The notes under the pieces were generated by a model. That model searched no databases. It saw only the letters and a program-made list of their open reading frames with translations, and had not been told where the DNA came from. Made by a program: the position numbers and the translations under genes. Shown one piece after another: positions 1-64,000 of a stretch of DNA of 64,000 nt (position 1 is its first letter; each line of letters opens with the position of its first letter). Origin of the DNA: Hypericibacter adhaerens (lineage in GTDB: Bacteria > Pseudomonadota > Alphaproteobacteria > Dongiales > Dongiaceae); assembly GCF_008728835.1 (NCBI RefSeq), contig NZ_CP042582.1, positions 5,625,001-5,689,000 of the forward strand, written 5' to 3'.

Positions 1-220
1 GAATGCCGATCTGCCCGTCGATTTCGCCCGCCAGGCCTTCGGGCGCGGTCTTGCGATCATCGACGAGAACCACATCGTCGCGGGATCCTCGCCGGCCACG
101 TTAACCCTGTGGCGCCTGGCGCCCACGGCTCTCCTCGCCCGTGTCAATCTCAGTCTCGACATCCGCAACGCCGTGCACGGGCTTGCCATCTGGCCGTTCG
201 GACGCACCTTCAATGAATAG
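1..220 (+). CDS. C-terminal end of an unidentified protein (5' truncated)
   Basis: An open frame runs in from the left edge (codons begin at base 2) and stops at TAG 218-220, leaving the last 72 residues. The visible peptide alternates short hydrophobic beta-strand-like stretches and turns (GRGLAIIDENHIVAGSSP; then VNLSLDIRNAVHGLAIWP), which suggests the last blades of a beta-propeller or another all-beta fold. No catalytic motif is present in this fragment and I do not recognise the family. It is on the same strand as the porins, with a gap of about 100 bases and no clear terminator between. The missing N-terminus is needed to identify it. Confidence 0.6.
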   Translation, partial: NADLPVDFARQAFGRGLAIIDENHIVAGSSPATLTLWRLAPTALLARVNLSLDIRNAVHGLAIWPFGRTFNE

Positions 221-322
221 GCCTTCATGCTCCCGGTGAGGGGGCGGGAGGCGAAGGATGTGACCGGCCGCCGGTAAGCCCTGGGGACATCCCGGGGCAA
301 AGCCGACGGAGGGGATGGATGG

Positions 323-1465
323 ATGAAGTTCGCCTTGCTGGGCACGACGGCGTTGGTCTCGGCAGGGCTCGTCAACGTTGCAGGCCCGCCGCGCGCGCTG
401 GCCGACAGCGGCGTCGAGCTCGGTCTCGGCGGCTATTACGGGGCGGCCGCAGGTCTCCTCTTCCATCAGGACGACGGCAGCGGCGAGCCCGGGCAGCATA
501 CCCGCGACCTCGCGTTCCGCCAGGATGTCGAGGTCTATATCCAAGGCAGCACGACGCTCGATAACGGCCTGACAGTGGGCGTGCAGCTGCAGCTCGAAGG
601 CCAGCAATCCGACGACCAGATCGACGAGGTCTATGCCTATTTCAAAGGCGGCTGGGGCCAGCTCCGCTTCGGCTCCGACGACGACGCCACCGAGCAGCTC
701 GGCTACCTGATCCCCAACGCCTCGTACAATTTCGGCGTGGATTCACCCAACTTCGACTTCGCCAACGATCACGCCGGATTCACCAACGGCAACTTCCAGA
801 CCAACGACACGCTGCTCGACATCTCCGGCGACGCCACGAAGATCATCTATTTCAGCCCGACCTTCGGCGGCTTCAGCTTCGCGGTCTCCTTCGCGCCCGA
901 CCGCCGCGGCGAGGACACCTACTCCTACTGGTCGGGCCCCGGCGGCACGACCAGTAGCAACAACACGGGCCAGGTGCAGAACGTGCTCTCGGCGGCCATC
1001 GAGTTCGATCAGGATCTCAACGGGTTGGGCCTCGCCTCCGGCATCGGCGTCAGCGAGGGCCAGTGGGAGAATCCGATCCCCAACCAGAACCGGACGACCT
1101 GGGGTCTGAACGGCCATCTCGATCTGAGCTTCTCCGGCTTCACCCTGGGCGGCTCCATGGCCTATCAGAGCAACTACACCACGATCGGCGCCGGGTCGGA
1201 CTTCCTCATCTATGGCGTGGGCGCGACCTACAACTGGGATGCCTGGACCGTCGGCCTGTCCTGGTCGCATGGCGACTACGAATATGCCAGCAGCACCGAC
1301 GACGACGATCTCGACATCGTCCAGTTCACCGGCCGCTACGATCTGGGCCCCGGCATCTCGCTGGATGCCATGGTGGGCGTGAACAGCCTCGACAGCGCCA
1401 ACGGCTCCACCCGTACCGACTACACGGCCTGGGAGGCCGGTATGGGCTTCTATATCGGCTTCTGA
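323..1465 (+). CDS. Outer membrane porin, paralogue 1 of 6
   Basis: A general diffusion porin (Gram-negative Porin_4-like beta-barrel), 380 aa. The ATG follows a GGAGG-type ribosome site in a run of GGATGG repeats. A signal peptide ends near residue 27 (ALA/DSG). The mature protein is rich in Gly, Asp, Tyr and Phe with alternating strands and ends in Phe (FYIGF), the C-terminal signature read by the Bam machinery. It is the most divergent of the first five paralogues at the N-terminus (VNVAGPPRALADSG instead of the AQAAQG pattern), and it lacks the conserved long leader found before paralogues 2-5. Shared motifs include LDNGLTVGVQLQLEGQQS, FGSDDDATEQLGYLIP and FAPDRRGEDTYSYWSGPGG. Substrate preference cannot be told from sequence. 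Confidence 0.93.
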   Translation: MKFALLGTTALVSAGLVNVAGPPRALADSGVELGLGGYYGAAAGLLFHQDDGSGEPGQHTRDLAFRQDVEVYIQGSTTLDNGLTVGVQLQLEGQQSDDQIDEVYAYFKGGWGQLRFGSDDDATEQLGYLIPNASYNFGVDSPNFDFANDHAGFTNGNFQTNDTLLDISGDATKIIYFSPTFGGFSFAVSFAPDRRGEDTYSYWSGPGGTTSSNNTGQVQNVLSAAIEFDQDLNGLGLASGIGVSEGQWENPIPNQNRTTWGLNGHLDLSFSGFTLGGSMAYQSNYTTIGAGSDFLIYGVGATYNWDAWTVGLSWSHGDYEYASSTDDDDLDIVQFTGRYDLGPGISLDAMVGVNSLDSANGSTRTDYTAWEAGMGFYIGF

Positions 1466-1749
1466 TCGAAAGGCCGCCGGTCCGCCCGCCCCGGCTGGCG
1501 CTGCGGTTGGCGACCGCCCTCCTTTGCCCCTCGCTTTGCGCACCGTCCGCTTCTCATCCCCATCGCGGCGCGCCGACCCTGAGCCGACCTCCATCATTGC
1601 CCCTGCCCTTTTGGTAAGTTTCGTCCGCCGGCGCCGCCCGGCGGCGGTCCCGTCGCGGCAATAGTTCCTGCTGGGATTTTCTAACTATCTGTTCATCTTC
1701 TTTGTGTCATTTCCGCAACAGTATGACAGAAAGGACATATTTCGACGGC
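1466..1749. other. Intergenic space between porins 1 and 2, no gene seen
   Basis: Short open frames here read on from neighbouring shadows and have no ribosome site or recognisable product. There is a GC-rich inverted repeat near 1626-1645 (CCGCCGG / CCGGCGG), but no T-run follows, so it is not a convincing terminator for porin 1. AT-rich sequence from about 1675 to 1745 precedes the porin 2 promoter box. Confidence 0.5.
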
Positions 1750-1953
1750 CGTTTGCTTGACCGTTAATGATGTCAGCGGGATAAGGTTATTCGCCGGAAT
1801 TCAGCGTCGATGCCGAATTCCTGTCTCGGGGGCCTTGTCTAGGGGGCTGGCGTGGCAGGAAACACGGTCCCTGGGGCTCGAGACCGGCAGCAATGGGGAG
1901 CCGAGGGTAGCTAGCGCCTTCGGCTAAAACTCTAAGAATAGGAACCGACTGTC
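1750..1953 (+). promoter_or_regulatory. Porin 2 promoter box and long structured leader
   Basis: TTGACC at 1757-1762 lies 197 bases before the ATG and matches the same box before porins 3, 4 and 5. The leader also carries the G-rich block GGGGGCCTTG...CTAGGGGGCT and a hairpin at 1901-1923 (CCGAGGG...CCTTCGG) ending 30 nt before the ATG. The ribosome site lies in CTCTAAGAATAGGAACC. The boxes are seen directly. Use as a -35 element and a transcription start about 200 nt upstream are inferred from conservation; no strong -10 is visible. Confidence 0.5.
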
Positions 1954-3087
1954 ATGAAACATGTTCTTCTCGGTACGACCGCTCTGGTCGCCGCCGGGCT
2001 CGTGGCGAGCAACGCCCAGGCTGCGCAGGGCGTTCAGCTCGGCATCGGCGGCTACTATGTGGGTGCGGCCGGTCTGATCCTCGATCAGGATGACGGCACC
2101 GGCGATCCGGGGCAGCACACCCGCGATGTCGTCTTCCGTCAGGACGTCGAGGTGCACTTCAAGGGCGAGACCACGCTCGATAACGGTCTCACCGTCGGCG
2201 CGCGCATCGAGCTCGAGGGCCAGCAGTCCACCGACCAGATCGACGAGGTCTGGGCGTACTTCAAGGGCGGCTGGGGCCAGGTTCGCTTCGGTGACGACGA
2301 CGACGCCACCGAGCAGCTGCACTACCTGATTCCGGCTGCTGCGACGGCGTTCGGTGTCGACACCCCGTTCTTCGAGTTCTCGAACAACCACGGTGGCTTC
2401 ACCAACGGCTTCAACCAGACGAACAGCACCGTGCTGAACATCTCGGGCGACGCCACGAAGATCCTCTATTTCAGCCCGACCTTCGCCGGCTTCTCCTTCG
2501 CGGTCTCGTTCGCGCCGGACCGCCGGGGTGAGGATACCTACTCCTACTGGTCGGGCCCGGGCGGCACGACCTACAGCAACAACACCGGCCAGGTTCAGAA
2601 CGTCTTCGCGGCGGCCCTGAACTTCGACCATGACTTCAATGGCGTCAGCCTCGCCACCGGCATCGGCTTCGCCGAAGGCCAGTACGAGCAGACGGGCGGT
2701 GTCACGAACAACGAAACGACCTGGGGCGTGGACGGTCACCTGATCGTCAGCTTCTCGGGCTTCACGATCGGCGGCGCCGGCCGTTACCAGCAGAACTTCT
2801 ACAGCGCCAGCGGCGCCGATCTGTGGACTGCCGGTGCGGGCGTCACCTACAACTGGGATGCCTGGACGGTCGGTCTCTCGTATTCGCACGGCGATTACGA
2901 ATACTGGTACAGCGGCAGCTCGTCGGACACGATCGACATCGTGCAGATCACCGGCCGCTACGACCTCGGCCCGGGCATCGAGCTCGACGCCATGATCGGC
3001 TACAATACGTTGGATGGCGGTTCCGGTACCGGCAACGCCGACGACGACACTTGGGAAGCTGGCGTGGGCTTCTATATCGGGTTCTGA
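1954..3087 (+). CDS. Outer membrane porin, paralogue 2 of 6
   Basis: 377 aa. Start ATG sits 8-10 nt after AATAGGAA in a leader shared with paralogues 3 and 4. Signal peptide MKHVLLGTTALVAAGLV..AQA is cleaved near residue 23. The mature barrel begins AQGVQLGIGGYY and ends GVGFYIGF with terminal Phe. It is extremely close to paralogue 3: bases 2092-2276 are identical to 3900-4084 over 185 nt, third codon positions included. That suggests gene conversion or a recent duplication. An acidic DDDDATEQ loop and an aromatic YWYSGSSSD loop near the C-terminus are typical of this family. It is followed by its own terminator. Confidence 0.95.
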   Translation: MKHVLLGTTALVAAGLVASNAQAAQGVQLGIGGYYVGAAGLILDQDDGTGDPGQHTRDVVFRQDVEVHFKGETTLDNGLTVGARIELEGQQSTDQIDEVWAYFKGGWGQVRFGDDDDATEQLHYLIPAAATAFGVDTPFFEFSNNHGGFTNGFNQTNSTVLNISGDATKILYFSPTFAGFSFAVSFAPDRRGEDTYSYWSGPGGTTYSNNTGQVQNVFAAALNFDHDFNGVSLATGIGFAEGQYEQTGGVTNNETTWGVDGHLIVSFSGFTIGGAGRYQQNFYSASGADLWTAGAGVTYNWDAWTVGLSYSHGDYEYWYSGSSSDTIDIVQITGRYDLGPGIELDAMIGYNTLDGGSGTGNADDDTWEAGVGFYIGF

Positions 3088-3116
3088 ACCCGGGAAGCCT
3101 TTGGGGGCCAGAGCCC

Positions 3117-3150
3117 AGAGGGGCGGCGAAAGCCGCCCCTCTTTCTTTTT
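3117..3150 (+). terminator. Rho-independent terminator after porin 2
   Basis: Perfect 11-bp stem AGAGGGGCGGC / GCCGCCCCTCT with a GAAA tetraloop, followed by TTCTTTTT. The same core recurs after porins 3, 4 and 5. Confidence 0.93.
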
Positions 3151-3545
3151 GGACTTCAGGCAAGGGGCGGCTCCGGCCGCCCTTTTTCTTTGCCCGGCCG
3201 GATGCGGGGGGACGATCCCGCAGGCCTCGCCGGGGCAGCGGGATTCCTGGCACCCTCTCTCGATTCATTGACCAATCAAGCGACCGGCGCTTCGCCCCCC
3301 GGCTCGCGGCGGCATGTCCGCCGCGGACGAGGAAACTCCGCGGTTTCCGCAAGGAAACCCGCCGGTTTCCGTCGAGAAACTCACGAGTTTCCGCTTAGAA
3401 ACCGACCAGTTTCCAAATTCATGGATGATCGTTCATTCCCTATCTAACAAGCTGTTTATTCAGTTCATGAAACTTCATCCATCAATGTCGATTCATCATG
3501 TGATCGTTGCGCCACAGCCGTGCAAAAAAGCATCAGTCGGGTTGT
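3151..3545. other. Intergenic space between porins 2 and 3
   Basis: About 400 bases without a gene. It holds the palindrome array at 3331-3414 and, from 3415, a marked drop in GC (ATTCATGGATGATCGTTCAT and onward) unlike the flanking coding DNA. I see no supported reading frame. Confidence 0.6.
3331..3414. repeat. Four palindromes repeated at an exact 22-bp period
   Basis: Four 18-bp imperfect palindromes start at 3331, 3353, 3375 and 3397, separated by 4-bp spacers (GCAA, GTCG, GCTT). Each has the form RGAAAC-(6)-GTTTCC: GGAAACTCCGCGGTTTCC, GGAAACCCGCCGGTTTCC, AGAAACTCACGAGTTTCC and AGAAACCGACCAGTTTCC. The arms are conserved while the central bases vary. The 22-bp period is about two helical turns, so all four would lie on the same DNA face. 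The array is 140-220 bp upstream of the porin 3 promoter box. It resembles an operator array for a dimeric regulator or an iteron-like site. Confidence 0.85.
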
Positions 3546-3761
3546 AGTTAACTTGACCCTGATGCGTCGCGAGCATGATCGTGCCGGCGGTGGGTAAGCT
3601 TCCGCCGGCGTAACAATCGCTCGAATGAAGTTTCGTCCAGGGGGCCTCGAGCTAGGGGGCTTGAAGGCAGAAGGACGAGCAGGGGCAGGTTGCAGCCGGC
3701 ATCGGGGACCGAAGGTGGCTAGCGCCTTCGGCAGCAACTCTAAGAATAGGAACCGACTGTC
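3546..3761 (+). promoter_or_regulatory. Porin 3 promoter box and long structured leader
   Basis: AGTTAACTTGACC at 3546-3558 is shared with porin 5 (7049-7061) and nearly with porin 4. TTGACC is 209 bases before the ATG. Two hairpins follow: GCCGGCGG / CCGCCGGC at 3583-3609 (8-bp perfect stem) and CCGAAGG / CCTTCGG at 3709-3731, which ends 30 nt before the ATG. The last 25 bases before the start are identical to porin 2. Promoter use is inferred. Confidence 0.55.
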
Positions 3762-4895
3762 ATGAAACATCTTCTACTCGGTACGACGGCGTTGGTCGCC
3801 GCCGGGCTTGTGGCAGGTAATGCCCAGGCCGCGCAGGGCGTTCAGCTCGGCATCGGCGGTTACTACACGGCCGCTGCCGGCCTGATCTTCAGCCAGGACG
3901 ACGGCACCGGCGATCCGGGGCAGCACACCCGCGATGTCGTCTTCCGTCAGGACGTCGAGGTGCACTTCAAGGGCGAGACCACGCTCGATAACGGTCTCAC
4001 CGTCGGCGCGCGCATCGAGCTCGAGGGCCAGCAGTCCACCGACCAGATCGACGAGGTCTGGGCGTACTTCAAGGGCGGCTGGGGTCAGATCCGCTTCGGT
4101 GACGACGACGACGCCACCGAGCAGCTGCACTACCTGATCCCGAATGCCTCGAACGCGTTCGGCGTCGATACGCCGTTCTTCGAGTTCTCGAACAACCACG
4201 GTGGCTTCACCAACGGCTTCAATCAGACGAACAGCACCGTGCTGAACATCTCGAGCGACGCCACGAAGATCATCTACTTCAGCCCGACCTTCGCCGGCTT
4301 CTCCTTCGCGGCCTCGTTCGCGCCGGATCGCCGCGGTGAGGACACCTACTCCTACTGGTCGGGCCCGGGCGGCACGACCAACAGCAACAACACCGGCCAG
4401 GTTCAGAACGTCTTCGCGGCGGCCCTGAACTTCGACCATGACTTCAACGGCGTCAGCCTCGCCGCCGGCCTCGGTTTCGCCGAAGGCCAGTACGAGCAGA
4501 CGGGCGGTGTCACGAACGTCGATACGACCTGGGGCGTGGACGGTCACCTGATCGTCAGCTTCTCGGGCTTCACCATCGGCGGCGCGGGCCGTTACCAGAA
4601 CAACTTCTACAGCGCCAGCGGCGCCGATCTGTGGGTCGCCGGTATCGGCGGTACCTACAACTGGGATGCCTGGACGGTGGGCCTCTCCTGGTCGCATGGC
4701 GACTACGAGTACTGGTACAGCGGCAGCTCGTCGGACACGATCGACATCGTGCAGCTGACCGGCCGCTACGACCTCGGCCCGGGCATCTCGCTCGATGCCA
4801 TGGTGGGCTACAACACGCTGAATGCCGGCGGCAACACCGGCAATCAGGACGACGACACTTGGGAAGCTGGCGTGGGCTTCTATATCGGGTTCTGA
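3762..4895 (+). CDS. Outer membrane porin, paralogue 3 of 6
   Basis: 377 aa with signal peptide MKHLLLGTTALVAAGLVAGNAQA, mature start AQGVQLGIGGYY and terminal Phe. It differs from paralogue 2 at only scattered positions, mainly in exposed-loop-like segments (NASNAFGV for AAATAFGV; TNVDTTW for TNNETTW; the end NAGGNTGNQDDDT). Long blocks are identical to paralogue 2 at the DNA level. The start is fixed by the conserved CTAAGAATAGGAACCGACTGTC leader. The gene has its own leader and terminator, so it is probably a separate transcription unit, regulated like paralogues 2 and 4. Confidence 0.95.
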   Translation: MKHLLLGTTALVAAGLVAGNAQAAQGVQLGIGGYYTAAAGLIFSQDDGTGDPGQHTRDVVFRQDVEVHFKGETTLDNGLTVGARIELEGQQSTDQIDEVWAYFKGGWGQIRFGDDDDATEQLHYLIPNASNAFGVDTPFFEFSNNHGGFTNGFNQTNSTVLNISSDATKIIYFSPTFAGFSFAASFAPDRRGEDTYSYWSGPGGTTNSNNTGQVQNVFAAALNFDHDFNGVSLAAGLGFAEGQYEQTGGVTNVDTTWGVDGHLIVSFSGFTIGGAGRYQNNFYSASGADLWVAGIGGTYNWDAWTVGLSWSHGDYEYWYSGSSSDTIDIVQLTGRYDLGPGISLDAMVGYNTLNAGGNTGNQDDDTWEAGVGFYIGF

Positions 4896-4927
4896 ACCCG
4901 GGAAGCCTTTTTGGGGGCCAGAGCCCG

Positions 4928-4959
4928 GAGGGGCGGCGAAAGCCGCCCCTCTTTTTCTT
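4928..4959 (+). terminator. Rho-independent terminator after porin 3
   Basis: Stem GAGGGGCGGC / GCCGCCCCTC with a GAAA loop, then TTTTTCTT. Same core as after porins 2, 4 and 5. Confidence 0.93.
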
Positions 4960-5181
4960 GGCGGCCGCGGCCGGGGCGCTCGCTCGCGCCGCCCCCATTC
5001 TTTCAGGGCGTTCGCGGCGGCGGCTTTGGGCCAGCCCCGGTTTCTTTCCGTAACGCACACCTCCCGGCGGCCACGCCCTATTGCAGGCACCAGACGCCCA
5101 GCATGAGCCAATGCCGGTGAACCCTGAACCGTTCTGTGTCCCGACGGCCACGGTGGGCAGAAAAACATCGGCATAAGGGGC

Positions 5182-5422
5182 AGTTAGCTTGACCGAAACG
5201 CTTCGCGGACATGATCGTGCAACCGGTGGGTATGTTCCCGCCGGCGCGACCATCATTCATCCGCCGGCGTAACGATCGCTCGAGCAAAGCTCCGTTCCGG
5301 GGGGCCTTGAGCCAGGGAGCTCAAAGGCAAGGGAACGGAGAGAGGCAGGTTACAGCCGGCATCAGAGACCGAAGCCGTCCAGTGCCTTCGGTCGCCATTC
5401 CAAGAAGGGGAAGCCGACTGTC
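5182..5422 (+). promoter_or_regulatory. Porin 4 promoter box and long structured leader
   Basis: AGTTAGCTTGACC ends at 5194, 229 bases before the ATG. The leader matches that of porin 3 in several blocks (ATGATCGTGC, GGTGGGTA, CGCCGGCGTAACGATCGCTCGA, GGCAGGTTACAGCCGGCATC), with an extra segment of about 25 bases that repeats CCGCCGGCG. The pre-start hairpin is at 5369-5391 (CCGAAG...CTTCGG), 31 nt before the ATG. Confidence 0.5.
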
Positions 5423-6553
5423 ATGAAACATGTTCTTCTCGGCACGACCGCGCTGGTCGCGGCCGGGCTCGCCGTGAGCCAGGCCCAGGCTGCGCAAGGC
5501 GTCCAACTCGGCATCGGCGGCTATTACGCGGCCGCGGCCGGCCTGATCCTCAGCCAGGACGACGGCACCGGCGATCCGGGGCAGCACACCCGCAATGTCG
5601 TCTTCCGCCAGGATGTGGAGGTCTATTTCCAGGGCGAGACCACGCTCGACAACGGCCTGCAGGTCGGCGCGCGGATCGAGCTCGAAGGCCAACAGTCCGA
5701 AGACCAGATCGACGAGGTCTGGGCCTACTTCCAGGGCGGCTGGGGTTCGTTGCGCTTCGGCGACGACGACGACGCCAGCGAGCAGCTGCATTATCTGATC
5801 CCGAACGCCTCGAACGATTTCGGCGTCGACACGCCCTATTTCGAGTTCTCGAACAACCATGGCGGCTTCACGAACGGTTTCAACCAGACCAACAGCACCG
5901 TGCTCGACATCTCGGGCGACGCCACGAAGATCATGTATTTCAGCCCGACCTTCGCGGGCTTCTCCTTCGCGGTCTCCTACGCACCGGACACCGGCGCCGA
6001 GGACAGCTACTCCTATTGGTCGGGCCCGGGCGGCACGACCTACAGCAACGATTTCGGCATCCAGAACGTCTTCTCGGCGGCCTTGAACTTCGACCAGGAC
6101 TTCAACGGCGTCAGCCTTGCCGCCGGCATCGGCTTCGCCGAAGGCCAGTACGAGAACACCGGCGGCAGCACCAACGTCGATACGACCTGGGGCGTGGACG
6201 GCCACCTGATCGTCAGCTTCTCGGGCTTCACGATCGGCGGCGCCGGCCGTTACCAGAACAACTTCTACAGCGCCAGCGGCGCCGATCTGTGGACCGCCGG
6301 CGCGGGCGTCACCTACAACTGGGATGCCTGGACGGTCGGTCTCTCGTATTCGCACGGCGACTACGAATACTGGTACAGCGGCAGCTCGTCGGACACGATC
6401 GACATCGTGCAGATCACGGGCCGCTACGATCTGGGCCCCGGCATCTCGCTCGACGCGATGATCGGCTACAACACGCTGAATGCCGGCGACAACACCGGCA
6501 ACAACGACAACGACACCTGGGAGACCGGTGTGGGCTTCTTCATCGGCTTCTGA
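5423..6553 (+). CDS. Outer membrane porin, paralogue 4 of 6
   Basis: 376 aa. Signal peptide MKHVLLGTTALVAAGLAVSQAQA; mature AQGVQLGIGGYY; C-terminus GVGFFIGF. It shares the LDNGLQVGARIELEGQQS and NNHGGFTNGFNQTNS segments with paralogues 2 and 3. It replaces the otherwise universal FAPDRRGEDTYSYW by YAPDTGAEDSYSYW and loses one residue near YSNDFGIQNV. The 3' third (the YWYSGSSSDTIDIVQITGRYDLGPGI part) is close to paralogue 2 at the DNA level. Own leader and terminator. Confidence 0.95.
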   Translation: MKHVLLGTTALVAAGLAVSQAQAAQGVQLGIGGYYAAAAGLILSQDDGTGDPGQHTRNVVFRQDVEVYFQGETTLDNGLQVGARIELEGQQSEDQIDEVWAYFQGGWGSLRFGDDDDASEQLHYLIPNASNDFGVDTPYFEFSNNHGGFTNGFNQTNSTVLDISGDATKIMYFSPTFAGFSFAVSYAPDTGAEDSYSYWSGPGGTTYSNDFGIQNVFSAALNFDQDFNGVSLAAGIGFAEGQYENTGGSTNVDTTWGVDGHLIVSFSGFTIGGAGRYQNNFYSASGADLWTAGAGVTYNWDAWTVGLSYSHGDYEYWYSGSSSDTIDIVQITGRYDLGPGISLDAMIGYNTLNAGDNTGNNDNDTWETGVGFFIGF

Positions 6554-6582
6554 TCCCGACAGCTTCCGACGTTCGGATCCCG

Positions 6583-6615
6583 GAGGGGCGGCCCAGGCCG
6601 CCCCTCTTTTCTTTT
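6583..6615 (+). terminator. Rho-independent terminator after porin 4
   Basis: Stem GAGGGGCGGC / GCCGCCCCTC with a CCAG loop, followed by TTTTCTTTT. Variant of the shared porin terminator. Confidence 0.92.
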
Positions 6616-7048
6616 GTCCTCTTTTGTCCCATCGCGAGGCGGCACCGGAAGCGTCCGCGCCACGCGCCGTTCCATTGCGCCCTGTCGGCCTCTCTCCGGA
6701 AGAGCCGAACCGCCGCGTCTCGAGCGAAGCGGCGAGATGTGAAACCCGGCCGCAAAGAGAGACTCGCCTCGAGTCACCTCGAGGCAATTCACGCATCGCG
6801 ATCGCAGAACGCGGGTGAACGAACCCCCATGAGCAGGCTCTCGCCGTTCATGCGGTGATCCGTGCCGGCCCTGAACGCGAATGCCTCGATTTCCCCCTCT
6901 GCCGCAAGCGATCAAGGCACTCAATCTCCGATTGCATAAGGCACAACCGGCGCGTGCATGGCCTCGCAATCTGAGCAAGCGTTCATGAACCGATGGAAAG
7001 CGTGTGATCCGGCCGCAACAGCCGGCGGCAAATGGAGCCTTTCCGGGT
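6616..7048. other. Long intergenic space between porins 4 and 5
   Basis: About 430 bases with no supported gene. Open frames here have no ribosome site and low-complexity Arg-rich translations. There is a local CTCGAGTCACCTCGAGG inverted repeat near 6769-6785. Otherwise I see nothing. Confidence 0.5.
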
Positions 7049-7260
7049 AGTTAACTTGACCCGATCGGGCCGCGGGCGAGATGGTCTTGCGCGGTGGGTG
7101 GATTCAATTTTGGCCAGCTAACGTGATCCCTTTCTCTCATGCCGCAACCTCAATGGGCTGTGTCCCGGAGAGACCAGGGGGTAATCGCGATCGCGGGGCC
7201 GCAACGAGGACGAGGGCGTGCAGACGCGTCTCGAACCTCCAATGATAGGAGCCCACTGTT
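7049..7260 (+). promoter_or_regulatory. Porin 5 promoter box and leader
   Basis: AGTTAACTTGACC at 7049-7061 is identical to the porin 3 box, and TTGACC is 205 bases before the ATG. The downstream leader diverges from the others and lacks the CCGAAGG hairpin. A second partial box, GCTAACGTGATCC, occurs at 7118-7130. The ribosome site is AATGATAGGAGCC. Confidence 0.45.
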
Positions 7261-8388
7261 ATGAAGAATGTTCTGCTCGGAACAACGGCGCTGGTTGCTG
7301 CCGGTCTGGTTGCGAGTCACGCCGAAGCCGCCCAGGGAGTCCAGCTGGGCATCGGCGGCTACTATGCCGCCGCTGCCGGCCTTCTGTTCGACCAGAGCGA
7401 CGGCAACGGCGATCCGGGTGATCACACCCGCGACATCGTCTTTCGTCAGGATGTCGAGATCCACTTCAAGGGCGAGACCACGCTCGATAACGGTCTCACC
7501 GTCGGTGCCCGCGTCGAGCTCGAGGGCCAGCAGTCCACCGACCAGATCGACGAGGTCTGGGCCTATTTCAAGGGCGGCTGGGGCGAGCTCAGATTCGGCG
7601 ACGACGACGACGCGACGGAGCAGCTGGGATACATCATCCCTTCGGCCTCCAACATCTTCGGTGTCGACACGCCTTATTTCGAGTTCGCCAACAACCATGG
7701 CGGGTTCACCAACGGCGTGTTCCAGACGAACAGCACCTTGATGGACATCTCGAGCGATGCGACGAAGATCATCTATTTCAGCCCGACCTTCGCCGGCTTC
7801 TCCTTCGCGGCCTCCTTCGCGCCGGATCGCCGCGGCGAGGACACCTATTCCTACTGGTCGGGTCCGGGCGGCACGACCAACAGCAACAATACCGGCCAGG
7901 TTCAGAACGTCTTCGCGGCGGCCCTGAACTTCGACCATGACTTCAACGGTGTCAGCCTCGCCACCGGTGTGGGCTTCGCCGAAGGCCAGTGGGAGACCAA
8001 GGCCTCCGGCGCCAACGTGGACACCACCTGGGGCGTGAACGGCCATCTCGATGTGAGCTTCTCGGGCTTCACCATCGGCGGCAGCGGCATGTATCGGGAC
8101 AACTGGCAGAGCTCGGCCGGCACCGATTACTGGGTGGCGGGCATCGGCGCGACCTACAATTGGGATGCCTGGACGGTCGGTCTCGCCTGGTCGCACGGCG
8201 ACTACGAGTACACGCCCTCGAACGACGACGACAAGATCGACATCGTCGAGTTCACCGGCCGCTACGATCTGGGCCCCGGTATCTCGCTCGATGGCATGGT
8301 CGGCTATAACGACATGAATGCCGGCGATACCGGCCATCAGGACGACAAGACCTGGGAGGCTGGCGTGGGCTTCTATATCGGGTTCTGA
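7261..8388 (+). CDS. Outer membrane porin, paralogue 5 of 6
   Basis: 375 aa. Signal peptide MKNVLLGTTALVAAGLVASHAEA; mature AQGVQLGIGGYY; C-terminus GVGFYIGF. The N-terminal third shares a near-identical DNA block with paralogues 2 and 3 (FKGETTLDNGLTVGAR to QIDEVWAYF). Downstream it diverges: KASGANVDTTW, GMYRDNWQSSAGTDYW and YEYTPSNDDDKIDIVEF replace the YWYSGSSSD loop. This mosaic fits segmental gene conversion. Start fixed by TAGGAGCCCACTGTT. Confidence 0.95.
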   Translation: MKNVLLGTTALVAAGLVASHAEAAQGVQLGIGGYYAAAAGLLFDQSDGNGDPGDHTRDIVFRQDVEIHFKGETTLDNGLTVGARVELEGQQSTDQIDEVWAYFKGGWGELRFGDDDDATEQLGYIIPSASNIFGVDTPYFEFANNHGGFTNGVFQTNSTLMDISSDATKIIYFSPTFAGFSFAASFAPDRRGEDTYSYWSGPGGTTNSNNTGQVQNVFAAALNFDHDFNGVSLATGVGFAEGQWETKASGANVDTTWGVNGHLDVSFSGFTIGGSGMYRDNWQSSAGTDYWVAGIGATYNWDAWTVGLAWSHGDYEYTPSNDDDKIDIVEFTGRYDLGPGISLDGMVGYNDMNAGDTGHQDDKTWEAGVGFYIGF

Positions 8389-8421
8389 ACCCGGCGGAAG
8401 CCTTGGGGTACCGGCGTCCCG

Positions 8422-8454
8422 GAGGGGCGGCGAAAGCCGCCCCTCTTCTTTTTT
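8422..8454 (+). terminator. Rho-independent terminator after porin 5
   Basis: Stem GAGGGGCGGC / GCCGCCCCTC with a GAAA loop, then TTCTTTTTT. Same core as after porins 2-4. Confidence 0.93.
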
Positions 8455-8814
8455 GTCAATTTGGCTGACCAATCTGCCGGCTGGAGCGTTATAGCCGGCC
8501 GGCCCGTTCGGCGACATCCTGTCGCCCTGGACAACCTCTAGACGTAAGCAACTCTAAATTGCACCCCCTCGATTATGACGATAGGGTTACGTCCAATGTT
8601 GCCAACGAGCAACAGTGTGTCGCGCGCTGGCGCTGTCATCCAAGCTTAATTTGCTCAGCCCGCGCCGGCCCGCGATAACCCTAAAGCGACGTTCACCTCG
8701 GTCCTAACGCCGTTAATGAAGCGGATGGGGCAAATCGGCCGAGGTGGGACGCACAAGATTGAGGGCCCGCCGGCTGTTCTGACGGCCGGTATCAAATCTA
8801 GGGGAAGTATCACG
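8455..8814. other. Intergenic space before porin 6
   Basis: 360 bases without a gene. The TTGACC box and leader hairpin of porins 2-5 are absent. AT-richer stretches around 8540-8600 and 8640-8660 probably contain the porin 6 promoter, but no convincing -35/-10 pair can be assigned. A frame open from 8716 could extend porin 6 by 33 residues, but this would place residues before the signal peptide, so it is not used. Confidence 0.5.
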
Positions 8815-9948
8815 ATGAAGAAGATTCTGCTCGGCTCGACAGCCATGGTCGCAGCCGCTTCGCTCACCAGCGTCGCCCACGCGGCGCAGGGCATCCAACT
8901 CGGCCTCGGCGGCTACTATCAGGGCGCGGCTGGCTTGATTCTGAGCCAGGACGACGACACCGGCGAACCGGGCAACCACACCCGCAACGTCGTCTTCCGC
9001 CAGGACGTCGAAGTTCACTTCAAGGGCGAGACCACGCTCGACAACGGCCTCACCGTCGGCGCCCGCATCGAGATGGAAGGCCAGCAGTCCGACGACCAGA
9101 TCGACGAGGTCTGGGCCTATTTCAAGGGCGGCTGGGGCCAGGTCCGCTTCGGCGACGACGACGAAGCCTACGAACAGCTCGGCTACCTGATCCCGTCGGC
9201 CTCGAACGGCCTGTTCGGCGTGGACTCGCCGCATATCGAGTTCGCGAACAGCAAGGTCGGCGGCGCGTCGGCCCTTCAGACGAACACCACCGTCATGAAG
9301 CTGACCGGCGACGCCACGAAGATCCTCTATTTCAGCCCGACCTTCGCGGGCTTCAACTTCGCGGTGTCCTTCGCGCCGGATCGCCGCGGTGAGGACACCT
9401 ACTCCTACTGGTCGGGTCCGGGCGGCACCACCTCCTCGCAGGATACCGGCCAGATCCAGAACGTGTTCGCCGCCGCGTTGAACTTCACCCATGACTTCAA
9501 CGGCACGAAGCTGGTTGCCGGTGTCGGCGCCGGTGAAGGTCAGTGGGAAAACACCCTGGGCGGCCAGGACGACACCAGCTGGACCGTGCGCGGCCACCTG
9601 ATCGTCAGCTTCTCGGGCTTCACCATCGGTGGCGCCGGCTCCTACCAGGCCAACTATCGCAACACGACCGCCACGGACGATGTTGACAAGTGGGTCGCGG
9701 GCGGCGGTGTCACCTACAACTGGGACGCCTGGACCGTCGGTCTCGCCTACTCTCACGGCAGCTACGAGTTCGCGTCCGAGGACAATGTCGACACGCTCGA
9801 TATCGTCGAGTTCACCGGCCGCTACGATCTCGCTCCGGGCATCGACCTGGAGGCGATGGCTGGCTATCACCAGTACATCAACGATGCGAATTCCGATGGC
9901 GACGACCACACCTGGGAAATGGGTGTGGGCTTCAATATCGGCTTCTGA
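8815..9948 (+). CDS. Outer membrane porin, paralogue 6 of 6
   Basis: 377 aa from the ATG at 8815, which follows TAGGGGAAGTATCACG and gives a proper signal peptide (MKKILLGSTAMVAAASLTSVAHA, cleaved before AQGIQLGLGGYY). An upstream in-frame ATG at 8716 would bury the signal peptide. It keeps the barrel motifs and terminal Phe (FNIGF). It is the most divergent of the later copies: ANSKVGGASALQTNTTVMKL replaces the NNHGGFTNG segment, and TSSQDTGQIQN and YRNTTATDDVDKW are unique. It also lacks the common leader and terminator, so it is probably an older duplicate under different control. Confidence 0.95.
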   Translation: MKKILLGSTAMVAAASLTSVAHAAQGIQLGLGGYYQGAAGLILSQDDDTGEPGNHTRNVVFRQDVEVHFKGETTLDNGLTVGARIEMEGQQSDDQIDEVWAYFKGGWGQVRFGDDDEAYEQLGYLIPSASNGLFGVDSPHIEFANSKVGGASALQTNTTVMKLTGDATKILYFSPTFAGFNFAVSFAPDRRGEDTYSYWSGPGGTTSSQDTGQIQNVFAAALNFTHDFNGTKLVAGVGAGEGQWENTLGGQDDTSWTVRGHLIVSFSGFTIGGAGSYQANYRNTTATDDVDKWVAGGGVTYNWDAWTVGLAYSHGSYEFASEDNVDTLDIVEFTGRYDLAPGIDLEAMAGYHQYINDANSDGDDHTWEMGVGFNIGF

Positions 9949-10090
9949 TCGAACGACCGATCTCTCGGATCGGCGGGCCTGGGGGGTCACCCCCTGGGTC
10001 CGCCGCCGACAAGGGCGTGACGTGCGACGTTCGTTGCGCGGCTCTGTCGCGGCACCTGGGCGATCGACAGTCGGGGGTACCGCGATCTTG

Positions 10091-10130
10091 GGGGAGCCAT
10101 CGGCCGGGGGGCCGGTGGCTCCCCTTCGTT
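10091..10130 (+). terminator. Strong terminator hairpin after porin 6
   Basis: 15-bp stem GGGGAGCCATCGGCC / GGCCGGTGGCTCCCC (one G-U pair) around a GGGG loop, followed by TTCGTTT. It differs from the terminator family of porins 2-5. Confidence 0.85.
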
Positions 10131-10217
10131 TGGGCGCCATGCTATGAAGCGCCCGGACGGCGGCACCGGCCCGCTCGCCGCCGATATTCCCCTTCAGGGC
10201 CGCCCGTGAGTACCGCC

Positions 10218-10907
10218 ATGACCGAGGCGCCCGCCTTGTCCATTGCTTCGCGCCTCGAGCAGATCCAGGCCCGAATCACCGCCGCCGCCAAGGCGGCCTC
10301 GCGACCCGCGGCCGGCGTCCATCTGGTCGCCGTCAGCAAGACCCATGACGCCGAGGCCTGCCTCGAGGCCCTGGCGGCCGGGCAGCGGCTTTTCGGCGAG
10401 AACCGGGTGCAGGAGGCCCAGGGCAAATGGCCGGCGCTGCGCCACCGCTATCCCGGGCTCGAGCTGCATCTGATCGGACCGCTGCAGACCAACAAGGTCG
10501 CCGACGCCGTGGCGCTCTTCGATGTCATCGAAACGCTCGACCGCGAGAAGCTCGCCCGCGCCCTCGTCGCCGAACGTGACAAGGGCCGGCGGTTGCCCCG
10601 GCTCTATATCCAGGTCAATACCGGCGCGGAGGAGCAGAAGGCCGGCATCCTGCCGGAAGCGGCACCCGCCTTCATCGCGCTGTGCCGCGACGAGCTGGCC
10701 CTGCCGGTCGAAGGCCTCATGTGCATTCCGCCGGTCGATGAAGAGCCGGCGCCGCATTTCGCGCTGCTGGCTCAGCTTGCGCGCCAGCACGGGCTTCCGG
10801 CGATCAGCATGGGGATGAGCGGCGATTTCGAGATCGCCATCCGTTTCGGCGCGACCCATGTCCGCGTCGGCACGGCGATCTTCGGGGAGCGCCCGCGCGC
10901 GGCGTGA
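10218..10907 (+). CDS. Pyridoxal-phosphate homeostasis protein, YggS/PROSC family
   Basis: 229 aa, the usual size for the family. A single TIM-barrel (alanine racemase N-like) domain that binds PLP on a conserved Lys, seen in HLVAVSKTHDAEA (around residue 42). Other family landmarks are FGENRVQEAQGKW, HLIGPLQTNK, QVNTGAEEQKAG, GLMCIPP and ISMGMSGDFEIAIRFGATHVRVGTAIFG. These proteins buffer free PLP in the cytoplasm and have no known enzymatic turnover. ATG at 10218 is used. An in-frame GTG at 10206 is possible. It stands alone between the porin array and a convergent gene. Confidence 0.93.
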   Translation: MTEAPALSIASRLEQIQARITAAAKAASRPAAGVHLVAVSKTHDAEACLEALAAGQRLFGENRVQEAQGKWPALRHRYPGLELHLIGPLQTNKVADAVALFDVIETLDREKLARALVAERDKGRRLPRLYIQVNTGAEEQKAGILPEAAPAFIALCRDELALPVEGLMCIPPVDEEPAPHFALLAQLARQHGLPAISMGMSGDFEIAIRFGATHVRVGTAIFGERPRAA

Positions 10908-11108
10908 GCGCTGCCCTGCCGCGGACGGCGAGCGATCAGTTCAGGAGGGATGGCGCCGGCGAGGCGGGCGGACGCGGGGCGACGATCCCCGTCGCCAGGG
11001 AAGCCCGCAAGGCGCTGCGCCGCGTGCCGACCCGGCGCCGGCCGGCGAGCCGGGAACGCGAGCTCGCGCGCAAGCGAATCCTGGTGCGATGGATCACGAG
11101 TGTCCCCC

Positions 11109-12323
11109 TCAGCTCTGGAAGTCGAGTCCCGGCACGGGGACCGCTTCCCGACTGCGTTCCTGCATCATCTTGCGATAGCTGTCGAGTGCCCGCGACATCG
11201 CGGCCGGCACATTCGCGGTATCGACCGGCTTCAGGTTGGCGGGCCCCAGCGAGCGCCCCAGGCCCTGCGTGTCGATCGGCGCCGGATTGCGGACGGTGAA
11301 GCCGGCCGGTAAGGGCGGCGGCAGCGGCTTCAGGGTGCGCGCCGGTTGCAAGGCCGGGTCGGCGGCGGCGGCGGCGCTCGGCGCCTCGGTCACGCGTGCG
11401 CTCGCGGCCGCGGTCTGCGGCAGCACCACCGGCAACGAGTCCGTCACGCTGCCGGCGCCGATCACCTGAGGCTGGGCCGAGCTGGCCGGCTGGGCCGTGG
11501 CGGCGGGCGGCAAGGCCGCATCGGCGGGCGCCCGGGCCGCATTGGGCGCTTGCGACAGGGTCTCGACCAGTCCCTCGGGAATCTCCTGCAAGGCGTCGGG
11601 CGCCGAGGCCTCGATCGCGGCGCTGGCCATCCCGGCACCGCGGCTTGCGGGCATGCCGGCATCGCTTGTCGGCGCCTGCGCGATCTCGGTCGCGGCCGGT
11701 GCGGCGGTTTCCGTGCTCGCCAGGTCGGGGGCCGCGGCTGTGTCGGCCGGGGCATCGGCAAAGGGCGAGGGGCCCAGCAGCGCCACCATCACCTGTTGAT
11801 CGGCAGCGCCGCCGGTGACGGCATCGAGCATGAGCGTGCCCGCGGCGGAGGCGAGCCCGACAACGCCGCCATAGAGCGCGCCGCCCGCGAGCTCGGAGGC
11901 CGGCGAGATCGTGTCGCCCGTGAGCCATCGATAGACGCTGCTGACGACCGGGATGTGCTGCAGCGGATTGATGACGTCGACCACGTCGTCGATGGTGAAG
12001 CCGTCATCGCCAAACGGATGGAAATCCTTGCTGTCGGCCTGCGGCTTCCAATCGCGCCGCGTGAAGGCGACGGTGCGCTCATGCGGATCCATGAAGCTGG
12101 GATCGGGACCGCCCTGCTCGTCGGATGCGGTCGCGTCGGCGGCCGGCGTCCCGGCCGCCGTCGTCATCGCGGCGGGATCGGCGGCGGGCGGGCTGCCGGC
12201 GGATGCCGCCGCCAAGGTCGCAGCGAAGCCGCCCGTTCCCGTCGCGGCCGGCTTCGTCGTGCTGCCGTAGCGCGGGTGGACGGGGGTCTGGAGTCGGAAT
12301 GGAGAGTCGAGCTCGACCGGCAT
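11109..12323 (-). CDS. Alphaproteobacterial hypothetical protein with an INPLQHIPVV core
   Basis: 404 aa. Residues 1-75 and 190-340 are Ala/Pro/Thr-rich and probably disordered. Residues about 103-180 form a compact conserved-looking core (DDGFTIDDVVDVINPLQ, then HIPVVSSVYRWLTGDTIS, then a Gly/Ala-rich hydrophobic stretch ALYGGVVGLASAAGTLML that could be one or two membrane segments). I recall this core from uncharacterised alphaproteobacterial proteins with no assigned function. The C-terminus has a short basic helix (YRKMMQERSREAV). No signal peptide. Reading frame choice rests on this core, since a different frame of similar length overlaps on the same strand. Confidence 0.7.
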   Translation of the reverse strand: MPVELDSPFRLQTPVHPRYGSTTKPAATGTGGFAATLAAASAGSPPAADPAAMTTAAGTPAADATASDEQGGPDPSFMDPHERTVAFTRRDWKPQADSKDFHPFGDDGFTIDDVVDVINPLQHIPVVSSVYRWLTGDTISPASELAGGALYGGVVGLASAAGTLMLDAVTGGAADQQVMVALLGPSPFADAPADTAAAPDLASTETAAPAATEIAQAPTSDAGMPASRGAGMASAAIEASAPDALQEIPEGLVETLSQAPNAARAPADAALPPAATAQPASSAQPQVIGAGSVTDSLPVVLPQTAAASARVTEAPSAAAAADPALQPARTLKPLPPPLPAGFTVRNPAPIDTQGLGRSLGPANLKPVDTANVPAAMSRALDSYRKMMQERSREAVPVPGLDFQS

Positions 12324-12545
12324 GAAGGGGCCCTTTGGGCTCCTTCAATGCAGGATCGATGCCAGGCCGATCGGCGTCGCCGGCCTCACGGGACCGATTT
12401 CGAAACGCGCCTTTTCAACGGGTTGCCTGTCCTGCCGCCAGGCCCGGGCGGGAATTCCGGCACCGGCCGCCGCAACCCTGGGCAAATATTGCCGCGTGCA
12501 GAGCAGGGCGCATCGGCCCGACCCCGCGGGCCGATGCCGGCCGCG

Positions 12546-13724
12546 CTAGAACATGTGGCCGAACTTGCGGGCCTTGGTGGTGAGGTAGTCGCGATTGAAG
12601 CGGTTGGCGGGGATCACCAGCGGCACGCGCTCGGCCACCGCGATCCCGAGGCGCTCGAGGCCCGCGACCTTGTCCGGGTTGTTGGTCATCAGCCGGACGG
12701 TCTTGAAGCCCAGGCGGCGCAGCATCTCGGCCGCCGCGAGATAAATCCGCTCGTCGGCCTCGAATCCCAACTGCTCGTTGGCGTCGGCCGTATCCGCGCC
12801 CTGGTCCTGCAACCGGTAGGCGCGCAGCTTGTTCACCAGCCCGATGCCACGGCCTTCCTGGGCGAGATAGAGCAGGATGCCGCCGCCCTGGCGCTCGATC
12901 TCGGCGATGGCACCGCGCAGCTGCTCGCCGCAATCGCAGCGCAGCGAGCCCAGCAGATCGCCGGTGAAACATTCGGAATGAAGCCGGGCCAGGGCCGGCT
13001 TGGCGGGGTCGGGCTGGCCGATGATGATGGCGAGATGCTCGGTCGAGCCGTCGCTGGGCCGGAAGGCCACGATGCGCGCATCCTCGGCTCCTTCCATTGG
13101 CACGCGCGCCTCGCCCACCGGCTGCAGCGTGACGGCGGCCGTGGTCTCGTAGGCGGCCACGTCCCCGGCCCAGACCGCCAGGATCCCTTCGGCTGCGGCC
13201 ATGCGCAGATGCTCCTCGGCGCTGCGCGGGGGCAGGGCGGACACCACGGCCGCGGGCAGCAGGCGCGCGAGCTTGGCCAGATGGATCGAGGCGGCCGCCA
13301 GCTCGTCCGGGAAGGGCGGTGGCGGCAGGTCCGGCGCCAAAGCCGCCGTCACCGCGGTCGGATCGGCCAGACGAAGCACGGCTTCGGCATCCGCGCCCGC
13401 CGGCAGGCTGACCAGGAAGGGCCGCTCGTTCGGCGCTTCGAGATTGGCCGGGGTCGGCACCCCTTGGCTCGCGGCCAGGCCCAGCACGGCGGCGCGCCGT
13501 CCGGTCAGGACCAGCAGCGCCGGCCCCGCCTGGCGCAACCGACGCAAGCCCGCGAGGGCCACGGTCTCGGCCGCGGCCGCGAGGCAGGCCGCCTGGGGTC
13601 CCAGGATGAGCACCGGCTGCCCGCGGCGAAACTCCGTGGTGGCGCGATCGACGGCGATCGCCGCGGCGGCCGACAATTCGGACGCCGCCGCGTTCCGGCT
13701 CTGGTCAAGGACGGGTTCGGTCAT
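12546..13724 (-). CDS. ribA: GTP cyclohydrolase II with a degenerate N-terminal domain
   Basis: Opens the imidazole ring of GTP to give 2,5-diamino-6-ribosylamino-pyrimidinone phosphate, the first step of riboflavin synthesis. 392 aa. The C-terminal half (about 200-392) is a complete GCH II domain: zinc ligands Cys252, Cys263, Cys265 in HSECFTGDLLGSLRCDCGEQ, the EGRGIGL loop near 290, LGFEADERIY, and MTNNPDK. The N-terminal 190 residues occupy the place of the RibB (DHBP synthase) domain in RibBA fusions, but I cannot find the DHBP acidic loop, so it is probably a non-catalytic relic. Stand-alone gene. A hairpin CATCGGCCC/GGGCCGATG lies just after the stop (12511-12536) without a T-run. Confidence 0.93.
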   Translation of the reverse strand: MTEPVLDQSRNAAASELSAAAAIAVDRATTEFRRGQPVLILGPQAACLAAAAETVALAGLRRLRQAGPALLVLTGRRAAVLGLAASQGVPTPANLEAPNERPFLVSLPAGADAEAVLRLADPTAVTAALAPDLPPPPFPDELAAASIHLAKLARLLPAAVVSALPPRSAEEHLRMAAAEGILAVWAGDVAAYETTAAVTLQPVGEARVPMEGAEDARIVAFRPSDGSTEHLAIIIGQPDPAKPALARLHSECFTGDLLGSLRCDCGEQLRGAIAEIERQGGGILLYLAQEGRGIGLVNKLRAYRLQDQGADTADANEQLGFEADERIYLAAAEMLRRLGFKTVRLMTNNPDKVAGLERLGIAVAERVPLVIPANRFNRDYLTTKARKFGHMF

Positions 13725-14131
13725 GAACTCAACTCTAGCAGGCGCCCCCGCGAAAGGCCGCCGAAGGAAAGCTTTCGATCCGGATTAGGGCCGGCATTAG
13801 GCCGCCCTGGGGCCTCGGGGTCAAGGCGGCGCGGTGTCCGCTGGCAGATTCGAATAAACCTCGTCAAATCAATTGTCTGTAATCAGCCCGGCCGGCTCTC
13901 GCCAGCCCGGGCCGGCTTGCGGGGACGGGCCCGGCGGTGATATTGAGCGCCCGGGTCGCGGGGCAACCGGGAGCGAAACGGGGACAAACGCGCCGCTGCC
14001 CGACTTGAGAGGGAGGCCCGTCTCCCGTTTACTGGCGCAGGATCGAGGTCGGGATCCGGTCGGGGGCTGGGCACCGGCGATCGAGACCCGCGGGCGCGGC
14101 GCGTCGCTGCGGCCCGGGTTCCAAGGCAGGG
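13725..14131. other. Divergent region between ribA and a response regulator
   Basis: About 400 bases without a supported gene, holding both promoters. AT-rich CGAATAAACCTCGTCAAATC near 13850 is the likeliest promoter area. No FMN-riboswitch-like conserved block is recognisable upstream of ribA. Confidence 0.5.
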
Positions 14132-14839
14132 GTGGATTCGAAAGACATCATGAAGCCGCGGCGTAAAATTCTCCTGGTGGATGACGACGAGGCGCTGCGC
14201 CGCTCGCTCAGCGAGCAGCTGACGCTGCATGAGGAGTTCGACATCGTCGAGGCGGGCGCCGCCGATGCCGCTCTCAAATCCAGCAAGGAGGACAGCTTCG
14301 ATCTCGTGCTCCTCGATGTCGGCCTGCCCGACATGGACGGGCGCGAGCTCTGCCGCCTGATGCGCCGCGCCGGCGTCAAATCCCCGGTCATCATGCTCAC
14401 CGGCGCGGACAGCGATGCCGATACCATCCTGGGGCTCGAATCCGGCGCCAACGACTATGTGACCAAGCCCTTCAAGCTGGCGGTTCTGCTCGCACGCATT
14501 CGCGCGCAGCTGCGCCAGCACGAGCAGAGCGAGAATGCGAGCTTCGCGATCGGGCCCTATCTCTTCCGGCCCGCCTCGAAGCTGCTGCTCAACGAGGCCA
14601 CCGGCAAGAAGATCCGCCTCACCGAGAAAGAGACCTCGATCCTGCGCTATCTCTACCGCGCGGGCGAGCAGCCGGTCAGCCGCGAGACGCTCTTGGGCGA
14701 GGTCTGGGGCTACAATGCCGGCGTCACCACCCATACGCTCGAGACGCATGTCTATCGCCTGCGCCAGAAGATCGAGAAGAATCCCTCGCAGGCCGAGCTC
14801 CTGATCACCGAGCCCGGCGGCTATCGCCTGGTGCCCTGA
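14132..14839 (+). CDS. OmpR/PhoB-family response regulator (orphan)
   Basis: 235 aa. N-terminal receiver domain (8-125) with acidic pocket DDD near 17-19, phospho-acceptor Asp62 (LLDVGLPD), Thr90 (MLTGA) and Lys112 (VTKPF). C-terminal winged-helix DNA-binding domain (135-235) with RLTEKETSILRYLY, the transactivation-loop/recognition-helix region SRETLLGEVWGY...THTLETHVYRLRQKIE, and the terminal beta hairpin ITEPGGYRLVP. No histidine kinase is adjacent. A GTG start at 14132 follows AAGGCAGG; an ATG at 14150 is an equally plausible start. Its 3' end overlaps the convergent MFS gene by 19 bases. Confidence 0.92.
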   Translation: MDSKDIMKPRRKILLVDDDEALRRSLSEQLTLHEEFDIVEAGAADAALKSSKEDSFDLVLLDVGLPDMDGRELCRLMRRAGVKSPVIMLTGADSDADTILGLESGANDYVTKPFKLAVLLARIRAQLRQHEQSENASFAIGPYLFRPASKLLLNEATGKKIRLTEKETSILRYLYRAGEQPVSRETLLGEVWGYNAGVTTHTLETHVYRLRQKIEKNPSQAELLITEPGGYRLVP

Positions 14840-16056
14840 AGGACGGTCCTGCGCCGGCCGTCGAGATAGAGCAGCAGCGCGCCCAAGGTCGCGATGCTGG
14901 TGACGATGGCGAGGATCGGCGAGACCGCATCCCAGCCGCCATGGCCTTGCTGCAGCAGCGCCAGCAGGATCGGGCCCAGCAGCACGCCGACATTCCGGCC
15001 GGTCATGATGATGGCGAAGGCGTGGGGGCCGGCGACGCGCCCGAGCACGGCGCCGGGCAGCGCGAAGAGGCAGGTGGGCGTGACCCCGGCCCCGATGCCG
15101 TAGAAGACCAGCAGCGCGATGCCGGCCTCGTCCGAGCGCGCCAGCGGCGTCAGCCACCAGTTGATGGCCTGCGAGGCGACCCCGATCAGCAGCAACAGCG
15201 TGACGCCCATGCCGCGGCGCAGGATCTCGCCGGTGATGACGTTGAAGCCCATCAGCACCACCACCGGCAGCAGATAGCCGAACACGGCGGCGACCGGTCC
15301 CAGCGAGCGCGCCTCGACCAGATATTGCGGCAGCCAGGTCATGTAGGCGTAATACTGGCCCGACCAGAGCAGGAAGATTCCGGCGCCGATCAGAAGCCCG
15401 CGGCGCTCGTGCGAAGAGAGCGGGGGCTCGACCATGCCGCGCCCGGTCTGGCCATGCCCGAAGGCGTGACGGCGGTCGAGGGCGGCGCCCCACAGCCAGA
15501 GCAGGCCGGTCACGGCGATGCCGCCATACCAGAGCCATTGCCAGTGATCCGCGCGCAGCGCCAGCGGGGCGCCGAGCCCGGCCGCGATCTGCCCGATGGG
15601 GATCCAGGCCGACGCCAGCGCCATGGCGAAATGACGATGGCGGGCGCTGGCGCAGCGGCCAGCGATGGCGGGTCCCAGAATGGCGCCGATCGCGAAGGAG
15701 AAGCCTTCGAGGGCGCGGCCCGCCAGCATCAGCCAGCCCTGCGCCGGCAGCAGGAGCGAGAGCAGGTTGCCGGCGATCATGACGAGGGCGGCGATGGTGA
15801 TGCCGCGGAGCGCCCCGTGACGTGCCAGCCAGCGGCCGGCCGGAACGGAAAAGAGCAGCCCCGCCACCGCATAGACCGACATGAAGCTGCCGGCGAGCAT
15901 GCGGTCATAGCCATAGCGCTCGAGCAGCATCGGCAGCACGGGCGGCAGCTTGAACTGCTGGTAGGCGACGAGCGAGGCGAAAGCGACGCCGAACACGACG
16001 CCGGCCCAGTCCGTATCGCTGCGGGAATCGCGCCGGACCGCTTCTGTGGCATTCAC
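14821..16056 (-). CDS. Major facilitator superfamily transporter
   Basis: 411 aa from a GTG at 16056, which has AGGAAG 9 bases upstream. The frame stays open to an ATG at 16176, but that extension is polar and lacks a ribosome site. About 12 hydrophobic segments in two sets of six separated by a polar loop (DRRHAFGHGQTGRG...SSHERRG). The loop between TM2 and TM3 has the GRWLARHGALRG form of MFS motif A. The substrate is unknown; the overall look is that of a cyanate/sugar-type MFS permease, which is only an impression. Inner membrane. Confidence 0.85.
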   Translation of the reverse strand: MNATEAVRRDSRSDTDWAGVVFGVAFASLVAYQQFKLPPVLPMLLERYGYDRMLAGSFMSVYAVAGLLFSVPAGRWLARHGALRGITIAALVMIAGNLLSLLLPAQGWLMLAGRALEGFSFAIGAILGPAIAGRCASARHRHFAMALASAWIPIGQIAAGLGAPLALRADHWQWLWYGGIAVTGLLWLWGAALDRRHAFGHGQTGRGMVEPPLSSHERRGLLIGAGIFLLWSGQYYAYMTWLPQYLVEARSLGPVAAVFGYLLPVVVLMGFNVITGEILRRGMGVTLLLLIGVASQAINWWLTPLARSDEAGIALLVFYGIGAGVTPTCLFALPGAVLGRVAGPHAFAIIMTGRNVGVLLGPILLALLQQGHGGWDAVSPILAIVTSIATLGALLLYLDGRRRTVLQGTRR

Positions 16057-16316
16057 GGGTGACGGCTTCCTCTGGTCGGGCCGGAACGGGACAAGAGGCC
16101 GGCGCGGCGCCCGATCGGCGAGAGCAAAGTCGGGATTGACGGGGGAGCCATAGCCGCCCTCGCCGGTCCGAGGCAAGAGCCCCCGGAGCCGGGCACCGGG
16201 CCAACCGCCGCTTAACCATGCGGCCAGTGTTGCTTTCTCGGTTTCCGGCTTGAGCGCTGTCGGGCTTTCTGGTTGGTTGACGGGGGCGGCGGCAATGGCG
16301 CGTGGAGGTGGGCAAG

Positions 16317-17150
16317 GTGGCCCAAGCCGAAGATTTCTACGTCAGGTTCTGGGGGGTCCGGGGGAGCATCGCCTGCGCTGGCCACGAATTCGAACGCTAT
16401 GGCGGCAACACCTCCTGCGTCGAGATTCGTTGCGGCAAGCATATCCTCGTCTTTGACGGCGGCACCGGCATCCGCGCGCTCGGTGCCGCCTTGAAGCCCG
16501 AGGAGCCGGTCGATCTCGACCTGTTCCTGTCGCACAGCCATTTCGACCATATCGTCGGCATTCCCTTCTTCGGCTCGCTCTTCAACGCGCAGAACAAGGT
16601 CCGGCTGTGGGCGGGCCATCTTCTGCCCGACCGCACGCTGAAGGATGTGATGGGGAAGATGATGGCGGCGCCGCTCTTTCCGGTGCCGCCGGAGATCTTC
16701 GCCGCGCAGACCAGCTTCCTCGATTTCCGCGCCGGCGAGAGCTTCGAGCCACGCGCCGGCGTCCGGCTCGCGACCGCCTCCCTCAATCATCCCAATCACG
16801 CGACCGGCTACCGCGTCGAGTTCGACGGGCACTCGATCTGCTACGTCACCGATACGGAGCATAAGAAGGAGGGTCCGGATCAGGGCATCCTCAAGCTGAT
16901 CCGCGACGCCGACATCGTGATCTACGATTCCACCTACACCGACGAGGAATATCCGCGCTTCGCCGGCTGGGGCCATTCCACCTGGCAAGAGGGTGTGCGC
17001 CTCGCCGAAGCCGCGAACGCCAAGCGGCTGGTGATCTTCCACCACGATCCCAGCCATGACGACACGATCATGGACCGGATCGCCGAGGCGGCGGAGAAGA
17101 TGCGCCCCGGCACGGTGGTCGCACGCGAAGGCCTGACGCTCCGGCCGTGA
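16317..17150 (+). CDS. Metallo-beta-lactamase-fold hydrolase
   Basis: 277 aa from GTG 16317, chosen because GGAGG lies 8 bases upstream; in-frame GTGs at 16302 and 16308 would overlap that ribosome site. The MBL core shows FWGVRGSIACAG (typical first strand), the two-metal motif HSHFDH, SLNHPNHATGYRVE, YVTDTEH, the loop IYDSTYTDEEY and HHDPSHDD. The pattern is that of the Lactamase_B_2 / cyclic-phosphodiesterase-like group, in which members act on phosphodiesters. The true substrate is not determined. Divergent from the MFS gene. Confidence 0.88.
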   Translation: MAQAEDFYVRFWGVRGSIACAGHEFERYGGNTSCVEIRCGKHILVFDGGTGIRALGAALKPEEPVDLDLFLSHSHFDHIVGIPFFGSLFNAQNKVRLWAGHLLPDRTLKDVMGKMMAAPLFPVPPEIFAAQTSFLDFRAGESFEPRAGVRLATASLNHPNHATGYRVEFDGHSICYVTDTEHKKEGPDQGILKLIRDADIVIYDSTYTDEEYPRFAGWGHSTWQEGVRLAEAANAKRLVIFHHDPSHDDTIMDRIAEAAEKMRPGTVVAREGLTLRP

Positions 17151-17172
17151 ACTTCGTGATTGCAGAAGGTGC

Positions 17173-17309
17173 CTCGTCTCTTTCCCCTCCCTCCTCGAGG
17201 GGGAGGGCCGGGAGGGGACTGACGCGGTCGTCGCAACAAAGACCTTGCAGCGCTTCTCCCATCGAGACTTCCCCCTCCCCAACCCTCCCCCGCAAGGGGG
17301 GAGGGGATG
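17173..17309. repeat. Composite C/G-rich palindromic repeat, copy 1
   Basis: Two arms of the type CCCCTCCC...GGGAGGGG in opposite polarity (17182-17219 and 17269-17306), separated by about 50 bases ending ATCGAGACTTCCCCCTCCC. The same arrangement occurs at 49357-49487 with ATCGAGTCTTCCCCCTCCC, and a longer version at 50972-51178. The right arm supplies the ribosome site of the following gene. Confidence 0.75.
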
Positions 17310-17313
17310 GGCG

Positions 17314-18189
17314 ATGATCTCGCGCCCCACCTGGCGGCGCTTGGCGCTCGGGCTGCCGACGATCCTGGGCTTCGCGCGGCGCGGCTTCTTCATCCCCTAT
17401 CGCTATGCCGAGAGCGTGGCGCCCGGCGGCGGCAGCGATCTCTATCCGGCCGTCGGCCAGCTCTTCGCCGATTATGCCGACATCTTCGCCGAGGCGCTGG
17501 CGGTGCTGGCCGACCATGAGGGCGACTTCCAGCGCATCGTCGCGAACCGCGAGCCGGGCGCGCCGCGCTTCGACCAGGACTGGTTCCCCCGGCTCGACGC
17601 GGCGATGGCCTACGCGCTGGTCCGGCGCTTTCGCCCGCGCCGCATCGTCGAGGTCGGATCCGGCCATTCGACGCGGTTCGTGGCGCGCGCCGTGGCCGAT
17701 GGCGGGCTCGAGACCGCGATCACCGCGATCGATCCGGCGCCGCGGGCCGACATCGCCCGCCTGCCGATCCGCCTGGTCCGCGAGCCGGTGCCGCAATGCG
17801 GGCCGGCGCCCTTCGAGACGCTGGCGCCCGGCGATCTGCTGATGATCGATTCGAGCCACATCCTGATGCCGGGCACGGATGTGGATTTCCTGCTCTCGAC
17901 CGTGCTGCCGCGCCTCAAGCCCGGCACGCTGATCCATATCCACGACATGATGCTGCCCGACGACTATCCGGCCGATTGGGCCTGGCGCGGCTACAACGAG
18001 CAGGCAGGCGTGGCGGCGCTGCTGGGCAGCGGGGCCTGGCAGCCGCTCTTCTCGAGCCACTGGGCCGTGACGCGGATGGCGCCGGCCGTCGCCCAATCCG
18101 CGGCGGCGGGCCTGCCGCTCCTGCCGGGTGCCCGCGAGACGGGACTCTGGCTCGAGCGCCGCGGTCGCGGCCAGCGGACCTACTTGTAG
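17314..18189 (+). CDS. Class I SAM-dependent methyltransferase
   Basis: 291 aa from ATG 17314 (GAGGGG 8 bases upstream, within the repeat). A frame open to 17245 would translate the repeat and is not used. Rossmann-type methyltransferase: motif I IVEVGSGHSTRFVARAV near residue 115, acidic strand-2 end AIDPAPR, and MIDSSHILMPGTDVDF near 185 (Methyltransf_24-like, with Asp and a DSSH motif). The N-terminus (RLALGLPTILGF) is weakly hydrophobic. Target unknown. The 3' end overlaps the convergent permease gene by 10 bases. Confidence 0.85.
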   Translation: MISRPTWRRLALGLPTILGFARRGFFIPYRYAESVAPGGGSDLYPAVGQLFADYADIFAEALAVLADHEGDFQRIVANREPGAPRFDQDWFPRLDAAMAYALVRRFRPRRIVEVGSGHSTRFVARAVADGGLETAITAIDPAPRADIARLPIRLVREPVPQCGPAPFETLAPGDLLMIDSSHILMPGTDVDFLLSTVLPRLKPGTLIHIHDMMLPDDYPADWAWRGYNEQAGVAALLGSGAWQPLFSSHWAVTRMAPAVAQSAAAGLPLLPGARETGLWLERRGRGQRTYL

Positions 18190-19379
18190 GGGTCGGCCGC
18201 GTCCCTGAGCCCGTCGCCCAGGAAGTTGAACGCCAGCACCACCAGGATCACCGGCAGCACCGGGAACATCAGCCAGGGATAGAGCGCCACGACGTTGATG
18301 TTCTGCGATTCGTTGAGCAGCACGCCCCAGCTCGTGATCGGCGGCCGCAAGCCCAGCCCCAGGAAGCTCAGGGCCGTCTCGCCCAGGATCATGGAGGGGA
18401 TCGCCAGCGTGGCCGAGGCGATCAGATGGCTCATGAAGCTCGGGATCAGATGGCGCCAGATGATGCGCCGCGGCCTCGCCCCCATCAGCTCGGCCGCGAG
18501 GCAGAAATCCTCCTCGCGCAAGGCCAGGAGCTTCGAGCGCACGGCCCGCGCCAGCCCGGTCCAATCGAGCAGGCCGAGGATGAGCGTGATGCCGAAGAAG
18601 ACCAGGATCGGGCTCCAGGTCACCGGCATGATCGCTGACAGCGCCAGCCAGAGCGGGACATGCGGCACCGAGCGCACGATCTCGATCAGGCGCGAGACCG
18701 CGGAATCGACCCAGCCGCCGTAATAGCCGGCGATGCCGCCGAGGCCGAGACCCAGGAAGAAGCTCACCGCGACGCCGATCAGGCCGATCGTCAGCGAGAT
18801 GCGCGCGCCGTAGGTGATGCGCGACAGGAGATCGCGCCCCAGCCGGTCGGTGCCGAGCAGGAACATGGTGCCGCCTTCGGCGGGGCAGATCAGGTGAACG
18901 CGCGATTCGAACAGGCCCCAGAAGCGATAGCTCTCGCTCTTGCAGAAGAAGCGGATCGGCTCGACCTTGCCGGTGTCCTCGCTGTATTCGCGCTTCAGGT
19001 TCTGCATGTTGAGCCGGTAGTCGAGCCCATAGACGAAAGGTCCCACGAACCGGCCCTGGTCGAAGAAATGGATGCGTTGCGGCGGCGCATAGATGAAATC
19101 GACATGCCGGGAATGGAGTGCGTAGGGCGACAGGAACTCGGAGATCAGGATCACGAAATAGCAGAGGACGAGGAAGGCGCCCGAGATCACGGCCAAGCGA
19201 TGGCGGCGGAACTTCCACCACATCATCTTCCACTGCGAGGCCAGGTAGTAGCGTTCCTGCTCGCTGCTCATCCGTTCGACCGAATAGGGATCGAACGGCG
19301 CGGTCGAGACCCGGTGCTGCAGGGGCAGGCGGGCGGGCGCGGACGCGGCGGGCGCCGCGATGTCGGACGGTGGCGTCAT
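18180..19379 (-). CDS. ABC transporter permease, OppC/DppC type
   Basis: 399 aa from the ATG at 19379, which overlaps the upstream permease stop by 4 bases (ATGA); a longer frame to 19793 is a shadow of that permease. First TM at about 60-80, then an unusually long periplasmic loop (about 85-185, with FVYGLDYRLNMQNLKREYS and CPAEGGTMFLLGTDRLGRDLLSR), then five more TM segments. The EAA loop is EDFCLAAELMGARPRRIIWRHLIP. The end FNFLGDGLRDAADPYK is typical of the family. It is the partner of the OppB-type permease and is last in the run. Confidence 0.94.
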   Translation of the reverse strand: MTPPSDIAAPAASAPARLPLQHRVSTAPFDPYSVERMSSEQERYYLASQWKMMWWKFRRHRLAVISGAFLVLCYFVILISEFLSPYALHSRHVDFIYAPPQRIHFFDQGRFVGPFVYGLDYRLNMQNLKREYSEDTGKVEPIRFFCKSESYRFWGLFESRVHLICPAEGGTMFLLGTDRLGRDLLSRITYGARISLTIGLIGVAVSFFLGLGLGGIAGYYGGWVDSAVSRLIEIVRSVPHVPLWLALSAIMPVTWSPILVFFGITLILGLLDWTGLARAVRSKLLALREEDFCLAAELMGARPRRIIWRHLIPSFMSHLIASATLAIPSMILGETALSFLGLGLRPPITSWGVLLNESQNINVVALYPWLMFPVLPVILVVLAFNFLGDGLRDAADPYK

Positions 19380-20374
19380 TTGGATGCGGCGGCCCCCAGC
19401 CGGATGCGCGGATCGAGCACGGCCAGCGCCAGATCCGAAAGGAACATGCCCACCACGGTCAAGAGGGCGAGGAACATCAGGAACGAGCCCGCCAGATACA
19501 TGTCCTGGCTGCGCAGCGCATCGAGCAGCATGGGACCCGTCGTCGGCAGCGACAGCACCACCGACACGATCACCGCGCCCGACACGACCTCGGGCAGCAG
19601 GCTGCCGATATCGGCGATGAAGGGGTTGATCGCCATGCGCAGCGGGTATTTCCACAAGAGCCTGGTCGGCGACAGGCCCTTGGCACGGCCGGTCACGACA
19701 TATTGCTTCTGCAGCTCGTCGAGCAGGTTGGCGCGCAGGCGGCGGATCATGCCGGCGGTGCCGCTGGTGCCGATCACGATCACCGGCACCCACAGATGCG
19801 CCAGCACCGACCTGGCCTTGGCCCAGCTCCAGGGCGCGTCGGCATAGCTCGGATCCATCAGCCCGCCGATCGAGATGCCGAACTTCACGTTGGCGAAATA
19901 GAGCAGCACCAGCGCCAGGAGGAAGCTCGGCGTTGCCAGCCCCAGGAAGCCGAGGAAGGTCAGCGCATAGTCGCCGAGGCTGTATTGCCGGACCGCCGAA
20001 TAGATTCCGATCGGGAAGGAGACGACCCAGATGAAGATGATGGTCGCGACCGACACCACGATGGTCAGCGCCAGGCGGTCGCCCACCACCTGGTTCACCG
20101 GCATCCCGTATTCGAAGGAGTAACCCAGGTCGCCTTGCACCAGATTGCCGACCCAGACCGCGTACTGCACCAGGAAGGGACGGTCGAGGCCGTACTGGTG
20201 GCGCAGGAAATCGATCTTCTGCTGGTCGACCGCCTCGCCCTGGCTTTGCAGCTCGGCGATGTAGGTCGAGAGATAGTCGCCGGGCGGGGCCTGGATGATG
20301 GCGAAGACCAGGAAGCTGATGACCAGCAGCGTCGGCACCATCACGATCAGGCGGCGGAGCAGATAGGAGAACAT
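19376..20374 (-). CDS. ABC transporter permease, OppB/DppB type
   Basis: 332 aa, six TM segments. N-terminus MFSYLLRRLIVMVPTLLVIS is the classic family start. Periplasmic segment LDRPFLVQYAVWVGNLVQGDLGYSF and the EAA loop (LRANLLDELQKQYVVTGRAKGLSP...LLWKYPLR) are present. It overlaps the OppC-type gene by 4 bases and sits 47 bases after the binding-protein gene, so the two permeases are translationally coupled. Inner membrane. Confidence 0.94.
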   Translation of the reverse strand: MFSYLLRRLIVMVPTLLVISFLVFAIIQAPPGDYLSTYIAELQSQGEAVDQQKIDFLRHQYGLDRPFLVQYAVWVGNLVQGDLGYSFEYGMPVNQVVGDRLALTIVVSVATIIFIWVVSFPIGIYSAVRQYSLGDYALTFLGFLGLATPSFLLALVLLYFANVKFGISIGGLMDPSYADAPWSWAKARSVLAHLWVPVIVIGTSGTAGMIRRLRANLLDELQKQYVVTGRAKGLSPTRLLWKYPLRMAINPFIADIGSLLPEVVSGAVIVSVVLSLPTTGPMLLDALRSQDMYLAGSFLMFLALLTVVGMFLSDLALAVLDPRIRLGAAASK

Positions 20375-20421
20375 CGGGCCTCGGGTGATCGGCGGGGAAA
20401 TGGTTCGTTCGAAAGGGCGCC

Positions 20422-22425
20422 TCAGTTGGCGGCGGCCGTCTGGGTCGCCTTCTCGTCGAGCCAGAAGGTATCGGGCTTGTAGACGCCGAGCTGCGCGCCC
20501 GGCTCCCAGTTATAGACGGCCGTGTCCGGCAGATTGTGCAGGAAGTTCTTCGCCACCACCGGCTGCGGCACGCTGTTGACGGTGCCGATCACGAACACCT
20601 GGTCGCTGTAGATCTGCAGCATCTGCTCCCAGATCGCCGTGCGCTCCTCGTCGGTCGCGGATTCGCGCCACTTCTGCAGCAAATCGAGCAGCTGCTTGGC
20701 GACCGGCATGTCGGCGGCCTCGCCCGAGCCGCTCATGGTCTCGCGGAACTGGCCCCATTTCGGCCATTGCAGCTGCTGCTGGCTGGTCGGTGCGAATTCG
20801 AGCGGCGCCACGTCGGGCGTGGGAATGCCGTTGTCGAGCCCGGTCCAGACCGCCATGACATTGTCGCCGGCGAAGATGCGGTTGCGGAAGACCTCGCGCT
20901 GCGAGGGCTTCACATAGAGCCGGATGCCGAGCTGGGCCCAGCTGTCGCGGATCAGCTCGAGCACGTCCGATTCCTCGGTGCTCTCGCCGGCGCTCTCCAC
21001 CAGGATGTCGACGGTGCGCCCGTCCGGCAGCAGCCGGACGCCGTCCTCGTCGCGCTTGTCGAGGCCCATCTCGTCGAGCAGGGCGTTGGCCTGCGCGATG
21101 TCGAGGCTGGCCCAGGCATTGGCGTAGGTCTCGTTGTAGAGCGGGCTCTGCGGCAGCACCATGTTGGCGCTTTCCTTGGCCAGGCCGTAATAGATCACCT
21201 GGTTGATCTCGTGCCGGTCGATCCCGAGCGAGAGCGCGCGCCGGAACCGCACGTCGCGCAGCACGTCGCGCCAGACCGGATCGTTGCAATTGAGGTTGGG
21301 GTAGAGCGCCACCTGCGAGCCCATGCCGTTGGTCCAGAGCCGCACGCGGTAATTGCCGCGCGTCTCGCCGTCCTTGAGGAAGGTGTAGTTGTCGAAGCGC
21401 AGGTTGCGCGACTGCAAGGTCGTCTCGCCGGCGCCGACCTTGGCCGGGATCAGCTTGCTGTCGACGATGTCGAAGATCACGCGATCGACATAAGGCAGCT
21501 GGCGGCCGCGCGGATCGACCCGGTAGTAGTAGGGATTGCGCTCGAACACGAAGCGCTCCGCCGGCGGCTTGGTCACCAGCATCCAGGGATCGAGCGTGGG
21601 CTGCTTGGGGTTGTCGTTCTTGTACATGTTGTCCCTGCGGTTATGCAGGGCGGCCCAGCTCGGCTGCTGCGCCTCCTGGACCTTCTGCGCCAGATCCGCG
21701 GCGTCCGCGTATTTGACGTGGAACTTCTTCAGGTAATGGCTGGGGCGGTAGATATAGAGCGGCGTCGTGCCCGCCAGCGCCGGCAGGAAGTCGGCATTGG
21801 GCTTCGACCAGCTGTAGCGGACGGTGTATTTGTCCGGGAACTCGACCTTGGGCCACTCGCCATCCACGCTCAGGACCGAGGGCGGACCCGTGGGCGACAG
21901 TTCCTGGTTGTTGGCGACGTCCTCCCACCAGTAGCGGAAATCCTCCGCATCGAAGGGTTTGCCGTCGGACCACTTCATCCCCTTGCGCAGGTGGAAGGTG
22001 AAGATGCGTCCGTCCTCGACATCGTAGGATTCGGCGATGTCGGCGACGATCTTGAAGTCGCGGTCGTAGCCCACGAGGCGCGCATAGCTATAGACCACCA
22101 TCATGCGGGTGTCCTTGGCGGACCCCATCAGCATGGTGAGATCGCCGCCATAGCGCCCGGCCTCGCTCATGTTGGCGACCGCGGGATCCTCGGGCAGCCG
22201 CTGGTTCACCGGCGGCAGGTCGCCCGAGGCGATCTTGTCGGCGAACCAGGGCGAATCCGAATAGGCCTGCTGGGCCTGGGCGCCGCCGCTCTGGATCGAT
22301 CCGGCCAGGAGGACCGCGAGCGCCGTCAGGACGCCGCGCCTCGCCCATCGCAAGAGGCGCGCGCGTGCCGGCATCGTCGCGAGGTCTGGCGCCGGCGAAA
22401 GGGACGATGAAGGGATCGGCCGCAT
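20422..22425 (-). CDS. Periplasmic solute-binding protein, family 5 (peptide/oligosaccharide type)
   Basis: 667 aa from ATG 22425 (GAGG 8 bases upstream; 10 bases after the ATPase stop). Signal peptide with hydrophobic core VLTALAVLLAGSIQSGGAQA. The SBP_bac_5 pattern is clear: LAESYDVEDG-like (IAESYDVEDGRIFTFHLRKGMKWSDG), KPFDAEDFRYWW, FRRALSLGIDRHEINQ, LLDEMGLDKRDEDGVRLLPDGR. At over 640 residues it belongs to the long variant of the family. I recall that some long members, such as the rhizobial alpha-galactoside binder AgpA, take oligosaccharides rather than peptides, so with glycosyltransferase neighbours the ligand may be a glycan fragment (inference). Confidence 0.92.
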   Translation of the reverse strand: MRPIPSSSLSPAPDLATMPARARLLRWARRGVLTALAVLLAGSIQSGGAQAQQAYSDSPWFADKIASGDLPPVNQRLPEDPAVANMSEAGRYGGDLTMLMGSAKDTRMMVVYSYARLVGYDRDFKIVADIAESYDVEDGRIFTFHLRKGMKWSDGKPFDAEDFRYWWEDVANNQELSPTGPPSVLSVDGEWPKVEFPDKYTVRYSWSKPNADFLPALAGTTPLYIYRPSHYLKKFHVKYADAADLAQKVQEAQQPSWAALHNRRDNMYKNDNPKQPTLDPWMLVTKPPAERFVFERNPYYYRVDPRGRQLPYVDRVIFDIVDSKLIPAKVGAGETTLQSRNLRFDNYTFLKDGETRGNYRVRLWTNGMGSQVALYPNLNCNDPVWRDVLRDVRFRRALSLGIDRHEINQVIYYGLAKESANMVLPQSPLYNETYANAWASLDIAQANALLDEMGLDKRDEDGVRLLPDGRTVDILVESAGESTEESDVLELIRDSWAQLGIRLYVKPSQREVFRNRIFAGDNVMAVWTGLDNGIPTPDVAPLEFAPTSQQQLQWPKWGQFRETMSGSGEAADMPVAKQLLDLLQKWRESATDEERTAIWEQMLQIYSDQVFVIGTVNSVPQPVVAKNFLHNLPDTAVYNWEPGAQLGVYKPDTFWLDEKATQTAAAN

Positions 22426-22435
22426 CGGATCTGCC

Positions 22436-24319
22436 TCAGGACGCGAATTTAAGCGCGCTGGCCGCCTCGGCTGCACGCAGGAAATGGCCGGGCGCCACCT
22501 CGATCAACGAAGGGTGGTTCCCCTCGTCGATGGTGAAGGGTGCCGGCCAGGCCGAGGGCACCGAATGGCGCTCGGCGGTGAGCTTCTGGAAATCGAGCGG
22601 ATAGCGCGGGTCGGGCTCGGGCACCGCCGAGAGCAGCGCCTTGGTGTAGGGATGGATCGGGTTGCGGAACAGGGTCGAGGAGGGCGCCAGCTCGACCAGC
22701 CGCCCGGCGCACATCACGGCGATCCGGTCGGCGATATAGTCCACCACCGCCAGGTTGTGCGAGATGAAGAGATAGGTGAGGCCCAGCTTCTGCTGCAGGT
22801 CCTTCAGCAGGTTGAGGATCTGGGCCTGGATCGAGACGTCGAGGGCCGAGACCGGCTCGTCGCAGATCAGGAGATCGGGCTGGAGCGCCAGCGCGCGGGC
22901 GATGCCGATGCGCTGGCGCTGGCCGCCGGAGAAGCTGTGCGGATAGCGCTTGAGGTGGCGGACATCGAGCCCCACCAGCTGCATCAGCTCCTTCACCGCC
23001 TCCGCGCGGCTGCGATCGTTGCCCACGCCATGGACCACGAGCGGCTCGCTGATGATGTCGAACACCGTCATGCGCGGGTTGAGCGAGCCGTAGGGATCCT
23101 GGAACACGAACTGGATCTTGCGCCGATACTTGAACAGCGCCTCGCCCCTGAGGCCCAGCACGTCGAGCCGCTTGCCGAAATCGTTGAAGGTGATCTTGCC
23201 GCTGTCGGGCGTGATGGCGCGCATGATCATCTTGCTGACGGTGGTCTTGCCGCAGCCGCTTTCGCCCACCAGCCCCAGGCACTCGCCGCGCGCGATCTCG
23301 AAGCTCACATCGTCGACCGCGAGGATCTTGTCGCTCCGGCCCGCCAGCGCGCCCTGGCGGCGATGATAGCTCTTGCTCAGATGCTCGACCGAGAGCAGCG
23401 GTCCCGCCGCGACCGCTTCCGCGGGCCAGTCCTTGCGGCCCCTGAGCAGCCGGGCGTCCGCCGTCGCGATCTCGCGGATCGGCACCAGCCTCTCGCCCGG
23501 CGCCATGTGGAAGCGCGGCACGGCGCGCAGGAGCGCCTTCAGATAGGGATGCTGCGGGTTGGCGAAGATGTCGGCCAGCATGCCGCTTTCCATGATCTGG
23601 CCGTGATACATGACCACCACTTCCTCGGCCATGTTGGCGACGACGCCGAGATCGTGGGTGATCATCAGGAGCGCCATCCCCAGCTCCTGCTGGAGGTCGC
23701 GGATCAGCTTCAGGATCTGCGCCTGGATGGTGACGTCGAGCGCGGTGGTCGGCTCGTCGGCGATCAGGAGCGCCGGCCGGCAGATCAGCGCCATCGCGAT
23801 CATCGCCCGCTGGCGCAGGCCCCCGGAGAGCTCGAACGGATAGGTGTCGTAGGCCCGCTTGGGATCGGGGAAGCGCACCAGCCGCAGCATCTCGATCACC
23901 AGCTCCTTGCCGGTGGCCGCGTCCACCTTGCGGTGCAGATGCAGCGCTTCGCAGATCTGGTTGCCGATCGTGTGGAGCGGCGAGAGCGAGCTCATCGGCT
24001 CCTGGAAGATGATCGAGATGCGTCCGCCGCGCAGCTCGCGGAACTGGGAGCCCCGGGGCGACAGTTTCGCGATGTCGGTGACGGCGCCTCCCTTGGCCGG
24101 ATCGGCGAACAGGATCTCGCCGCCGGTGATCCGGGCGGAGCCGGGCAGGATGCCCATGATGGCCTGGCTGATGACCGTCTTGCCCGAGCCGGATTCGCCC
24201 ACCAGCGCCACCGAGCCGCCTTGCGGAACCCGCAGGGAGACGCCGCGCACGGCGTGAACCACGCCGCCCGGCAGCATGAAGGAGACCGAAAGGTCCTTGA
24301 TCGAGAGAAGATCGGTCAC
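22436..24319 (-). CDS. Dual ATP-binding protein of an Opp/Dpp-type importer (DppD-DppF fusion)
   Basis: 627 aa from a GTG at 24319, which overlaps the upstream stop by 4 bases (GTGA). The frame extends further upstream, but only as a shadow. Two complete ATPase domains: domain 1 with Walker A GESGSGKT (41-48), signature LSGGLRQR (164-171) and Walker [14 protein letters not shown]; domain 2 with Walker A GESGCGKT (352-359), FSGGQRQR and [12 protein letters not shown]. Each is followed by the oligopeptide-family C-terminal segment (HPYLKALL and [16 protein letters not shown]). It energises the permease pair downstream; a single polypeptide replaces the usual D and F subunits. Confidence 0.94.
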
Positions 24320-24846
24320 GGCTCGACACCGTCGCGGGCGTCGCGCCAGGAAGGCCCGCCGGCAAAGCCGAGGGCTTCGAGATTGGCGCGCGTGGTGTCG
24401 TCGATCGCGATGCCGTTGTCGCGCACCGCGAGTGCCGCGCGCCGCGTCATGTCCTCGAAGCCATCGAGATCGGAATCGAAAGCGATGCGTGCCGTGGGCC
24501 CGGCGAGATGCATCGTGAACCATCCATTCTTGCGGTTGCGGCGGGTCGAGTAGTAACGAAGCTTAACCGACACGAGATCGCGCCATGCCACTGTTTCCTT
24601 ACTGAAAATCACCGACCGGGGCGAGGTCATAGTGAGGGCCTGATCGGACAGCTCGATACGGACGGCTTGCCGCCACACCGTCCTTATCGTGAACAGGAGA
24701 AAGAGGAGCGTCAATCCGCCGATAAGAATGTGAACCTGTGGTGCCGAGGGCAGGAGCAGCCAGGCCGCGATCGAGCCCGCGAGGCCGAGGCCGCCGCGCA
24801 GATAGTCGCCGATGAGCCGGCGGCCCTGATACCGCAGCACCGTCAC
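24316..24846 (-). CDS. Small membrane protein with a PH-like domain, unknown function
   Basis: 176 aa. Two hydrophobic segments near residues 20-35 and 38-55, then a beta-rich region beginning [42 protein letters not shown], the pattern of bacterial PH-like membrane proteins (YdbT/bPH type). The start overlaps the deacetylase gene by 4 bases and the stop overlaps the ATPase start by 4 bases. This links the glycan genes to the importer by translational coupling. I do not recognise a specific family. Confidence 0.72.
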
Positions 24847-25637
24847 GCGGCCCTGCCATGGCCGGGGTCGGCCTTCGCAGGCCCGCGGAAGGCGATGCCG
24901 CTGCCGACCCAGCGGGCGGCCGGATGGCCCCCGGTTTCATCAAGAAAGCGCGCGATGAAATCCCAGCCGGCCCGGTCGTGGGCCAGATGATGTGTCATGA
25001 GGCCGGTCGGCTCGCGTCGGTCGGCCTCGCCGCTGCGCCGCAGGTGCAAATGGAGAACGGCACGTTTCAGGATGGGCCTTGCGCCCAGGAACCGCCGGGT
25101 CGTCCAGTTCATGACGTCGAGATGGACGTTGCTCTGCAGCATCCGGCCCGCCGCGAAACGATGGGCGCGCGCGCCGAAGACCGACAGGCCGCGATAATCC
25201 GCGCGCGCCAGGGCCGCGATCACGGTGTCGTCGATCCGGTTCCAGGGCGGCACCATCACCGCGATGAACTGCCGGCCGAACAGCTCCTCGAGCTTGCGCC
25301 GGCCCACCCTGAGCTCGGCCATGACTTTCGCCACGGGCCGGTGGGAACCCAGCTCGATCGTCTTGTCGCCGTCGGGGGCGTGATTGTGGTGCGCATAACC
25401 ATGCTGCAGCACCTTGAGACCGGTTTCGGCGCGCAGCCGGCCGGCCAGGGCGCGGCCTGCCGGCGCCGGAATCACCGCGAGCGCCAGCGGCAGGTCGCGC
25501 GAGGACCGCAGTGCCAGGAGCCGGTCGAGGGCCGGCGAGGGTTCGACCGCATCGTCGTCGCGCCACCAGAAATCGGCGCGCAGGCCGGCATCCGCCCAGC
25601 GATCGAGCTCGGTCCTGAGCGCCGCCCAGCTGCTCAT
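24843..25637 (-). CDS. Polysaccharide deacetylase-like protein
   Basis: 264 aa with the NodB-like barrel pattern: FWWRDDDAVEPSPALDRLL at about 23 (the DD metal/catalytic motif), LALAVIPA, LKVLQHGYAHHNHAP (HxxxH-like metal site near 80), and VMVPPWNRIDD at about 130. It lacks a signal peptide, so it would act in the cytoplasm on a lipid-linked or nucleotide sugar, unlike secreted chitin deacetylases. It overlaps the glycosyltransferase gene upstream and the PH-like gene downstream by 4 bases each. Confidence 0.8.
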   Translation of the reverse strand: MSSWAALRTELDRWADAGLRADFWWRDDDAVEPSPALDRLLALRSSRDLPLALAVIPAPAGRALAGRLRAETGLKVLQHGYAHHNHAPDGDKTIELGSHRPVAKVMAELRVGRRKLEELFGRQFIAVMVPPWNRIDDTVIAALARADYRGLSVFGARAHRFAAGRMLQSNVHLDVMNWTTRRFLGARPILKRAVLHLHLRRSGEADRREPTGLMTHHLAHDRAGWDFIARFLDETGGHPAARWVGSGIAFRGPAKADPGHGRAA

Positions 25638-26833
25638 GCCCGCCGGCCCCCGGATGCTTTGCCGTCGGTCGCCAGGCCCGGGGCGTGCGGCCCGGCCAGA
25701 GCCCGCAGCATCCGCGCGCTTTGCGCCCCACCATCGAAACGCAGCGTCATCACCGGCCGGCTTGCCGCCGCGGCCCGGTCGATCGCCGCCGCGAAGGAAG
25801 CGGGCGCCAGCGCCTCGCCCTCGACCAGGTGGATCAGCTTCATCGCCGCCAGCCGGCGCGCCCGCAGGGTCTGCTCCGTCTCGCTGGCTTCGGCAAAGGG
25901 CACGACGAGCGCGCGGGCCCGGACGCTGAGGAGTTCCATGACGGTATTATAACCGGCCTGCGAGATGGAAAGGTGGCAACGGGCGAACAGCGCCGGCAGG
26001 TCCGCCCGCACACGATCCAGCTGAACGCCTGCAGGCAAGGACAGCCGCAAGGCGTCGAGGTCGCGCTCGGCCATGCCGGGACCGGTCACGATCCGCCAGG
26101 GTTTGTCGCGCCAGCGCGTCAACGGCCGCGCCGCGAGCGCCGCTTCGATCAGCGGGCGTCCCACGGCACCGCCGCCGGCCGAGACCAGGATCTCGTCGCT
26201 CACCGGCGTGTCCGCGCCGGCGATCGTGCCTTGCGCCGCGGAATCGACCACGAAGCCCGTATAGGCGAGACGGTCGGCCAGCGCCGACGCCACCGGAAAG
26301 CTGGCCTCGAGCGGAATGACCGCGGGATCGCCATGCACCAGCACGCGGTCGAAATATGTCCGCGCCAGCACGATCATCTCCTCCTGCCGCCGCGGATCGG
26401 ATTTCATCACCAGCACGTCGCGCAGGGAGCAGACCGTGACCGGACGCGGATGCCGGGCCTGCGCGGCCTCGAGCAAAGGCAGGAGCTCGAAGCGGAAGGC
26501 GCGCCGGCCGAAAGGGAACTGCTCGATCAGCAGCAGATCCGGCCGGCACGCGTCGAAGAGGCCCAAGAGCGCCTCGCGCCGTGACGCGCGCCAGGCATCG
26601 TCGATCGGCTGTCCCCGCTCGTCGATGATGGTGGAGAAGCGGCCGTCGGCGCTTTCCGCGGGCGGCAGTTGCACCAGCCGTCCGGCCGGGGCGATGCCCT
26701 CGACCGGCCGTCCGCCCGAAGCGACGGTCACCTCGATGCCGGCTTCCTCGCAGGCGCGCACCAGCGCCATGGCGCGACGGAAGTGACCCACCCCGAGGAG
26801 ATGCTGCACATAGAAGAGAAGCCGCGGCGCCAT
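25634..26833 (-). CDS. Glycosyltransferase of the MurG-like (GT28) fold
   Basis: 399 aa from ATG 26833, which overlaps the preceding phosphatase stop by one base (TGATG); a longer frame to 27208 is a shadow of that gene. N-terminal sheet LLFYVQHLLGVGHFRRAMALVRACEEAGIEV, then EILVSAGGGAVGRPLIEAAL near residue 215 and the donor-binding SISQAGYNTVMELLSVRARALVVPF near 310, as in MurG-type transferases. It is similar in layout to the protein at 30127-31371 (HLLGVGHFRRA versus DTFGLGHLRRC). Donor and acceptor unknown. Confidence 0.85.
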   Translation of the reverse strand: MAPRLLFYVQHLLGVGHFRRAMALVRACEEAGIEVTVASGGRPVEGIAPAGRLVQLPPAESADGRFSTIIDERGQPIDDAWRASRREALLGLFDACRPDLLLIEQFPFGRRAFRFELLPLLEAAQARHPRPVTVCSLRDVLVMKSDPRRQEEMIVLARTYFDRVLVHGDPAVIPLEASFPVASALADRLAYTGFVVDSAAQGTIAGADTPVSDEILVSAGGGAVGRPLIEAALAARPLTRWRDKPWRIVTGPGMAERDLDALRLSLPAGVQLDRVRADLPALFARCHLSISQAGYNTVMELLSVRARALVVPFAEASETEQTLRARRLAAMKLIHLVEGEALAPASFAAAIDRAAAASRPVMTLRFDGGAQSARMLRALAGPHAPGLATDGKASGGRRA

Positions 26834-27480
26834 CAGCCGGCCCCGCGCCGAGGATCCGCCGCCGCCTCGGCCGGCAGGAGGGAGAGATTGAGCCGCTCGA
26901 TCCGGGGCTGGCCGTCGGCGGCGATGGCGAATATCTGCAGGCAGTCGGGCTGGAGCTTCACCGGCGGCTTTCCGGTCATGTCCCACCGCGCCGCCATCGC
27001 GTAGAGCGCGCGCATGACGCCGCGATGGGTGATGGCGAGCCGGTCGTCGCCGGCGGCCGCGATCTCGCCGAGCCAGGGCCCCAGGCGCTGCTGCACCTCG
27101 CGCGGGGATTCGCCGCCGGGCGCCCGGTAGTCGAGGCCGCGCTCCTCGAGCGCCGCCATCGCTGCGCCCAGCCGCGCGCGCAAATCGGCGAGCCGCTCGC
27201 CTTCCCATTGGCCCTGGCTCATCTCGGCGAGGCGGGGCTCGATGGCGATGGCATCCCCATGGGCGTGGCTCGCCGCGAGGAGCGCCGCGGTCTCGCGGCA
27301 GCGCCGGAGGGGGCTCGTGACCCAGGGCCGGGCGGCCCAGGGCGCCGGTAAGCGCCAGGCTTGCACCCGTGCGCGACCCGCCTCGTCCAGCGGCTGGTCG
27401 CTGCGGCCTTGCAGCCGTCGCGCGCGATTCCAGGCGGTGGGCCCGTGCCGCAGCAACGCGAGCTGGATCGCCGCCGTCAT
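26833..27480 (-). CDS. Histidine phosphatase (phosphoglycerate-mutase-like)
   Basis: 215 aa. The catalytic LLRHGPTAWNRARRLQGRSDQPLDEAG at residues 9-35 contains the RHG phospho-histidine motif. SPLRRCRETA, a catalytic acid in EMSQGQWEGE, and the second His in AITHRGVMRALY complete the site. The GQWEG motif matches the alpha-ribazole phosphatase/CobC-like and sugar-phosphate phosphatase group. In this glycan cluster a sugar-phosphate or polyprenyl-phosphate substrate is plausible (inference). It lies 37 bases after the preceding GT4 gene and its stop overlaps the next start. Confidence 0.87.
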   Translation of the reverse strand: MTAAIQLALLRHGPTAWNRARRLQGRSDQPLDEAGRARVQAWRLPAPWAARPWVTSPLRRCRETAALLAASHAHGDAIAIEPRLAEMSQGQWEGERLADLRARLGAAMAALEERGLDYRAPGGESPREVQQRLGPWLGEIAAAGDDRLAITHRGVMRALYAMAARWDMTGKPPVKLQPDCLQIFAIAADGQPRIERLNLSLLPAEAAADPRRGAG

Positions 27481-27517
27481 GAGGGAAGCGAAATGACGGG
27501 CGGGAACGACATGGCGC

Positions 27518-28711
27518 TCAGGCGCTCGCGAGCGCGCGGCTGCCCGCCTCGCGCTGGGCGCGCAGCGAGGCCGCCGTCAGGATCTTGTCGAGCGCCGTCG
27601 CGGCTACCGCCAGCCGGTGGTCGGCGGCGACCTTGGCCAGCGCGGCCTGGCGCATCTGCTGGCCGCGTTGCGGCGCGTCGAGCAGCAGGCGCACCGCATG
27701 GGCGAAGGCGGCGGCGTTGCCCAGCGTCGTCAGGATGCCGGTGGCGCCGCTCGCCACGATCGACGCGACGCCCGCGCTGTCGCCGGCCACCACCGGCAGC
27801 CCCGAGGCCTGCGCCTCCAGGAGCGCCATGCCATAGGCCTCGTTGATGGCGGGCCAGACCATGAGGTCGCTGCTGACATAGGCGGCGGCCAGCCGTTCGG
27901 CGCCGAGCGCGCCCGCGAAACGCAGCCGCTCGGTACCCACCGGGGCCAGCGCCGCTTCGACCTCGGCGCGGGCGGGCCCGTCGCCCACCACCAGGAGCTG
28001 CCAGCGCCGGTCCAGAACGCCGGCCAGCGCTTCGGCCAGCACGCGATAGGAGGCAAGCTTGTCGCCCGGCCGCATCATGCCCACCGCCAGGAGCCAGGGC
28101 TGCTCGGGATCGAGCCCATAGGCGGTCACGAGCTCGCGCTTGTGCCGCAGCCTCGCGGCCATCGCCGCCTGGAAGGGGCTCTCGTCGAGAAATGGCTTCA
28201 TCAGATGGAGGCCGCCGCCGTCGGACGAGGGCGACACCAGCGGGCGGACGCAGGCCATGTCGGTCGGGTTGAGCGCGATCACCGCGTCGGCGCGGCGGAT
28301 GGCGGCCTCGACCGCCGCGTGGCCCTCGGCCCAGGGTCCCTGGGCGCGCTTGGGCGCATGCGAGGCCTCGGCCACCACATAGGCGAGGCCCAGCGCGTCA
28401 GCCACGCGCGGCCCGATCCAGTCGGGCGCCTTGTAATAGAGATGGTAGGTCAGCCACAGGCTCGGGCGCTCTGCCTCGGGCAGCGCCCGCCAGCGCCGGA
28501 TCAGCCGCTCGGCCTGCTGCCGGCCCATCGCCGCGATCTCGGCTTGGCGGATGGGATTTCCGTCCGCCTCGCGCGACCGCAGCCGGCTCGCCAGCTCGAC
28601 CTCGTGATTGCCCTTGGCAAGCGCCGCCATCAGCAGCCGTGCCATGGCGCGGTCGCCCGAGGGGATCGGATGGCCCGGGGGCTTGAGGGGCGCATAGAAG
28701 GCGACCTTCAT
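27518..28711 (-). CDS. Glycosyltransferase family 4
   Basis: 397 aa, GT-B fold. N-terminal MKVAFYAPLKPPGHPIPSGDRAMARLL (donor-site loop with SGD), then the C-terminal half PWLLAVGMMRPGDKLASYRVLAEAL...QLLVVGDGPAR and the donor-binding ELYGMALLEAQASGLPVVAGD variant (here NEAYGMALLEAQASGLPVVAG, with the E-x7-E pattern). The start overlaps the stop of the upstream GT4 gene by 4 bases (ATGA). Probably builds a surface or extracellular glycan; linkage unknown. Confidence 0.88.
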   Translation of the reverse strand: MKVAFYAPLKPPGHPIPSGDRAMARLLMAALAKGNHEVELASRLRSREADGNPIRQAEIAAMGRQQAERLIRRWRALPEAERPSLWLTYHLYYKAPDWIGPRVADALGLAYVVAEASHAPKRAQGPWAEGHAAVEAAIRRADAVIALNPTDMACVRPLVSPSSDGGGLHLMKPFLDESPFQAAMAARLRHKRELVTAYGLDPEQPWLLAVGMMRPGDKLASYRVLAEALAGVLDRRWQLLVVGDGPARAEVEAALAPVGTERLRFAGALGAERLAAAYVSSDLMVWPAINEAYGMALLEAQASGLPVVAGDSAGVASIVASGATGILTTLGNAAAFAHAVRLLLDAPQRGQQMRQAALAKVAADHRLAVAATALDKILTAASLRAQREAGSRALASA

Positions 28712-29997
28712 GAGCGGGCACCCGCTGCGGCGCGGGCCGGCGCCGCCGCCGTTTCACCGGCGAGGGAAGGAGCAAGGCCGAAGCGGCGGCTCAGCCAGTC
28801 GATGCCCTGCGTCATGTCGAAATCGCGCCGCACCCGGTCTTGGCCCGCAAGGCCCAGCCGATGGCGCCGCTCGGGATCGCGGATCAGCCGCTCCAGGGCG
28901 GCCGCCAGGGCCGCCGGATCGCCCGGCGGCACCAGCAGCCCCTGGTCGCCGTCCTCCACCAGCTCGCCGATGCCGGGCAGCGCGCTCGAGACCACGGGCA
29001 GGCCCTGGCTCAGCGCTTCCATCAGCACGTTGGGCAGGCCGTCGCGGTCGCCGTCGGCGGCGATCACGCTCGCCAGCACGAAGAGATCGGCTGCCGCATA
29101 GGCCTCGATCACCCGTTCCTGCGGTTGCGCGCCGCGCCACTCGATCCGTTCGCCGAGCCCGAGCCGGGTCGCCTCGCGCTGCAGCGTCTCCTTGAGCGGC
29201 CCGCCGCCGACATGGACGAGCCGCCAGGCCAGACCCTGTGGCAACCGCGCCAGCGCCGCCAGCAGCACCTCATAGCCCTTCTTCGGCACCGCACGGCCGA
29301 CCGACAGCAAGCGCACGGGTTGCGCTTCGTCGCTGCCGTCGCGGCGCTCCTGGCGCCGCGCCGCGGGTGTCGGGAAGCGGTCGAAATCGAGCCCGTGATG
29401 CACCAGCGTGACCTTCGACGGCGTCGGCGCCAGGGCGGCCAGATGCTGGCGGCCCTCGCTCGTGCAGGTCACGAGCCAGTCGAGGCTGGCGAGCTTCTCG
29501 CGCTTCTCCCAGTCGGGCGTGGTCCAGATGTCCTTGGCGTGGGCCGAGCCGCTCCAGGGCAGATCGAGCAGCAGCGCCGTATAACGGGCGACCGAGGCGG
29601 GCGTATGGAGGAAATGGGCGTGCAGCCGTTTTACCCCCACCGGCATTTCCGCCGCCAGCACGAGAGCTTGGCCCAGACGGCGCAGCCGGTTGCGGGTGCG
29701 ATCGCGCCTGAGGTCGGCCATGAAGGCCTGCAGCAGCCGCGGATAGCGCGGGTGGCGCCGCATCCGTCGCCAGGCGCGCCAGACGCGCCACGGCTCGTGA
29801 TGGAGATATTCCGGCAGGTAAAGCACCGGCGCGCGAATCTCGCGATGGACCGGGTGGAGGGAGCGGTCGGTCGGATGGCGCAGCGAGACGATGCGGATAT
29901 CGAGCCCTCGTTCCTCGAGGGCGCGGATCTCCTGCGCGATGAAGGTCTCCGACAGCCTCGGATAGCCTTTGAGCAGAAAGGCGACGGTGTCTGCCAA
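28708..29997 (-). CDS. Glycosyltransferase family 4 (WcaL/colanic-acid-like)
   Basis: 429 aa. N-terminus FLLKGYPRLSETFIAQEIRALEERG is the hallmark of the WcaL-type subgroup. Mid-protein HAHFLHTPASVARYTALLL and GSAHAKDIW are typical. The C-terminal domain carries LLSVGRAVPKKGYEVLLAAL, VHVGGGPLKETL, DGLPNVLMEALSQGLPVVSS and GLLVPPGDPAALAAAL. First gene of the minus-strand run of ten; its upstream gap (29998-30126) is only 129 bases, so the run may continue from the gene at 30127-31371. Confidence 0.9.
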   Translation of the reverse strand: MADTVAFLLKGYPRLSETFIAQEIRALEERGLDIRIVSLRHPTDRSLHPVHREIRAPVLYLPEYLHHEPWRVWRAWRRMRRHPRYPRLLQAFMADLRRDRTRNRLRRLGQALVLAAEMPVGVKRLHAHFLHTPASVARYTALLLDLPWSGSAHAKDIWTTPDWEKREKLASLDWLVTCTSEGRQHLAALAPTPSKVTLVHHGLDFDRFPTPAARRQERRDGSDEAQPVRLLSVGRAVPKKGYEVLLAALARLPQGLAWRLVHVGGGPLKETLQREATRLGLGERIEWRGAQPQERVIEAYAAADLFVLASVIAADGDRDGLPNVLMEALSQGLPVVSSALPGIGELVEDGDQGLLVPPGDPAALAAALERLIRDPERRHRLGLAGQDRVRRDFDMTQGIDWLSRRFGLAPSLAGETAAAPARAAAGARS

Positions 29998-30126
29998 GGG
30001 GTTCTAGCGCCTCGCCATCAGCCGGACCCCGCGATCATGGCCGAGCCGCACCGGCCCTGTCGAGCGCCGCGGCGGGACGGGAATCATCAGCCTTGTCCGT
30101 GGTTTGAGAGCAGCTCGACGGTCGGC

Positions 30127-31371
30127 TCAGCCGATGCCGATCGCCGGGTTGTGGGTGGCGCGCCTGATCCGGGGCCGGCGCTGGCGGGCGAGCCACTGCT
30201 GGGCCAGGCGGTTCACGTTGTAAAGCCCGTCGAGCAGGCCCGGCACCACCACCTGCGAGGGCAGGCGCTGCTGCGGCAGCTGGCGCAGCGCGGTCGCCAT
30301 CATGTGCGGGTCGCGGTTGTTGCCTTCCTCGGTCAGCATCTGGATCAGGCCGAGATCGGCCGCGCGCGCCGCGCGGATGAATTGCTCGCGGCGCGGATGG
30401 GTGCGCGGAATGATGAGAGCGCGTTTGTCGAAGGAGAGGATCTCGCAGAAGGTGTTGTAGCCGCCCATCGCCACCACGCCGACAGCGGCCGCCATCAGAT
30501 GCTCCATCTGGGCATCGAAGGTGATGGCCTCGACGTTGGGCAGCTGCGCCGCCCGGGCCAGGAACTCCCCCTGGCGCTCCGACTGCATGAAGGGACCCAG
30601 CACCAGGAGCGCGGGATAGGGCAGGTGGCGGTCATGCTCGTAGGCCGAGAGCACCCAGTCGATCACGCCTTCGCCATCGCCGCCGCCGCCGGTGGTGACC
30701 AGCAGATAGGGGCTGGTGATCTTCTGCAGATGCGTCATCTGGCCATGCGCCGCCGAGAGGGAGCGAGGCAGATAGCCGGTATAGGTCATGCGCTTGCGGA
30801 CCGACCAGGGCACGTCGATGCCGGCGAGCGGATCGCCGCAGAGCTGCGGCAGGCCATAGACCCAGATATCGTCGTAGAGCTCGGCCACCGCCGGGATGAC
30901 GCGCTTGCGCTCCCACTCGGGCGCCAGCAGGGCCGGCTCGTCCAGCACGTCGCGCAGGCCCAGGATCAAGGGCGTGCCGCGCTCGCGCAGCATCTCGAGC
31001 GTCTCCAGCGCCTCGCCCCGGAGGCCGAGCGGCTCCTTGTCGACGATGAACAGATCGGGATCGAAGATGTCGGCGGTGTGACGGATGATCGAGGCGCGCA
31101 TCGCCAGCGTCTCCTCGATATCCACCAGGAGGCTGAGCGAGGTGTAGTCGCCGTTGCGCAGCTTGATCACGCCCGGGATGCGCACGAAATCGACGCGGGC
31201 GCGGAAATCGAACGAGCCGATGATCGGCGAGCCCGTCAGGATCAGGACCGAGAGATCCTTGTTGCGCTCGACCAGGGAATGCGCGATCGCGCGGCAACGG
31301 CGCAGATGGCCGAGTCCGAAGGTGTCGTGGCTGTAAATCAGCACGCGGGCGTTTCTGCGGGCTTCGCTCAT
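30127..31371 (-). CDS. MurG-like glycosyltransferase
   Basis: 414 aa from ATG 31371 (a TTG one codon earlier is also in frame). N-terminus RVLIYSHDTFGLGHLRRCRAIAHSLV, central LRDVLDEPALLAPEWE, then YLLVTTGGGGDGEGVIDWVL near 225 and GVVAMGGYNTFCEILSFDKRALIIP near 315, matching the donor-site region of GT28/MurG-type enzymes. It is a relative of the 25634-26833 protein. It starts 210 bases from the divergent large ABC gene, so the two may share a regulatory region. Substrate unknown. Confidence 0.85.
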   Translation of the reverse strand: MSEARRNARVLIYSHDTFGLGHLRRCRAIAHSLVERNKDLSVLILTGSPIIGSFDFRARVDFVRIPGVIKLRNGDYTSLSLLVDIEETLAMRASIIRHTADIFDPDLFIVDKEPLGLRGEALETLEMLRERGTPLILGLRDVLDEPALLAPEWERKRVIPAVAELYDDIWVYGLPQLCGDPLAGIDVPWSVRKRMTYTGYLPRSLSAAHGQMTHLQKITSPYLLVTTGGGGDGEGVIDWVLSAYEHDRHLPYPALLVLGPFMQSERQGEFLARAAQLPNVEAITFDAQMEHLMAAAVGVVAMGGYNTFCEILSFDKRALIIPRTHPRREQFIRAARAADLGLIQMLTEEGNNRDPHMMATALRQLPQQRLPSQVVVPGLLDGLYNVNRLAQQWLARQRRPRIRRATHNPAIGIG

Positions 31372-31581
31372 CAAGGCCGTCCGCTAGCGCTCACTCTCTC
31401 GATTTCCCCCGGGGCGGGACTATGCCATAGCGGCAAATCCCGATGAAAGCGAACTTATCGGGAAAATCCCTGACCCGGTCATGACTTGGCCGCTGTTCCG
31501 CGCGGCGGCCGGGTTCGCTATGGTAGAGGAAAGCCTCAAGGCCAGGTCTGGGGGGACCGGCCGAATTGCGGGGGATGGCGA

Positions 31582-34305
31582 TTGGAATCCAATCTTTTCA
31601 AATACATATGGCGACACAGCAAGGGCGAGCAGCTGGTCATCCTGCTCATCGTCGTGCTGTCCCAGCTGTTCTATTTCCTGTCGCTTGATCTGCCCAAGGC
31701 GATCGTCAACCGGGCCATCCAGGGCCAGGCCTTTACCGACGGGCGCACCACCACCCGGTTCTTCCCGATCGCTTTCGACGTGCCGGGTTTCCTCGAAGGG
31801 CTGGTCGGCCAGAAGCATGTCGTCCTGTTCGACGGCTTCCCGCTCGAACAGATCCCCTACCTGATCGCGCTCAGCATGCTGTTCCTGCTGCTCGTCATCA
31901 TCAACGGCGTCTTCAAGCTCCAGATCAATACCCAGAAGGGCCGGATGGGCGAGCGCATGCTGCGCCGCCTGCGCTACGAGCTGTTCGACCGCGTGCTGCG
32001 CTTCCCCCAGCTTCACTTCCGCCGCGTGAAGCAGGCCGAGATCGCCACCATGATCAAGGACGAGGTGGAGCCCCTGGGCGGCTTCATCGGCGATGCGTTC
32101 GTGGCGCCGGCCTTCCTCGGCGGCCAGGCCCTCACGGCGCTGGCTTTCATCCTGGCGCAGAGCTGGCTGCTCGGCGCCATCACGGTCGCGATCCTGCTGG
32201 CGCAGGCCATCATCATCCCGAAGCTCCGCGTCAAGGTGCTGATGCTGGGCAAGGCCCGCCAGTTGACCGCGCGCCAGCTCGCCGGGCGCATCGCCGAATG
32301 CGTCGACGGTTCCTCCGACATCCATGCCCACGATACCTCGAACTTCGAGCGGGCCGACATCGCCACCCGGCTCGCGCGCATCTTCGACATCCGGTTCGAT
32401 CTTTATCAGCGCAAGTTCGCGGTGAAGTTCCTGAACAACATGCTGGCGCAGATGACGCCCTTCCTCTTCTACCTGGTGGGCGGCTATCTCGCGATCACGG
32501 GCCATCTCGACATCGGCGGGCTGGTGGCGGTCATCTCCGCCTATAAGGACCTGCCGGGGCCGGTGAAGGAATTGATCGACTGGGATCAGCAGCGCCAGTC
32601 CGTGCAGATCCAGTATGAGCAGGTGGTCGACCAGTTCCAGCCGGACGGCGTGCTGGCCGCCGAGCTGCAGGCGATCGATGCGCCGGCCCCGCCGCTCGAG
32701 GGCGATGTCGCCTTCTCCAACCTCACCGTCATCGACGAGGCCGGCTCGCGCGTGCTCGACGGCATCGCCGCGAATTTCCCGCTGACCTCCAGGATCGCGG
32801 TGATCGGACCAGGCGGCAGCGGCCGCGAAGGCTTGGCGCTGGCGCTGATGCGGCTGATGCCGCCGGTTGCCGGCGGCATCTCGATCGGCGGCAAGAGCCT
32901 GGCCGAGATGCCGGAGGCGGTGACCGGCCGGCATATCGCCTATGCGGGGCCCGAGCCCTATCTCTTTCCCTTCTCGGTGCGCGAGAATCTGGTCTACGGG
33001 CTGAAGCATCGTCCGTTGCGCATGCCGGAATATGACGGGGCGGCTCTGGCCAAGCGCGAGGCGATCGTCCGCGAGGCGCGCCGCAGCGGCAATCCCGATT
33101 TCGATCTCAATGCCGACTGGATCGACTACGAATCCGCGGGCGTCGACGGGCCGGAAGCGCTCGAGGCGCGGCTGACGGCGCTGCTCAAGACCATCGAGCT
33201 CGATGAGGATGTCTATCAGCTCGGTCTCCGGGGCACGATCAACCCGGCCCAGCGCCCCGAGCTGGCCACCGCCGTCGTCGCCGCGAGGCGCGACCTGGCG
33301 CAGCGTCTCGCCGATCCGGCCATGGCGGCGCTGGTCGAACCCTTCGATCCCGACCGCTACAACAAGAACATGTCGGTGGCCGAGAATCTCCTCTTCGGCA
33401 CCGCCAAGGACGAGCTGGCGCCGGAACGGCTGATCGAGAACGACTATGTCCGCGAGCTGACGCGGCGCCTCGGCCTGCGCGACACGCTGGTCGACATGGG
33501 CCGCCAGATCGCGGAGACGATGATCGAGATCTTCGCCGATTTGCCGCCGGGCCATCCCTTCTTCGAGCAGTTCTCCTTCATCGGTGCCGAGGATCTGCCG
33601 CAGTTCCGCGCAATCCTGGGCCAGCTCGGCAAGACCGGCATCGCCAACCTGGACAAGAGCGCGCGGGCGCGCCTGATGCAGCTGACGCTGCCTTATATCG
33701 AGGCCCGCCACCGCCTCGGCCTGGTGGACGAGGCGATGGAGCGCCGCCTGCTCGAGGCGCGGCGCGCCTTCGCCGAGGGCCTGCCCGAAACGCTCAAGGG
33801 ATCGATCGAGTTCTATGACCGCGAGCGCTACAACGCGATCGCCAGCCTCCAGGACAACATCCTGTTCGGCCGCCTGGTCTATGGCCAGGCCCAGGCCGCG
33901 CAGAAGATCGGCCGCCTGATCGCCGAGGTGCTGGATGCGCGCCATCTGCGGGAATCGGTGCTGGGTGTCGGGCTCGATTTCCATGTCGGCATCGCCGGCA
34001 AGCGCCTGACCGCGGCCCAGCGCCAGAAGGTCGGGCTCGGCCGCGCGCTGCTGAAGCGCCCGCAGCTCCTGGTGCTGAACGAGGCGACCTCGCTGCTCGA
34101 CAATGCCAGTCAGATACGGATCGCCGATTCCATCCTCGGCAGCAAGGACAGCTTCGGTGTCCTATGGGTGCTCCACCGCGCCGACCTGGCGCGGCGGTTC
34201 GACCGCGTTCTCGTCATGAATGACGGGCGGCTGCTGGAGCAGGGGCCGCCTGCCGATCTGGATCGCTCCGGCACGACATTTCACGAGCTGGTTAACGCCG
34301 CTTGA
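31582..34305 (+). CDS. Large ABC exporter-like protein with degenerate, expanded ATPase domain
   Basis: 907 aa from a TTG at 31582 with GGGGGA 8 bases upstream; the open frame to 31486 has no better start. Residues about 5-350 form an exporter-type membrane domain (hydrophobic segments near 18-37, 90-110, 175-215, 290-312) with a type-1 exporter intracellular region (MGERMLRRLRYELFDRVLRFP). The ATPase part is abnormal: the P-loop at 409-417 is GPGGSGREG (Lys and Ser/Thr both lost), the signature is LTAAQRQ near 809, and Walker B is LLVLNEATSLLD (first Asp lost to Asn; E kept). The H-loop His near 865 is kept. Between P-loop and signature lie about 390 residues instead of roughly 110, including three NxxxG motifs after helical stretches (NLVYG 469, NLLFG 602, NILFG 759). 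It leads a triad with the next two genes. Confidence 0.85.
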   Translation: MESNLFKYIWRHSKGEQLVILLIVVLSQLFYFLSLDLPKAIVNRAIQGQAFTDGRTTTRFFPIAFDVPGFLEGLVGQKHVVLFDGFPLEQIPYLIALSMLFLLLVIINGVFKLQINTQKGRMGERMLRRLRYELFDRVLRFPQLHFRRVKQAEIATMIKDEVEPLGGFIGDAFVAPAFLGGQALTALAFILAQSWLLGAITVAILLAQAIIIPKLRVKVLMLGKARQLTARQLAGRIAECVDGSSDIHAHDTSNFERADIATRLARIFDIRFDLYQRKFAVKFLNNMLAQMTPFLFYLVGGYLAITGHLDIGGLVAVISAYKDLPGPVKELIDWDQQRQSVQIQYEQVVDQFQPDGVLAAELQAIDAPAPPLEGDVAFSNLTVIDEAGSRVLDGIAANFPLTSRIAVIGPGGSGREGLALALMRLMPPVAGGISIGGKSLAEMPEAVTGRHIAYAGPEPYLFPFSVRENLVYGLKHRPLRMPEYDGAALAKREAIVREARRSGNPDFDLNADWIDYESAGVDGPEALEARLTALLKTIELDEDVYQLGLRGTINPAQRPELATAVVAARRDLAQRLADPAMAALVEPFDPDRYNKNMSVAENLLFGTAKDELAPERLIENDYVRELTRRLGLRDTLVDMGRQIAETMIEIFADLPPGHPFFEQFSFIGAEDLPQFRAILGQLGKTGIANLDKSARARLMQLTLPYIEARHRLGLVDEAMERRLLEARRAFAEGLPETLKGSIEFYDRERYNAIASLQDNILFGRLVYGQAQAAQKIGRLIAEVLDARHLRESVLGVGLDFHVGIAGKRLTAAQRQKVGLGRALLKRPQLLVLNEATSLLDNASQIRIADSILGSKDSFGVLWVLHRADLARRFDRVLVMNDGRLLEQGPPADLDRSGTTFHELVNAA

Positions 34306-34361
34306 GCGGCTTGACCGGGAGAACCATTTCTTTCTGAAGGGCCCGGCACAGGAGGCCATGG

Positions 34362-34829
34362 ATGAGCATCAATCAGGAAGTCGAACTGCTGCGACGGATC
34401 CCGATGTTCTCGAAGATCGATCCGGCGAAGCTGCGGCTGCTGGCCTTCGCCAGCGAGCGCGTGACCTTCCCGGCCGGGGAAATCCTGTTCCATCAGGGCG
34501 ACCCCGCGGATGCCGCCTATCTGATCATCGACGGCAGCGTCTCGATCACGGTCGAGCTGGCGAGCGGGCCGCTCCTCGTGGCCAAGGTCGGCAAGGACCA
34601 GATCGTGGGCGAGATCGGCATCATCTGCGACGTGCCGCGCACCGCGACGGTCACCGCCGAGCAGCAGACCGTGACGCTCAAGATCACGCGCGACCTGTTC
34701 TTCCAGATGATCAACGATTTTCCCGTCATGGGCGTCGAGATCATGCGGGTGCTGGCGCATCGCCTCGAGCACACGACGGCGCAGCTGCGCAACTGCCAGC
34801 AGCGGCTCAACCAGCTCGAGCATGCGTGA
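34362..34829 (+). CDS. Single-domain cyclic-nucleotide-binding protein
   Basis: 155 aa consisting of one CRP-like cNMP domain and a C-terminal helix; no helix-turn-helix follows, so it is not a DNA-binding regulator by itself. Visible: LLRRIPMFSKIDPAKLRLLAF, FPAGEILFHQGDPADAAYLIIDGSV, and the phosphate-binding cassette VGEIGIICDVPRTATVTA with its Glu and Arg. It starts 57 bases after the ABC gene. It may act as a regulatory subunit for that protein. I recall that NHLM-type bacteriocin exporters carry fused cNMP domains, which makes the pairing reasonable. Confidence 0.88.
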   Translation: MSINQEVELLRRIPMFSKIDPAKLRLLAFASERVTFPAGEILFHQGDPADAAYLIIDGSVSITVELASGPLLVAKVGKDQIVGEIGIICDVPRTATVTAEQQTVTLKITRDLFFQMINDFPVMGVEIMRVLAHRLEHTTAQLRNCQQRLNQLEHA

Positions 34830-34866
34830 GGCCCGCGAGGGATCCCGGGCGCGAGACTGACGCCGG

Positions 34867-35358
34867 ATGAGCCGGCTCGATTCCTACATCCGCCGCATGC
34901 AGGCGCAGAAGCTCTGCCTCGATCAGGCGGCCCGCATGATCGGCCGGCGGCCCGGTCCCGTGCTGGAGCTGGGCTTCGGCAACGGGCGCACCTACGACCA
35001 TCTGCGCGAGCACTTCCCCGGCCGGGCGATCTACGTGTTCGACCGGCAACTCAATCCCCACCCCGATTGCATTCCGCCGGCGGACCTGGTGCGGCTCGGC
35101 GATTTCCGCGAGACGCTGCCGCGCTTCCTCGACGAGGCGCCGGAGCCCGCGGTCCTGATCCACGCCGATATCGGCACCGGCGACAAGATCGCGAGCCTCA
35201 GGCTCGCGCGCGACCTGACGCCGACGCTGGTCCATCTCCTGGCGCCGGGCGGGCTGCTGACGGGCGACCAGCCGATGAACGATGCGGAACTCGAAGCCCT
35301 GCCGCTGCCCGAGGGCGTGCAGCCGGACCGCTATCACCTCTATCGGCGCAAGGCCTGA
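34867..35358 (+). CDS. Small SAM-dependent methyltransferase (Methyltransf_17 type)
   Basis: 163 aa. The SAM-binding motif VLELGFGNGRTYDHLREHFPGR at about residue 31 is the signature of this small family. Also DRQLNPHPDC, then IHADIGTGDKIASLRLARDLTP and VHLLAPGGLLTGDQPM. It lies 37 bases after the cNMP gene in the same direction. Substrate unknown; methylation of a glycan, lipid or small molecule handled by the triad is an inference. It converges on xthA with a 12-base gap. Confidence 0.85.
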   Translation: MSRLDSYIRRMQAQKLCLDQAARMIGRRPGPVLELGFGNGRTYDHLREHFPGRAIYVFDRQLNPHPDCIPPADLVRLGDFRETLPRFLDEAPEPAVLIHADIGTGDKIASLRLARDLTPTLVHLLAPGGLLTGDQPMNDAELEALPLPEGVQPDRYHLYRRKA

Positions 35359-35370
35359 TCGCGGTCGCGG

Positions 35371-36159
35371 TCAGGCGAAATCCACCACCACCGGCACGTG
35401 ATCCGAAGGCTGCGCCCAGCCGCGCGCTTCGCGCAGCACCGACGCGCCCTTGAGCTGGCCCTTGAGCGGACGCGTCACCCAGATATGATCGAGACGCCGG
35501 CCCTTGTCGGACGCGTTCCAGTCGGCGGCGCGGTAGCTCCACCAGCTATAGAGCTTGTCCTTGGGCGGGATGAAGTGGCGCACGGCGTCGGTCCAGCCCA
35601 GCCCTTCCTGCAAACCCGTCAGCTTCTCCACCTCGATCGGCGTGTGGCTCACCACGTCGAGCAGCTGCTTGTGCGACCAGACGTCGGTCTCGAGCGGCGC
35701 GATGTTGAGATCGCCCACCAGGATCATCTTGCGCTGCGCCTTGCGCTCGCTCTGGAACCAGTCGGTCATCTCGTCGAGGAAGTCGAGCTTGTGCGCGAAT
35801 TTCGGGTTAGCCTTGCGGTCGGGGATGTCGCCGCCCGCAGGCACATAGAAATTATGCAGCTCGACGCCGCCCGGCAGCCTGACCGCGAGATGCCGGCAAT
35901 CGCCCTTGCCGCACCAGTCGGGCCCCTCGACCGGCTCGAGCGGCAGGCGCGAGAGGATCGCGACGCCGTTATAGCTCTTCATCCCGCGCCAGCGCCGGTG
36001 CGGATGGCCGCCGGGCAGCAGATCGGCATTGGGGAAGAGATCGTCATGGACCTTGATCTCCTGCATGCAGATCACGTCCGGGTCCCAGCGCTGGACCAGG
36101 CGGGCGAGATGGTCGAAGCGCAGGCGTACCGAATTGACGTTCCAGGTGACGAGACGCAT
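35371..36159 (-). CDS. xthA: Exodeoxyribonuclease III
   Basis: 262 aa from ATG 36159, giving the standard N-terminus MRLVTWNVNSVRLR; a frame to 36243 adds a non-conserved lead. AP endonuclease/3' exonuclease of base-excision repair. Active-site landmarks: DVICMQEIKV (metal Glu34), ILVGDLNIAP (Asp and Asn), WWSYRAADWNASDKGRRLDHIWVT (Asp), and the catalytic His in AQPSDHVPVVVDF. No strong ribosome site is visible upstream. Confidence 0.94.
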   Translation of the reverse strand: MRLVTWNVNSVRLRFDHLARLVQRWDPDVICMQEIKVHDDLFPNADLLPGGHPHRRWRGMKSYNGVAILSRLPLEPVEGPDWCGKGDCRHLAVRLPGGVELHNFYVPAGGDIPDRKANPKFAHKLDFLDEMTDWFQSERKAQRKMILVGDLNIAPLETDVWSHKQLLDVVSHTPIEVEKLTGLQEGLGWTDAVRHFIPPKDKLYSWWSYRAADWNASDKGRRLDHIWVTRPLKGQLKGASVLREARGWAQPSDHVPVVVDFA

Positions 36160-36716
36160 GAACCGAACCGGATGGGGAGGCGCGCCCGACGGGACGCGAA
36201 GGGAGGGTTGATCGAGCCGAAGCCCGCTCCTTATAGCGGGCACCGCCGGCGCTTTGAAGGCGCCCTTGGCAGCTCCGCCGGGGCGGGTTCCATCAAAAAG
36301 ATAATATTCCTAGAGATCAGGGGCTTCCGCCGCAGGGCGGGCCCGGCAAGAGGCCCGGTCCGCGACCCGGATGCGGCCGGCAAGAGCCAGCGCTCGGATC
36401 CGCCAGGACCGGGATCGGGTGGACCTGAAGGTCCACCCGACGGCCACCGGAGCGTCGCCCGCGAACGTGAAATCCTTAAGGGATTTCACAGGCTTGGGCT
36501 GGCATCCAGGGCCTAGAAAGGCGAACGCCCGGCCAGGGGGAGACCGGGCGTTCTCAGTTCCGTCTAGGAGCCCGTCGCGGTAGGGGAGGCCGCTTCGGGC
36601 GACGGTCGCCATTGCGGCGCCCGCCACTGTATGAGAGTGATTTAAGCCGCTTCGAAGCCGCTTTCAATGGTCACTTTGCCTCTTGACCATGATGTTTTTG
36701 CAACACTGAGGCGCGT
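36160..36716. other. Long gap with three strong hairpins, possible structured RNA or repeat
   Basis: 557 bases between two minus-strand genes with no supported reading frame. It contains three perfect inverted repeats in about 140 bases: 36415-36440 (11-bp arms, loop TGAA), 36467-36489 (GTGAAATCC / GGATTTCAC) and 36523-36553 (GAACGCCCGG / CCGGGCGTTC). A further ATGGTCA / TGACCAT repeat at 36667-36690 is followed by ATGTTTTT, terminator-like on the + strand. An AT-rich patch AAAAAGATAATATTCCTAGA at 36296-36315 could be the xthA promoter. Confidence 0.6.
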
Positions 36717-37508
36717 CTACTCCGCGGCTTTGCCGGGGGTCCGCAGACGGGCCCGGGCGCGGTCCCGGCAGGCTGCCCCGAAGGCCTTGAAAAGAGCCAG
36801 AGAAACAGGGTTTTCGGTGACCCTGTACTCGGGGTGCCATTGCACACCGAAAGCGAAGGTTTTGGCCTTCTCGACTCGGACGGCCTCGATCACATCATCG
36901 GGAGCTTTGGCTTCGATCGCGAGGCCCGGCGCCAGGCGGTCAATCGCCTGCCAATGGAGCGAATTCACCTCGATCTCGGTGCGCCCCAGGATTTTGGTCA
37001 GCATCCCAGAGGGTTCCAGCGAGACCTTGTGTTGCGGTGCGTATCTCGCGTCGTAATCGACGTTCTTGGGGCTGCGATGGTCGCGCTTGCCCGGCAGGTC
37101 ATGGACCTGGGTGTGAAGCGTGCCGCCCAAGGCGACGTTGAGTTCCTGATGGCCGCGGCAGATGCAGAAGACCGGCACGCCCGCGGCGATGGCGGCGCGG
37201 ATCAGCGGCAGGGTGGTGGCATCGCGCTGCGGGTCCTGCGGGCTGTCGGGACGGTCCGGTGCGCCGCCGTAATGGCGGGGATGGATGTTGGAGGTGCTGC
37301 CGGTGAAGAGCAGGCCGTCCATCCGGTCCAGCAACGACGGAATGTCATAGGCCTCGCCCAGCACGGGCAGCAGCAGCGGCATGCCTTGCGCGCCCTCGAC
37401 CACGGCGGTGATGTATTTCTCGCCGACCGCGTGGAAAGGCAGCTCCTCGACCGACTTGACGCAGGCCGGGATGCCGATCGCGGGCCAGGAGGCATCGATG
37501 CGATACAT
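36717..37508 (-). CDS. Gamma-glutamyl-gamma-aminobutyrate hydrolase-type class I glutamine amidotransferase
   Basis: 263 aa, peptidase C26 family. Nucleophile Cys117 in VFCICRGHQELNVALGGTL, with the catalytic His225 and Glu227 in GVQWHPEY. MDGLLFTGSTSNIHPRHYG (about 63-80) is the PuuD-type oxyanion/substrate segment. The PuuD family cleaves gamma-Glu-GABA in putrescine degradation, but no other puu genes are nearby, so the exact substrate is open. Cytoplasmic. It sits between xthA and lolA. Confidence 0.9.
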   Translation of the reverse strand: MYRIDASWPAIGIPACVKSVEELPFHAVGEKYITAVVEGAQGMPLLLPVLGEAYDIPSLLDRMDGLLFTGSTSNIHPRHYGGAPDRPDSPQDPQRDATTLPLIRAAIAAGVPVFCICRGHQELNVALGGTLHTQVHDLPGKRDHRSPKNVDYDARYAPQHKVSLEPSGMLTKILGRTEIEVNSLHWQAIDRLAPGLAIEAKAPDDVIEAVRVEKAKTFAFGVQWHPEYRVTENPVSLALFKAFGAACRDRARARLRTPGKAAE

Positions 37509-37671
37509 GATGAGGCTCGCCTCGTAAGGACGCCGGACCGTCTCGCTATCCGCGGGGCCGGGGCGGCGTCGGGCCCCGGCGCGGCCCCGATGATATTGGT
37601 CGCAAACCGCGATCCGGCATCATGCTAGCGCAAGATGCCTGCCCTGCCGTAAACGCCGATACCGGCTGTTT

Positions 37672-38370
37672 TCAGCGGTTTTCGCCGGGGGTGGACTTGC
37701 TGGGGGTGGCGAAGAGGGCATTGGCGAGCGCCCCGCCCAGGGTCACGTCCTGCAGCCCGACCCGGATCTGGTTGCCCTGCGGATCGAGGATCGTCCATTG
37801 CCGCAGCTCGATCGGGTTGTCGGCGAACAGGAGCTCGATCTGGCCGGCCTCCGGCGACCCGCTCTCGAAGGCCGAGACCCGCAGGCTGCCGGGCTGGCGC
37901 TGGAGATCGCTGACAGTGACGCCGTTGCTGAAGGAGACCGTCTCGCGCAGCAGGAACCAGAGCGGCGAGGAGCCGATCGGCACCTGACTGATCTGGTCGA
38001 GCTCCTGGTCGTAATAGCTGACCACCAGCCCGTCGGCGACGATGATCACCTTGAGCGGCGGATCGTATTCCACGCGCAGGCGTCCGGGACGGCGCAGATA
38101 GATCTTGCCGAAGGCCAGGCCCGCCGTGTTCGAGTATTGCTGGAACTTGGCGCGCATCGTGGTGATGCCGTTGAGATAGTCGGCCGCACGTTTGAGATCC
38201 GCGCGGTCCTGGCCCGTCAGCTCCTTGGCGCTCGGGGTGGCGGCCGCGGCCGGCACCGACCAAAGGCTCGAGGCGCCGGCGGCGATCAGCGGCAAGGCGC
38301 CCAGCGTCTTCAGCACCTCCCGGCGTGTCGGGGTCGCATCGGCCGGCGTTCCAGCAAAAACCTGTCTCAT
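37672..38370 (-). CDS. lolA: Outer-membrane lipoprotein carrier protein LolA-like
   Basis: 232 aa. The N-terminus [23 protein letters not shown] has a twin-arginine-like pair followed by a hydrophobic core, a plausible export signal. The mature part fits Lol[60 protein letters not shown]. It would accept lipoproteins from LolCDE and pass them through the periplasm. It overlaps the ftsK stop by 4 bases, a conserved alphaproteobacterial arrangement. Confidence 0.92.
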
Positions 38371-40775
38371 GTATCTCCGTCGATGTTGCGAGCGAGCACC
38401 TCGCGCTTGCCGACATGGTTCGCCGTGCTCACCACGCCCTCGCGCTCCATGCGCTCGACAATCCGCGCCGCCCGGTTATAGCCGATCTGGAGGTGGCGCT
38501 GGACAAAGCTGACCGAGGCCTTGCGCTCGCGGCAGACGATGGCGACCGCCTGGTCGTAGAGCGCATCGCCGCCCTCGCTCTCGCCGCCTCCCCCCAGGGC
38601 GTCCGAGGCATCGGCCTCCTCGTCCTGGGTGACCTCCTCGATATAGGTCGGCTCGCCCTGCTTTTTAAGGAACCGGACGATGCTTTCAACCTCCTGATCC
38701 GCGACAAACGGTCCATGCACGCGGGTGATCCGGCCGCCCTGGGCCATATAGAGCATATCCCCTTGACCCAGCAGCTGTTCCGCCCCGGTCTCGCCGAGGA
38801 TGGTGCGGCTGTCGATCTTCGAGGTGACGTGGAAGCTGACCCGGGTCGGGAAGTTGGCCTTGATCGTGCCGGTGATGACGTCCACGGAGGGCCGCTGGGT
38901 CGCCATGATGATGTGGATGCCGGCGGCGCGCGCCATCTGCGCCAGGCGCTGGATCGCGGCCTCGATATCCTTGCCGGCGACCAGCATGAGGTCGGCCATC
39001 TCGTCCACCACCACCACGATGAAGGGCAGCGGCTCGAGCGGAATTTCTTCTTCCTCGTAGATCGGCTGGCCGGTCTCGGGGTCGAAGCCGGTCTGCACCT
39101 TGCGGCTGAGCTTCTCCTCCTTGGCCGCCGCGTCGGCGACACGCAGATTGTAGCCCTCGATGTTGCGCACGCCGAGCTTCGACATCAGGCGGTAGCGGTC
39201 TTCCATCGCCCGCACCACCCATTTGAGCGCCACGATCGCCTTGCGCGGCTCGGTCACGACCGGCGTCAGCAGATGCGGGATGCCGTCATAGACGGAGAGC
39301 TCCAGCATCTTCGGATCGATCATGATGAACTTGCAGGCGTCGGGCGTGAGCCGATAGAGCAGCGACAGGATCATGGTGTTGATCGCGACCGACTTGCCCG
39401 AGCCGGTGGTGCCCGCGATCAACAGATGCGGCATGCGCGCGAGATCGACGATCACCGGCTGGCCGCCGATATCCTTGCCGAGCACGAGGGCGAGCTTGGC
39501 CGCGGTGCGCTCATAGGCCTCGCAGGCGAGCAGCTCGCGCAGCATCACCGTCTCGCGGATCTGGTTCGGCAGCTCGATGCCGATGACGCTGCGGCCGGGC
39601 ACGACCGCGACGCGCACCGAGACGGCGCTCATCGAGCGCGCGATATCGTCGGCGAGGCCCACCACGCGGCTGGTCTTGGTGCCGGGCGCCGGCTCCAGCT
39701 CGTAGAGCGTCACGACCGGGCCGGGGCGCACCTTCACGATCTGGCCTTTCACGCCGAAATCCTGCAGCACGGATTCGAGCAGCCTCGCGTTCTGCTCGAG
39801 CGCCGCTTCCGACATCTTCTGCGCGGTCGCGTTGCTCGGCGGCTTCGCCAGCAGCTCCAGCGGCGGGAGCGTGTATTCCTCGTCGACGAGATCGAGCGTC
39901 GCCTGACGGTCGCGCTCGGCGCGCTTGCCGGGCTTGGGCCGCGCCTTGGGCGCCTCGATGCGCGGCGCCGCCTCCGGCCGCTCTGGCTGGCGTGCGAGCG
40001 GCGCATGGACCGGCTCGCCCTCGTCCTCCTCCGCTTCGTCGCCCGCGCCCAGATGCGGCTCGACCCGCTGGCGGCGCTGACGCTCGGCCTGCTCCGCCCG
40101 CCATTCGGCGGCCTCGGCTTCGACCTCCTCGGGCTTGAAGCGGCGACGCAGGCTGGCGGTCAGCCGCGCCACCAGCTCGCCCGCCTGCTGCAGGCGCTGC
40201 CAGGCGGTGACATAGCCGCGCGCCGAGATGCCGAGCGCCAGATAGCCCAGGCCCGCCCAGAGCAGGAAACCCAGGATCGCCATCACCGCCGGCGGCAGGC
40301 TCACCAATCCTGCGAGGCGCGGCAGCAGCACGTCGCCGGCATAGCCGCCCAGGCCCACGGGCAGGAACCAGCTCGAGGTCGGTCCCAGCGCCGCCAGCGC
40401 CATGGCGAGGAAGAGAATGGCGAAGGGCAGCAGCAGAAGCCGCAGCCACCAGAGGCCGCTGATACGGTGGCGCAGCACGCGCCAGCCCCAGACCGCGGGC
40501 ACCAGCACCAGCATCAGGCTGGCGATGCCCAGCGCCTGCAGCAGCAGGTCGGCCGCGACCGATCCCGGATAGCCCATGAGGTTGCGCACGGTGCTGCCGG
40601 TCGCGGTGTTGAGCGACGGATCGCCGGCATTGTAGCTCATCAGCGCCAGCAGCAGGGCGCCCGCCAGCAGCAGGAGCGCCAGGCCGCCGGCCTCGATCGC
40701 GCGCCGCCTCAGGAACAGGCGCCAATCGTCCGGCAGGAAGGGCATGCGCATCAGGCCGCTCGTCTCATCGGTCAT
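38367..40775 (-). CDS. ftsK: DNA translocase FtsK
   Basis: 802 aa. Four or five N-terminal membrane helices (30-185), a charged linker (210-310), then the alpha/beta motor: [18 protein letters not shown], Walker A GTTGSGKS (455-462), Walker [14 protein letters not shown] near 565, [19 protein letters not shown] and LGQGDMLYM. The C-terminal gamma winged helix (about 740-800; [30 protein letters not shown]) reads KOPS sites. Pumps chromosome ends through the septum and activates XerCD at dif. Coupled to lolA by a 4-base overlap and 12 bases after the aminotransferase gene. Confidence 0.97.
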
Positions 40776-40787
40776 GATCCTGCCTCC

Positions 40788-41993
40788 TCAGTGGCTCGCG
40801 CCGGATGTGAGAACCCGCGCCATCCGTTCCAGTCCTTCGCGCGTGGCGGCCGCGTCATAGACGAGGGCCACGCGGACATAGCGCTCGCCCGGATTCTGCC
40901 CGTTCGCATCGGGTCGCGCCATATAGCCGCCCGGCAGCACCTTGACCCCGGCCTCGGCCCAGAGCCGCTTTGCCGCGGTTTCGCCGTTGCCGACATCGAG
41001 CCACAAAAAGAACCCACCCTCGGGCGTGGCGCCCATGCGGTTGCCGAGGATGCGCCGCGCCAGCGCGAAGTTCTCGTTGTAGAGCGCACGATTGGCCGCG
41101 ACATGCGCCTCGTCGCGCCAGAGCGCCGTCGAGGCGGCGAGGATCGGATAGGGAATCGCGACGCCGCCATAGTTCACGAGCTGCGCGATGCGTTTCAGCA
41201 TGCGCTCCTCGCCGGCGATGAAGCCCGAGCGCAGGCCCGCACCCGACGAGCGCTTCGAGAGCGAGTGGAACACCACGAGATTGTCGAGGCCGCCGTCCGC
41301 TTCGGCCGCGACCTCGAGCGCGCCCGCGGGCGGCGTGTCGCGATAGAGCTCGGAATAGCACTCGTCGAAGGCGACCGTGAAACCGTATTGGCGCGCCAGC
41401 GCCAGCCAGCGCGCGAGATAGGGCTTCGTCGCGACCGCGCCCTGCGGGTTGGCGGGCGAGCAGACATAGGCGAGCGCCGTGCGCTCGAGCGTGCGCCGGT
41501 CGATCGCCTCGGGATCGGGCAGGAACCCGGTCGCGGCCGTCGCCGGCAGGAAGACGGGTTCGCCGCCCGCCATGGCCGCCGCTCCGGCATAGACGTGATA
41601 GAAGGGGTTGGGCATCAGCACGGCCGGCCGCTCGCTGGCGGAGACGGGCTCCTGGAGCGCCGCCAGCGCGATGAAGAACAGGCCCTGGCGCGTGCCCGCG
41701 ATCGGCATCAGGTGGCGGTCGGGATCGACCAGGCTCGCCGGCAGGTGGAACCGCCGGGCGAGCCAATCCGCGGCCGCCTTCCGGAACTCGGCCGTGCCCA
41801 CGGCCAGCGGATAGCGTCCCCACTCCGCCAGGTTCTGGACCAGGGGCGCCTTGATCATCTCGGGCGGCGTCGCCTGGGGCTCGCCCACCGAGAACAGAAG
41901 CGGACGCTTGTCGCCGGGCTCGACCCCCTGAAGCAGCGTGTTGAGCCGAGTGAAGGGATGGAATCGGAGCAGCGGATCGAGGCGGTCGGTCAT
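40788..41993 (-). CDS. Fold-type I aminotransferase, DapC-like
   Basis: 401 aa from ATG 41993; a GTG 39 bases upstream extends it, but the family-like start MTDRLDPLLRFHPFTRLNTLL favours the ATG. PLP lysine in VVFHSLSKRSSGAGLRSGF. Also PIAGTRQGLFF, MPNPFYHVYAGAA, CSPANPQGAV, AFDECYSELY, and Arg near the C-terminus in YVRVALVYD. In alphaproteobacteria this ftsK neighbour is often named N-succinyldiaminopimelate aminotransferase (lysine pathway); sequence alone does not settle the substrate. Confidence 0.87.
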   Translation of the reverse strand: MTDRLDPLLRFHPFTRLNTLLQGVEPGDKRPLLFSVGEPQATPPEMIKAPLVQNLAEWGRYPLAVGTAEFRKAAADWLARRFHLPASLVDPDRHLMPIAGTRQGLFFIALAALQEPVSASERPAVLMPNPFYHVYAGAAAMAGGEPVFLPATAATGFLPDPEAIDRRTLERTALAYVCSPANPQGAVATKPYLARWLALARQYGFTVAFDECYSELYRDTPPAGALEVAAEADGGLDNLVVFHSLSKRSSGAGLRSGFIAGEERMLKRIAQLVNYGGVAIPYPILAASTALWRDEAHVAANRALYNENFALARRILGNRMGATPEGGFFLWLDVGNGETAAKRLWAEAGVKVLPGGYMARPDANGQNPGERYVRVALVYDAAATREGLERMARVLTSGASH

Positions 41994-42088
41994 CAGGGAC
42001 AGGGTCGGTCCGGAATGGCGGAAAACGGCCACGCCCGGGCAGCCAATCGGGCGCCCGAGTCGCGACTCGGGGACAAAACATAAACAAT

Positions 42089-42127
42089 TCTATAGCTTGT
42101 GGGACGTTCTTACAAGCGAACCTATAG
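42089..42127 (-). promoter_or_regulatory. Nested inverted repeat upstream of the aminotransferase gene
   Basis: Outer arms TCTATAG (42089-42095) and CTATAGA (42121-42127) enclose GCTTGT / ACAAGC (42095-42100, 42112-42117). It lies about 100 bases before the aminotransferase start in an AT-rich stretch, the most likely promoter area. Function inferred. Confidence 0.4.
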
Positions 42128-42260
42128 AGCGGCCCGAGCTTGGCTCGTTAACCAATCTATTGTTCTTGCTTTGTTTTTTGAACGGCCCCGAGTCCGGCCC
42201 GATTCTCGGCCGGCCGCCGCTGGCCGGCCTGGGGGCCTTTGGGGCCGATTCCGGAACCCC

Positions 42261-42305
42261 AAAAAAGGAGAGGGGCGGCGGGGACCCTGATCCCGCCGCC
42301 CCTCT
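42261..42305 (-). terminator. Rho-independent terminator of amtB
   Basis: 14-bp stem AGAGGGGCGGCGGG / CCCGCCGCCCCTCT; on the minus strand it is followed by CCTTTTTT. The arm shares the GAGGGGCGGC core of the porin terminators. Confidence 0.9.
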
Positions 42306-42435
42306 GGGCGAAGCTTCTCCTCGGTGCTCCCGGGTACGGGCTCGGGGGCCAGTGACCCGCTAACGAAGCTCCGCCGCTCGCCGATGAGACCCGCCAGACC
42401 ACAGGCTCATCGGCGATTCCTCCTCAGCCGCGGGT

Positions 42436-43737
42436 TTACGCGACCGACTCACCATGCAGCACGATGTCGAGGCCCTCGCGCTCCTCGTCCGGCGTCACGC
42501 GCAGGCCGCGGGTCAGGAGGCCCGTGACCTTGAGGACGATGAAGGTGACGATGGCGCAGTAGACGATGGTGATGACCACGCCATAGAGCTGGGTGCCGAT
42601 CTGGCCGATATTGCCGTCGACCCAGCCCACCGGCGTATCGGAGCCGGTCACGGCCTGCGTGGCGAACACGCCGGTCAGGATGGCGCCCACCATGCCGCCG
42701 ATGCCGTGGATACCGAAGGCATCGAGCGAGTCGTCATAGCCCAGCGCGTTCTTGAGCGTGGAGGTGGCGAAGAAGCAGATCACGCCGGCGACGAGACCGA
42801 TCACCAGACCGCCCGAGGCATCGACGAAGCCCGAGGCGGGGGTGATGGCGACCAGGCCGGCGACGGCACCCGAGATCATGCCGAGCAGGCTGGGCTTCTT
42901 GCGGAAGATCCACTCGGCGAGCATCCAGGAGAGCGCGGCCGCGCCGGTCGCGATCTGGGTTGCCGCCATCGCCATGCCCGCGCGTCCGTCCGCGGCCACC
43001 GCCGAGCCGGCATTGAAGCCGAACCAGCCCACCCAGAGCAGGCCCGCACCGATGGTGGAGAGGCCGACGTTATGCGGGGTGAAGGCGGTCTTGCCGAAGC
43101 CGGTCCGGGGCTTCAGCACCAGCGCCGCCACGAGGCCCGCCACGCCCGAATTGATATGGACGACCGTGCCGCCGGCATAGTCGAGCACGCCGGCCGCGCC
43201 GATCAGGCCGCCGCCCCAGACCATGTGGCAGATCGGGACATAGACGAAGAGCATCCACAGGGTGACGAAGATGACGAGCGACGAGAACTTCAGGCGATCG
43301 GCGGCGGCACCCACCGCCAGCGCGGGGGTGATGATGGCGAAGGTCATCTGGAAGGTCATGAAGACCGGCTCGGGAATGCTGGGAGCCAGCGCGTTGGCCG
43401 TCCCCGTTCCCATGCCTTCCAGGAAGAAGCGGCTGAAATCGCCGAACAGCGCGCCCGAGCCGTTGAAGGCCAGGCTGTAGCCCACGACCATCCAGATCAC
43501 GGTGACGAGGCAGGTGATGACGAAGCTCTGGGCCATGGTGGCCAGGAGATTGATCTTGCGCACCATGCCGCCATAGAAGAGCGCGAGGCCCGGGATCGTC
43601 ATCATCAGGACCAGGGCCGTCGAGGTCAGCATCCAGGCGGTATCGCCGCGATCGAGCGCGAGATCGGCCGCGAAGGCGGGTCTGGCACCGACCAGCGCGG
43701 CGAGCAGCAGGGGAACGAACAACAATAGACGAGACAT
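42436..43737 (-). CDS. amtB: Ammonium transporter AmtB
   Basis: 433 aa from ATG 43737 (GGAGG 9 bases upstream). Cleavable signal peptide MSRLLLFVPLLLAALVGARPAFA, then 11 membrane helices. Family landmarks: WMLTSTALVLMMTIPGLALFYGGMVR, the pore/gate Phe in FVTLWMLFVYVPICHMVWGGG, the pore His pair region HINSGVAGLVAALVLKPR and GIHGIGGMVGAILTGVFA, and GFNAGSA. Carries NH3/NH4+ across the inner membrane as a trimer, normally gated by GlnK. No glnK is adjacent here, which is unusual. Confidence 0.96.
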   Translation of the reverse strand: MSRLLLFVPLLLAALVGARPAFAADLALDRGDTAWMLTSTALVLMMTIPGLALFYGGMVRKINLLATMAQSFVITCLVTVIWMVVGYSLAFNGSGALFGDFSRFFLEGMGTGTANALAPSIPEPVFMTFQMTFAIITPALAVGAAADRLKFSSLVIFVTLWMLFVYVPICHMVWGGGLIGAAGVLDYAGGTVVHINSGVAGLVAALVLKPRTGFGKTAFTPHNVGLSTIGAGLLWVGWFGFNAGSAVAADGRAGMAMAATQIATGAAALSWMLAEWIFRKKPSLLGMISGAVAGLVAITPASGFVDASGGLVIGLVAGVICFFATSTLKNALGYDDSLDAFGIHGIGGMVGAILTGVFATQAVTGSDTPVGWVDGNIGQIGTQLYGVVITIVYCAIVTFIVLKVTGLLTRGLRVTPDEEREGLDIVLHGESVA

Positions 43738-44008
43738 TGGGCGGATCCTCCGGAGCACGAGAGAGAATTAAAATCGGCACTCAGCGAGGGCCCTAAACAC
43801 GTTCCGTGCCAACTCGGGAGTCGCGCGGAATCCCTCGGATTCTTCCGAGTCGCGAATCGGGGGATGATCGCTTCGTAGGCAGGCTGGCGCGCAATTGGGC
43901 AGCACTGTGACGATGGCGAGACGCGAAGTGTTAACGCCGAAAGCACGCCGCGGCGCGACATCGACGGCGCTCCCGACCCGACCGGCCGCGCGCTATGGTG
44001 AAGCCCGC

Positions 44009-45352
44009 ATGATGGATCCTGCCAACCAACACGGCGCTGCTTCGCGAGCCGATCCGGGGCCCGGGCACGCCTCGCGCCCCGATGCCGATCTGCTGATCGC
44101 CGGCGGCGGCCTGGTGGGGCTGACGCTTGCGCTGGCGCTGGCCGATGCCGGCCTCTCGGTCATCGTCATCGACAGCCTGCCGGCGGCCGAACGCGAGGCC
44201 GTGGGCTATGACGGCCGCAGCTCCGCCATCGCCGAAGGCTCGCGCCGGGTTCTCGACGGCGTCGGCGTCTGGAACCGGATGGCGCCCGAGGCCTGTCCCA
44301 TCCTCGATATCCGGGTCTCCGACGCTCGGGTGGGGCAGCCGGCCTCATGGCTCTTCCTGCATTACGATCATCGCGAGCTGGGATCGGCGACGACCGGCCG
44401 GCAGCGGGGGCCCGCGTCCGCGCGGCCCGCGCCCATGGGCTATATCGTCGAGAACCGCGCCATCCGCCGGGCCCTGCTTGCCGCCGTGGCGGCACGCCCG
44501 GGCATCCGCCATCTGGCGCCGGCGCAAGCCCAGGGATTGGTGCGCGAGCCGGGCCGGGTGCGGGTGACGCTGGCCGACGGCGGCAGCCTCACCGGCCGCC
44601 TCGCGGTCGCCGCCGACGGGCGCGGCTCGCCGATGCGCCAAGCCGCCGGAATCCGTTTGACCGAATGGGATTATCCGCAGAGCGGCATCGTCTGCACCAT
44701 CGGCCATGAGCTGTCGCACGAGAACGTGGCCCACGAGCATTTCCTGCCGTCGGGTCCCTTCGCGGTGCTGCCGATGGTCGATGACGAGAACGGTCATCGC
44801 TCCTCGATCGTCTGGACCGAGAAACGCGAGCTCGTACCGGCGATCATGGCGCTGTCGCCCGAGCGGTTCGCGGCCGAGATCCAGCATCGCTTCGGCGATT
44901 CGCTGGGCCGCATCCGGCTCCTGGGCGGGCGCTGGGCCTATCCGCTGAGGCTGCAGCATGCGGCGCGCTATGTCGGCGAGCGCCTGGCGCTGGTGGGCGA
45001 CGCCGCCCATGCGATCCATCCGATCGCGGGCCAGGGCCTCAATCTCGGCCTGCGCGATGTTGCGGCCCTCGCCGAGACGCTGGTCGATGCGCACAGGCTC
45101 GGGCTCGATATCGGCCTGGGCGAGCCGCTCGAGCGCTACGAGCGCTGGCGGCGCTTCGACAATCTGATGCTGATGGCGGCGACCGACATCCTCAACCGCC
45201 TGTTCTCGAACGACCTGCCGCCGGTCCGGCTCGCGCGCGATGTCGGGCTCGGCATCGTCAACCGCGTACCGCCCCTGAAGCGCCTCTTCATGCACCACGC
45301 GATGGGCCTGGTCGGCGACCTGCCGCGGCTCATCCGCGGAGAGAGGCTCTAG
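44009..45352 (+). CDS. FAD-dependent ubiquinone-pathway hydroxylase, UbiH/Coq6 family
   Basis: 447 aa from ATG 44009 (or the adjacent ATG 44012). FAD-binding GGGLVGLTLALALADAG near residue 30, the YDGRSSAIAEGSRRVLDGVGVW segment, the DG motif AVAADGRGSPMRQAAG near 208, and the second FAD motif LALVGDAAHAIHPIAGQGLNLGLRDVAALAE near 330. This group hydroxylates the polyprenyl-phenol ring in ubiquinone synthesis; which ring position (UbiH, UbiF or UbiL-like) cannot be decided. Divergent from amtB. Peripheral inner membrane. Confidence 0.91.
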   Translation: MMDPANQHGAASRADPGPGHASRPDADLLIAGGGLVGLTLALALADAGLSVIVIDSLPAAEREAVGYDGRSSAIAEGSRRVLDGVGVWNRMAPEACPILDIRVSDARVGQPASWLFLHYDHRELGSATTGRQRGPASARPAPMGYIVENRAIRRALLAAVAARPGIRHLAPAQAQGLVREPGRVRVTLADGGSLTGRLAVAADGRGSPMRQAAGIRLTEWDYPQSGIVCTIGHELSHENVAHEHFLPSGPFAVLPMVDDENGHRSSIVWTEKRELVPAIMALSPERFAAEIQHRFGDSLGRIRLLGGRWAYPLRLQHAARYVGERLALVGDAAHAIHPIAGQGLNLGLRDVAALAETLVDAHRLGLDIGLGEPLERYERWRRFDNLMLMAATDILNRLFSNDLPPVRLARDVGLGIVNRVPPLKRLFMHHAMGLVGDLPRLIRGERL

Positions 45353-45360
45353 GCCTTTGT

Positions 45361-45442
45361 CGTCAGCCCCGCGAAAGCGGGGATCCATGTCAAGGCCGGG
45401 CGACCTGGATCAAGAGGGATCCCCGCTTTCGCGGGGATGACG
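45361..45442. repeat. Inverted pair of CCCCGCGAAAGCGGGGATCC repeats
   Basis: Left arm at 45361-45386 and right arm at 45417-45442 in opposite orientation, about 30 bases apart; each arm is itself a CCCCGC GAAA GCGGGG hairpin. A related pair lies at 51203-51286 and a single arm at 50908-50935. The right arm encodes the last 10 residues of the GH3 gene. Confidence 0.85.
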
Positions 45443-46969
45443 GTTGAGGGCGGCTCCAGCCACGCGTCTCAATTCTGCGAACAGGCCCGCGTCGTTGATC
45501 ACGCGCGGGACCTTGTTCTGCCCGCCGAGCCGGCCGCGCGACTTCATCCAGTCCGCGAAGAATCCCGCCGGCACCGCCTCGATCAGCGGCGCCCCCATGC
45601 CGGTGCCGCCGGCGCGGTGCGTGCGATAGTCGTCGTTGAGCATGGCGAGGCCCGCATCGAGCTTGCTTGCGAAGCCGGCGAGCTGCGCTGCCGTCGCCGT
45701 TCGCGCGAACTCGACGATGACGAGGTGGCGCCCCGTCTCGCCCGGTCGCTCGGGGAAGAGCGCGCCCATGGCGAAGTCGCTGACATCGGCGCCGACCGCG
45801 GCCGCGGCCTTGGTCATGGCGTCCTCGATCTCGCGCTCGATCAGATGCTCGCCGAAGGCCGACATCATGTAGCTGGTGCGCCCGGTGACGAGCAGGCGCG
45901 GCGGCCGGCGCGAGACGAAGCGCACGGTGTCGCCCAGCAGATAGGCCCAGAGACCGGCGCAGCTCGTCACGAGGATGGCGTATTCGACGCCGGTCTCGAT
46001 ATCGGCCAGCCAGAAGCGGCGCGGGGCCGAGCTGCCCAGCTCCTCGACGGGAACGAACTCGAAGAAGAGTCCGTTGTCGGCGAGGAGCCGCAAGCCGTCG
46101 CCGGCACCCTCATCCGCCATCGCGATGAAGCCTTCGCTCGCGGGATAGACCTCGCGCAGCTCGGCATGGCTGCCGGCGAGGAAGGAATCGAAGCGCGCGC
46201 GGTAGGGCTGGAAATTGACGCCGCCATGCACCAGGAGCTCGAGGTTCGGATAGAGCGCCTGCGCCAGCGCGGGCAGGTCCGCCGCGGCGGCCTGGCGGTC
46301 GAACAGGATCTGGAGCCAGCTCGGCGTGCCGGAGATGACGCGGATATCGGCGGCGGCGGCATCCTTGATGCAGGCCGCGATCTTGGCGTCCCAGTCCTCC
46401 ATCAGCGCCACCTCGCGCGGCGGAAAGGCGAGCGGCCTGGCCCAGAAGGGCGTGCGGGCGACGGCGATGCCGGAGAGATCGCCGCTGCGGATGCCGGGCG
46501 CTTCCTCCTTGAGAGCGGTCGAGCCGCCGAGCATGAAGATCCGGCCGCCCAGGGCGCGCGACTGCGGGCGGTGCGCGATGTGATGCACCAGGATGTCGAG
46601 GGCCGCGCGCCGGTTCGCGCGCATCATCGCCTCGGAGATCGGGATGTATTTGGTGCGCCCGCTGCTGGTGCCCGAGGTGACCGCGAAGAAGGGGATGGCG
46701 CCGGGCCAGGTGACGTTGGCGAGATGGGGAAAGGGCTTCTGCCACCAGTCGCGCCAGAAATCCTCGTAGGCCCGCACCGGCACGCGCGCCTGGAATTCCG
46801 CGACGGTGCGGATGCGCTCGAAACCATGGGCGCGGCCGAAGGGAGTCGCTTCCGCCTGGCGCAGGAGACCGTGGAGCTGCGCTTCCTGCGCCACGACGGC
46901 GTCCTCGACCGCCAGCGTCCTGCGGCGGCGGCGCGCATAGAGGCGCAGAAGCGGCGTGGCGTCGATCAT
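45410..46969 (-). CDS. GH3 auxin-responsive-promoter-family protein (acyl-adenylate fold)
   Basis: 519 aa, full length for the family. ANL-like motif 1 SGTSSGRTKYIPIS near 98, YPNLELLVHGGVNFQPYR, YPASEGFIAMAD near 275, and the C-terminal TSYMMSAFGEHLIEREIEDAM and GTGMGAPLIEAVPAGFFADWMKSRGRLGGQNKVPR. Plant GH3 enzymes conjugate amino acids to carboxylate hormones; bacterial members are mostly uncharacterised amide synthetases. The final residues NRHPRESGDPS come from a dispersed repeat and are not family sequence. Single gene. Confidence 0.88.
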   Translation of the reverse strand: MIDATPLLRLYARRRRRTLAVEDAVVAQEAQLHGLLRQAEATPFGRAHGFERIRTVAEFQARVPVRAYEDFWRDWWQKPFPHLANVTWPGAIPFFAVTSGTSSGRTKYIPISEAMMRANRRAALDILVHHIAHRPQSRALGGRIFMLGGSTALKEEAPGIRSGDLSGIAVARTPFWARPLAFPPREVALMEDWDAKIAACIKDAAAADIRVISGTPSWLQILFDRQAAAADLPALAQALYPNLELLVHGGVNFQPYRARFDSFLAGSHAELREVYPASEGFIAMADEGAGDGLRLLADNGLFFEFVPVEELGSSAPRRFWLADIETGVEYAILVTSCAGLWAYLLGDTVRFVSRRPPRLLVTGRTSYMMSAFGEHLIEREIEDAMTKAAAAVGADVSDFAMGALFPERPGETGRHLVIVEFARTATAAQLAGFASKLDAGLAMLNDDYRTHRAGGTGMGAPLIEAVPAGFFADWMKSRGRLGGQNKVPRVINDAGLFAELRRVAGAALNRHPRESGDPS

Positions 46970-47019
46970 CGGCGGATCACGATCCGGTCAGGCGGAAATT
47001 CCATCCGACCGAATTCCGC

Positions 47020-49275
47020 TCACGGCGTCAAATCGAGACGATGGGCGAAGCGGGCGCGTACCGTCTCGATCCGGAGGGGCACCTGGATCAGTTCGCCCTG
47101 CATGAAGGGGTCGACCTGGTCGAGGAAGTTCGCGCTGTTGAACCAGCCGTCCTGCCCGCCCAGCAGCACGAACCAGTTGGCGTCGGGGTCGGCGAGGTCG
47201 GAGACGTGGCGCGCCTGCGTGCCATAGCGCGTCTGGTTCTGTTCGGCCGTGATGTCATGCGCGGTCTTGTCGAGGGTCTCGCTGCTGCCTGAGGCGGGCC
47301 TGTCGCCGAAGCGGTAGCGCCCGCCGATGACGGGGAGCCCGCCCAGCATATGCTGCAGCGGCAGGCGATGCATGGCGCCCCAGTCGGGATAGTCCGCCAC
47401 GGCCTTGGCCGCCTCGGGCAGCGCCTTGCGCAGGGCGGCGGTCAGGCGGTCGTCGGGAATATGGGGGAGATCCTGCGCGAGCACGTCATAGAGATTGCCG
47501 CCGGCATCGAGCATGCCGCGTTCGGTCTCGTCGTAAAGCGCGCCGATCAGGCCCGCCATCAACGCCTCGAAGGCGACGGGACCTTGCGATGTCGCCGCGT
47601 AGTTGCCGTCCCAGCCGGCGACGAGATCGAGCACGCGCTGCTCTTCGGGCCGGATGCTCGTGAAGGCGTTGGCCGCCATGAGCCGCGCCTTCAGCGCATC
47701 GCGCAGCGTCACCGAGGACTGCATATAGGTGTCGAGCTGCAGACGCTTCAGATCCTCCGCCGTCCAGTCGCGCCTGGCGCCCAGCAGGGCCTGAAGACGC
47801 TGGATGCGATCGTTGGCCGAGAAGAAATAGCCGATCCGGATCGGGGCGCCGGCCGGGCGGTTGTTGGCCGAAGCGACGAAACCCTGCGGCGGGTCGTAGC
47901 TGCTGGGCAGATCCTGCGAGGTCACGATCCGCTGCCAGGCGGCCGCATCCGACAAGGGCCGCACGATGTCCGGCGGCGGGGTGTCGGGGCGCGCCGGCAG
48001 CTGCGTCGCGGTGACCTGGCCGACATTGCCCTTCGCGTCGGCATAGATGAAGTTCTGCGGCGAGAGCGCGAAGCCCGCCAGCGCCTGGCGGAAATCGTTC
48101 CAGTCGCGGGCGCGGTTGACACCCAGCATGGCGGTCATCTCGTCGCTCGGCCGATGGCCGATCCAGCTCAAGGCCAAGGTCTCGCCCTCGCGGTGCGGCA
48201 GCAGCGGTGCGTCCGAAATTACCGGGCCATAGGGGCTCTCGCGGATCTCCGCTTCGCTGTCGAACCACCAGCGCACGCGGATCTTCTCCTTGTGCGTGGC
48301 GAGCTGGTCCGCGGGCAGCGACGAGATGTCGAAGATATCGCTCGAAGCCGCGCGCAGGTTCGTGCCGCCCCAGGCGATCCAGGGGTTGCGGCCGACCGCG
48401 ACGAAAGGCAGGCCCGGCACCATCAGCCCGACCGCGTGATAGGAGGGCGATTGGATGCCGGCGATCAGCCAGAGATTGGGCAGCGACAGGCCCAGATGCG
48501 GATCGGAGGCGATGATGGCGCTGCCGCTGGTCGTGCGCGTCGCGCCGACGGCGAGGCTGTTGCTGCCGGTCTTGCCGGTCTCGGTGAAGAGCGTCTCGAG
48601 CAGCCCCAGGCTGCCTTCGCCGGGGGTCGCGAAGCTCGGCGCCGAGGAAGCAGCGCGGCCCGCGATGCGCGTCCAGAGCGCCGGCCATTCGGGGCTGTCG
48701 CGGTAGCGCAGCAGGCGGAACCAGATGAGCCAGGTGACATCGACCGAGGCGAGGCGGCCGACCGTGATGATCTCCTCCGGTCTCCAGGGCTCCCGCTTCA
48801 AGCCCAGCAATGCATATTCGTGCGGGAGCGGGGCGGCGTGCTCCTGGTAGTAGTTGATGCCGGCGACGAAGGCGTCGAGCCAGGCGCGGGTCTCGGACGG
48901 CATGGCGGCGAGGATCGCGGGCGAGGCCTTGCCCAGGTCGAGGATGCGCAGCGACTTGTCGATATCGACCGCGAGCGGCCCGCCCAGCTCCGCGAGCCTT
49001 CCCTCGGCGATATGGCGCATGATCTCCATCTGGCCCAGCCGCAGATGGGCATGGACCAGCCCGAGAAGGAAGGCCGCGTCATGATCGGTCTCGGCCTCGA
49101 CGAACGGGATCTGGTGATCGTCCCAATAGATCCGGGCCGGCTTGTCGAGCGGCAGATGCGCGGTCGGGAACATCGCCAGGCGCTGCGCCAGCGTGGTCGG
49201 CGGGGGCAGGGGCGTCAGCAGGCTGCAGCCGGTCAGCAGCAGGAGGGCGAGCGAAGCGGGCAGCAGCCTGGCCAT
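47020..49275 (-). CDS. Penicillin acylase-family lipoprotein (Ntn hydrolase)
   Basis: 751 aa from ATG 49275. Lipoprotein signal MARLLPASLALLLLTGC with lipid Cys17. The family consists of an alpha chain, a spacer, and a beta chain that starts with a catalytic Ser exposed by self-cleavage; here Ser238 in TGKTGSNSLAVGATRTTSG. Other family parts: IYWDDHQIPFVEAETDHDAAFLLGLVHAHLRLGQME, GLPFVAVGRNPWIAWGGTN, FIYADAKGNVGQ and GGLPVIGGRYRFGD. The substrate may be a beta-lactam side chain or an N-acyl-homoserine lactone; not decidable here. Probably faces the periplasm. Confidence 0.93.
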   Translation of the reverse strand: MARLLPASLALLLLTGCSLLTPLPPPTTLAQRLAMFPTAHLPLDKPARIYWDDHQIPFVEAETDHDAAFLLGLVHAHLRLGQMEIMRHIAEGRLAELGGPLAVDIDKSLRILDLGKASPAILAAMPSETRAWLDAFVAGINYYQEHAAPLPHEYALLGLKREPWRPEEIITVGRLASVDVTWLIWFRLLRYRDSPEWPALWTRIAGRAASSAPSFATPGEGSLGLLETLFTETGKTGSNSLAVGATRTTSGSAIIASDPHLGLSLPNLWLIAGIQSPSYHAVGLMVPGLPFVAVGRNPWIAWGGTNLRAASSDIFDISSLPADQLATHKEKIRVRWWFDSEAEIRESPYGPVISDAPLLPHREGETLALSWIGHRPSDEMTAMLGVNRARDWNDFRQALAGFALSPQNFIYADAKGNVGQVTATQLPARPDTPPPDIVRPLSDAAAWQRIVTSQDLPSSYDPPQGFVASANNRPAGAPIRIGYFFSANDRIQRLQALLGARRDWTAEDLKRLQLDTYMQSSVTLRDALKARLMAANAFTSIRPEEQRVLDLVAGWDGNYAATSQGPVAFEALMAGLIGALYDETERGMLDAGGNLYDVLAQDLPHIPDDRLTAALRKALPEAAKAVADYPDWGAMHRLPLQHMLGGLPVIGGRYRFGDRPASGSSETLDKTAHDITAEQNQTRYGTQARHVSDLADPDANWFVLLGGQDGWFNSANFLDQVDPFMQGELIQVPLRIETVRARFAHRLDLTP

Positions 49276-49356
49276 GCGCGGAAATCCCCCGGGAAGCGAC
49301 GGTTCGCTCCGGTTAGATGGGGATGGCGGCGCGGGATGCCAGCCTCGACTCAATTA

Positions 49357-49487
49357 TCCCCTCCCCCGTTCAGGGGGAGGGTGAGGGAGGGGGCTGCTCG
49401 GTCGGTGAAAAGAGCGAAGTGTTCTTCAGATGTATCTTCTATCGAGTCTTCCCCCTCCCTGCCCTCCCCCTGAACGGGGGAGGGGAT
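49357..49487. repeat. Composite C/G-rich palindromic repeat, copy 2
   Basis: Left arm 49357-49393 (CCCCTCCCCC GTTCA GGGGGAGGG...GGGAGGGGG) and right arm 49450-49487 (CCCCCTCCC...CCCTCCCCCTGAACGGGGGAGGGG). The inner 57 bases end ATCGAGTCTTCCCCCTCCC, matching copy 1. Confidence 0.8.
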
Positions 49488-49499
49488 TAAGTGTGCCGC

Positions 49500-50795
49500 T
49501 CACAGCCACCGCGACGGCAGCAGCTGTTCCTCGAAGGGGAAGGTCGAGAGCAGCTGGTAGCCGGTCTCGGTCACGAGGATCTGCTGCTCGAGCTTGACGC
49601 CCTCGAGCCCGCCGACCTCGCCCATGTAGCTCTCGATGCAGATGGTCATGCCGGCCTCGAGCACGCCGTCATAGCCGCCCTTCTCGTAATCCTGCGCATA
49701 GATGCTGGCGGGATATTCGTCGGCGAGCCCCACGCCGTGGAACACGACCGAGTAGCGGTTGGGCGCGCATTTCTCCGGCAGCCTGAAGCTCTTTTCCGAG
49801 AACTCGCGGAAGCCGATCCCGGCCTTCACCAGATCGAGATTGGTGTGGATCTGCTCGTAGGCGAGACCATAGAGCTGCTTCTGCTCATCCGTCGGCTTGC
49901 CGTGGCCGCAGAAATAGGTGCGCGAGATGTCGGCGCAATAGCCGAAGGGGCCGATCAGGTCGGTGTCGAAGCTCACCAGCTCGCCCGAGCGGATCACGCG
50001 GTCGCTCGATTCCTGGAACCAGGGATTGGTGCGCCCGCCCGAGGTCAGGAGCCGCGTCTCGATCCATTCGCCGCCGGCCGCGATGTTGGCCTGGTGCAGC
50101 AGCGACCAGAGCTCGTTCTCGGTCATGCCGGGCTTGAGCGCCTCGCGCATCCGCGCCATGCCGGTCTCGCAGGCGGTGACCGAGGTCACCATGCAGGCGA
50201 TCTCCTCGTCGGACTTGATCGCGCGCGCGAGCTCGCAGACGGCCTGCCCTTCGACGATCTGGATGCCCGCGGCCTCGAGGCCATGCGTGCCCACCGGATC
50301 GAGCTTGTCGACCGCGAGCCGCCGGTTGCCGCCGCCATGCGTCTTGACGAGATCGACGATCTCCGCCGACCAGCGCTTGGCGAATTCCTCGAGCCGCGGG
50401 CCGCCGCCGAAATAGGTCCAGCCGACGGCGGGCCGCACCTCGGCCACGGTCTCGAGCCCGTCCGAGAGATGCTCGCAATTATGGAAGTCGAAGATGGTGA
50501 TCGGCCCCTCGGTCGGGATGAAGGCGTAGCGGACCGCGTTGTGCAGCGTCCAGACCGCCATGTTCCGGCTGCCGGTGGCGTAGCGGATATTGATCGGGTC
50601 GTAGAGCAGCGCCCCCATGCAGTCGCGCTTCTTCAGCTCCGCGCGGAAGCGGCCGAGGCGATAGGCGCGCAGCTTGCGCATGTCGAGCAGGGCCTCGGTG
50701 TCGATCGCATCGAGGATCGGCGATTTGCGGGCGCGGCGGATGTCGGGATCGAGCGACTTCAGGCGGGATTTCGGGCCGGCGGAATCGGGCGCCAT
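49500..50795 (-). CDS. M24-family metalloenzyme resembling the DMSP lyase DddP
   Basis: 431 aa from ATG 50795. It has the creatinase/aminopeptidase-P fold, but resembles DddP over its length: LLYDPINIRYATGSRNMAVWTLHN, KTHGGGNRRLAVDKLDPVG, GGEWIETRLLTSGGRTNPWFQE, FDTDLIGPFGYCADISRTY. Metal-ligand positions are all present: Asp277, Asp279, Asp289, His353, Glu388, Glu403, with spacing equal to what I recall for Ruegeria DddP (295, 297, 307, 371, 406, 421), and Asp359 at the place of its catalytic Asp377. DddP splits dimethylsulfoniopropionate into DMS and acrylate. DddP-like proteins of unknown activity also exist outside the sea, so Xaa-Pro peptidase or another role remains possible. Confidence 0.85.
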   Translation of the reverse strand: MAPDSAGPKSRLKSLDPDIRRARKSPILDAIDTEALLDMRKLRAYRLGRFRAELKKRDCMGALLYDPINIRYATGSRNMAVWTLHNAVRYAFIPTEGPITIFDFHNCEHLSDGLETVAEVRPAVGWTYFGGGPRLEEFAKRWSAEIVDLVKTHGGGNRRLAVDKLDPVGTHGLEAAGIQIVEGQAVCELARAIKSDEEIACMVTSVTACETGMARMREALKPGMTENELWSLLHQANIAAGGEWIETRLLTSGGRTNPWFQESSDRVIRSGELVSFDTDLIGPFGYCADISRTYFCGHGKPTDEQKQLYGLAYEQIHTNLDLVKAGIGFREFSEKSFRLPEKCAPNRYSVVFHGVGLADEYPASIYAQDYEKGGYDGVLEAGMTICIESYMGEVGGLEGVKLEQQILVTETGYQLLSTFPFEEQLLPSRWL

Positions 50796-50971
50796 CGGAC
50801 GGGATTTCCTCTCTCGGGGCCTGCCCGGCGGGACCCCGGGCTTGGCGGCGCCCATTGAAGCCCTCGGCCGGGACGGCGTCCAGCGGGGAGGGGCGATGCT
50901 CTCCTTCCGTCATCCCCGCGAAAGAGCGGGTGAAGGAATCGAGCGCACCGTGCAAAGGCGCAGCAAACACT

Positions 50972-51178
50972 CAAGCCCCCTCCCCTTGCGGGAGGGGGTT
51001 GGGGGAGGGGTGCCACGAGCGCATTGAGAGCAGCTCTGCGGTCAATCACCGCTCTGGAGGCGGGCCTGGACATGGCGTCAAGCGAGCGAGCATGAGCAGA
51101 TCAGGCTCCGCCTATTTGCCAGGATTTCGCACGGCATCGCCCCTCCCCCTACCCCCTCCCGCAAGGGGAGGGGGCGAG
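50972..51178. repeat. Composite C/G-rich palindromic repeat, copy 3 (long form)
   Basis: Left arm 50975-51010 (CCCCCTCCCC TTGCG GGAGGGGG...GGGGAGGGG) and right arm 51139-51173 (CCCCTCCCCCTACCCCCTCCC GCAAG GGGAGGGGG, in opposite polarity). The inner segment is longer (about 130 bases) than in copies 1 and 2. Confidence 0.75.
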
Positions 51179-51202
51179 AGAACTCTTTACCTTCGCCGAT
51201 TT

Positions 51203-51286
51203 CTTCACCCACTCGAAAGCGGGGATCCAACCTGATCCAGCGTGTCGAGTGTTGAGATGGGCCCCCGCTTTCGCGGGGGTGACGGT
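51203..51286. repeat. Second inverted pair of CGCGAAAGCGGGG repeats
   Basis: Left arm CACCCACTCGAAAGCGGGGATCC and right arm CCCCCGCTTTCGCGGGGGTGACGG about 35 bases apart; a diverged version of the pair at 45361-45442. Confidence 0.75.
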
Positions 51287-51337
51287 CGGAGCGGATGCGG
51301 ACGATGGAAAACACGACAGGCCGCGCTGTGCGCCGCC

Positions 51338-51724
51338 TTACGAATGCCGCTTCGGCTCGCGTGACAGGCCGCGTTCCTCGAGCGCCTTCAGGTAGCGCTC
51401 CCAGATCTCGTCCTGGTTGGCGCCCAACTCGTAGAGATAGGCCCAGCTATAGATGCCGGTGTCGTGCAGATCGTCGAACTTGATCCGCACGGCGTAATTG
51501 CCGACCGGCTCCAGCGCCATGATGCCGACATGGGCGCGGCCCTCCAGGATCTGCTTCTGGCTGGGCCCATGACCCTGCACCTCGGCCGAGGGGCTCTCGA
51601 CCCGCAGCAGCTCGGCCGGGTAGCGGAAGGAGCGGCCGTCGTCGAAATCGACCTCGAGCACCCGCTCCTTCTGCTTGAGGCGGATCTCGACCGGCCAATG
51701 CTCGGCGCCGAACTTCTCGCTCAT
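51338..51724 (-). CDS. DUF971-family protein (GBBH-like N-terminal domain)
   Basis: 128 aa. Core: IRLKQKERVLEVDFDDGRSFRYPAELLRVESPSAEVQGHG, then VGIMALEPVGNYAVRIKFDDLHDTGIYSWAYLYELG. This small beta domain also forms the N-terminus of gamma-butyrobetaine hydroxylase; alone it is of unknown function and is often close to Fe-S or ubiquinone genes. First described gene of a minus-strand set with Trm112, LON and CnoX genes (transcribed from CnoX down). Confidence 0.9.
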   Translation of the reverse strand: MSEKFGAEHWPVEIRLKQKERVLEVDFDDGRSFRYPAELLRVESPSAEVQGHGPSQKQILEGRAHVGIMALEPVGNYAVRIKFDDLHDTGIYSWAYLYELGANQDEIWERYLKALEERGLSREPKRHS

Positions 51725-51761
51725 GATCTCTCGTCCGCCGCGGCGGCTTCGGGCCGGCGGT

Positions 51762-51977
51762 TCAGCGCCGGCCGTCCTCGTCCAGCACCCGCGCCTCGTC
51801 CGCCAGCATGATCGGGATGCCCTCGCGGATCGGGAAGGCGAGGCCGGCCTTGCGGCTGATCAGCTCCTGATGCTCGCGGTCATATTCGAGCGGACCCTTG
51901 GTCACCGGGCAGACCAGGATCTCGAGGAGCTTGCGATCGACCTCGTGGCGGCGGTCGGCGGGCTTGCGTTCGGCCAT
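51762..51977 (-). CDS. Trm112-family protein
   Basis: 71 aa; a short gene embedded in the end of a much longer out-of-context frame. Start ATG 51977. Motifs: [20 protein letters not shown] (first Cys of the zinc-knuckle-like family, later Cys lost as usual in bacteria), [20 protein letters not shown]. In eukaryotes Trm112 activates methyltransferases of tRNA and release factors; the bacterial short form (YcaR-like) is commonly next to lpxK/kdsB or, as here, the LON-domain gene. 17 bases after the LON gene, same operon. Confidence 0.9.
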
Positions 51978-51994
51978 GGCGTTACGGGTCTCCC

Positions 51995-52669
51995 TCAGTG
52001 ACGCGCGGCTTCGCCGGCAGAGCCGCTGCCGGCCCCGCCCAGAAGCGCCATCTCGATCAGCGCGGTCAGCACCCGGCCGCGCTCGGTGGCGGTGCCGGCC
52101 TCGAGCAGCGCCTGCTTTTCCTGCGGCTCGAACGGGCAGACCATCGCCAGCGAGGTGATCAGCGACGCGTCTGTGGTGCGCTCGATCTGTTCCCAGTCGG
52201 CCTTGATGCCCTGCTGATGGAAGAATCCTTTGAGCGCGCGCAGCAGCCGGGGGCGGTCGAGCTCCAGCGCGGCGTTCTCGGCCATGTCCTCGGCGAAGGG
52301 AGCGAAATCGGCCCGTACCCGGCGATAGCCCGAGACGCCGGCCCGCTCCTCGGCGACGCGGAAGCGGGCGAGCCCGCCCAGCGTGATCAGGTAGCGGCCG
52401 TCCTCGGTCTCGCTGAAGGCGGTGATCCGCCCGGCACAGCCGACCTGCTGCAGCGCCGGCGCATGGCCGGGCCGCTCCAGCTCGGTCGGCTGGATCATGC
52501 CGATGATGCGGTCGCCCTTGATGGCGTCGCGCGTCATGGCGAGATAGCGCGGCTCGAAGATGTTGAGCGGCAGGCGGCCGCCGGGCAGGAGCAGAACGCC
52601 CGCCAGCGGAAACACCGGAATCTCGCCCGGCAGCTCCGCGAAGGCAGGATCGAACGGCCCGCGCGCCAT
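51995..52669 (-). CDS. LON substrate-binding-domain protein
   Basis: 224 aa with the N-terminal domain of Lon and no ATPase or protease part. Motifs: [38 protein letters not shown] at 14-50, [26 protein letters not shown], and a helical C-terminus ([40 protein letters not shown]). Probably a protein-quality-control factor that works with its neighbour CnoX (inference). 6 bases after the CnoX-like gene. Confidence 0.93.
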
Positions 52670-52675
52670 CGAGGT

Positions 52676-53614
52676 CTAGGCGAACATCAGCGACGACAGG
52701 CGCCGCCGCGCCGAGAGCGTCAGCGGATCGGTCGGGCCCAGCGCCTCGAAGATCTTCACCAACTGCTTGCGCGCCGCGTCCTCGTTCCAACCGCGGTTGC
52801 GGCGGAAGAGCTCGAGCAGCTCGTCGAGCGCGGGCTCCGTCTGGCCGCCGCCATAGAGCGCCAGCGCCAGGTCGTAGCGCGACTGGTGATCGTTGGGATC
52901 CTTGGCGAGCTTGGCCTTGAGGTCCTCGAGCCCGCCCTGCTTCTGGCCGGCCTGCTCGGCCAGCTCCAGCATGGCGCGCGCGGCCGCGATCGCCTTGTCG
53001 TTCGCCTGGTTCGCGGGAACCTTGGCGAGCTGGGAGCGCGCCTCCTCGAGCTCGCCCGCCTTCACCAGGCAGCGCACGAGGCCGCCGATCGCGGCGAGAT
53101 TCTCGGGCTCGTGCTGCAGCACCTGGCCGAAGATGGCGCTCGCCGTCGCGGCATCGCCTTCCTTGAGCGCGGCCTCGGCATGCTCCAGCGCCTCGTCGAT
53201 CGGCGAGGGACCGGCCGCGGCTCCCGCCATCTTGGCGAGACGCTGCACGAACTGCTTCACCTGGCTCTCGGGCTGCGCGCCCATGAAGCCGTCGACGGGG
53301 CGGCCCTGGAAGAAGGCATAGACCGCCGGGATCGACTGGATGCGGAGCTGACCGGCGACCGCGGGATTCTTGTCCACGTCGATCTTCACCAGCTTGACCG
53401 CGCCCTTTGCGTCCTGCACGGCCTTCTCGAGCACGGGCCCCAGCGTCTTGCAGGGTCCGCACCAGGTCGCCCAGAAATCGACGACGACCGGCACCGCCAT
53501 CGAGGCGTCGATGACGTCCGCCATGAAGGCTTCGTCGCTGCTGTCCTTGATAACGGCGGCCGCGGCACCATTGGCTTGCGCCGGCGCCTTACCCTGGCCG
53601 ATAAGCGTCTCCAT
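52676..53614 (-). CDS. Thioredoxin-TPR co-chaperone, CnoX/YbbN-like
   Basis: 312 aa from ATG 53614 (an upstream in-frame start adds 21 unlikely residues). Thioredoxin domain 25-130 with active site WCGPC (Cys52, Cys55), [33 protein letters not shown]-terminal TPR region 145-312 ([78 protein letters not shown]). In E. coli CnoX protects client proteins under hypochlorous stress and hands them to GroEL; E. coli CnoX has lost the second Cys, while this one keeps both. Confidence 0.93.
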
Positions 53615-53811
53615 GATCGATGTTCCCGTGGTTCCGATTTGGCAAAGATAAATGGCGGTTTGCGGGCCGTCTGGCAACCCCGCCCGGCGATATCGCCCCT
53701 GTTCCGGGCCCCGTTCCGGGGTTCCTTAACCCTCTCTGCGGCAAGGCTAAAGCTGCCGGGCCGGGCAGGCCATCCCGAAACAGCCGCCGGAGGACGTTCC
53801 GTCCTCCCGGG

Positions 53812-54330
53812 CTAGAGGTCGAGGATGATCGGCTTATGGCCGCAAGCCTCGATGAAACGCAGGAGCCCGCTGGGCGCCAGGGACAGGGTCATGTCGTTGG
53901 TCAGCGGGTGGCAATGGAGCGGGTCCATCGACAGCAGGGCCCGGTCCAGCACGGGCTGGACCTTGTGATCCTTGTCGTTGATGAGGGCGAGCGGCGTCAC
54001 CGCCCCCGGCCGGACGCCCAGATAGGTCATCAGCCGGTCGGCGCTGCCGAAGGAGAGCTTGTCGCCGCCGATCCGGGGCGCCAGCGCCTTCAGGTCCATG
54101 CGCCGGGTCTCCTCGACCACCACCAGCCACATCTGGTCGCCCTTCTTGTTGCGCAGGAAGAGGTTCTTGATATGGCCGCCGGGCATGTCGCCGCGCAGCG
54201 CCTGGGATTCCTCGACGGTGAAGACCGGCGGGTGGCGATGGACCTCGACCGCAATGCCGAGATCGGCGAGGCGCTGGATCACGGCTTCCGGGCTGGTCGG
54301 CAGGTCGGCGACAGGGGCGGTCTCGGACAT
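53812..54330 (-). CDS. Prolyl-tRNA editing-type deacylase (YbaK/ProX family)
   Basis: 172 aa. The INS-like fold pattern is clear: RLADLGIAVEVHRHPPVFTVEES, GGHIKNLFLRNKKGDQMWLVVV (catalytic Lys near residue 55), GGDKLSFGSADRLMTYLGVRPGAVTPLALIND, and LHCHPLTNDMTLSL with its GxxP-like and His elements. This is the stand-alone ProXp-ala/PrdX group, which clears Ala from mischarged tRNA-Pro. Alone in its transcription unit. Confidence 0.92.
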   Translation of the reverse strand: MSETAPVADLPTSPEAVIQRLADLGIAVEVHRHPPVFTVEESQALRGDMPGGHIKNLFLRNKKGDQMWLVVVEETRRMDLKALAPRIGGDKLSFGSADRLMTYLGVRPGAVTPLALINDKDHKVQPVLDRALLSMDPLHCHPLTNDMTLSLAPSGLLRFIEACGHKPIILDL

Positions 54331-54611
54331 GGCGTTCGCGTTCGATGGAGGAGGGGCGTCAGGGATCGGTCGGGGCGCCAGTCTTAGGGGCAGGTGGCCT
54401 CATGGGCAACCCCGCGGCCGTCCCGAAGCCGCCCAGGGCCGGCCCGGAGGCCTCGAAAAACGGCAGATTTCCAAGGATTCGGGACAAGCGGTCGCATCTT
54501 AAGCCCCTGGCAACCGCAGGCTTGCAATGCTGAGTCCGGTCGCTATTATCTGGCGCCCTTGGCGGGGCGGGCTCTCCTGAAGGGCCGGTGCCGCCAGGTA
54601 CCCGAACGGAT
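54331..54611. other. Gap upstream of tRNA-Gly
   Basis: About 280 bases with no supported gene; it should hold the promoters of the ProX-type gene and of the tRNA. The best candidate before the tRNA is the TTGCAATG...CGCTATTATC stretch at about 54523-54552 (a near -35/-10 pair). Confidence 0.45.
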
Positions 54612-54686
54612 GCGGGCGTAGCTCAGGGGTAGAGCACAACCTTGCCAAGGTTGGGGTCGAGGGTTCAAATCCCTTCGCCCGCTCCA
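54612..54686 (+). tRNA. tRNA-Gly (anticodon GCC)
   Basis: Full cloverleaf: acceptor GCGGGCG / CGCCCGC, D arm GCTC..GAGC, anticodon arm CAACC-TTGCCAA-GGTTG with GCC at 54644-54646, T arm GAGGG-TTCAAAT-CCCTT, discriminator T and encoded CCA. Confidence 0.97.
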
Positions 54687-54704
54687 GTTTTCTCTCCAAA
54701 CCCA

Positions 54705-55835
54705 TCAGCCAGAGACCGGCCCTTCGGGGCTTGGCCGCTTTTGCGCACCGGGTCTTGCGCTCTCGCGCTCGAGCAGGGCGCGCTTGCGCTCGACACCCCA
54801 GGCATAGCCGGAGAGCGAGCCGTCCTGCCGAACGACGCGGTGGCAGGGGATGGCGACGGCCAGATTGTTCGCGGCGCAGGCTCCCGCCACCGCGCGCACG
54901 GCCCCCGGCGCGCCGACGCGCCGCGCGATCTCGGCATAGGATACCGTCGTGCCGGCGGGAATTTCCCGGAACGCCTGCCACACGCGCTGCTGGAACGCCG
55001 TGCCGCGAACGTCGAGGGGAAGATCCAGGCCGAGCCGCGGCGCCTCGACGAACCCGACCACCTGCGCCACCAGGGCTTCGTACTCGCGATCGGCGCCGAT
55101 GAGATGCGCTCTCGGGAAACGGTCCTGCAGGTTGCGCAGGAGCCGATCCGGATCGTCGCCGAGCAGGATGGCCGCGACGCCCTTCCGGCTCGAGGCGACC
55201 AGGATGGCGCCCAGCGAGGTCTGGCCGACCGCGAACCGGATCTCCTCGTCGGCACCGCCCGCGCGATACCGGGAAGGAGTCATGCCGAGCATGTCGGTCG
55301 ATTTCTCGTAGAAGCGCCCGCTCGAATTGAAGCCCGCGTCATAGATCGCCGCGGTGACGCTGCTGCCTGAGGTCAGCCCTTCCTGAAGCTTCATCGCGCG
55401 CCGCGCGGCGGCATAGCCCTTGGGCGTGACACCGGTGACGGCCCTGAACAGCCGGTGGAAATAGCTCGGGCTGCGCCCCACCGCCTCCGCCAGCGTCTCC
55501 AGCGACGGTTCCTCTTCGCTCTCTTCGATGATCCGGCAGGCTCTCGCGACGAGGACCGCATTCTCGGCCTCGATCGACGGGCCGTCGGGATGGCACCGCT
55601 TGCAGGGCCGGAAGCCGGTGGCCCTGGCGCCCGCCAGCGAGTCGTGGAGCTGGACGTTCCCGGGGTTGGCCGTGCGCGAGGGACAGGAGGGCCGGCAATA
55701 GACCCCGGTGGTGGAAACCGAGTACCAGAACCGGCCGTCCGCCGTTTTGTCGCGGGCGACGATCCGCGCCCAGCGCGGATCCTCCGCCACCGATGGCTGC
55801 GCCGAATTCCGAAGCGCCGTGACCGTTGTCGTCAT
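54705..55835 (-). CDS. ada: Ada: methyl-phosphotriester sensor, AraC regulator and O6-methylguanine transferase
   Basis: 376 aa, full length. N-terminal zinc domain with Cys47, Cys51, Cys78, Cys81 (GVYCRPSCPSR, FRPCKRCHPD); Cys47 would take the methyl group from phosphotriesters. AraC-type HTH about 95-190 (LETLAEAVGRSPSYFHRLFRAVTGVTPKGY). C-terminal transferase with IPCHRVVRQDGSLSGYAWG, acceptor Cys331. After methylation it activates the adaptive response; candidate targets are the AGT-oxygenase genes downstream of its divergent region. No clear Ada box can be pointed out. Confidence 0.96.
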   Translation of the reverse strand: MTTTVTALRNSAQPSVAEDPRWARIVARDKTADGRFWYSVSTTGVYCRPSCPSRTANPGNVQLHDSLAGARATGFRPCKRCHPDGPSIEAENAVLVARACRIIEESEEEPSLETLAEAVGRSPSYFHRLFRAVTGVTPKGYAAARRAMKLQEGLTSGSSVTAAIYDAGFNSSGRFYEKSTDMLGMTPSRYRAGGADEEIRFAVGQTSLGAILVASSRKGVAAILLGDDPDRLLRNLQDRFPRAHLIGADREYEALVAQVVGFVEAPRLGLDLPLDVRGTAFQQRVWQAFREIPAGTTVSYAEIARRVGAPGAVRAVAGACAANNLAVAIPCHRVVRQDGSLSGYAWGVERKRALLERESARPGAQKRPSPEGPVSG

Positions 55836-56057
55836 GTTGGTTCATCGTCCCTGATGCGAGCCGCTCGCGCCATGCTGCCGCGGCCGGCCCCGCTGCGCTT
55901 CCCGGGTCTTGCTTTTAAATCCGGGCATGGCGGCGTCCCGGTTTCGATAGGGCGGCAAGAACCGGAGTTTGCGCGCGTCATGAGCCGGCTACGCAGATGC
56001 CACAAGGCCGCCGGGACCGACCGGCGGCTGGTGAAGCAACCATCGAGAGGTATCCGC

Positions 56058-56507
56058 ATGAGCTTGCAAGACGACAACAAGGCCATCGTCGGCCGCTGGT
56101 TCACCGACTTCTGGGGCGAAAACGGCGACCTGAGCGTGGTCGACAAGATCGCCGCGCCGGACATGCTGCTGAAATACTCGCTGCATGAGCCGCGGAAAGG
56201 TCGCGAGGACATCAAGGCCTTCATGACCGATTTCCGGGCGGCGTTCCCCGATCTCAATTTCTGGGGCACGGCCGACCTCATCGCCGAGGGCGACCATGTC
56301 GTCGGCCGGTGGGAAGGCGGCGGCACCCACACCGGCCCCGCCTTCAAGGATTTCCTCGCCGGCAGCCTGCCCGCCAACACGGGCCGGAAGATGCATTTCA
56401 CCGGCGTCACCGTCCTCAAGCTCAAGGACGGCAAGATCGTCGAGGAGATCGGCCTGGATGACGGGGTCGCCTGCCTGACCCAGCTCAAGCTGCTTCGCAC
56501 CGCGTGA
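56058..56507 (+). CDS. SnoaL-like ester cyclase-family protein
   Basis: 149 aa from ATG 56058 (GAGAGG 7 bases upstream). NTF2-like fold: AIVGRWFTDFWGENGDLSVVDKIAAPDMLLKYSLHEPRKGREDIKAFMTDFRAAFPDLNFWGTADLIAEGDHVVGRWEGGGTH, then GRKMHFTGVTVLKLKDGKIVEEIGLDD. Such proteins are widespread and usually of unknown substrate. Divergent from ada, so possibly controlled from the same region. Followed by a terminator. Confidence 0.88.
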   Translation: MSLQDDNKAIVGRWFTDFWGENGDLSVVDKIAAPDMLLKYSLHEPRKGREDIKAFMTDFRAAFPDLNFWGTADLIAEGDHVVGRWEGGGTHTGPAFKDFLAGSLPANTGRKMHFTGVTVLKLKDGKIVEEIGLDDGVACLTQLKLLRTA

Positions 56508-56513
56508 TCGCCG

Positions 56514-56547
56514 GGGAGCCGTCGTTCGCCGGAACGGCGGCTCCCTT
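56514..56547 (+). terminator. Terminator-like hairpin after the SnoaL-like gene
   Basis: 14-bp stem GGGAGCCGTCGTTC / GAACGGCGGCTCCC (one G-U pair) around GCCG; only a short T stretch follows (TTCGC), so efficiency is uncertain. Confidence 0.65.
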
Positions 56548-56688
56548 CGCTCGTGGGGTCTCTTGCGGAATGCGGGGCCGATGGCCGCCGTTCGTCGCTC
56601 TGGAAGAATAAATTTGAAAGCAAGGGCCGGAGTGTCGGCACAGGCGCGAACCTCCATCTTGGGGGCCTGACATGAAAGGAGCCCCGCT

Positions 56689-57219
56689 ATGACGACACAA
56701 ACCCTCACCGCCGCCGCGCCGGAAGCCTTGCGTTTCGGCTATGGCGACAGCGCGCTCGGCGCGGTCCTGGTCGCCCAGAGCCCGCGCGGCGTCGTCGCCC
56801 TCTTCATCGGCGACGACCGCGCCAGGCTGCAGCGCGACCTGAAGGACGTCTTTCCCGAAGCCGAGCTCGTTCTCGACCAGGCCGGCCTCGCGGAAACCGT
56901 CGCCAAGGCCGTGGCGCTTGTCGATGCACCGCATCTCGGCACCGACCTGGCGCTCGATCTGCGCGGCTCGCCTCAGGAACTGGCCGTCTGGAATGCGCTG
57001 CAGGCGATACCCGCCGGCGAGACACGTACCTACGGCGCGATCGCACAGAGCCTGCCGATCGCAGCCACGGCCCAGGAGGTCGGTGCCGCTTGCGCGGCCA
57101 ATCGCATCGCGGTCGCCGTGCCCTGCCACCGCGTCGTGAAGTCCGACGGCTCGATCTCGGGCTATCGCTGGGGCGTGCAGCGCAAGCGGCGCCTGATCAA
57201 CAGGGAAGGCGTCGCGTGA
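56689..57219 (+). CDS. Methylated-DNA-protein cysteine methyltransferase (second AGT)
   Basis: 176 aa from ATG 56689 (AAGGAG 7 bases upstream). It corresponds to the C-terminal half of Ada: FGYGDSALGAVLVAQSPRGVVALFIGDD, RGSPQELAVWNALQAIPAGETRTYGAIA, VGAACAANRIAVAVPCHRVVKSDGSISGYRWGVQRKRRLINRE, acceptor Cys146. It repairs O6-alkylguanine by irreversible transfer. It is close to the Ada C-domain in sequence and may be a duplicate of it. Its stop overlaps the oxygenase start (TGATG). Confidence 0.95.
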   Translation: MTTQTLTAAAPEALRFGYGDSALGAVLVAQSPRGVVALFIGDDRARLQRDLKDVFPEAELVLDQAGLAETVAKAVALVDAPHLGTDLALDLRGSPQELAVWNALQAIPAGETRTYGAIAQSLPIAATAQEVGAACAANRIAVAVPCHRVVKSDGSISGYRWGVQRKRRLINREGVA

Positions 57220-58001
57220 TGGCACGTCCTCCACGCAAGGCGCGGAGCAAGAGCGCCGGCGCTTCCGCCGGGACCGAATCGACCGCGAATGCGGCGGCCA
57301 TTCGGTCCCGGCTGGACGGCGTGGACTGGAGCAAAGTCCAGGCGGATCTCGATGCTCAGGGGTGGGCCGTCTTGCCGAAGCTCCTGAGGCATGCCGAGGC
57401 CGACCTCATCGCGGGTCTCTATCATCAGGAGCAAGGCTTCCGCAGCCATGTGATCATGGCGCGGCACGGTTTCGGCCGGGGCGAGTACAAATATTTCAAC
57501 TACCCGCTGCCGCCCCTGATCCAGGCGCTGAGAACGGCCGCTTATCCCCATCTCGTGCCGATCGCCAACCAATGGCACGAGCGCATGGGCAAGGAGGTCC
57601 GCTTCCCGCCGGATCATGTGGCGTTCCTCGAACGCTGCCGTCGGGCGGGCCAGACCCGTCCCACGCCGCTGCTGCTCGAATATGCGCCGGAGGACTATAA
57701 CTGCCTCCATCGCGACCTCTACGGAGAGCATGTCTTTCCGCTCCAGATCGCGATCCTGCTGGACCGGCCGGGCGAGGATTTCGAGGGCGGCGAGTTCGTG
57801 ATGACCGAGCAGCGTCCCCGCATGCAGACCCGTGCCATGGTCCTGCCGCTCGGGAAGGGCGATGCCGCCATCTTCGCGGTCAACAGCCGCCCCATGAAAG
57901 GGACGCGCGGCGACTATCAGGTGAAGCTGAATCACGGCGTCAGCGCGCTGCGCTCGGGCAAGCGGCACACGGTCGGCGTGATCTTCCACGATGCCGCCTG
58001 A
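57219..58001 (+). CDS. 2-oxoglutarate/Fe(II)-dependent oxygenase of the adaptive-response cluster
   Basis: 260 aa from ATG 57219. Basic N-terminus ([11 protein letters not shown]), then a double-stranded beta-helix with HxD at His164/Asp166 ([24 protein letters not shown]), the second iron His239 ([23 protein letters not shown]) and Arg/Lys for 2OG near 245-249. It pairs by translational coupling with the AGT gene, as AlkB-type proteins do, so demethylation of DNA or RNA bases is likely. It is not a canonical AlkB in sequence (no visible AlkB nucleotide-recognition lid), so the substrate is inferred. Confidence 0.87.
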
Positions 58002-58662
58002 CGCCCCGCCGCTTGCCCTTGATGAAGCGCGAGAGGTGCGCGTGCCCGCTCTTCCCGAGACGCGCCGCCTGGAAGGCTTCAGTGACGCGGCCTTCTCGAT
58101 CGTCATCACGCTGCTCGTCCTGGAGATTCATCGCCCGAACGCGGCACCGGGAAGACTGGGGGAAGAGCTCCTGGCGGAGTGGTCCTCCTACCTCGCCTAT
58201 GCGGTGGCATTCGTCTATGTGGACGTCATCTGGCTCAATCATCACTACATGTTCGAGCGCCTCTGCAAGGTGGATCTGGCGCTCAACTGGATCAATCTCG
58301 GCATCATCGGCACCGCCGCCCTGATCCCGTTTCCGACAGGCGTGCTGGCCGGCGCCTTCCGCGACGGCGACCTCGCGGACCAGAAGGCGGCGGTGGTGCT
58401 TTACGCCTTGATCGCGGGGCTGATGTCGGCGGCGTGGCTGCCGGTCTTTCCGCATTTGCACCGCCACCCTGAGCTCGTGAAGCCGCATCTGCCGGCAACC
58501 CTCTTCGAATCGCAGATCCTGCGGCCGGCCGCGGGCATCCTGCTCTATGCCGTGGCGGCCGCGCTGGGCTGGTTCGTCCACCCGTTTCTCGCGGTCGGGA
58601 TCTTCATCTTCGTGGTCGGCTACTACGCCTGGACCAGCCAGGGCATTCATTCCCCGGCATGA
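57991..58662 (+). CDS. TMEM175/DUF1211-family membrane protein
   Basis: 223 aa. The family filter motif [21 protein letters not shown] at 25-45 (RxxxFSD) is intact; six hydrophobic segments follow ([96 protein letters not shown]). Bacterial members form K+ channels. The start overlaps the oxygenase stop by 11 bases, so it is co-translated with the repair genes, although its link to repair is unclear. Confidence 0.87.
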
Positions 58663-58794
58663 CGGGTTGGTGCGGGTGCCCGGACGAACGGCGAATCCGA
58701 CTTCAGCGCAAGAACCGGAGTTCTGCGGCCGGCGCTCCCTGGCAATGACGAGGGTGACGATGACCGGGTCTCTCTCATCGAGGATCGCTTCACC

Positions 58795-59433
58795 ATGGAC
58801 ATCACCGCCACGGAGCCGCCGCTTCCGAAAGACGAGACGAATGTCGCTTGCCCGGGTGGGGTCGCGTTTGCCCAGGGCGCAGGCGCCGGAAACCTCACTG
58901 TCGAGACCATCACCGCGAGCCCGCTCCTCCCGACTGGCCGGAAATGGGCCCTCCGATTCGATGCCGGCGGCACCGTCACGATCGTTCTCGGCATGAGGGA
59001 TTATGGGAAGGGCTGGTTTTCCGGCCATTTCGCGGGGCTGGTGACGGCGCGTCTCGGGATTCCGTTTCCGCGGCTCCGCCTCTATTACAGCGCCACCCTT
59101 CCGGCGGTTCTGCAGACGCCCAGGCCCTCGCCGATTCCATTGAGCCGGGGCGATATCGGTCCGGTCGGGCGGGCTGTCGCCGATATCATCGAAGCGATGT
59201 GCGACGCGGTGATCGAGAATGGGCGGTCGAGCTTTGCCGCGATGGCCGGCGTCGGTGCCGACGATGTCGGCTTCGATCAGGCGACCGGCCGGTTCTTCGT
59301 TCTCAACAGGGATCGGTGCGGCAGCATCCTCGAAATCGCCGCGGCGACCCGGGATAGATCGCCCCTATCGAGCGATCTCGCCGGGAAGCTTCAACGCGGC
59401 GCTCTCAGCTCTGCAAGCTCGCCGCCTCGATGA
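58795..59433 (+). CDS. Short protein resembling a piece of the xanthine dehydrogenase molybdenum subunit
   Basis: 212 aa. Residues about 45-170 look like part of the Mo-binding C-terminal domain of XDH/aldehyde oxidase large chains: GGTVTIVLGMRDYGKGWFSGHFAGLVTARLGIPFPRLRLYY, then a degenerate SRGDIGPVGRAVADIIEAMCDAV stretch and GADDVGFDQATGRFFV. The usual 700+ residue protein and its FeS/FAD partners are absent. No signal peptide. Either a free-standing mini-domain or a decayed remnant. The 3' end overlaps the convergent hydrolase gene by 29 bases. Confidence 0.6.
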   Translation: MDITATEPPLPKDETNVACPGGVAFAQGAGAGNLTVETITASPLLPTGRKWALRFDAGGTVTIVLGMRDYGKGWFSGHFAGLVTARLGIPFPRLRLYYSATLPAVLQTPRPSPIPLSRGDIGPVGRAVADIIEAMCDAVIENGRSSFAAMAGVGADDVGFDQATGRFFVLNRDRCGSILEIAAATRDRSPLSSDLAGKLQRGALSSASSPPR

Positions 59434-60184
59434 TCAGCCGCGCGATCCTGTCGGGATGCGAGATCAGCGACAGGTGGCTCGCCTTCAGCTCGATGGCCTT
59501 GGCGCCCATGCGCTTGGCCATGAAGCGCTCGAGGTCGGGGTTGATGGTCCGGTCTTCCGTCGAGACGGCATAGAAGCTGGGCTTCGAGCGCCAGGCCGCC
59601 TGCGTGGTCTTGCCGGCGAGCAGCGCCTTCTGGAAGGGCTGCTGGACGGCATAGAGCACCTTCGCCTTGGTTGCCGGGATATCGCCCGCGAAATCGCGCA
59701 GGAAGGCTTCCTCGCTCAGGCGTCCCTCATCGCCGTCGAAGACGATGCCGGCCGTCGCGGGCGGCGTGGGATAGGTCTTGGCGAGCGCCGTGTAATCCTC
59801 GCCCGCATCCGGCGCCCGCGCCGCGACATAGACCAGGGCCGAGACGTTCGGATGCACGCCCGCTTCGGTGACGAGCATGCCCGAGAAGGAATGGCCGACC
59901 AGGACCGTCGGACCGTCCTGCCGCGCCAGTACGCGCTCGACCGCGGCGACTGCGTCGGGAAGTGTCGTCAGCGGATTCTGCACGGCCGTGACATCGAGGC
60001 CAACCGCCTGCAGCCGGGCGATCACCTCGGACCAGCAGGACCCATCGGCAAAGAGCCCGTGCGCGAGCACCACGTTGCGGGCCTTGAGGGGTGTGGCGGC
60101 CGCGGCCTGGCTGCGGTCCGCGACCAGCGTCGCGGCGGCGCCGGCGCCAAGGGCGGCGGTGAAGCGGCGGCGGGTCATCGTCAT
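59405..60184 (-). CDS. TAT-exported alpha/beta hydrolase
   Basis: 259 aa from ATG 60184 (AGGAG 8 bases upstream; a second ATG two codons later). Twin-arginine signal MTRRRFTAALGAGAAATLVADRSQA. The hydrolase core shows VVLAHGLFADGSCWSEVIARLQ, the nucleophile elbow GHSFSGMLVTEAG near residue 98, and the His-containing end ELKASHLSLISHPDRIARLI. This layout matches small esterase/hydroxynitrile-lyase-type hydrolases. Periplasmic; substrate unknown. Confidence 0.9.
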   Translation of the reverse strand: MTMTRRRFTAALGAGAAATLVADRSQAAAATPLKARNVVLAHGLFADGSCWSEVIARLQAVGLDVTAVQNPLTTLPDAVAAVERVLARQDGPTVLVGHSFSGMLVTEAGVHPNVSALVYVAARAPDAGEDYTALAKTYPTPPATAGIVFDGDEGRLSEEAFLRDFAGDIPATKAKVLYAVQQPFQKALLAGKTTQAAWRSKPSFYAVSTEDRTINPDLERFMAKRMGAKAIELKASHLSLISHPDRIARLIIEAASLQS

Positions 60185-60359
60185 GATCGGATCTCCTTCC
60201 GCGCCGGGCGGACCGATGGATCGATCGCGCGGGGCATGCGGGTTCAGGGCATGACCCGGAATCTGGCCGCATCGATGCGCGGCGTCCTTGCCGCGGTTGC
60301 GGAGACTATTCCGAAACCGCCGAGAAAATATCCGCGCCCGCGCTGCCTTCGCAGCGCGT

Positions 60360-61244
60360 TCAGCCCTCGGTCCGGTGCTCGGCGGCGAGAGTGAGCCAGG
60401 CGCGAGCCGCATGGGAGAGGAATCCCTCGCGCCGCCAGATCATGGCGATATGCCAGTCCGTCAGCGGTTCGTCGAGCAGCACGGGGCGGACGGCCGGATG
60501 GCTGCGCTGCCGGGCGATCATCCGCGGCAGGAAGGCGATGCCGAGCCCCGCCGCGGCCAGCTCGACGATGAAGTCGATCTGGCTCGAGCGCGCGGCGATC
60601 ACGGGCTCGAAGCTGCGCCGATGGCAGGCGTCCAGGATGACGCGGTTCAGCGCGAAGCCCGACTCGAACAGGATGAAGGGCTCGTCCTTGAGGCTCAGCA
60701 GATCGACGTGGCTGTTGCGCGCGAGGGCATGGCGCACGGGCAGCAGCGCCATCAGCGGCTCGCTCCTGACATCCTGCCAGCCGAAATCGTCGGACACCGG
60801 CAGCAGCGAGGCCGCCAGGTCGATCTCGCCCGCTTGCAGGATCTCCTCGAGCCGCGTGGCGCCATGTTCCACCAGGCGAATCTCGATGCCGGGATAGCGG
60901 CTGCGATAGACCGCGAAGAGCGGCGCGAACAGCGTGCTGCTGCCGACCGGCGGCAGGCCGAGGCGCAGCGTGCCCCGCTTGAGGCCCCGGAGCTCGCCCA
61001 GCTCGGCGACGAGATCGTCGCGCTCGGCGAGGATCTTGAGCGCGCGGCGATGGACCACCTCGCCCGCCGCGGTCAGCCGGCTGCGATGGCCGATGCGGTC
61101 GAGCAGCGGCATGCCGAGCTCGTCCTCGAGCTGCTTCACCGCCTTGCTGACCGTCGACTGCGTCGCGAACACCGCCTTGGCGGCCTGCGAAAAGCCGCCC
61201 TGGCGCACGACCTCGACGAAAGCGCGCAGCGTCCGGAGCTCCAT
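60360..61244 (-). CDS. LysR-family transcriptional regulator, divergent from lrgAB
   Basis: 294 aa from ATG 61244. HTH MELRTLRAFVEVVRQGGFSQAAKAVFATQSTVSKAVKQLEDELG, then a periplasmic-binding-protein-like effector domain (90-290) ending IAMIWRREGFLSHAARAWL. An upstream frame extension is not used. Its gene is divergent from the lrgA/lrgB pair with a 90-base gap that holds a perfect palindrome right at its start, the layout of CidR/YwbI-type regulators, so it very likely controls both itself and lrgAB. Confidence 0.94.
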   Translation of the reverse strand: MELRTLRAFVEVVRQGGFSQAAKAVFATQSTVSKAVKQLEDELGMPLLDRIGHRSRLTAAGEVVHRRALKILAERDDLVAELGELRGLKRGTLRLGLPPVGSSTLFAPLFAVYRSRYPGIEIRLVEHGATRLEEILQAGEIDLAASLLPVSDDFGWQDVRSEPLMALLPVRHALARNSHVDLLSLKDEPFILFESGFALNRVILDACHRRSFEPVIAARSSQIDFIVELAAAGLGIAFLPRMIARQRSHPAVRPVLLDEPLTDWHIAMIWRREGFLSHAARAWLTLAAEHRTEG

Positions 61245-61247
61245 GAA

Positions 61248-61264
61248 TATTCCATACTGGAATA
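61248..61264. promoter_or_regulatory. Putative LysR operator
   Basis: Perfect inverted repeat TATTCCA-TAC-TGGAATA containing a T-N11-A LysR motif, 4 bases from the regulator's start codon. Followed by AT-rich promoter DNA toward lrgA. Confidence 0.75.
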
Positions 61265-61334
61265 GGTTCAATTCAATCAATTCATTTTTATCATGCTGCG
61301 CTGCGACATAGATTAGGAGGCGGAGGACAACCCC

Positions 61335-61757
61335 ATGGCCGCACGCAGCCTCGTGATCCCCTTCCGCCGGCTGGTTCACCGGAACCGGCTGCTGCAGATC
61401 GGCTTGCTGCTCGCCTTCTGGCTGGCGGGAGAAGCCCTGGTCCGCGTGGCCGGCCTGCCCCTGCCCGGCGGCATCGTCGGCATGCTGATCGTGCTGGCGC
61501 TGCTGGCGAGCGGCCGGGTCAGCCCCGTGAGCCTGCAGCGGGGCGCCCGCTGGTTCCTGGCGGAGATGCTGCTCTTCTTCATCCCGGCCGTGCTGGCGGT
61601 GCTCGACCATCGCGAGCTCCTCGGTCTGCTCGGCCTCAAGATCCTGGCCGTGATCGTCTTCGGCACCCTGACCGTCATGCTGGTCACGGCCTTCACCGTC
61701 GATCTCTGCTATCGCTGGACATCAGGCCATGGAGCGGCTCGCCCCCTGGTGGAGTGA
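61335..61757 (+). CDS. lrgA: CidA/LrgA holin-like membrane protein
   Basis: 140 aa, start after GGAGGACAACCCC. Four hydrophobic segments: LLQIGLLLAFWLAGEALV, LPGGIVGMLIVLALLASG (the GxxxGMLxxL family motif), FLAEMLLFFIPAVLAVLDH (F-F-I-P-A), and ILAVIVFGTLTVMLVTAFTVDLCY. The holin/antiholin-like pair with LrgB is linked to cell lysis control and to pyruvate or small-acid export. Overlaps lrgB by 29 bases. Confidence 0.93.
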   Translation: MAARSLVIPFRRLVHRNRLLQIGLLLAFWLAGEALVRVAGLPLPGGIVGMLIVLALLASGRVSPVSLQRGARWFLAEMLLFFIPAVLAVLDHRELLGLLGLKILAVIVFGTLTVMLVTAFTVDLCYRWTSGHGAARPLVE

Positions 61758-62445
61758 CCCGCTGCTGCAGGCGGTCTTCTGGTCCGCCGCGACGATCGGG
61801 CTCTATTGGGCGTCGAAGATTCTCTACCGCCGCTGGCGGCACTGGTGGCTGTCGCCGCTGACCGTGACGCCGCTGCTCCTGATCGTCATCGTCCTGGCCC
61901 TGCATGCCGGCTATCGCGACTACAGCCGCGCCACCCATTGGCTGATGGCGCTGCTCGGTCCTGCGACCGTCGCCTTCGCCCTGCCGATCTACGAGCAGCG
62001 CGCGCTCATCCGCCGCCATTGGCCGGTCCTCCTGATCGGCGTGACGGCCGGCAGCATGACCGCCATGCTGTCCGCCTGGGGCCTGGCGAGCCTGCTCGGG
62101 CTCGATGGCAGCCTGCGGCTCAGCCTGCTGCCGCGCTCGATGAGCACGCCCTTCGCCATGACGGTCTCCGGCGATATCGGCGGCGTGCCGGACCTGACGG
62201 CGGTGTTCGTGATGGTGACCGGCGTGCTGGGCGCGGCGCTCGGCGAGATCATGCTGGTACGCCTGCCGATCCGCTCGGCGCTCGCGCGCGGCGCGCTCCT
62301 GGGCATGGGCGCGCACGGCGCCGGCACCGCCAAGGCGCACGAGATCGGCCCCGAGGAAGGCTCGATCGCGGGCCTGGTCATGGTGCTGGTCGGCCTCTTC
62401 AACGTGCTGGCGGCACCGCTGCTGGCTTACTGCCTGCGAGCGTGA
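61729..62445 (+). CDS. lrgB: LrgB family membrane protein
   Basis: 238 aa with six or seven membrane segments. Family motifs: MALLGPATVAFALPIYEQRALIRRHWPVLLIGVTAGS, LLPRSMSTPFAMTVSGDIGGVPDLTAVFVMVTGVLGA, and ALLGMGAHGAGTAKAHEIGPEEGSIAGLVMVLVGLFNVL. The start lies inside lrgA, so the two are translationally coupled. Works with LrgA in the inner membrane. Confidence 0.94.
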   Translation: MERLAPWWSDPLLQAVFWSAATIGLYWASKILYRRWRHWWLSPLTVTPLLLIVIVLALHAGYRDYSRATHWLMALLGPATVAFALPIYEQRALIRRHWPVLLIGVTAGSMTAMLSAWGLASLLGLDGSLRLSLLPRSMSTPFAMTVSGDIGGVPDLTAVFVMVTGVLGAALGEIMLVRLPIRSALARGALLGMGAHGAGTAKAHEIGPEEGSIAGLVMVLVGLFNVLAAPLLAYCLRA

Positions 62446-62505
62446 ATCGACCAAAGCCGCAGGCCCGCCGTCGCGGACCCGCGGCTGAATCGATCGCCGC
62501 GATTG

Positions 62506-62522
62506 GAACGATCCGATCGTTC
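62506..62522. promoter_or_regulatory. Perfect palindrome upstream of the sulfite oxidase gene
   Basis: GAACGAT-CCG-ATCGTTC, extended outward by matching ATT and AAT triplets one base away. It lies 152 bases before the sulfite oxidase start and just before a ribosome-site/ATG pair at 62538, so it looks like an operator (TetR-like spacing). Function inferred. Confidence 0.55.
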
Positions 62523-62537
62523 TAATCGGAGTGTTTC

Positions 62538-62585
62538 ATGCTCGGCACCCGGATCCGCCATCGAAGACAATTGCATCGGCGTTGA
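62538..62585 (+). CDS. Possible 15-residue leader peptide or HTH-gene remnant
   Basis: ATG 6 bases after GGAG; encodes MLGTRIRHRRQLHRR and stops. The peptide matches the usual start of XRE/cupin regulators (LGxRIRxRRxxxxxT), so it may be the stump of a lost regulator; alternatively it is an Arg/His-rich leader peptide. Very short, so weak. Confidence 0.25.
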   Translation: MLGTRIRHRRQLHRR

Positions 62586-62673
62586 GAAACGCGGGCCGCC
62601 GGGTTCCGCCGGATCCTGCCTTGACGATATCGGCCGGCCGCCTCTCTCGCGCCGGCAACAGATGGGGTACGGA

Positions 62674-63918
62674 ATGTCATCGATGGCAAGCCGCAGCGAA
62701 CTTCTTCGCGTGACGAGGCGCCGCTTGCTCGGGCTGGCCGGCATGGGCGCCGCCGCCCTCCTGTCGGCGCCCGCCCGGGCGCAATCTACGGTCGACCTGA
62801 AGCTTCCCGGCGGTCCCGGCGAGCGGTCCCTCACGACGGCCTTTCCGCAGAAGGGCGAGATGATTCTGCAACGCACGCGCCCGCCCCTGTTGGAAACGCC
62901 CTGGGAGGTGTTCGACAAGGGGGTGTTTACCCCGAACGACCAGTTCTATGTGCGCTGGCACTGGGCGATCATCCCGACCGAGGTGAGCGTCGACAGCTTC
63001 AGGCTCAAGGTTCATGGCCAGGTGAATCAGGAGCTCTCGCTCTCGCTGCAGGACATCCTCGGCGGGTTCCCGCGCGTGGAATTGGCCGCGGTCAATCAAT
63101 GTTCCGGCAATTCGCGGGGCCTGTTCCAGCCGCGCGTGCCGGGCGGGCAATGGGCCAACGGCGCGATGGGCAATGCGCTTTGGGCGGGCGTGCGCCTCAA
63201 GGACGTGCTCGATCGCGCCGGCGTCAAGTCCGGCGCCGTGCAGGTGCGCTTCCGCGGGCTGGACGAGCCGGTCGTCGACGAAGCGCCTGCCTTCATGAAG
63301 TCGCTCGCCATCGACCACGCGCGCAACGGCGAGGTCATGATCGCCTATGCGATGAACGGCGATCAGTTGCCGTTGGTGAACGGCTTTCCGCTGCGCCTGG
63401 TGGTGCCGGGATGGTATGCGACCTACTGGGTCAAGATGCTGAGCGACATCGAGGTGCTGGACCAGCTCGACACGAATTACTGGACCAAGACCGCCTACAC
63501 CATTCCCGACACGCCCCATGCGAACATGACGCCGGGCCAGACCGGCGTGACCATGGTCCCGATCAACCGCATGGTGCCGCGCTCCTTCGTCACCAACCTG
63601 GTCTCCGGCACCTCGGTCGCCGCCGGTGAGCCCACGCCGCTGCGCGGCATCGCCTTCGGCGGCGACTGCGGCGTGGCCGGCGTGGACCTTTCGATCGATG
63701 GCGGCAAGAGCTGGCAACCGGCTCAGCTCGGCAAGGACGAGGGCAAATACGGCTTCCGGCAATGGCAGGCCCGCATCACGCTGCCCTCGCCCGGATCCTA
63801 TGCGGTGAAGCTGCGCTGCACGAACGCCAACGGCGAGGCCCAGCCCGACACGCCGAATTGGAACCCCGCCGGCTTCATGCGCAATGTCATCGAAACCACC
63901 GATCTTGTCGCGGCCTGA
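62674..63918 (+). CDS. Molybdopterin sulfite oxidase, SorA-like
   Basis: 414 aa from ATG 62674 (in-frame ATGs at 62662 and 62683 are alternatives). TAT signal VTRRRLLGLAGMGAAALLSAPARA. The Mo-cofactor domain has the catalytic Cys143 in AAVNQCSGNSRGLFQP, NGAMGNALWAGVRLKDVLDRAG and the active-site-side FPLRLVVPGWYATYWVKML. The C-terminal dimerisation domain (about 300-410) shows LRGIAFGGDCGVAGVDLSIDGGKSW. It oxidises sulfite to sulfate in the periplasm and passes electrons to a c-type cytochrome, probably the next gene (12-base gap). Confidence 0.94.
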   Translation: MSSMASRSELLRVTRRRLLGLAGMGAAALLSAPARAQSTVDLKLPGGPGERSLTTAFPQKGEMILQRTRPPLLETPWEVFDKGVFTPNDQFYVRWHWAIIPTEVSVDSFRLKVHGQVNQELSLSLQDILGGFPRVELAAVNQCSGNSRGLFQPRVPGGQWANGAMGNALWAGVRLKDVLDRAGVKSGAVQVRFRGLDEPVVDEAPAFMKSLAIDHARNGEVMIAYAMNGDQLPLVNGFPLRLVVPGWYATYWVKMLSDIEVLDQLDTNYWTKTAYTIPDTPHANMTPGQTGVTMVPINRMVPRSFVTNLVSGTSVAAGEPTPLRGIAFGGDCGVAGVDLSIDGGKSWQPAQLGKDEGKYGFRQWQARITLPSPGSYAVKLRCTNANGEAQPDTPNWNPAGFMRNVIETTDLVAA

Positions 63919-63930
63919 GGAGATCCAGCC

Positions 63931-64000
63931 ATGCGGCGCTTGCTGTTCTCTGCGACGATCCTGTTCGGCACGGCGCTTCTGCCCTTCATGCTTCATGCCG
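63931..64000 (+). CDS. Start of a secreted protein, probably the SorB-like cytochrome c (3' truncated)
   Basis: ATG 63931, 8 bases after GAGGAG. The 23 visible residues (MRRLLFSATILFGTALLPF...) are a signal peptide. Position directly after the sulfite oxidase gene suggests its electron-acceptor cytochrome; the heme motif is beyond the window edge, so this is inferred. Confidence 0.7.
   Translation, partial: MRRLLFSATILFGTALLPFMLHA

Follow-up and report, generated by a model that had tools for sequence, protein, structure and literature searches.

How can an ABC exporter work whose ATP-binding site has lost its canonical residues, and what could switch it instead? This question is raised by a gene of Hypericibacter adhaerens located in a 64,000-nucleotide stretch of contig NZ_CP042582.1, here called the window. 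A sequence-only reading had interpreted its product, termed pseudo-ABC below, as an ABC exporter-like protein with a dead-looking, threefold-expanded ATPase domain that forms a triad with a lone cNMP-binding domain protein (CNB) and a methyltransferase. The features of the locus are listed in Table 1.

Table 1. Features of the pseudo-ABC locus in window coordinates
Feature	Position	Strand	Remarks
Metallo-beta-lactamase (MBL)-fold protein	16302..17147	+	42% identity to S. meliloti-region MBL protein
OppC-type permease	18180..19375	-	start inferred, ORF runs to 19793
OppB-type permease	19376..20374	-	
SBP_bac_5 substrate-binding protein (SBP)	20422..22476	-	start not settled
Fused Opp-type importer ATPase	22436..24523	-	two ABC_tran
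Polysaccharide-deacetylase-like protein	24843..25637	-	40% identity to annotated S. meliloti-region deacetylase
Second GT28-like glycosyltransferase	25634..26764	-	start not settled
Histidine phosphatase superfamily protein	26833..27480	-	
GT4 glycosyltransferase	27518..28711	-	41% identity to gene-order-placed smb21252
GT4 glycosyltransferase	28708..29997	-	57% identity to GT4 of S. meliloti array
GT28-like (MurG-like) glycosyltransferase	30127..31374	-	divergent from pseudo-ABC
Pseudo-ABC exporter gene	31582..34305	+	907 aa, TTG start
Transmembrane domain (TMD) of pseudo-ABC	31588..32634	+	residues 3-351; AF2 model, alignment
Degenerate P-loop GPGGSGREG	32806..32832	+	residues 409-417
Q-loop-like segment 1, N469	32935..33003	+	residues 452-474
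Insert in NBD helical subdomain, ~320 aa	33004..33969	+	residues 475-796
Q-loop-like segment 2, N602	33337..33402	+	residues 586-607
Q-loop-like segment 3, N759	33808..33873	+	residues 743-764
Degenerate signature LTAAQRQK	34006..34029	+	residues 809-816
Walker B LLVLNEAT	34066..34089	+	residues 829-836; Asn for first Asp
CNB protein	34362..34829	+	155 aa, cNMP-binding domain and long C-helix; PF00027 only
CNB phosphate-binding cassette GEIGIICDVPRTA	34608..34646	+	residues 83-95
Methyltransf_17 (MT17, PF12692) protein	34867..35358	+	179.9 bits, positions 1-160 of 160

Exporter fold and ATP site of pseudo-ABC

Predicted alone, pseudo-ABC adopts an ABC-exporter fold, which bears out the first description. 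The AF2 model (pLDDT 85.1, pTM 0.79; residues 161-176 and 327-343 below pLDDT 50) finds its best Foldseek matches among type IV ABC exporters, with E-values down to 4e-16. Pfam places ABC_membrane (94-319) before a partial ABC_tran (393-491) in the same chain, both above cut-off, whereas the best NCBIfam match, MsbA_lipidA, is far below it (171 vs. 602 bits). With type IV exporters like MsbA, Atm1-type proteins, TmrAB, PCAT1 and P-glycoprotein, pseudo-ABC has the fold of TMD and NBD in common. It differs from them by the missing catalytic residues, the insert with three Q-loop-like segments, a dedicated or fused CNB and the poor whole-chain superposition (query TM-score <0.4, rmsd ~14 Å or more among the matches listed).

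P-loop, signature and Walker B are present as they had been read. Pseudo-ABC keeps only two of seven tested catalytic residues and does not display the set of Walker A GxxGxGK[ST], Walker B DE, LSGGQ and H-switch of an active ATPase. This holds true for the family: In an alignment of the window protein with sequences from 119 loci (120 in total, near-duplicates not removed), none keeps all seven residues. The best keep five, and five was still the maximum when the non-redundant subset of 93 was extended by 23 sequences to 116 rows. Walker B Asp and Glu occur together in 2 of 93. A score of 7/7 in the same alignment columns is reached by three exporter genes of H. adhaerens; as they were chosen for their canonical motifs, this score checks the columns only. 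The sequence-only reading had named homologues with an intact P-loop and no insert as a sign of decay, but among the homologues examined none has an intact ATP site and none is without the insert. To this extent the sequence-only reading is supported: Pseudo-ABC is a conserved protein of ABC-exporter fold, probably without ATP hydrolysis, and is coupled to a cNMP-binding protein.

Parts of the site persist. The P-loop Lys (Lys415) is retained in 69/93 sequences and followed by Asp or Glu in 64, the catalytic Glu is found in 47/93 and the D-loop Asp840 in 89/93. One clade (L070, L078, L112; local support 93) even reaches 5, 4 and 5 of 7 residues. Considering the frequency of Lys415 and the catalytic Glu, some nucleotide binding is possible. 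The family might still be ATP-driven: Its non-canonical site (GxxxxGK[DE], Asn-Glu Walker B) could bind ATP and hydrolyse it slowly, with CNB as a mere modulator. We consider this rather improbable: The window P-loop has Arg for Lys, the signature glycines are kept in 5/93 and 7/93 only, and the 23 added relatives, fusions included, retain 0-2 of 7 residues, several of them without a recognisable P-loop pattern.

The presence of TmrAB and TM287/288 among the Foldseek matches brings another explanation into play, since heterodimeric exporters of this type have one degenerate site: Pseudo-ABC could be the degenerate half of such an exporter, with the canonical half encoded at another site. However, known degenerate partners keep both P-loops, whereas P-loop Lys and Ser/Thr are found together in 3/93 family members, and the scanned window proteins included only one with an ABC_membrane match, pseudo-ABC itself. 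We regard a heterodimer as very improbable. Likewise, the eroded motifs of the window protein could mark a transporter gene on its way to becoming a pseudogene, but pseudo-ABC is present in 79/240 genomes of the class (own included), and degeneracy and insert recur family-wide. Furthermore, omega is 0.12-0.17 in each of TMD, NBD core and insert, indicating purifying selection. This family-wide conservation together with omega rules out decay, whose probability is negligible. Judged by these values, we are dealing with a widespread, conserved membrane-transporter family and not with a decayed gene.

The expansion of the NBD was confirmed, too. P-loop and signature are 400 residues apart, slightly more than the ~390 estimated initially, compared to 104-109 in three ordinary exporters of H. 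adhaerens. Counting up to residue 797, the insert measures 297-333 aa in 116/116 rows, down to ~30% identity. The motif N-x-x-[FY]-G indeed recurs three times, at the positions noted before, but the repeated element associated with it is RYN-x3-S (592-598 and 749-755) and not RYN-x6/7-S. In the ordinary exporters, an N-x-x-x-G site is found once after the P-loop. Among the 93 non-redundant rows, 92, 93 and 93 have the Asn of segments 1, 2 and 3, and 74, 93 and 91 the complete motif; thus, the three-segment pattern exceeds chance. All three Asn are present in 115/116 rows. The full motif is not universal, as three complete copies exist in 83/116 rows and losses mostly concern segment 1. With an hhalign probability of 97.8 (E 1e-12), segments 2 and 3 are clearly homologous to each other in tandem, and the ATPase domain is threefold-expanded in kind. 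By contrast, segment 1 is only weakly related: Profile comparison with segments 2 and 3 yielded an hhalign probability of at most 29 and did not establish its homology to them.

CNB, cyclases and methyltransferase

CNB is encoded behind pseudo-ABC on the same strand and lacks a DNA-binding part, as the sequence-only reading had stated. Its model shows a CRP-like fold ending in one 34-residue C-helix (121-154). Beta-roll, phosphate-binding cassette (Gly-Glu...Arg-[Ser/Thr]-Ala, here GE...PRTA) and long C-helix are shared with cNMP domains of the CRP/FNR type; the best single-domain PDB sequence match is 5d1i, and the closest folds are GlxR and mycobacterial CRP. In contrast to CRP/FNR, CNB has no C-terminal helix-turn-helix, which excludes a transcription factor, and its gene accompanies, or is fused to, that of a membrane protein with ABC fold. 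TIGR03896, comprising cNMP domains of bacteriocin-type transport-associated proteins, has a link to export by its family name, but is a different family; CNB matches it weakly, far below its cut-off (41.8 vs. 161 bits). The pocket is conserved: In 112 sequences, Gly83 and Arg93 are found in all, Glu84 in 103 (Asp in another 8) and Thr/Ser94 in 105.

CNB adjoins pseudo-ABC or is fused to it in 72/76 loci (8 fusions) and is not adjacent in four. It is the true partner of pseudo-ABC, and the conserved core is a pair, fusions included. Thus, the lack of gene-order conservation in other genomes, the other sign of decay named in the sequence-only reading, was not encountered for this pair. Among the titles and abstracts listed in searches of open-licence PMC literature, none deals with an ABC exporter of degenerate ATP site that has a CNB as partner in such a setting, and these searches yielded no description of the family. 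Class III cyclases are located near the pair at 10/78 non-redundant loci and in rhizobia, spread over several lineages; this linkage is a minority trait. In the window, no cyclase adjoins the pair, and the nearest PF00211 match is ~34 kb away.

The methyltransferase matches the PF12692 profile over its full length above cut-off and has a solved relative, 3iht (E 4e-39). Among loci with enough flank, it is found near pseudo-ABC at 36/55 named and 1/19 divergent ones. Of the 240 genomes, 58 contain MT17, 56 of them with pseudo-ABC; vice versa, MT17 is present in 56/79 pseudo-ABC genomes. In five genomes (G098, G168, G210, G221, G234), a CNB-MT17 pair is located apart from pseudo-ABC. Hence, the neighbourhood survey retained the pair from the proposed triad, while the methyltransferase is a frequent but optional accessory.

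The gene cluster and the S. meliloti PPP region

The MurG-like glycosyltransferase gene expected next door is present. It is divergent from pseudo-ABC in 13/13 genomes common to both searches (H. adhaerens itself and members of its genus or family), and a GT28-like gene is found at 33/54 named loci with flank. Opp-type importer genes are located upstream in rhizobia and in one clade of MAGs, most of them beta-labelled (SBP cluster c7: 10 loci of the clade and 2 of rhizobia). For the deacetylase-like protein itself, neither Pfam nor PHROGs gave a match. Near the cluster lies an MFS transporter gene (14821-16176), which could also encode an exporter.

In the available part of the published work, nine genes of the Sinorhizobium region smb21252-smb21271 (S. 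meliloti) are needed for an uncharacterised phazolicin-protecting polysaccharide, PPP, which shields S. meliloti against an antimicrobial peptide; under predation, most PPP genes rise. A pSymB array was provisionally placed inside this region by gene order, counting from published anchors, with pSymB numbers that are not strictly consecutive and a sequence record that carries no locus tags. SMb21191-21196 and SMb20811-20816 were rejected as array numbers, SMb21191 being msbA2 ~100 kb away according to the accessible part of the source. For 12 of 20 array genes compared (one queried as two fragments), the best match in one-way blastp is a distinct gene of the window locus; a 13th (GT4) matches only window glycosyltransferases already counted. 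Identities amount to 61.5% for OppDF, 51.6% for the SBP, 65.7% and 71.9% for the permeases, 41-60% for four glycosyltransferases (two over part of their length), 49% for pseudo-ABC and 50% for CNB. Cyclase, polysaccharide lyase and FkbM methyltransferase of the array have no window match, whereas MT17 and the histidine phosphatase are particular to the window, and gene orientation differs. Based on one-way blastp and gene content, the window cluster resembles this S. meliloti array. The available part of the PPP-region literature does not mention pseudo-ABC or CNB and does not give the names of the nine genes, and no literature naming SMb21266-21270 was found. In view of the larger cluster, the methylated glycoconjugate proposed as substrate is a reasonable assumption wherever MT17 is encoded, though not a general one.

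A transporter switched by a signal molecule?

The loss of the ATP site, the importer genes upstream and the recurrent GT28-like gene would also fit a membrane protein without transport function, either a scaffold or a cNMP receptor, which both holds and regulates the glycosyltransferases of the cluster or the Opp importer. This is unlikely: The most conserved stretch of pseudo-ABC, residues 101-350, lies within the TMD, suggesting a retained path or a lipid-facing function. Moreover, the scan of window proteins yielded no further gene of ABC-exporter or Wzx type, although the MFS gene lies near the cluster.

Instead, we tentatively favour, at somewhat less than an even chance, a flippase or export gate of ABC fold that handles a PPP-type glycan independently of ATP hydrolysis and is switched by cNMP. 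Pseudo-ABC would form a homodimer of type IV ABC-exporter fold in the inner membrane, and its substrate would be a surface glycan or glycolipid from the neighbouring glycosyltransferases. ATP hydrolysis, presumably lost, would not be the drive, and the NBDs would be kept as a coupling platform that owes its larger size to tandem copies of the Q-loop/helical segment. CNB, separate or fused, would act as CRP-like dimeric cAMP/cGMP sensor, putatively in a 2:2 complex, and provide the conformational switch that otherwise comes from ATP. That a cNMP-bound CNB dimer, attached or fused to the NBD C-terminus, replaces ATP as the switch for closing and opening the NBD dimer and yields a second-messenger-gated glycan flippase is conceivable, albeit doubtful. 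By analogy to SbmA, a downhill substrate or proton gradient might be the driving force. SLiPT peptide transporters are not known to have an NBD, whereas that of pseudo-ABC is kept, enlarged and under selection; membership in this group is not claimed. In the available part of its description, the SLiPT SbmA/BacA is an ABC-exporter-type TMD energised without ATP (PMC13316013), and pseudo-ABC may work similarly. Altogether, the data suggest an ABC transporter, encoded in a surface-polysaccharide cluster, for which a signal molecule acts as switch rather than ATP as drive.

If this is true, a large, selected ABC-exporter family without recognisable ATPase would separate the structural from the energetic role of the NBD. 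It would represent a second route from ATP-driven to ATP-independent transport, besides the NBD-less SbmA-type proteins. A CNB with a conserved pocket would directly link cAMP or cGMP to the envelope without transcription. For S. meliloti, pseudo-ABC and CNB are candidate transport and signalling parts for the surface polysaccharide that protects against phazolicin.

The pseudo-ABC protein and its ATP site

The pseudo-ABC gene encodes a protein with the fold of ABC exporters, comprising a transmembrane domain (TMD) and a nucleotide-binding domain (NBD) with an insert of ~320 aa. The P-loop GPGGSGREG and the Walker B motif LLVLNEAT, reported by the sequence-only reading, are both present in its product, and the signature motif is LTAAQRQK. 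An AlphaFold2 model built from a 50-sequence alignment reached a pLDDT of 85.1 and a pTM of 0.79, with values mostly around 90 for NBD and insert and below 50 for residues 161-176 and 327-343. Foldseek places this model closest to type IV ABC exporters (E 4e-16), the alignments containing ~330 extra columns. Over the whole chain, the matches listed superpose poorly (TM-score by query <0.4, rmsd at least ~14 Å). The top NCBIfam match is MsbA with a score far under the cut-off.

Positions of features in the window and in S. meliloti ml46
Feature	Sequence	Position	Strand	Remark
Pseudo-ABC ORF	window	31582-34305	+	907 aa
MFS transporter gene	window	14821-16176	-	close to the cluster's Opp genes
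Six tandem Porin_4 genes	window	323-9948	+	mutual identity 61-92%
Array glycosyltransferase gene, split	S. meliloti ml46 (L153)	9281-10632		unannotated
Array glycosyltransferase gene, split	S. meliloti ml46 (L153)	11687-13071		unannotated

Seven loci of the same genome (L002-L008) served as controls, and five of them yielded ORFs with canonical motifs, corresponding to three genes. In these three, P-loop and signature are 104-109 residues apart and a single N-x-x-x-G site follows the P-loop. Aligned to the pseudo-ABC family, they have all seven catalytic ATP-site residues and occupy 19-23 of the 306 columns of the insert; as they were chosen for canonical motifs, this checks the columns and not the biology. 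Two adjoining control loci, L002 and L004 (G000:C1, ~64-66 kb), match the TMD only. No canonical ATPase motif was found in their open frames of 375 and 364 aa.

The ATP site was compared in 120 sequences, the window and 119 loci, some near-identical, 93 of which remain at <90% identity. The full set of seven catalytic residues is found in none of the 120, and five residues are kept in three. Among the 93, the P-loop Lys is retained in 69, the following Ser/Thr in 9 and both in 3, while 64 combine Lys with Asp/Glu. The first Walker B position is Asp in 19 and Asn in 68. The catalytic Glu is kept in 47, the switch His in 23 and the signature glycines in 5 and 7. By contrast, 89 of 93 retain the D-loop Asp. 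The 23 added relatives (20 hand-chosen among lower-scoring matches in genomes of the class, three rhizobial) have 0-2 of the seven residues. Comparison with a same-genus relative (90% identity) gave omega values of 0.15 (TMD), 0.12 (both parts of the NBD core) and 0.17 (insert). Therefore, purifying selection acts on the degenerate NBD.

The insert

The insert measures 297-333 aa and is found in every one of the 116 rows compared. The three N-x-x-[FY]-G motifs noticed previously were located at 469, 602 and 759, and the accompanying repeat element reads RYN-x3-S instead of the proposed RYN-x6/7-S. In 115 rows, the Asn is kept in each of the three segments; 83 rows carry three complete motifs, the losses falling mainly in segment 1. 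A threefold expansion had been claimed. Part of it stands, as hhalign shows segment 3 to be a tandem homologue of segment 2 (probability 97.8, E 1e-12, 64 columns); for segment 1, which occupies the true Q-loop, the match to these two is weak (probabilities 29 and 20). The picture from these alignments is that of an expanded Q-loop/helical subdomain. In ABC exporters, this subdomain meets the coupling helices.

The cNMP-binding partner and nearby cyclases

A small cNMP-binding protein (CNB) is encoded adjacent to pseudo-ABC on the same strand, or fused to it, at 72 of 76 loci with enough flank (54/56 in the named and 18/20 in the divergent set). Within these 76, it was not found at L070, L078, L138 and L144. 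Eight divergent loci encode a single ABC-CNB protein of 1008-1080 aa. One genome, G165, carries three pseudo-ABC copies (L129, L130, L131), each fused to a CNB domain. Of the 240 genomes of the class, 77 have a CNB match of at least 100 bits; by hand count, 75 of these carry pseudo-ABC as well, the exceptions being G037 and G185. In G185, where no pseudo-ABC match was obtained at the threshold used, the CNB match (116 bits) has a class III cyclase match ~3 kb off. A pair of CNB and the Methyltransf_17 gene (MT17) lies apart from pseudo-ABC in G098, G168, G210, G221 and G234; G221 encodes a fused ABC-CNB in addition.

The CNB model (pLDDT 91.2) comprises a CRP-like domain and a long C-helix. 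In 112 CNB sequences, Gly83 and Arg93 are invariant, Glu84 is present in 103 (Asp in 8), Thr94 in 100 (Ser in 5) and Ala95 in 107. Judged from these residues, the pocket is conserved, in contrast to the ATP site of pseudo-ABC. Eukaryotic cGMP sites typically carry Thr in PRTA, and because of this either cAMP or cGMP may be bound.

A clade of three loci, L070, L078 and L112, has no adjacent CNB gene and retains 5, 4 and 5 of the seven ATP-site residues. Apart from L069 and L121 (4 of 7), these are the most complete sites on the tree. This single clade could provide a natural test of the relation between CNB and ATP site. Two genomes in this comparison, G168 and G234, retain the CNB-MT17 pair elsewhere, and L138 and L144, which also lack an adjacent CNB, score just 1 and 2 of 7.

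Class III cyclase genes lie near pseudo-ABC at 6/58 named and 4/20 divergent non-redundant loci, with varying flank lengths, and at L044 outside this set. Pfam PF00211 was confirmed for L044 and nine of the ten; L095 was assigned by homology. In all five rhizobial records analysed, the cyclase is ~10-12 kb from pseudo-ABC at the far end of the gene array, and in G238 a PF00211 match follows MT17 by 0.7 kb. The trait requires at least seven changes on a quick tree of TMD columns. Across the 5.87 Mb of the H. adhaerens genome, PF00211 is matched 20 times; the closest of these matches lies ~34 kb away. From this density, ~3 of 78 loci would have a cyclase by chance, assuming that every genome is equally rich in PF00211 and every locus has 6-kb flanks. 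Consequently, the enrichment is suggestive but modest.

Polysaccharide-type cluster, spread and a possible mechanism

A GT28-like gene is divergent from pseudo-ABC in all 13 genomes common to both searches. In a mostly beta-labelled clade, Opp-type genes for a substrate-binding protein and permeases are located upstream on the same strand. On rhizobial plasmids, a single array comprises the cyclase, the Opp importer, glycosyltransferases, pseudo-ABC and CNB. In one-way blastp, 12 genes of the window gave matches of 40-72% identity to the pSymB array of S. meliloti, some over part of their length. In contrast to this array, the glycosyltransferase and Opp genes of the window oppose pseudo-ABC in direction. 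Placed with gene anchors from PMC5498481 along the annotated plasmid CP140883 of strain ml46, the array would lie within smb21252-smb21271, pSymB numbers not being strictly consecutive. According to PMC10128002, nine genes within this interval are needed for the uncharacterised phazolicin-protecting polysaccharide (PPP), and the phazolicin MIC drops from 1.47 to 0.18 µg/ml in smb21252 and smb21265 mutants. As reported in PMC10315480, Myxococcus predation up-regulates 7 of the 9 PPP genes. The pseudo-ABC of S. meliloti 1021 (L152, NC_003078.1) appears as two overlapping ORFs, unlike the strain 2011 match, which spans the full-frame length; the break may be real or a sequencing error. The two glycosyltransferase genes split in ml46 are single ORFs in strain LMB1 (L149).

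The pseudo-ABC gene occurs in 16/21 genomes of the relatives search and 79/240 genomes of the class, H. adhaerens counted in both. At a strict threshold, it was found in 27/398 genomes of the phylum, every one from the same class. In a scan of named genomes (E <= 1e-3), at least 551 stretches encode a relative, and some of the best 80 bear the label Betaproteobacteria as recorded. In addition, 262 plasmid records, mostly from Rhizobium and Sinorhizobium, carry the gene.

A mechanism can be proposed for a family that has lost its ATP site, has kept and enlarged its NBD, retains a conserved TMD, is paired or fused with CNB and is encoded in a polysaccharide-type cluster. As the fused proteins suggest, a CNB dimer would occupy the C-terminal face of the NBDs. 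Binding of cAMP or cGMP might cause it to move the NBDs, and this movement could open or close the TMD to its putative substrate, a glycan or glycolipid. A substrate or proton gradient might supply the energy, by analogy to SbmA (PMC13316013).

No description of the family was found in the literature searched. It is a real and widespread ABC exporter variant, known by its fold; new is the way in which it combines a conserved dead ATPase, a tandem Q-loop-like insert and a cNMP partner.
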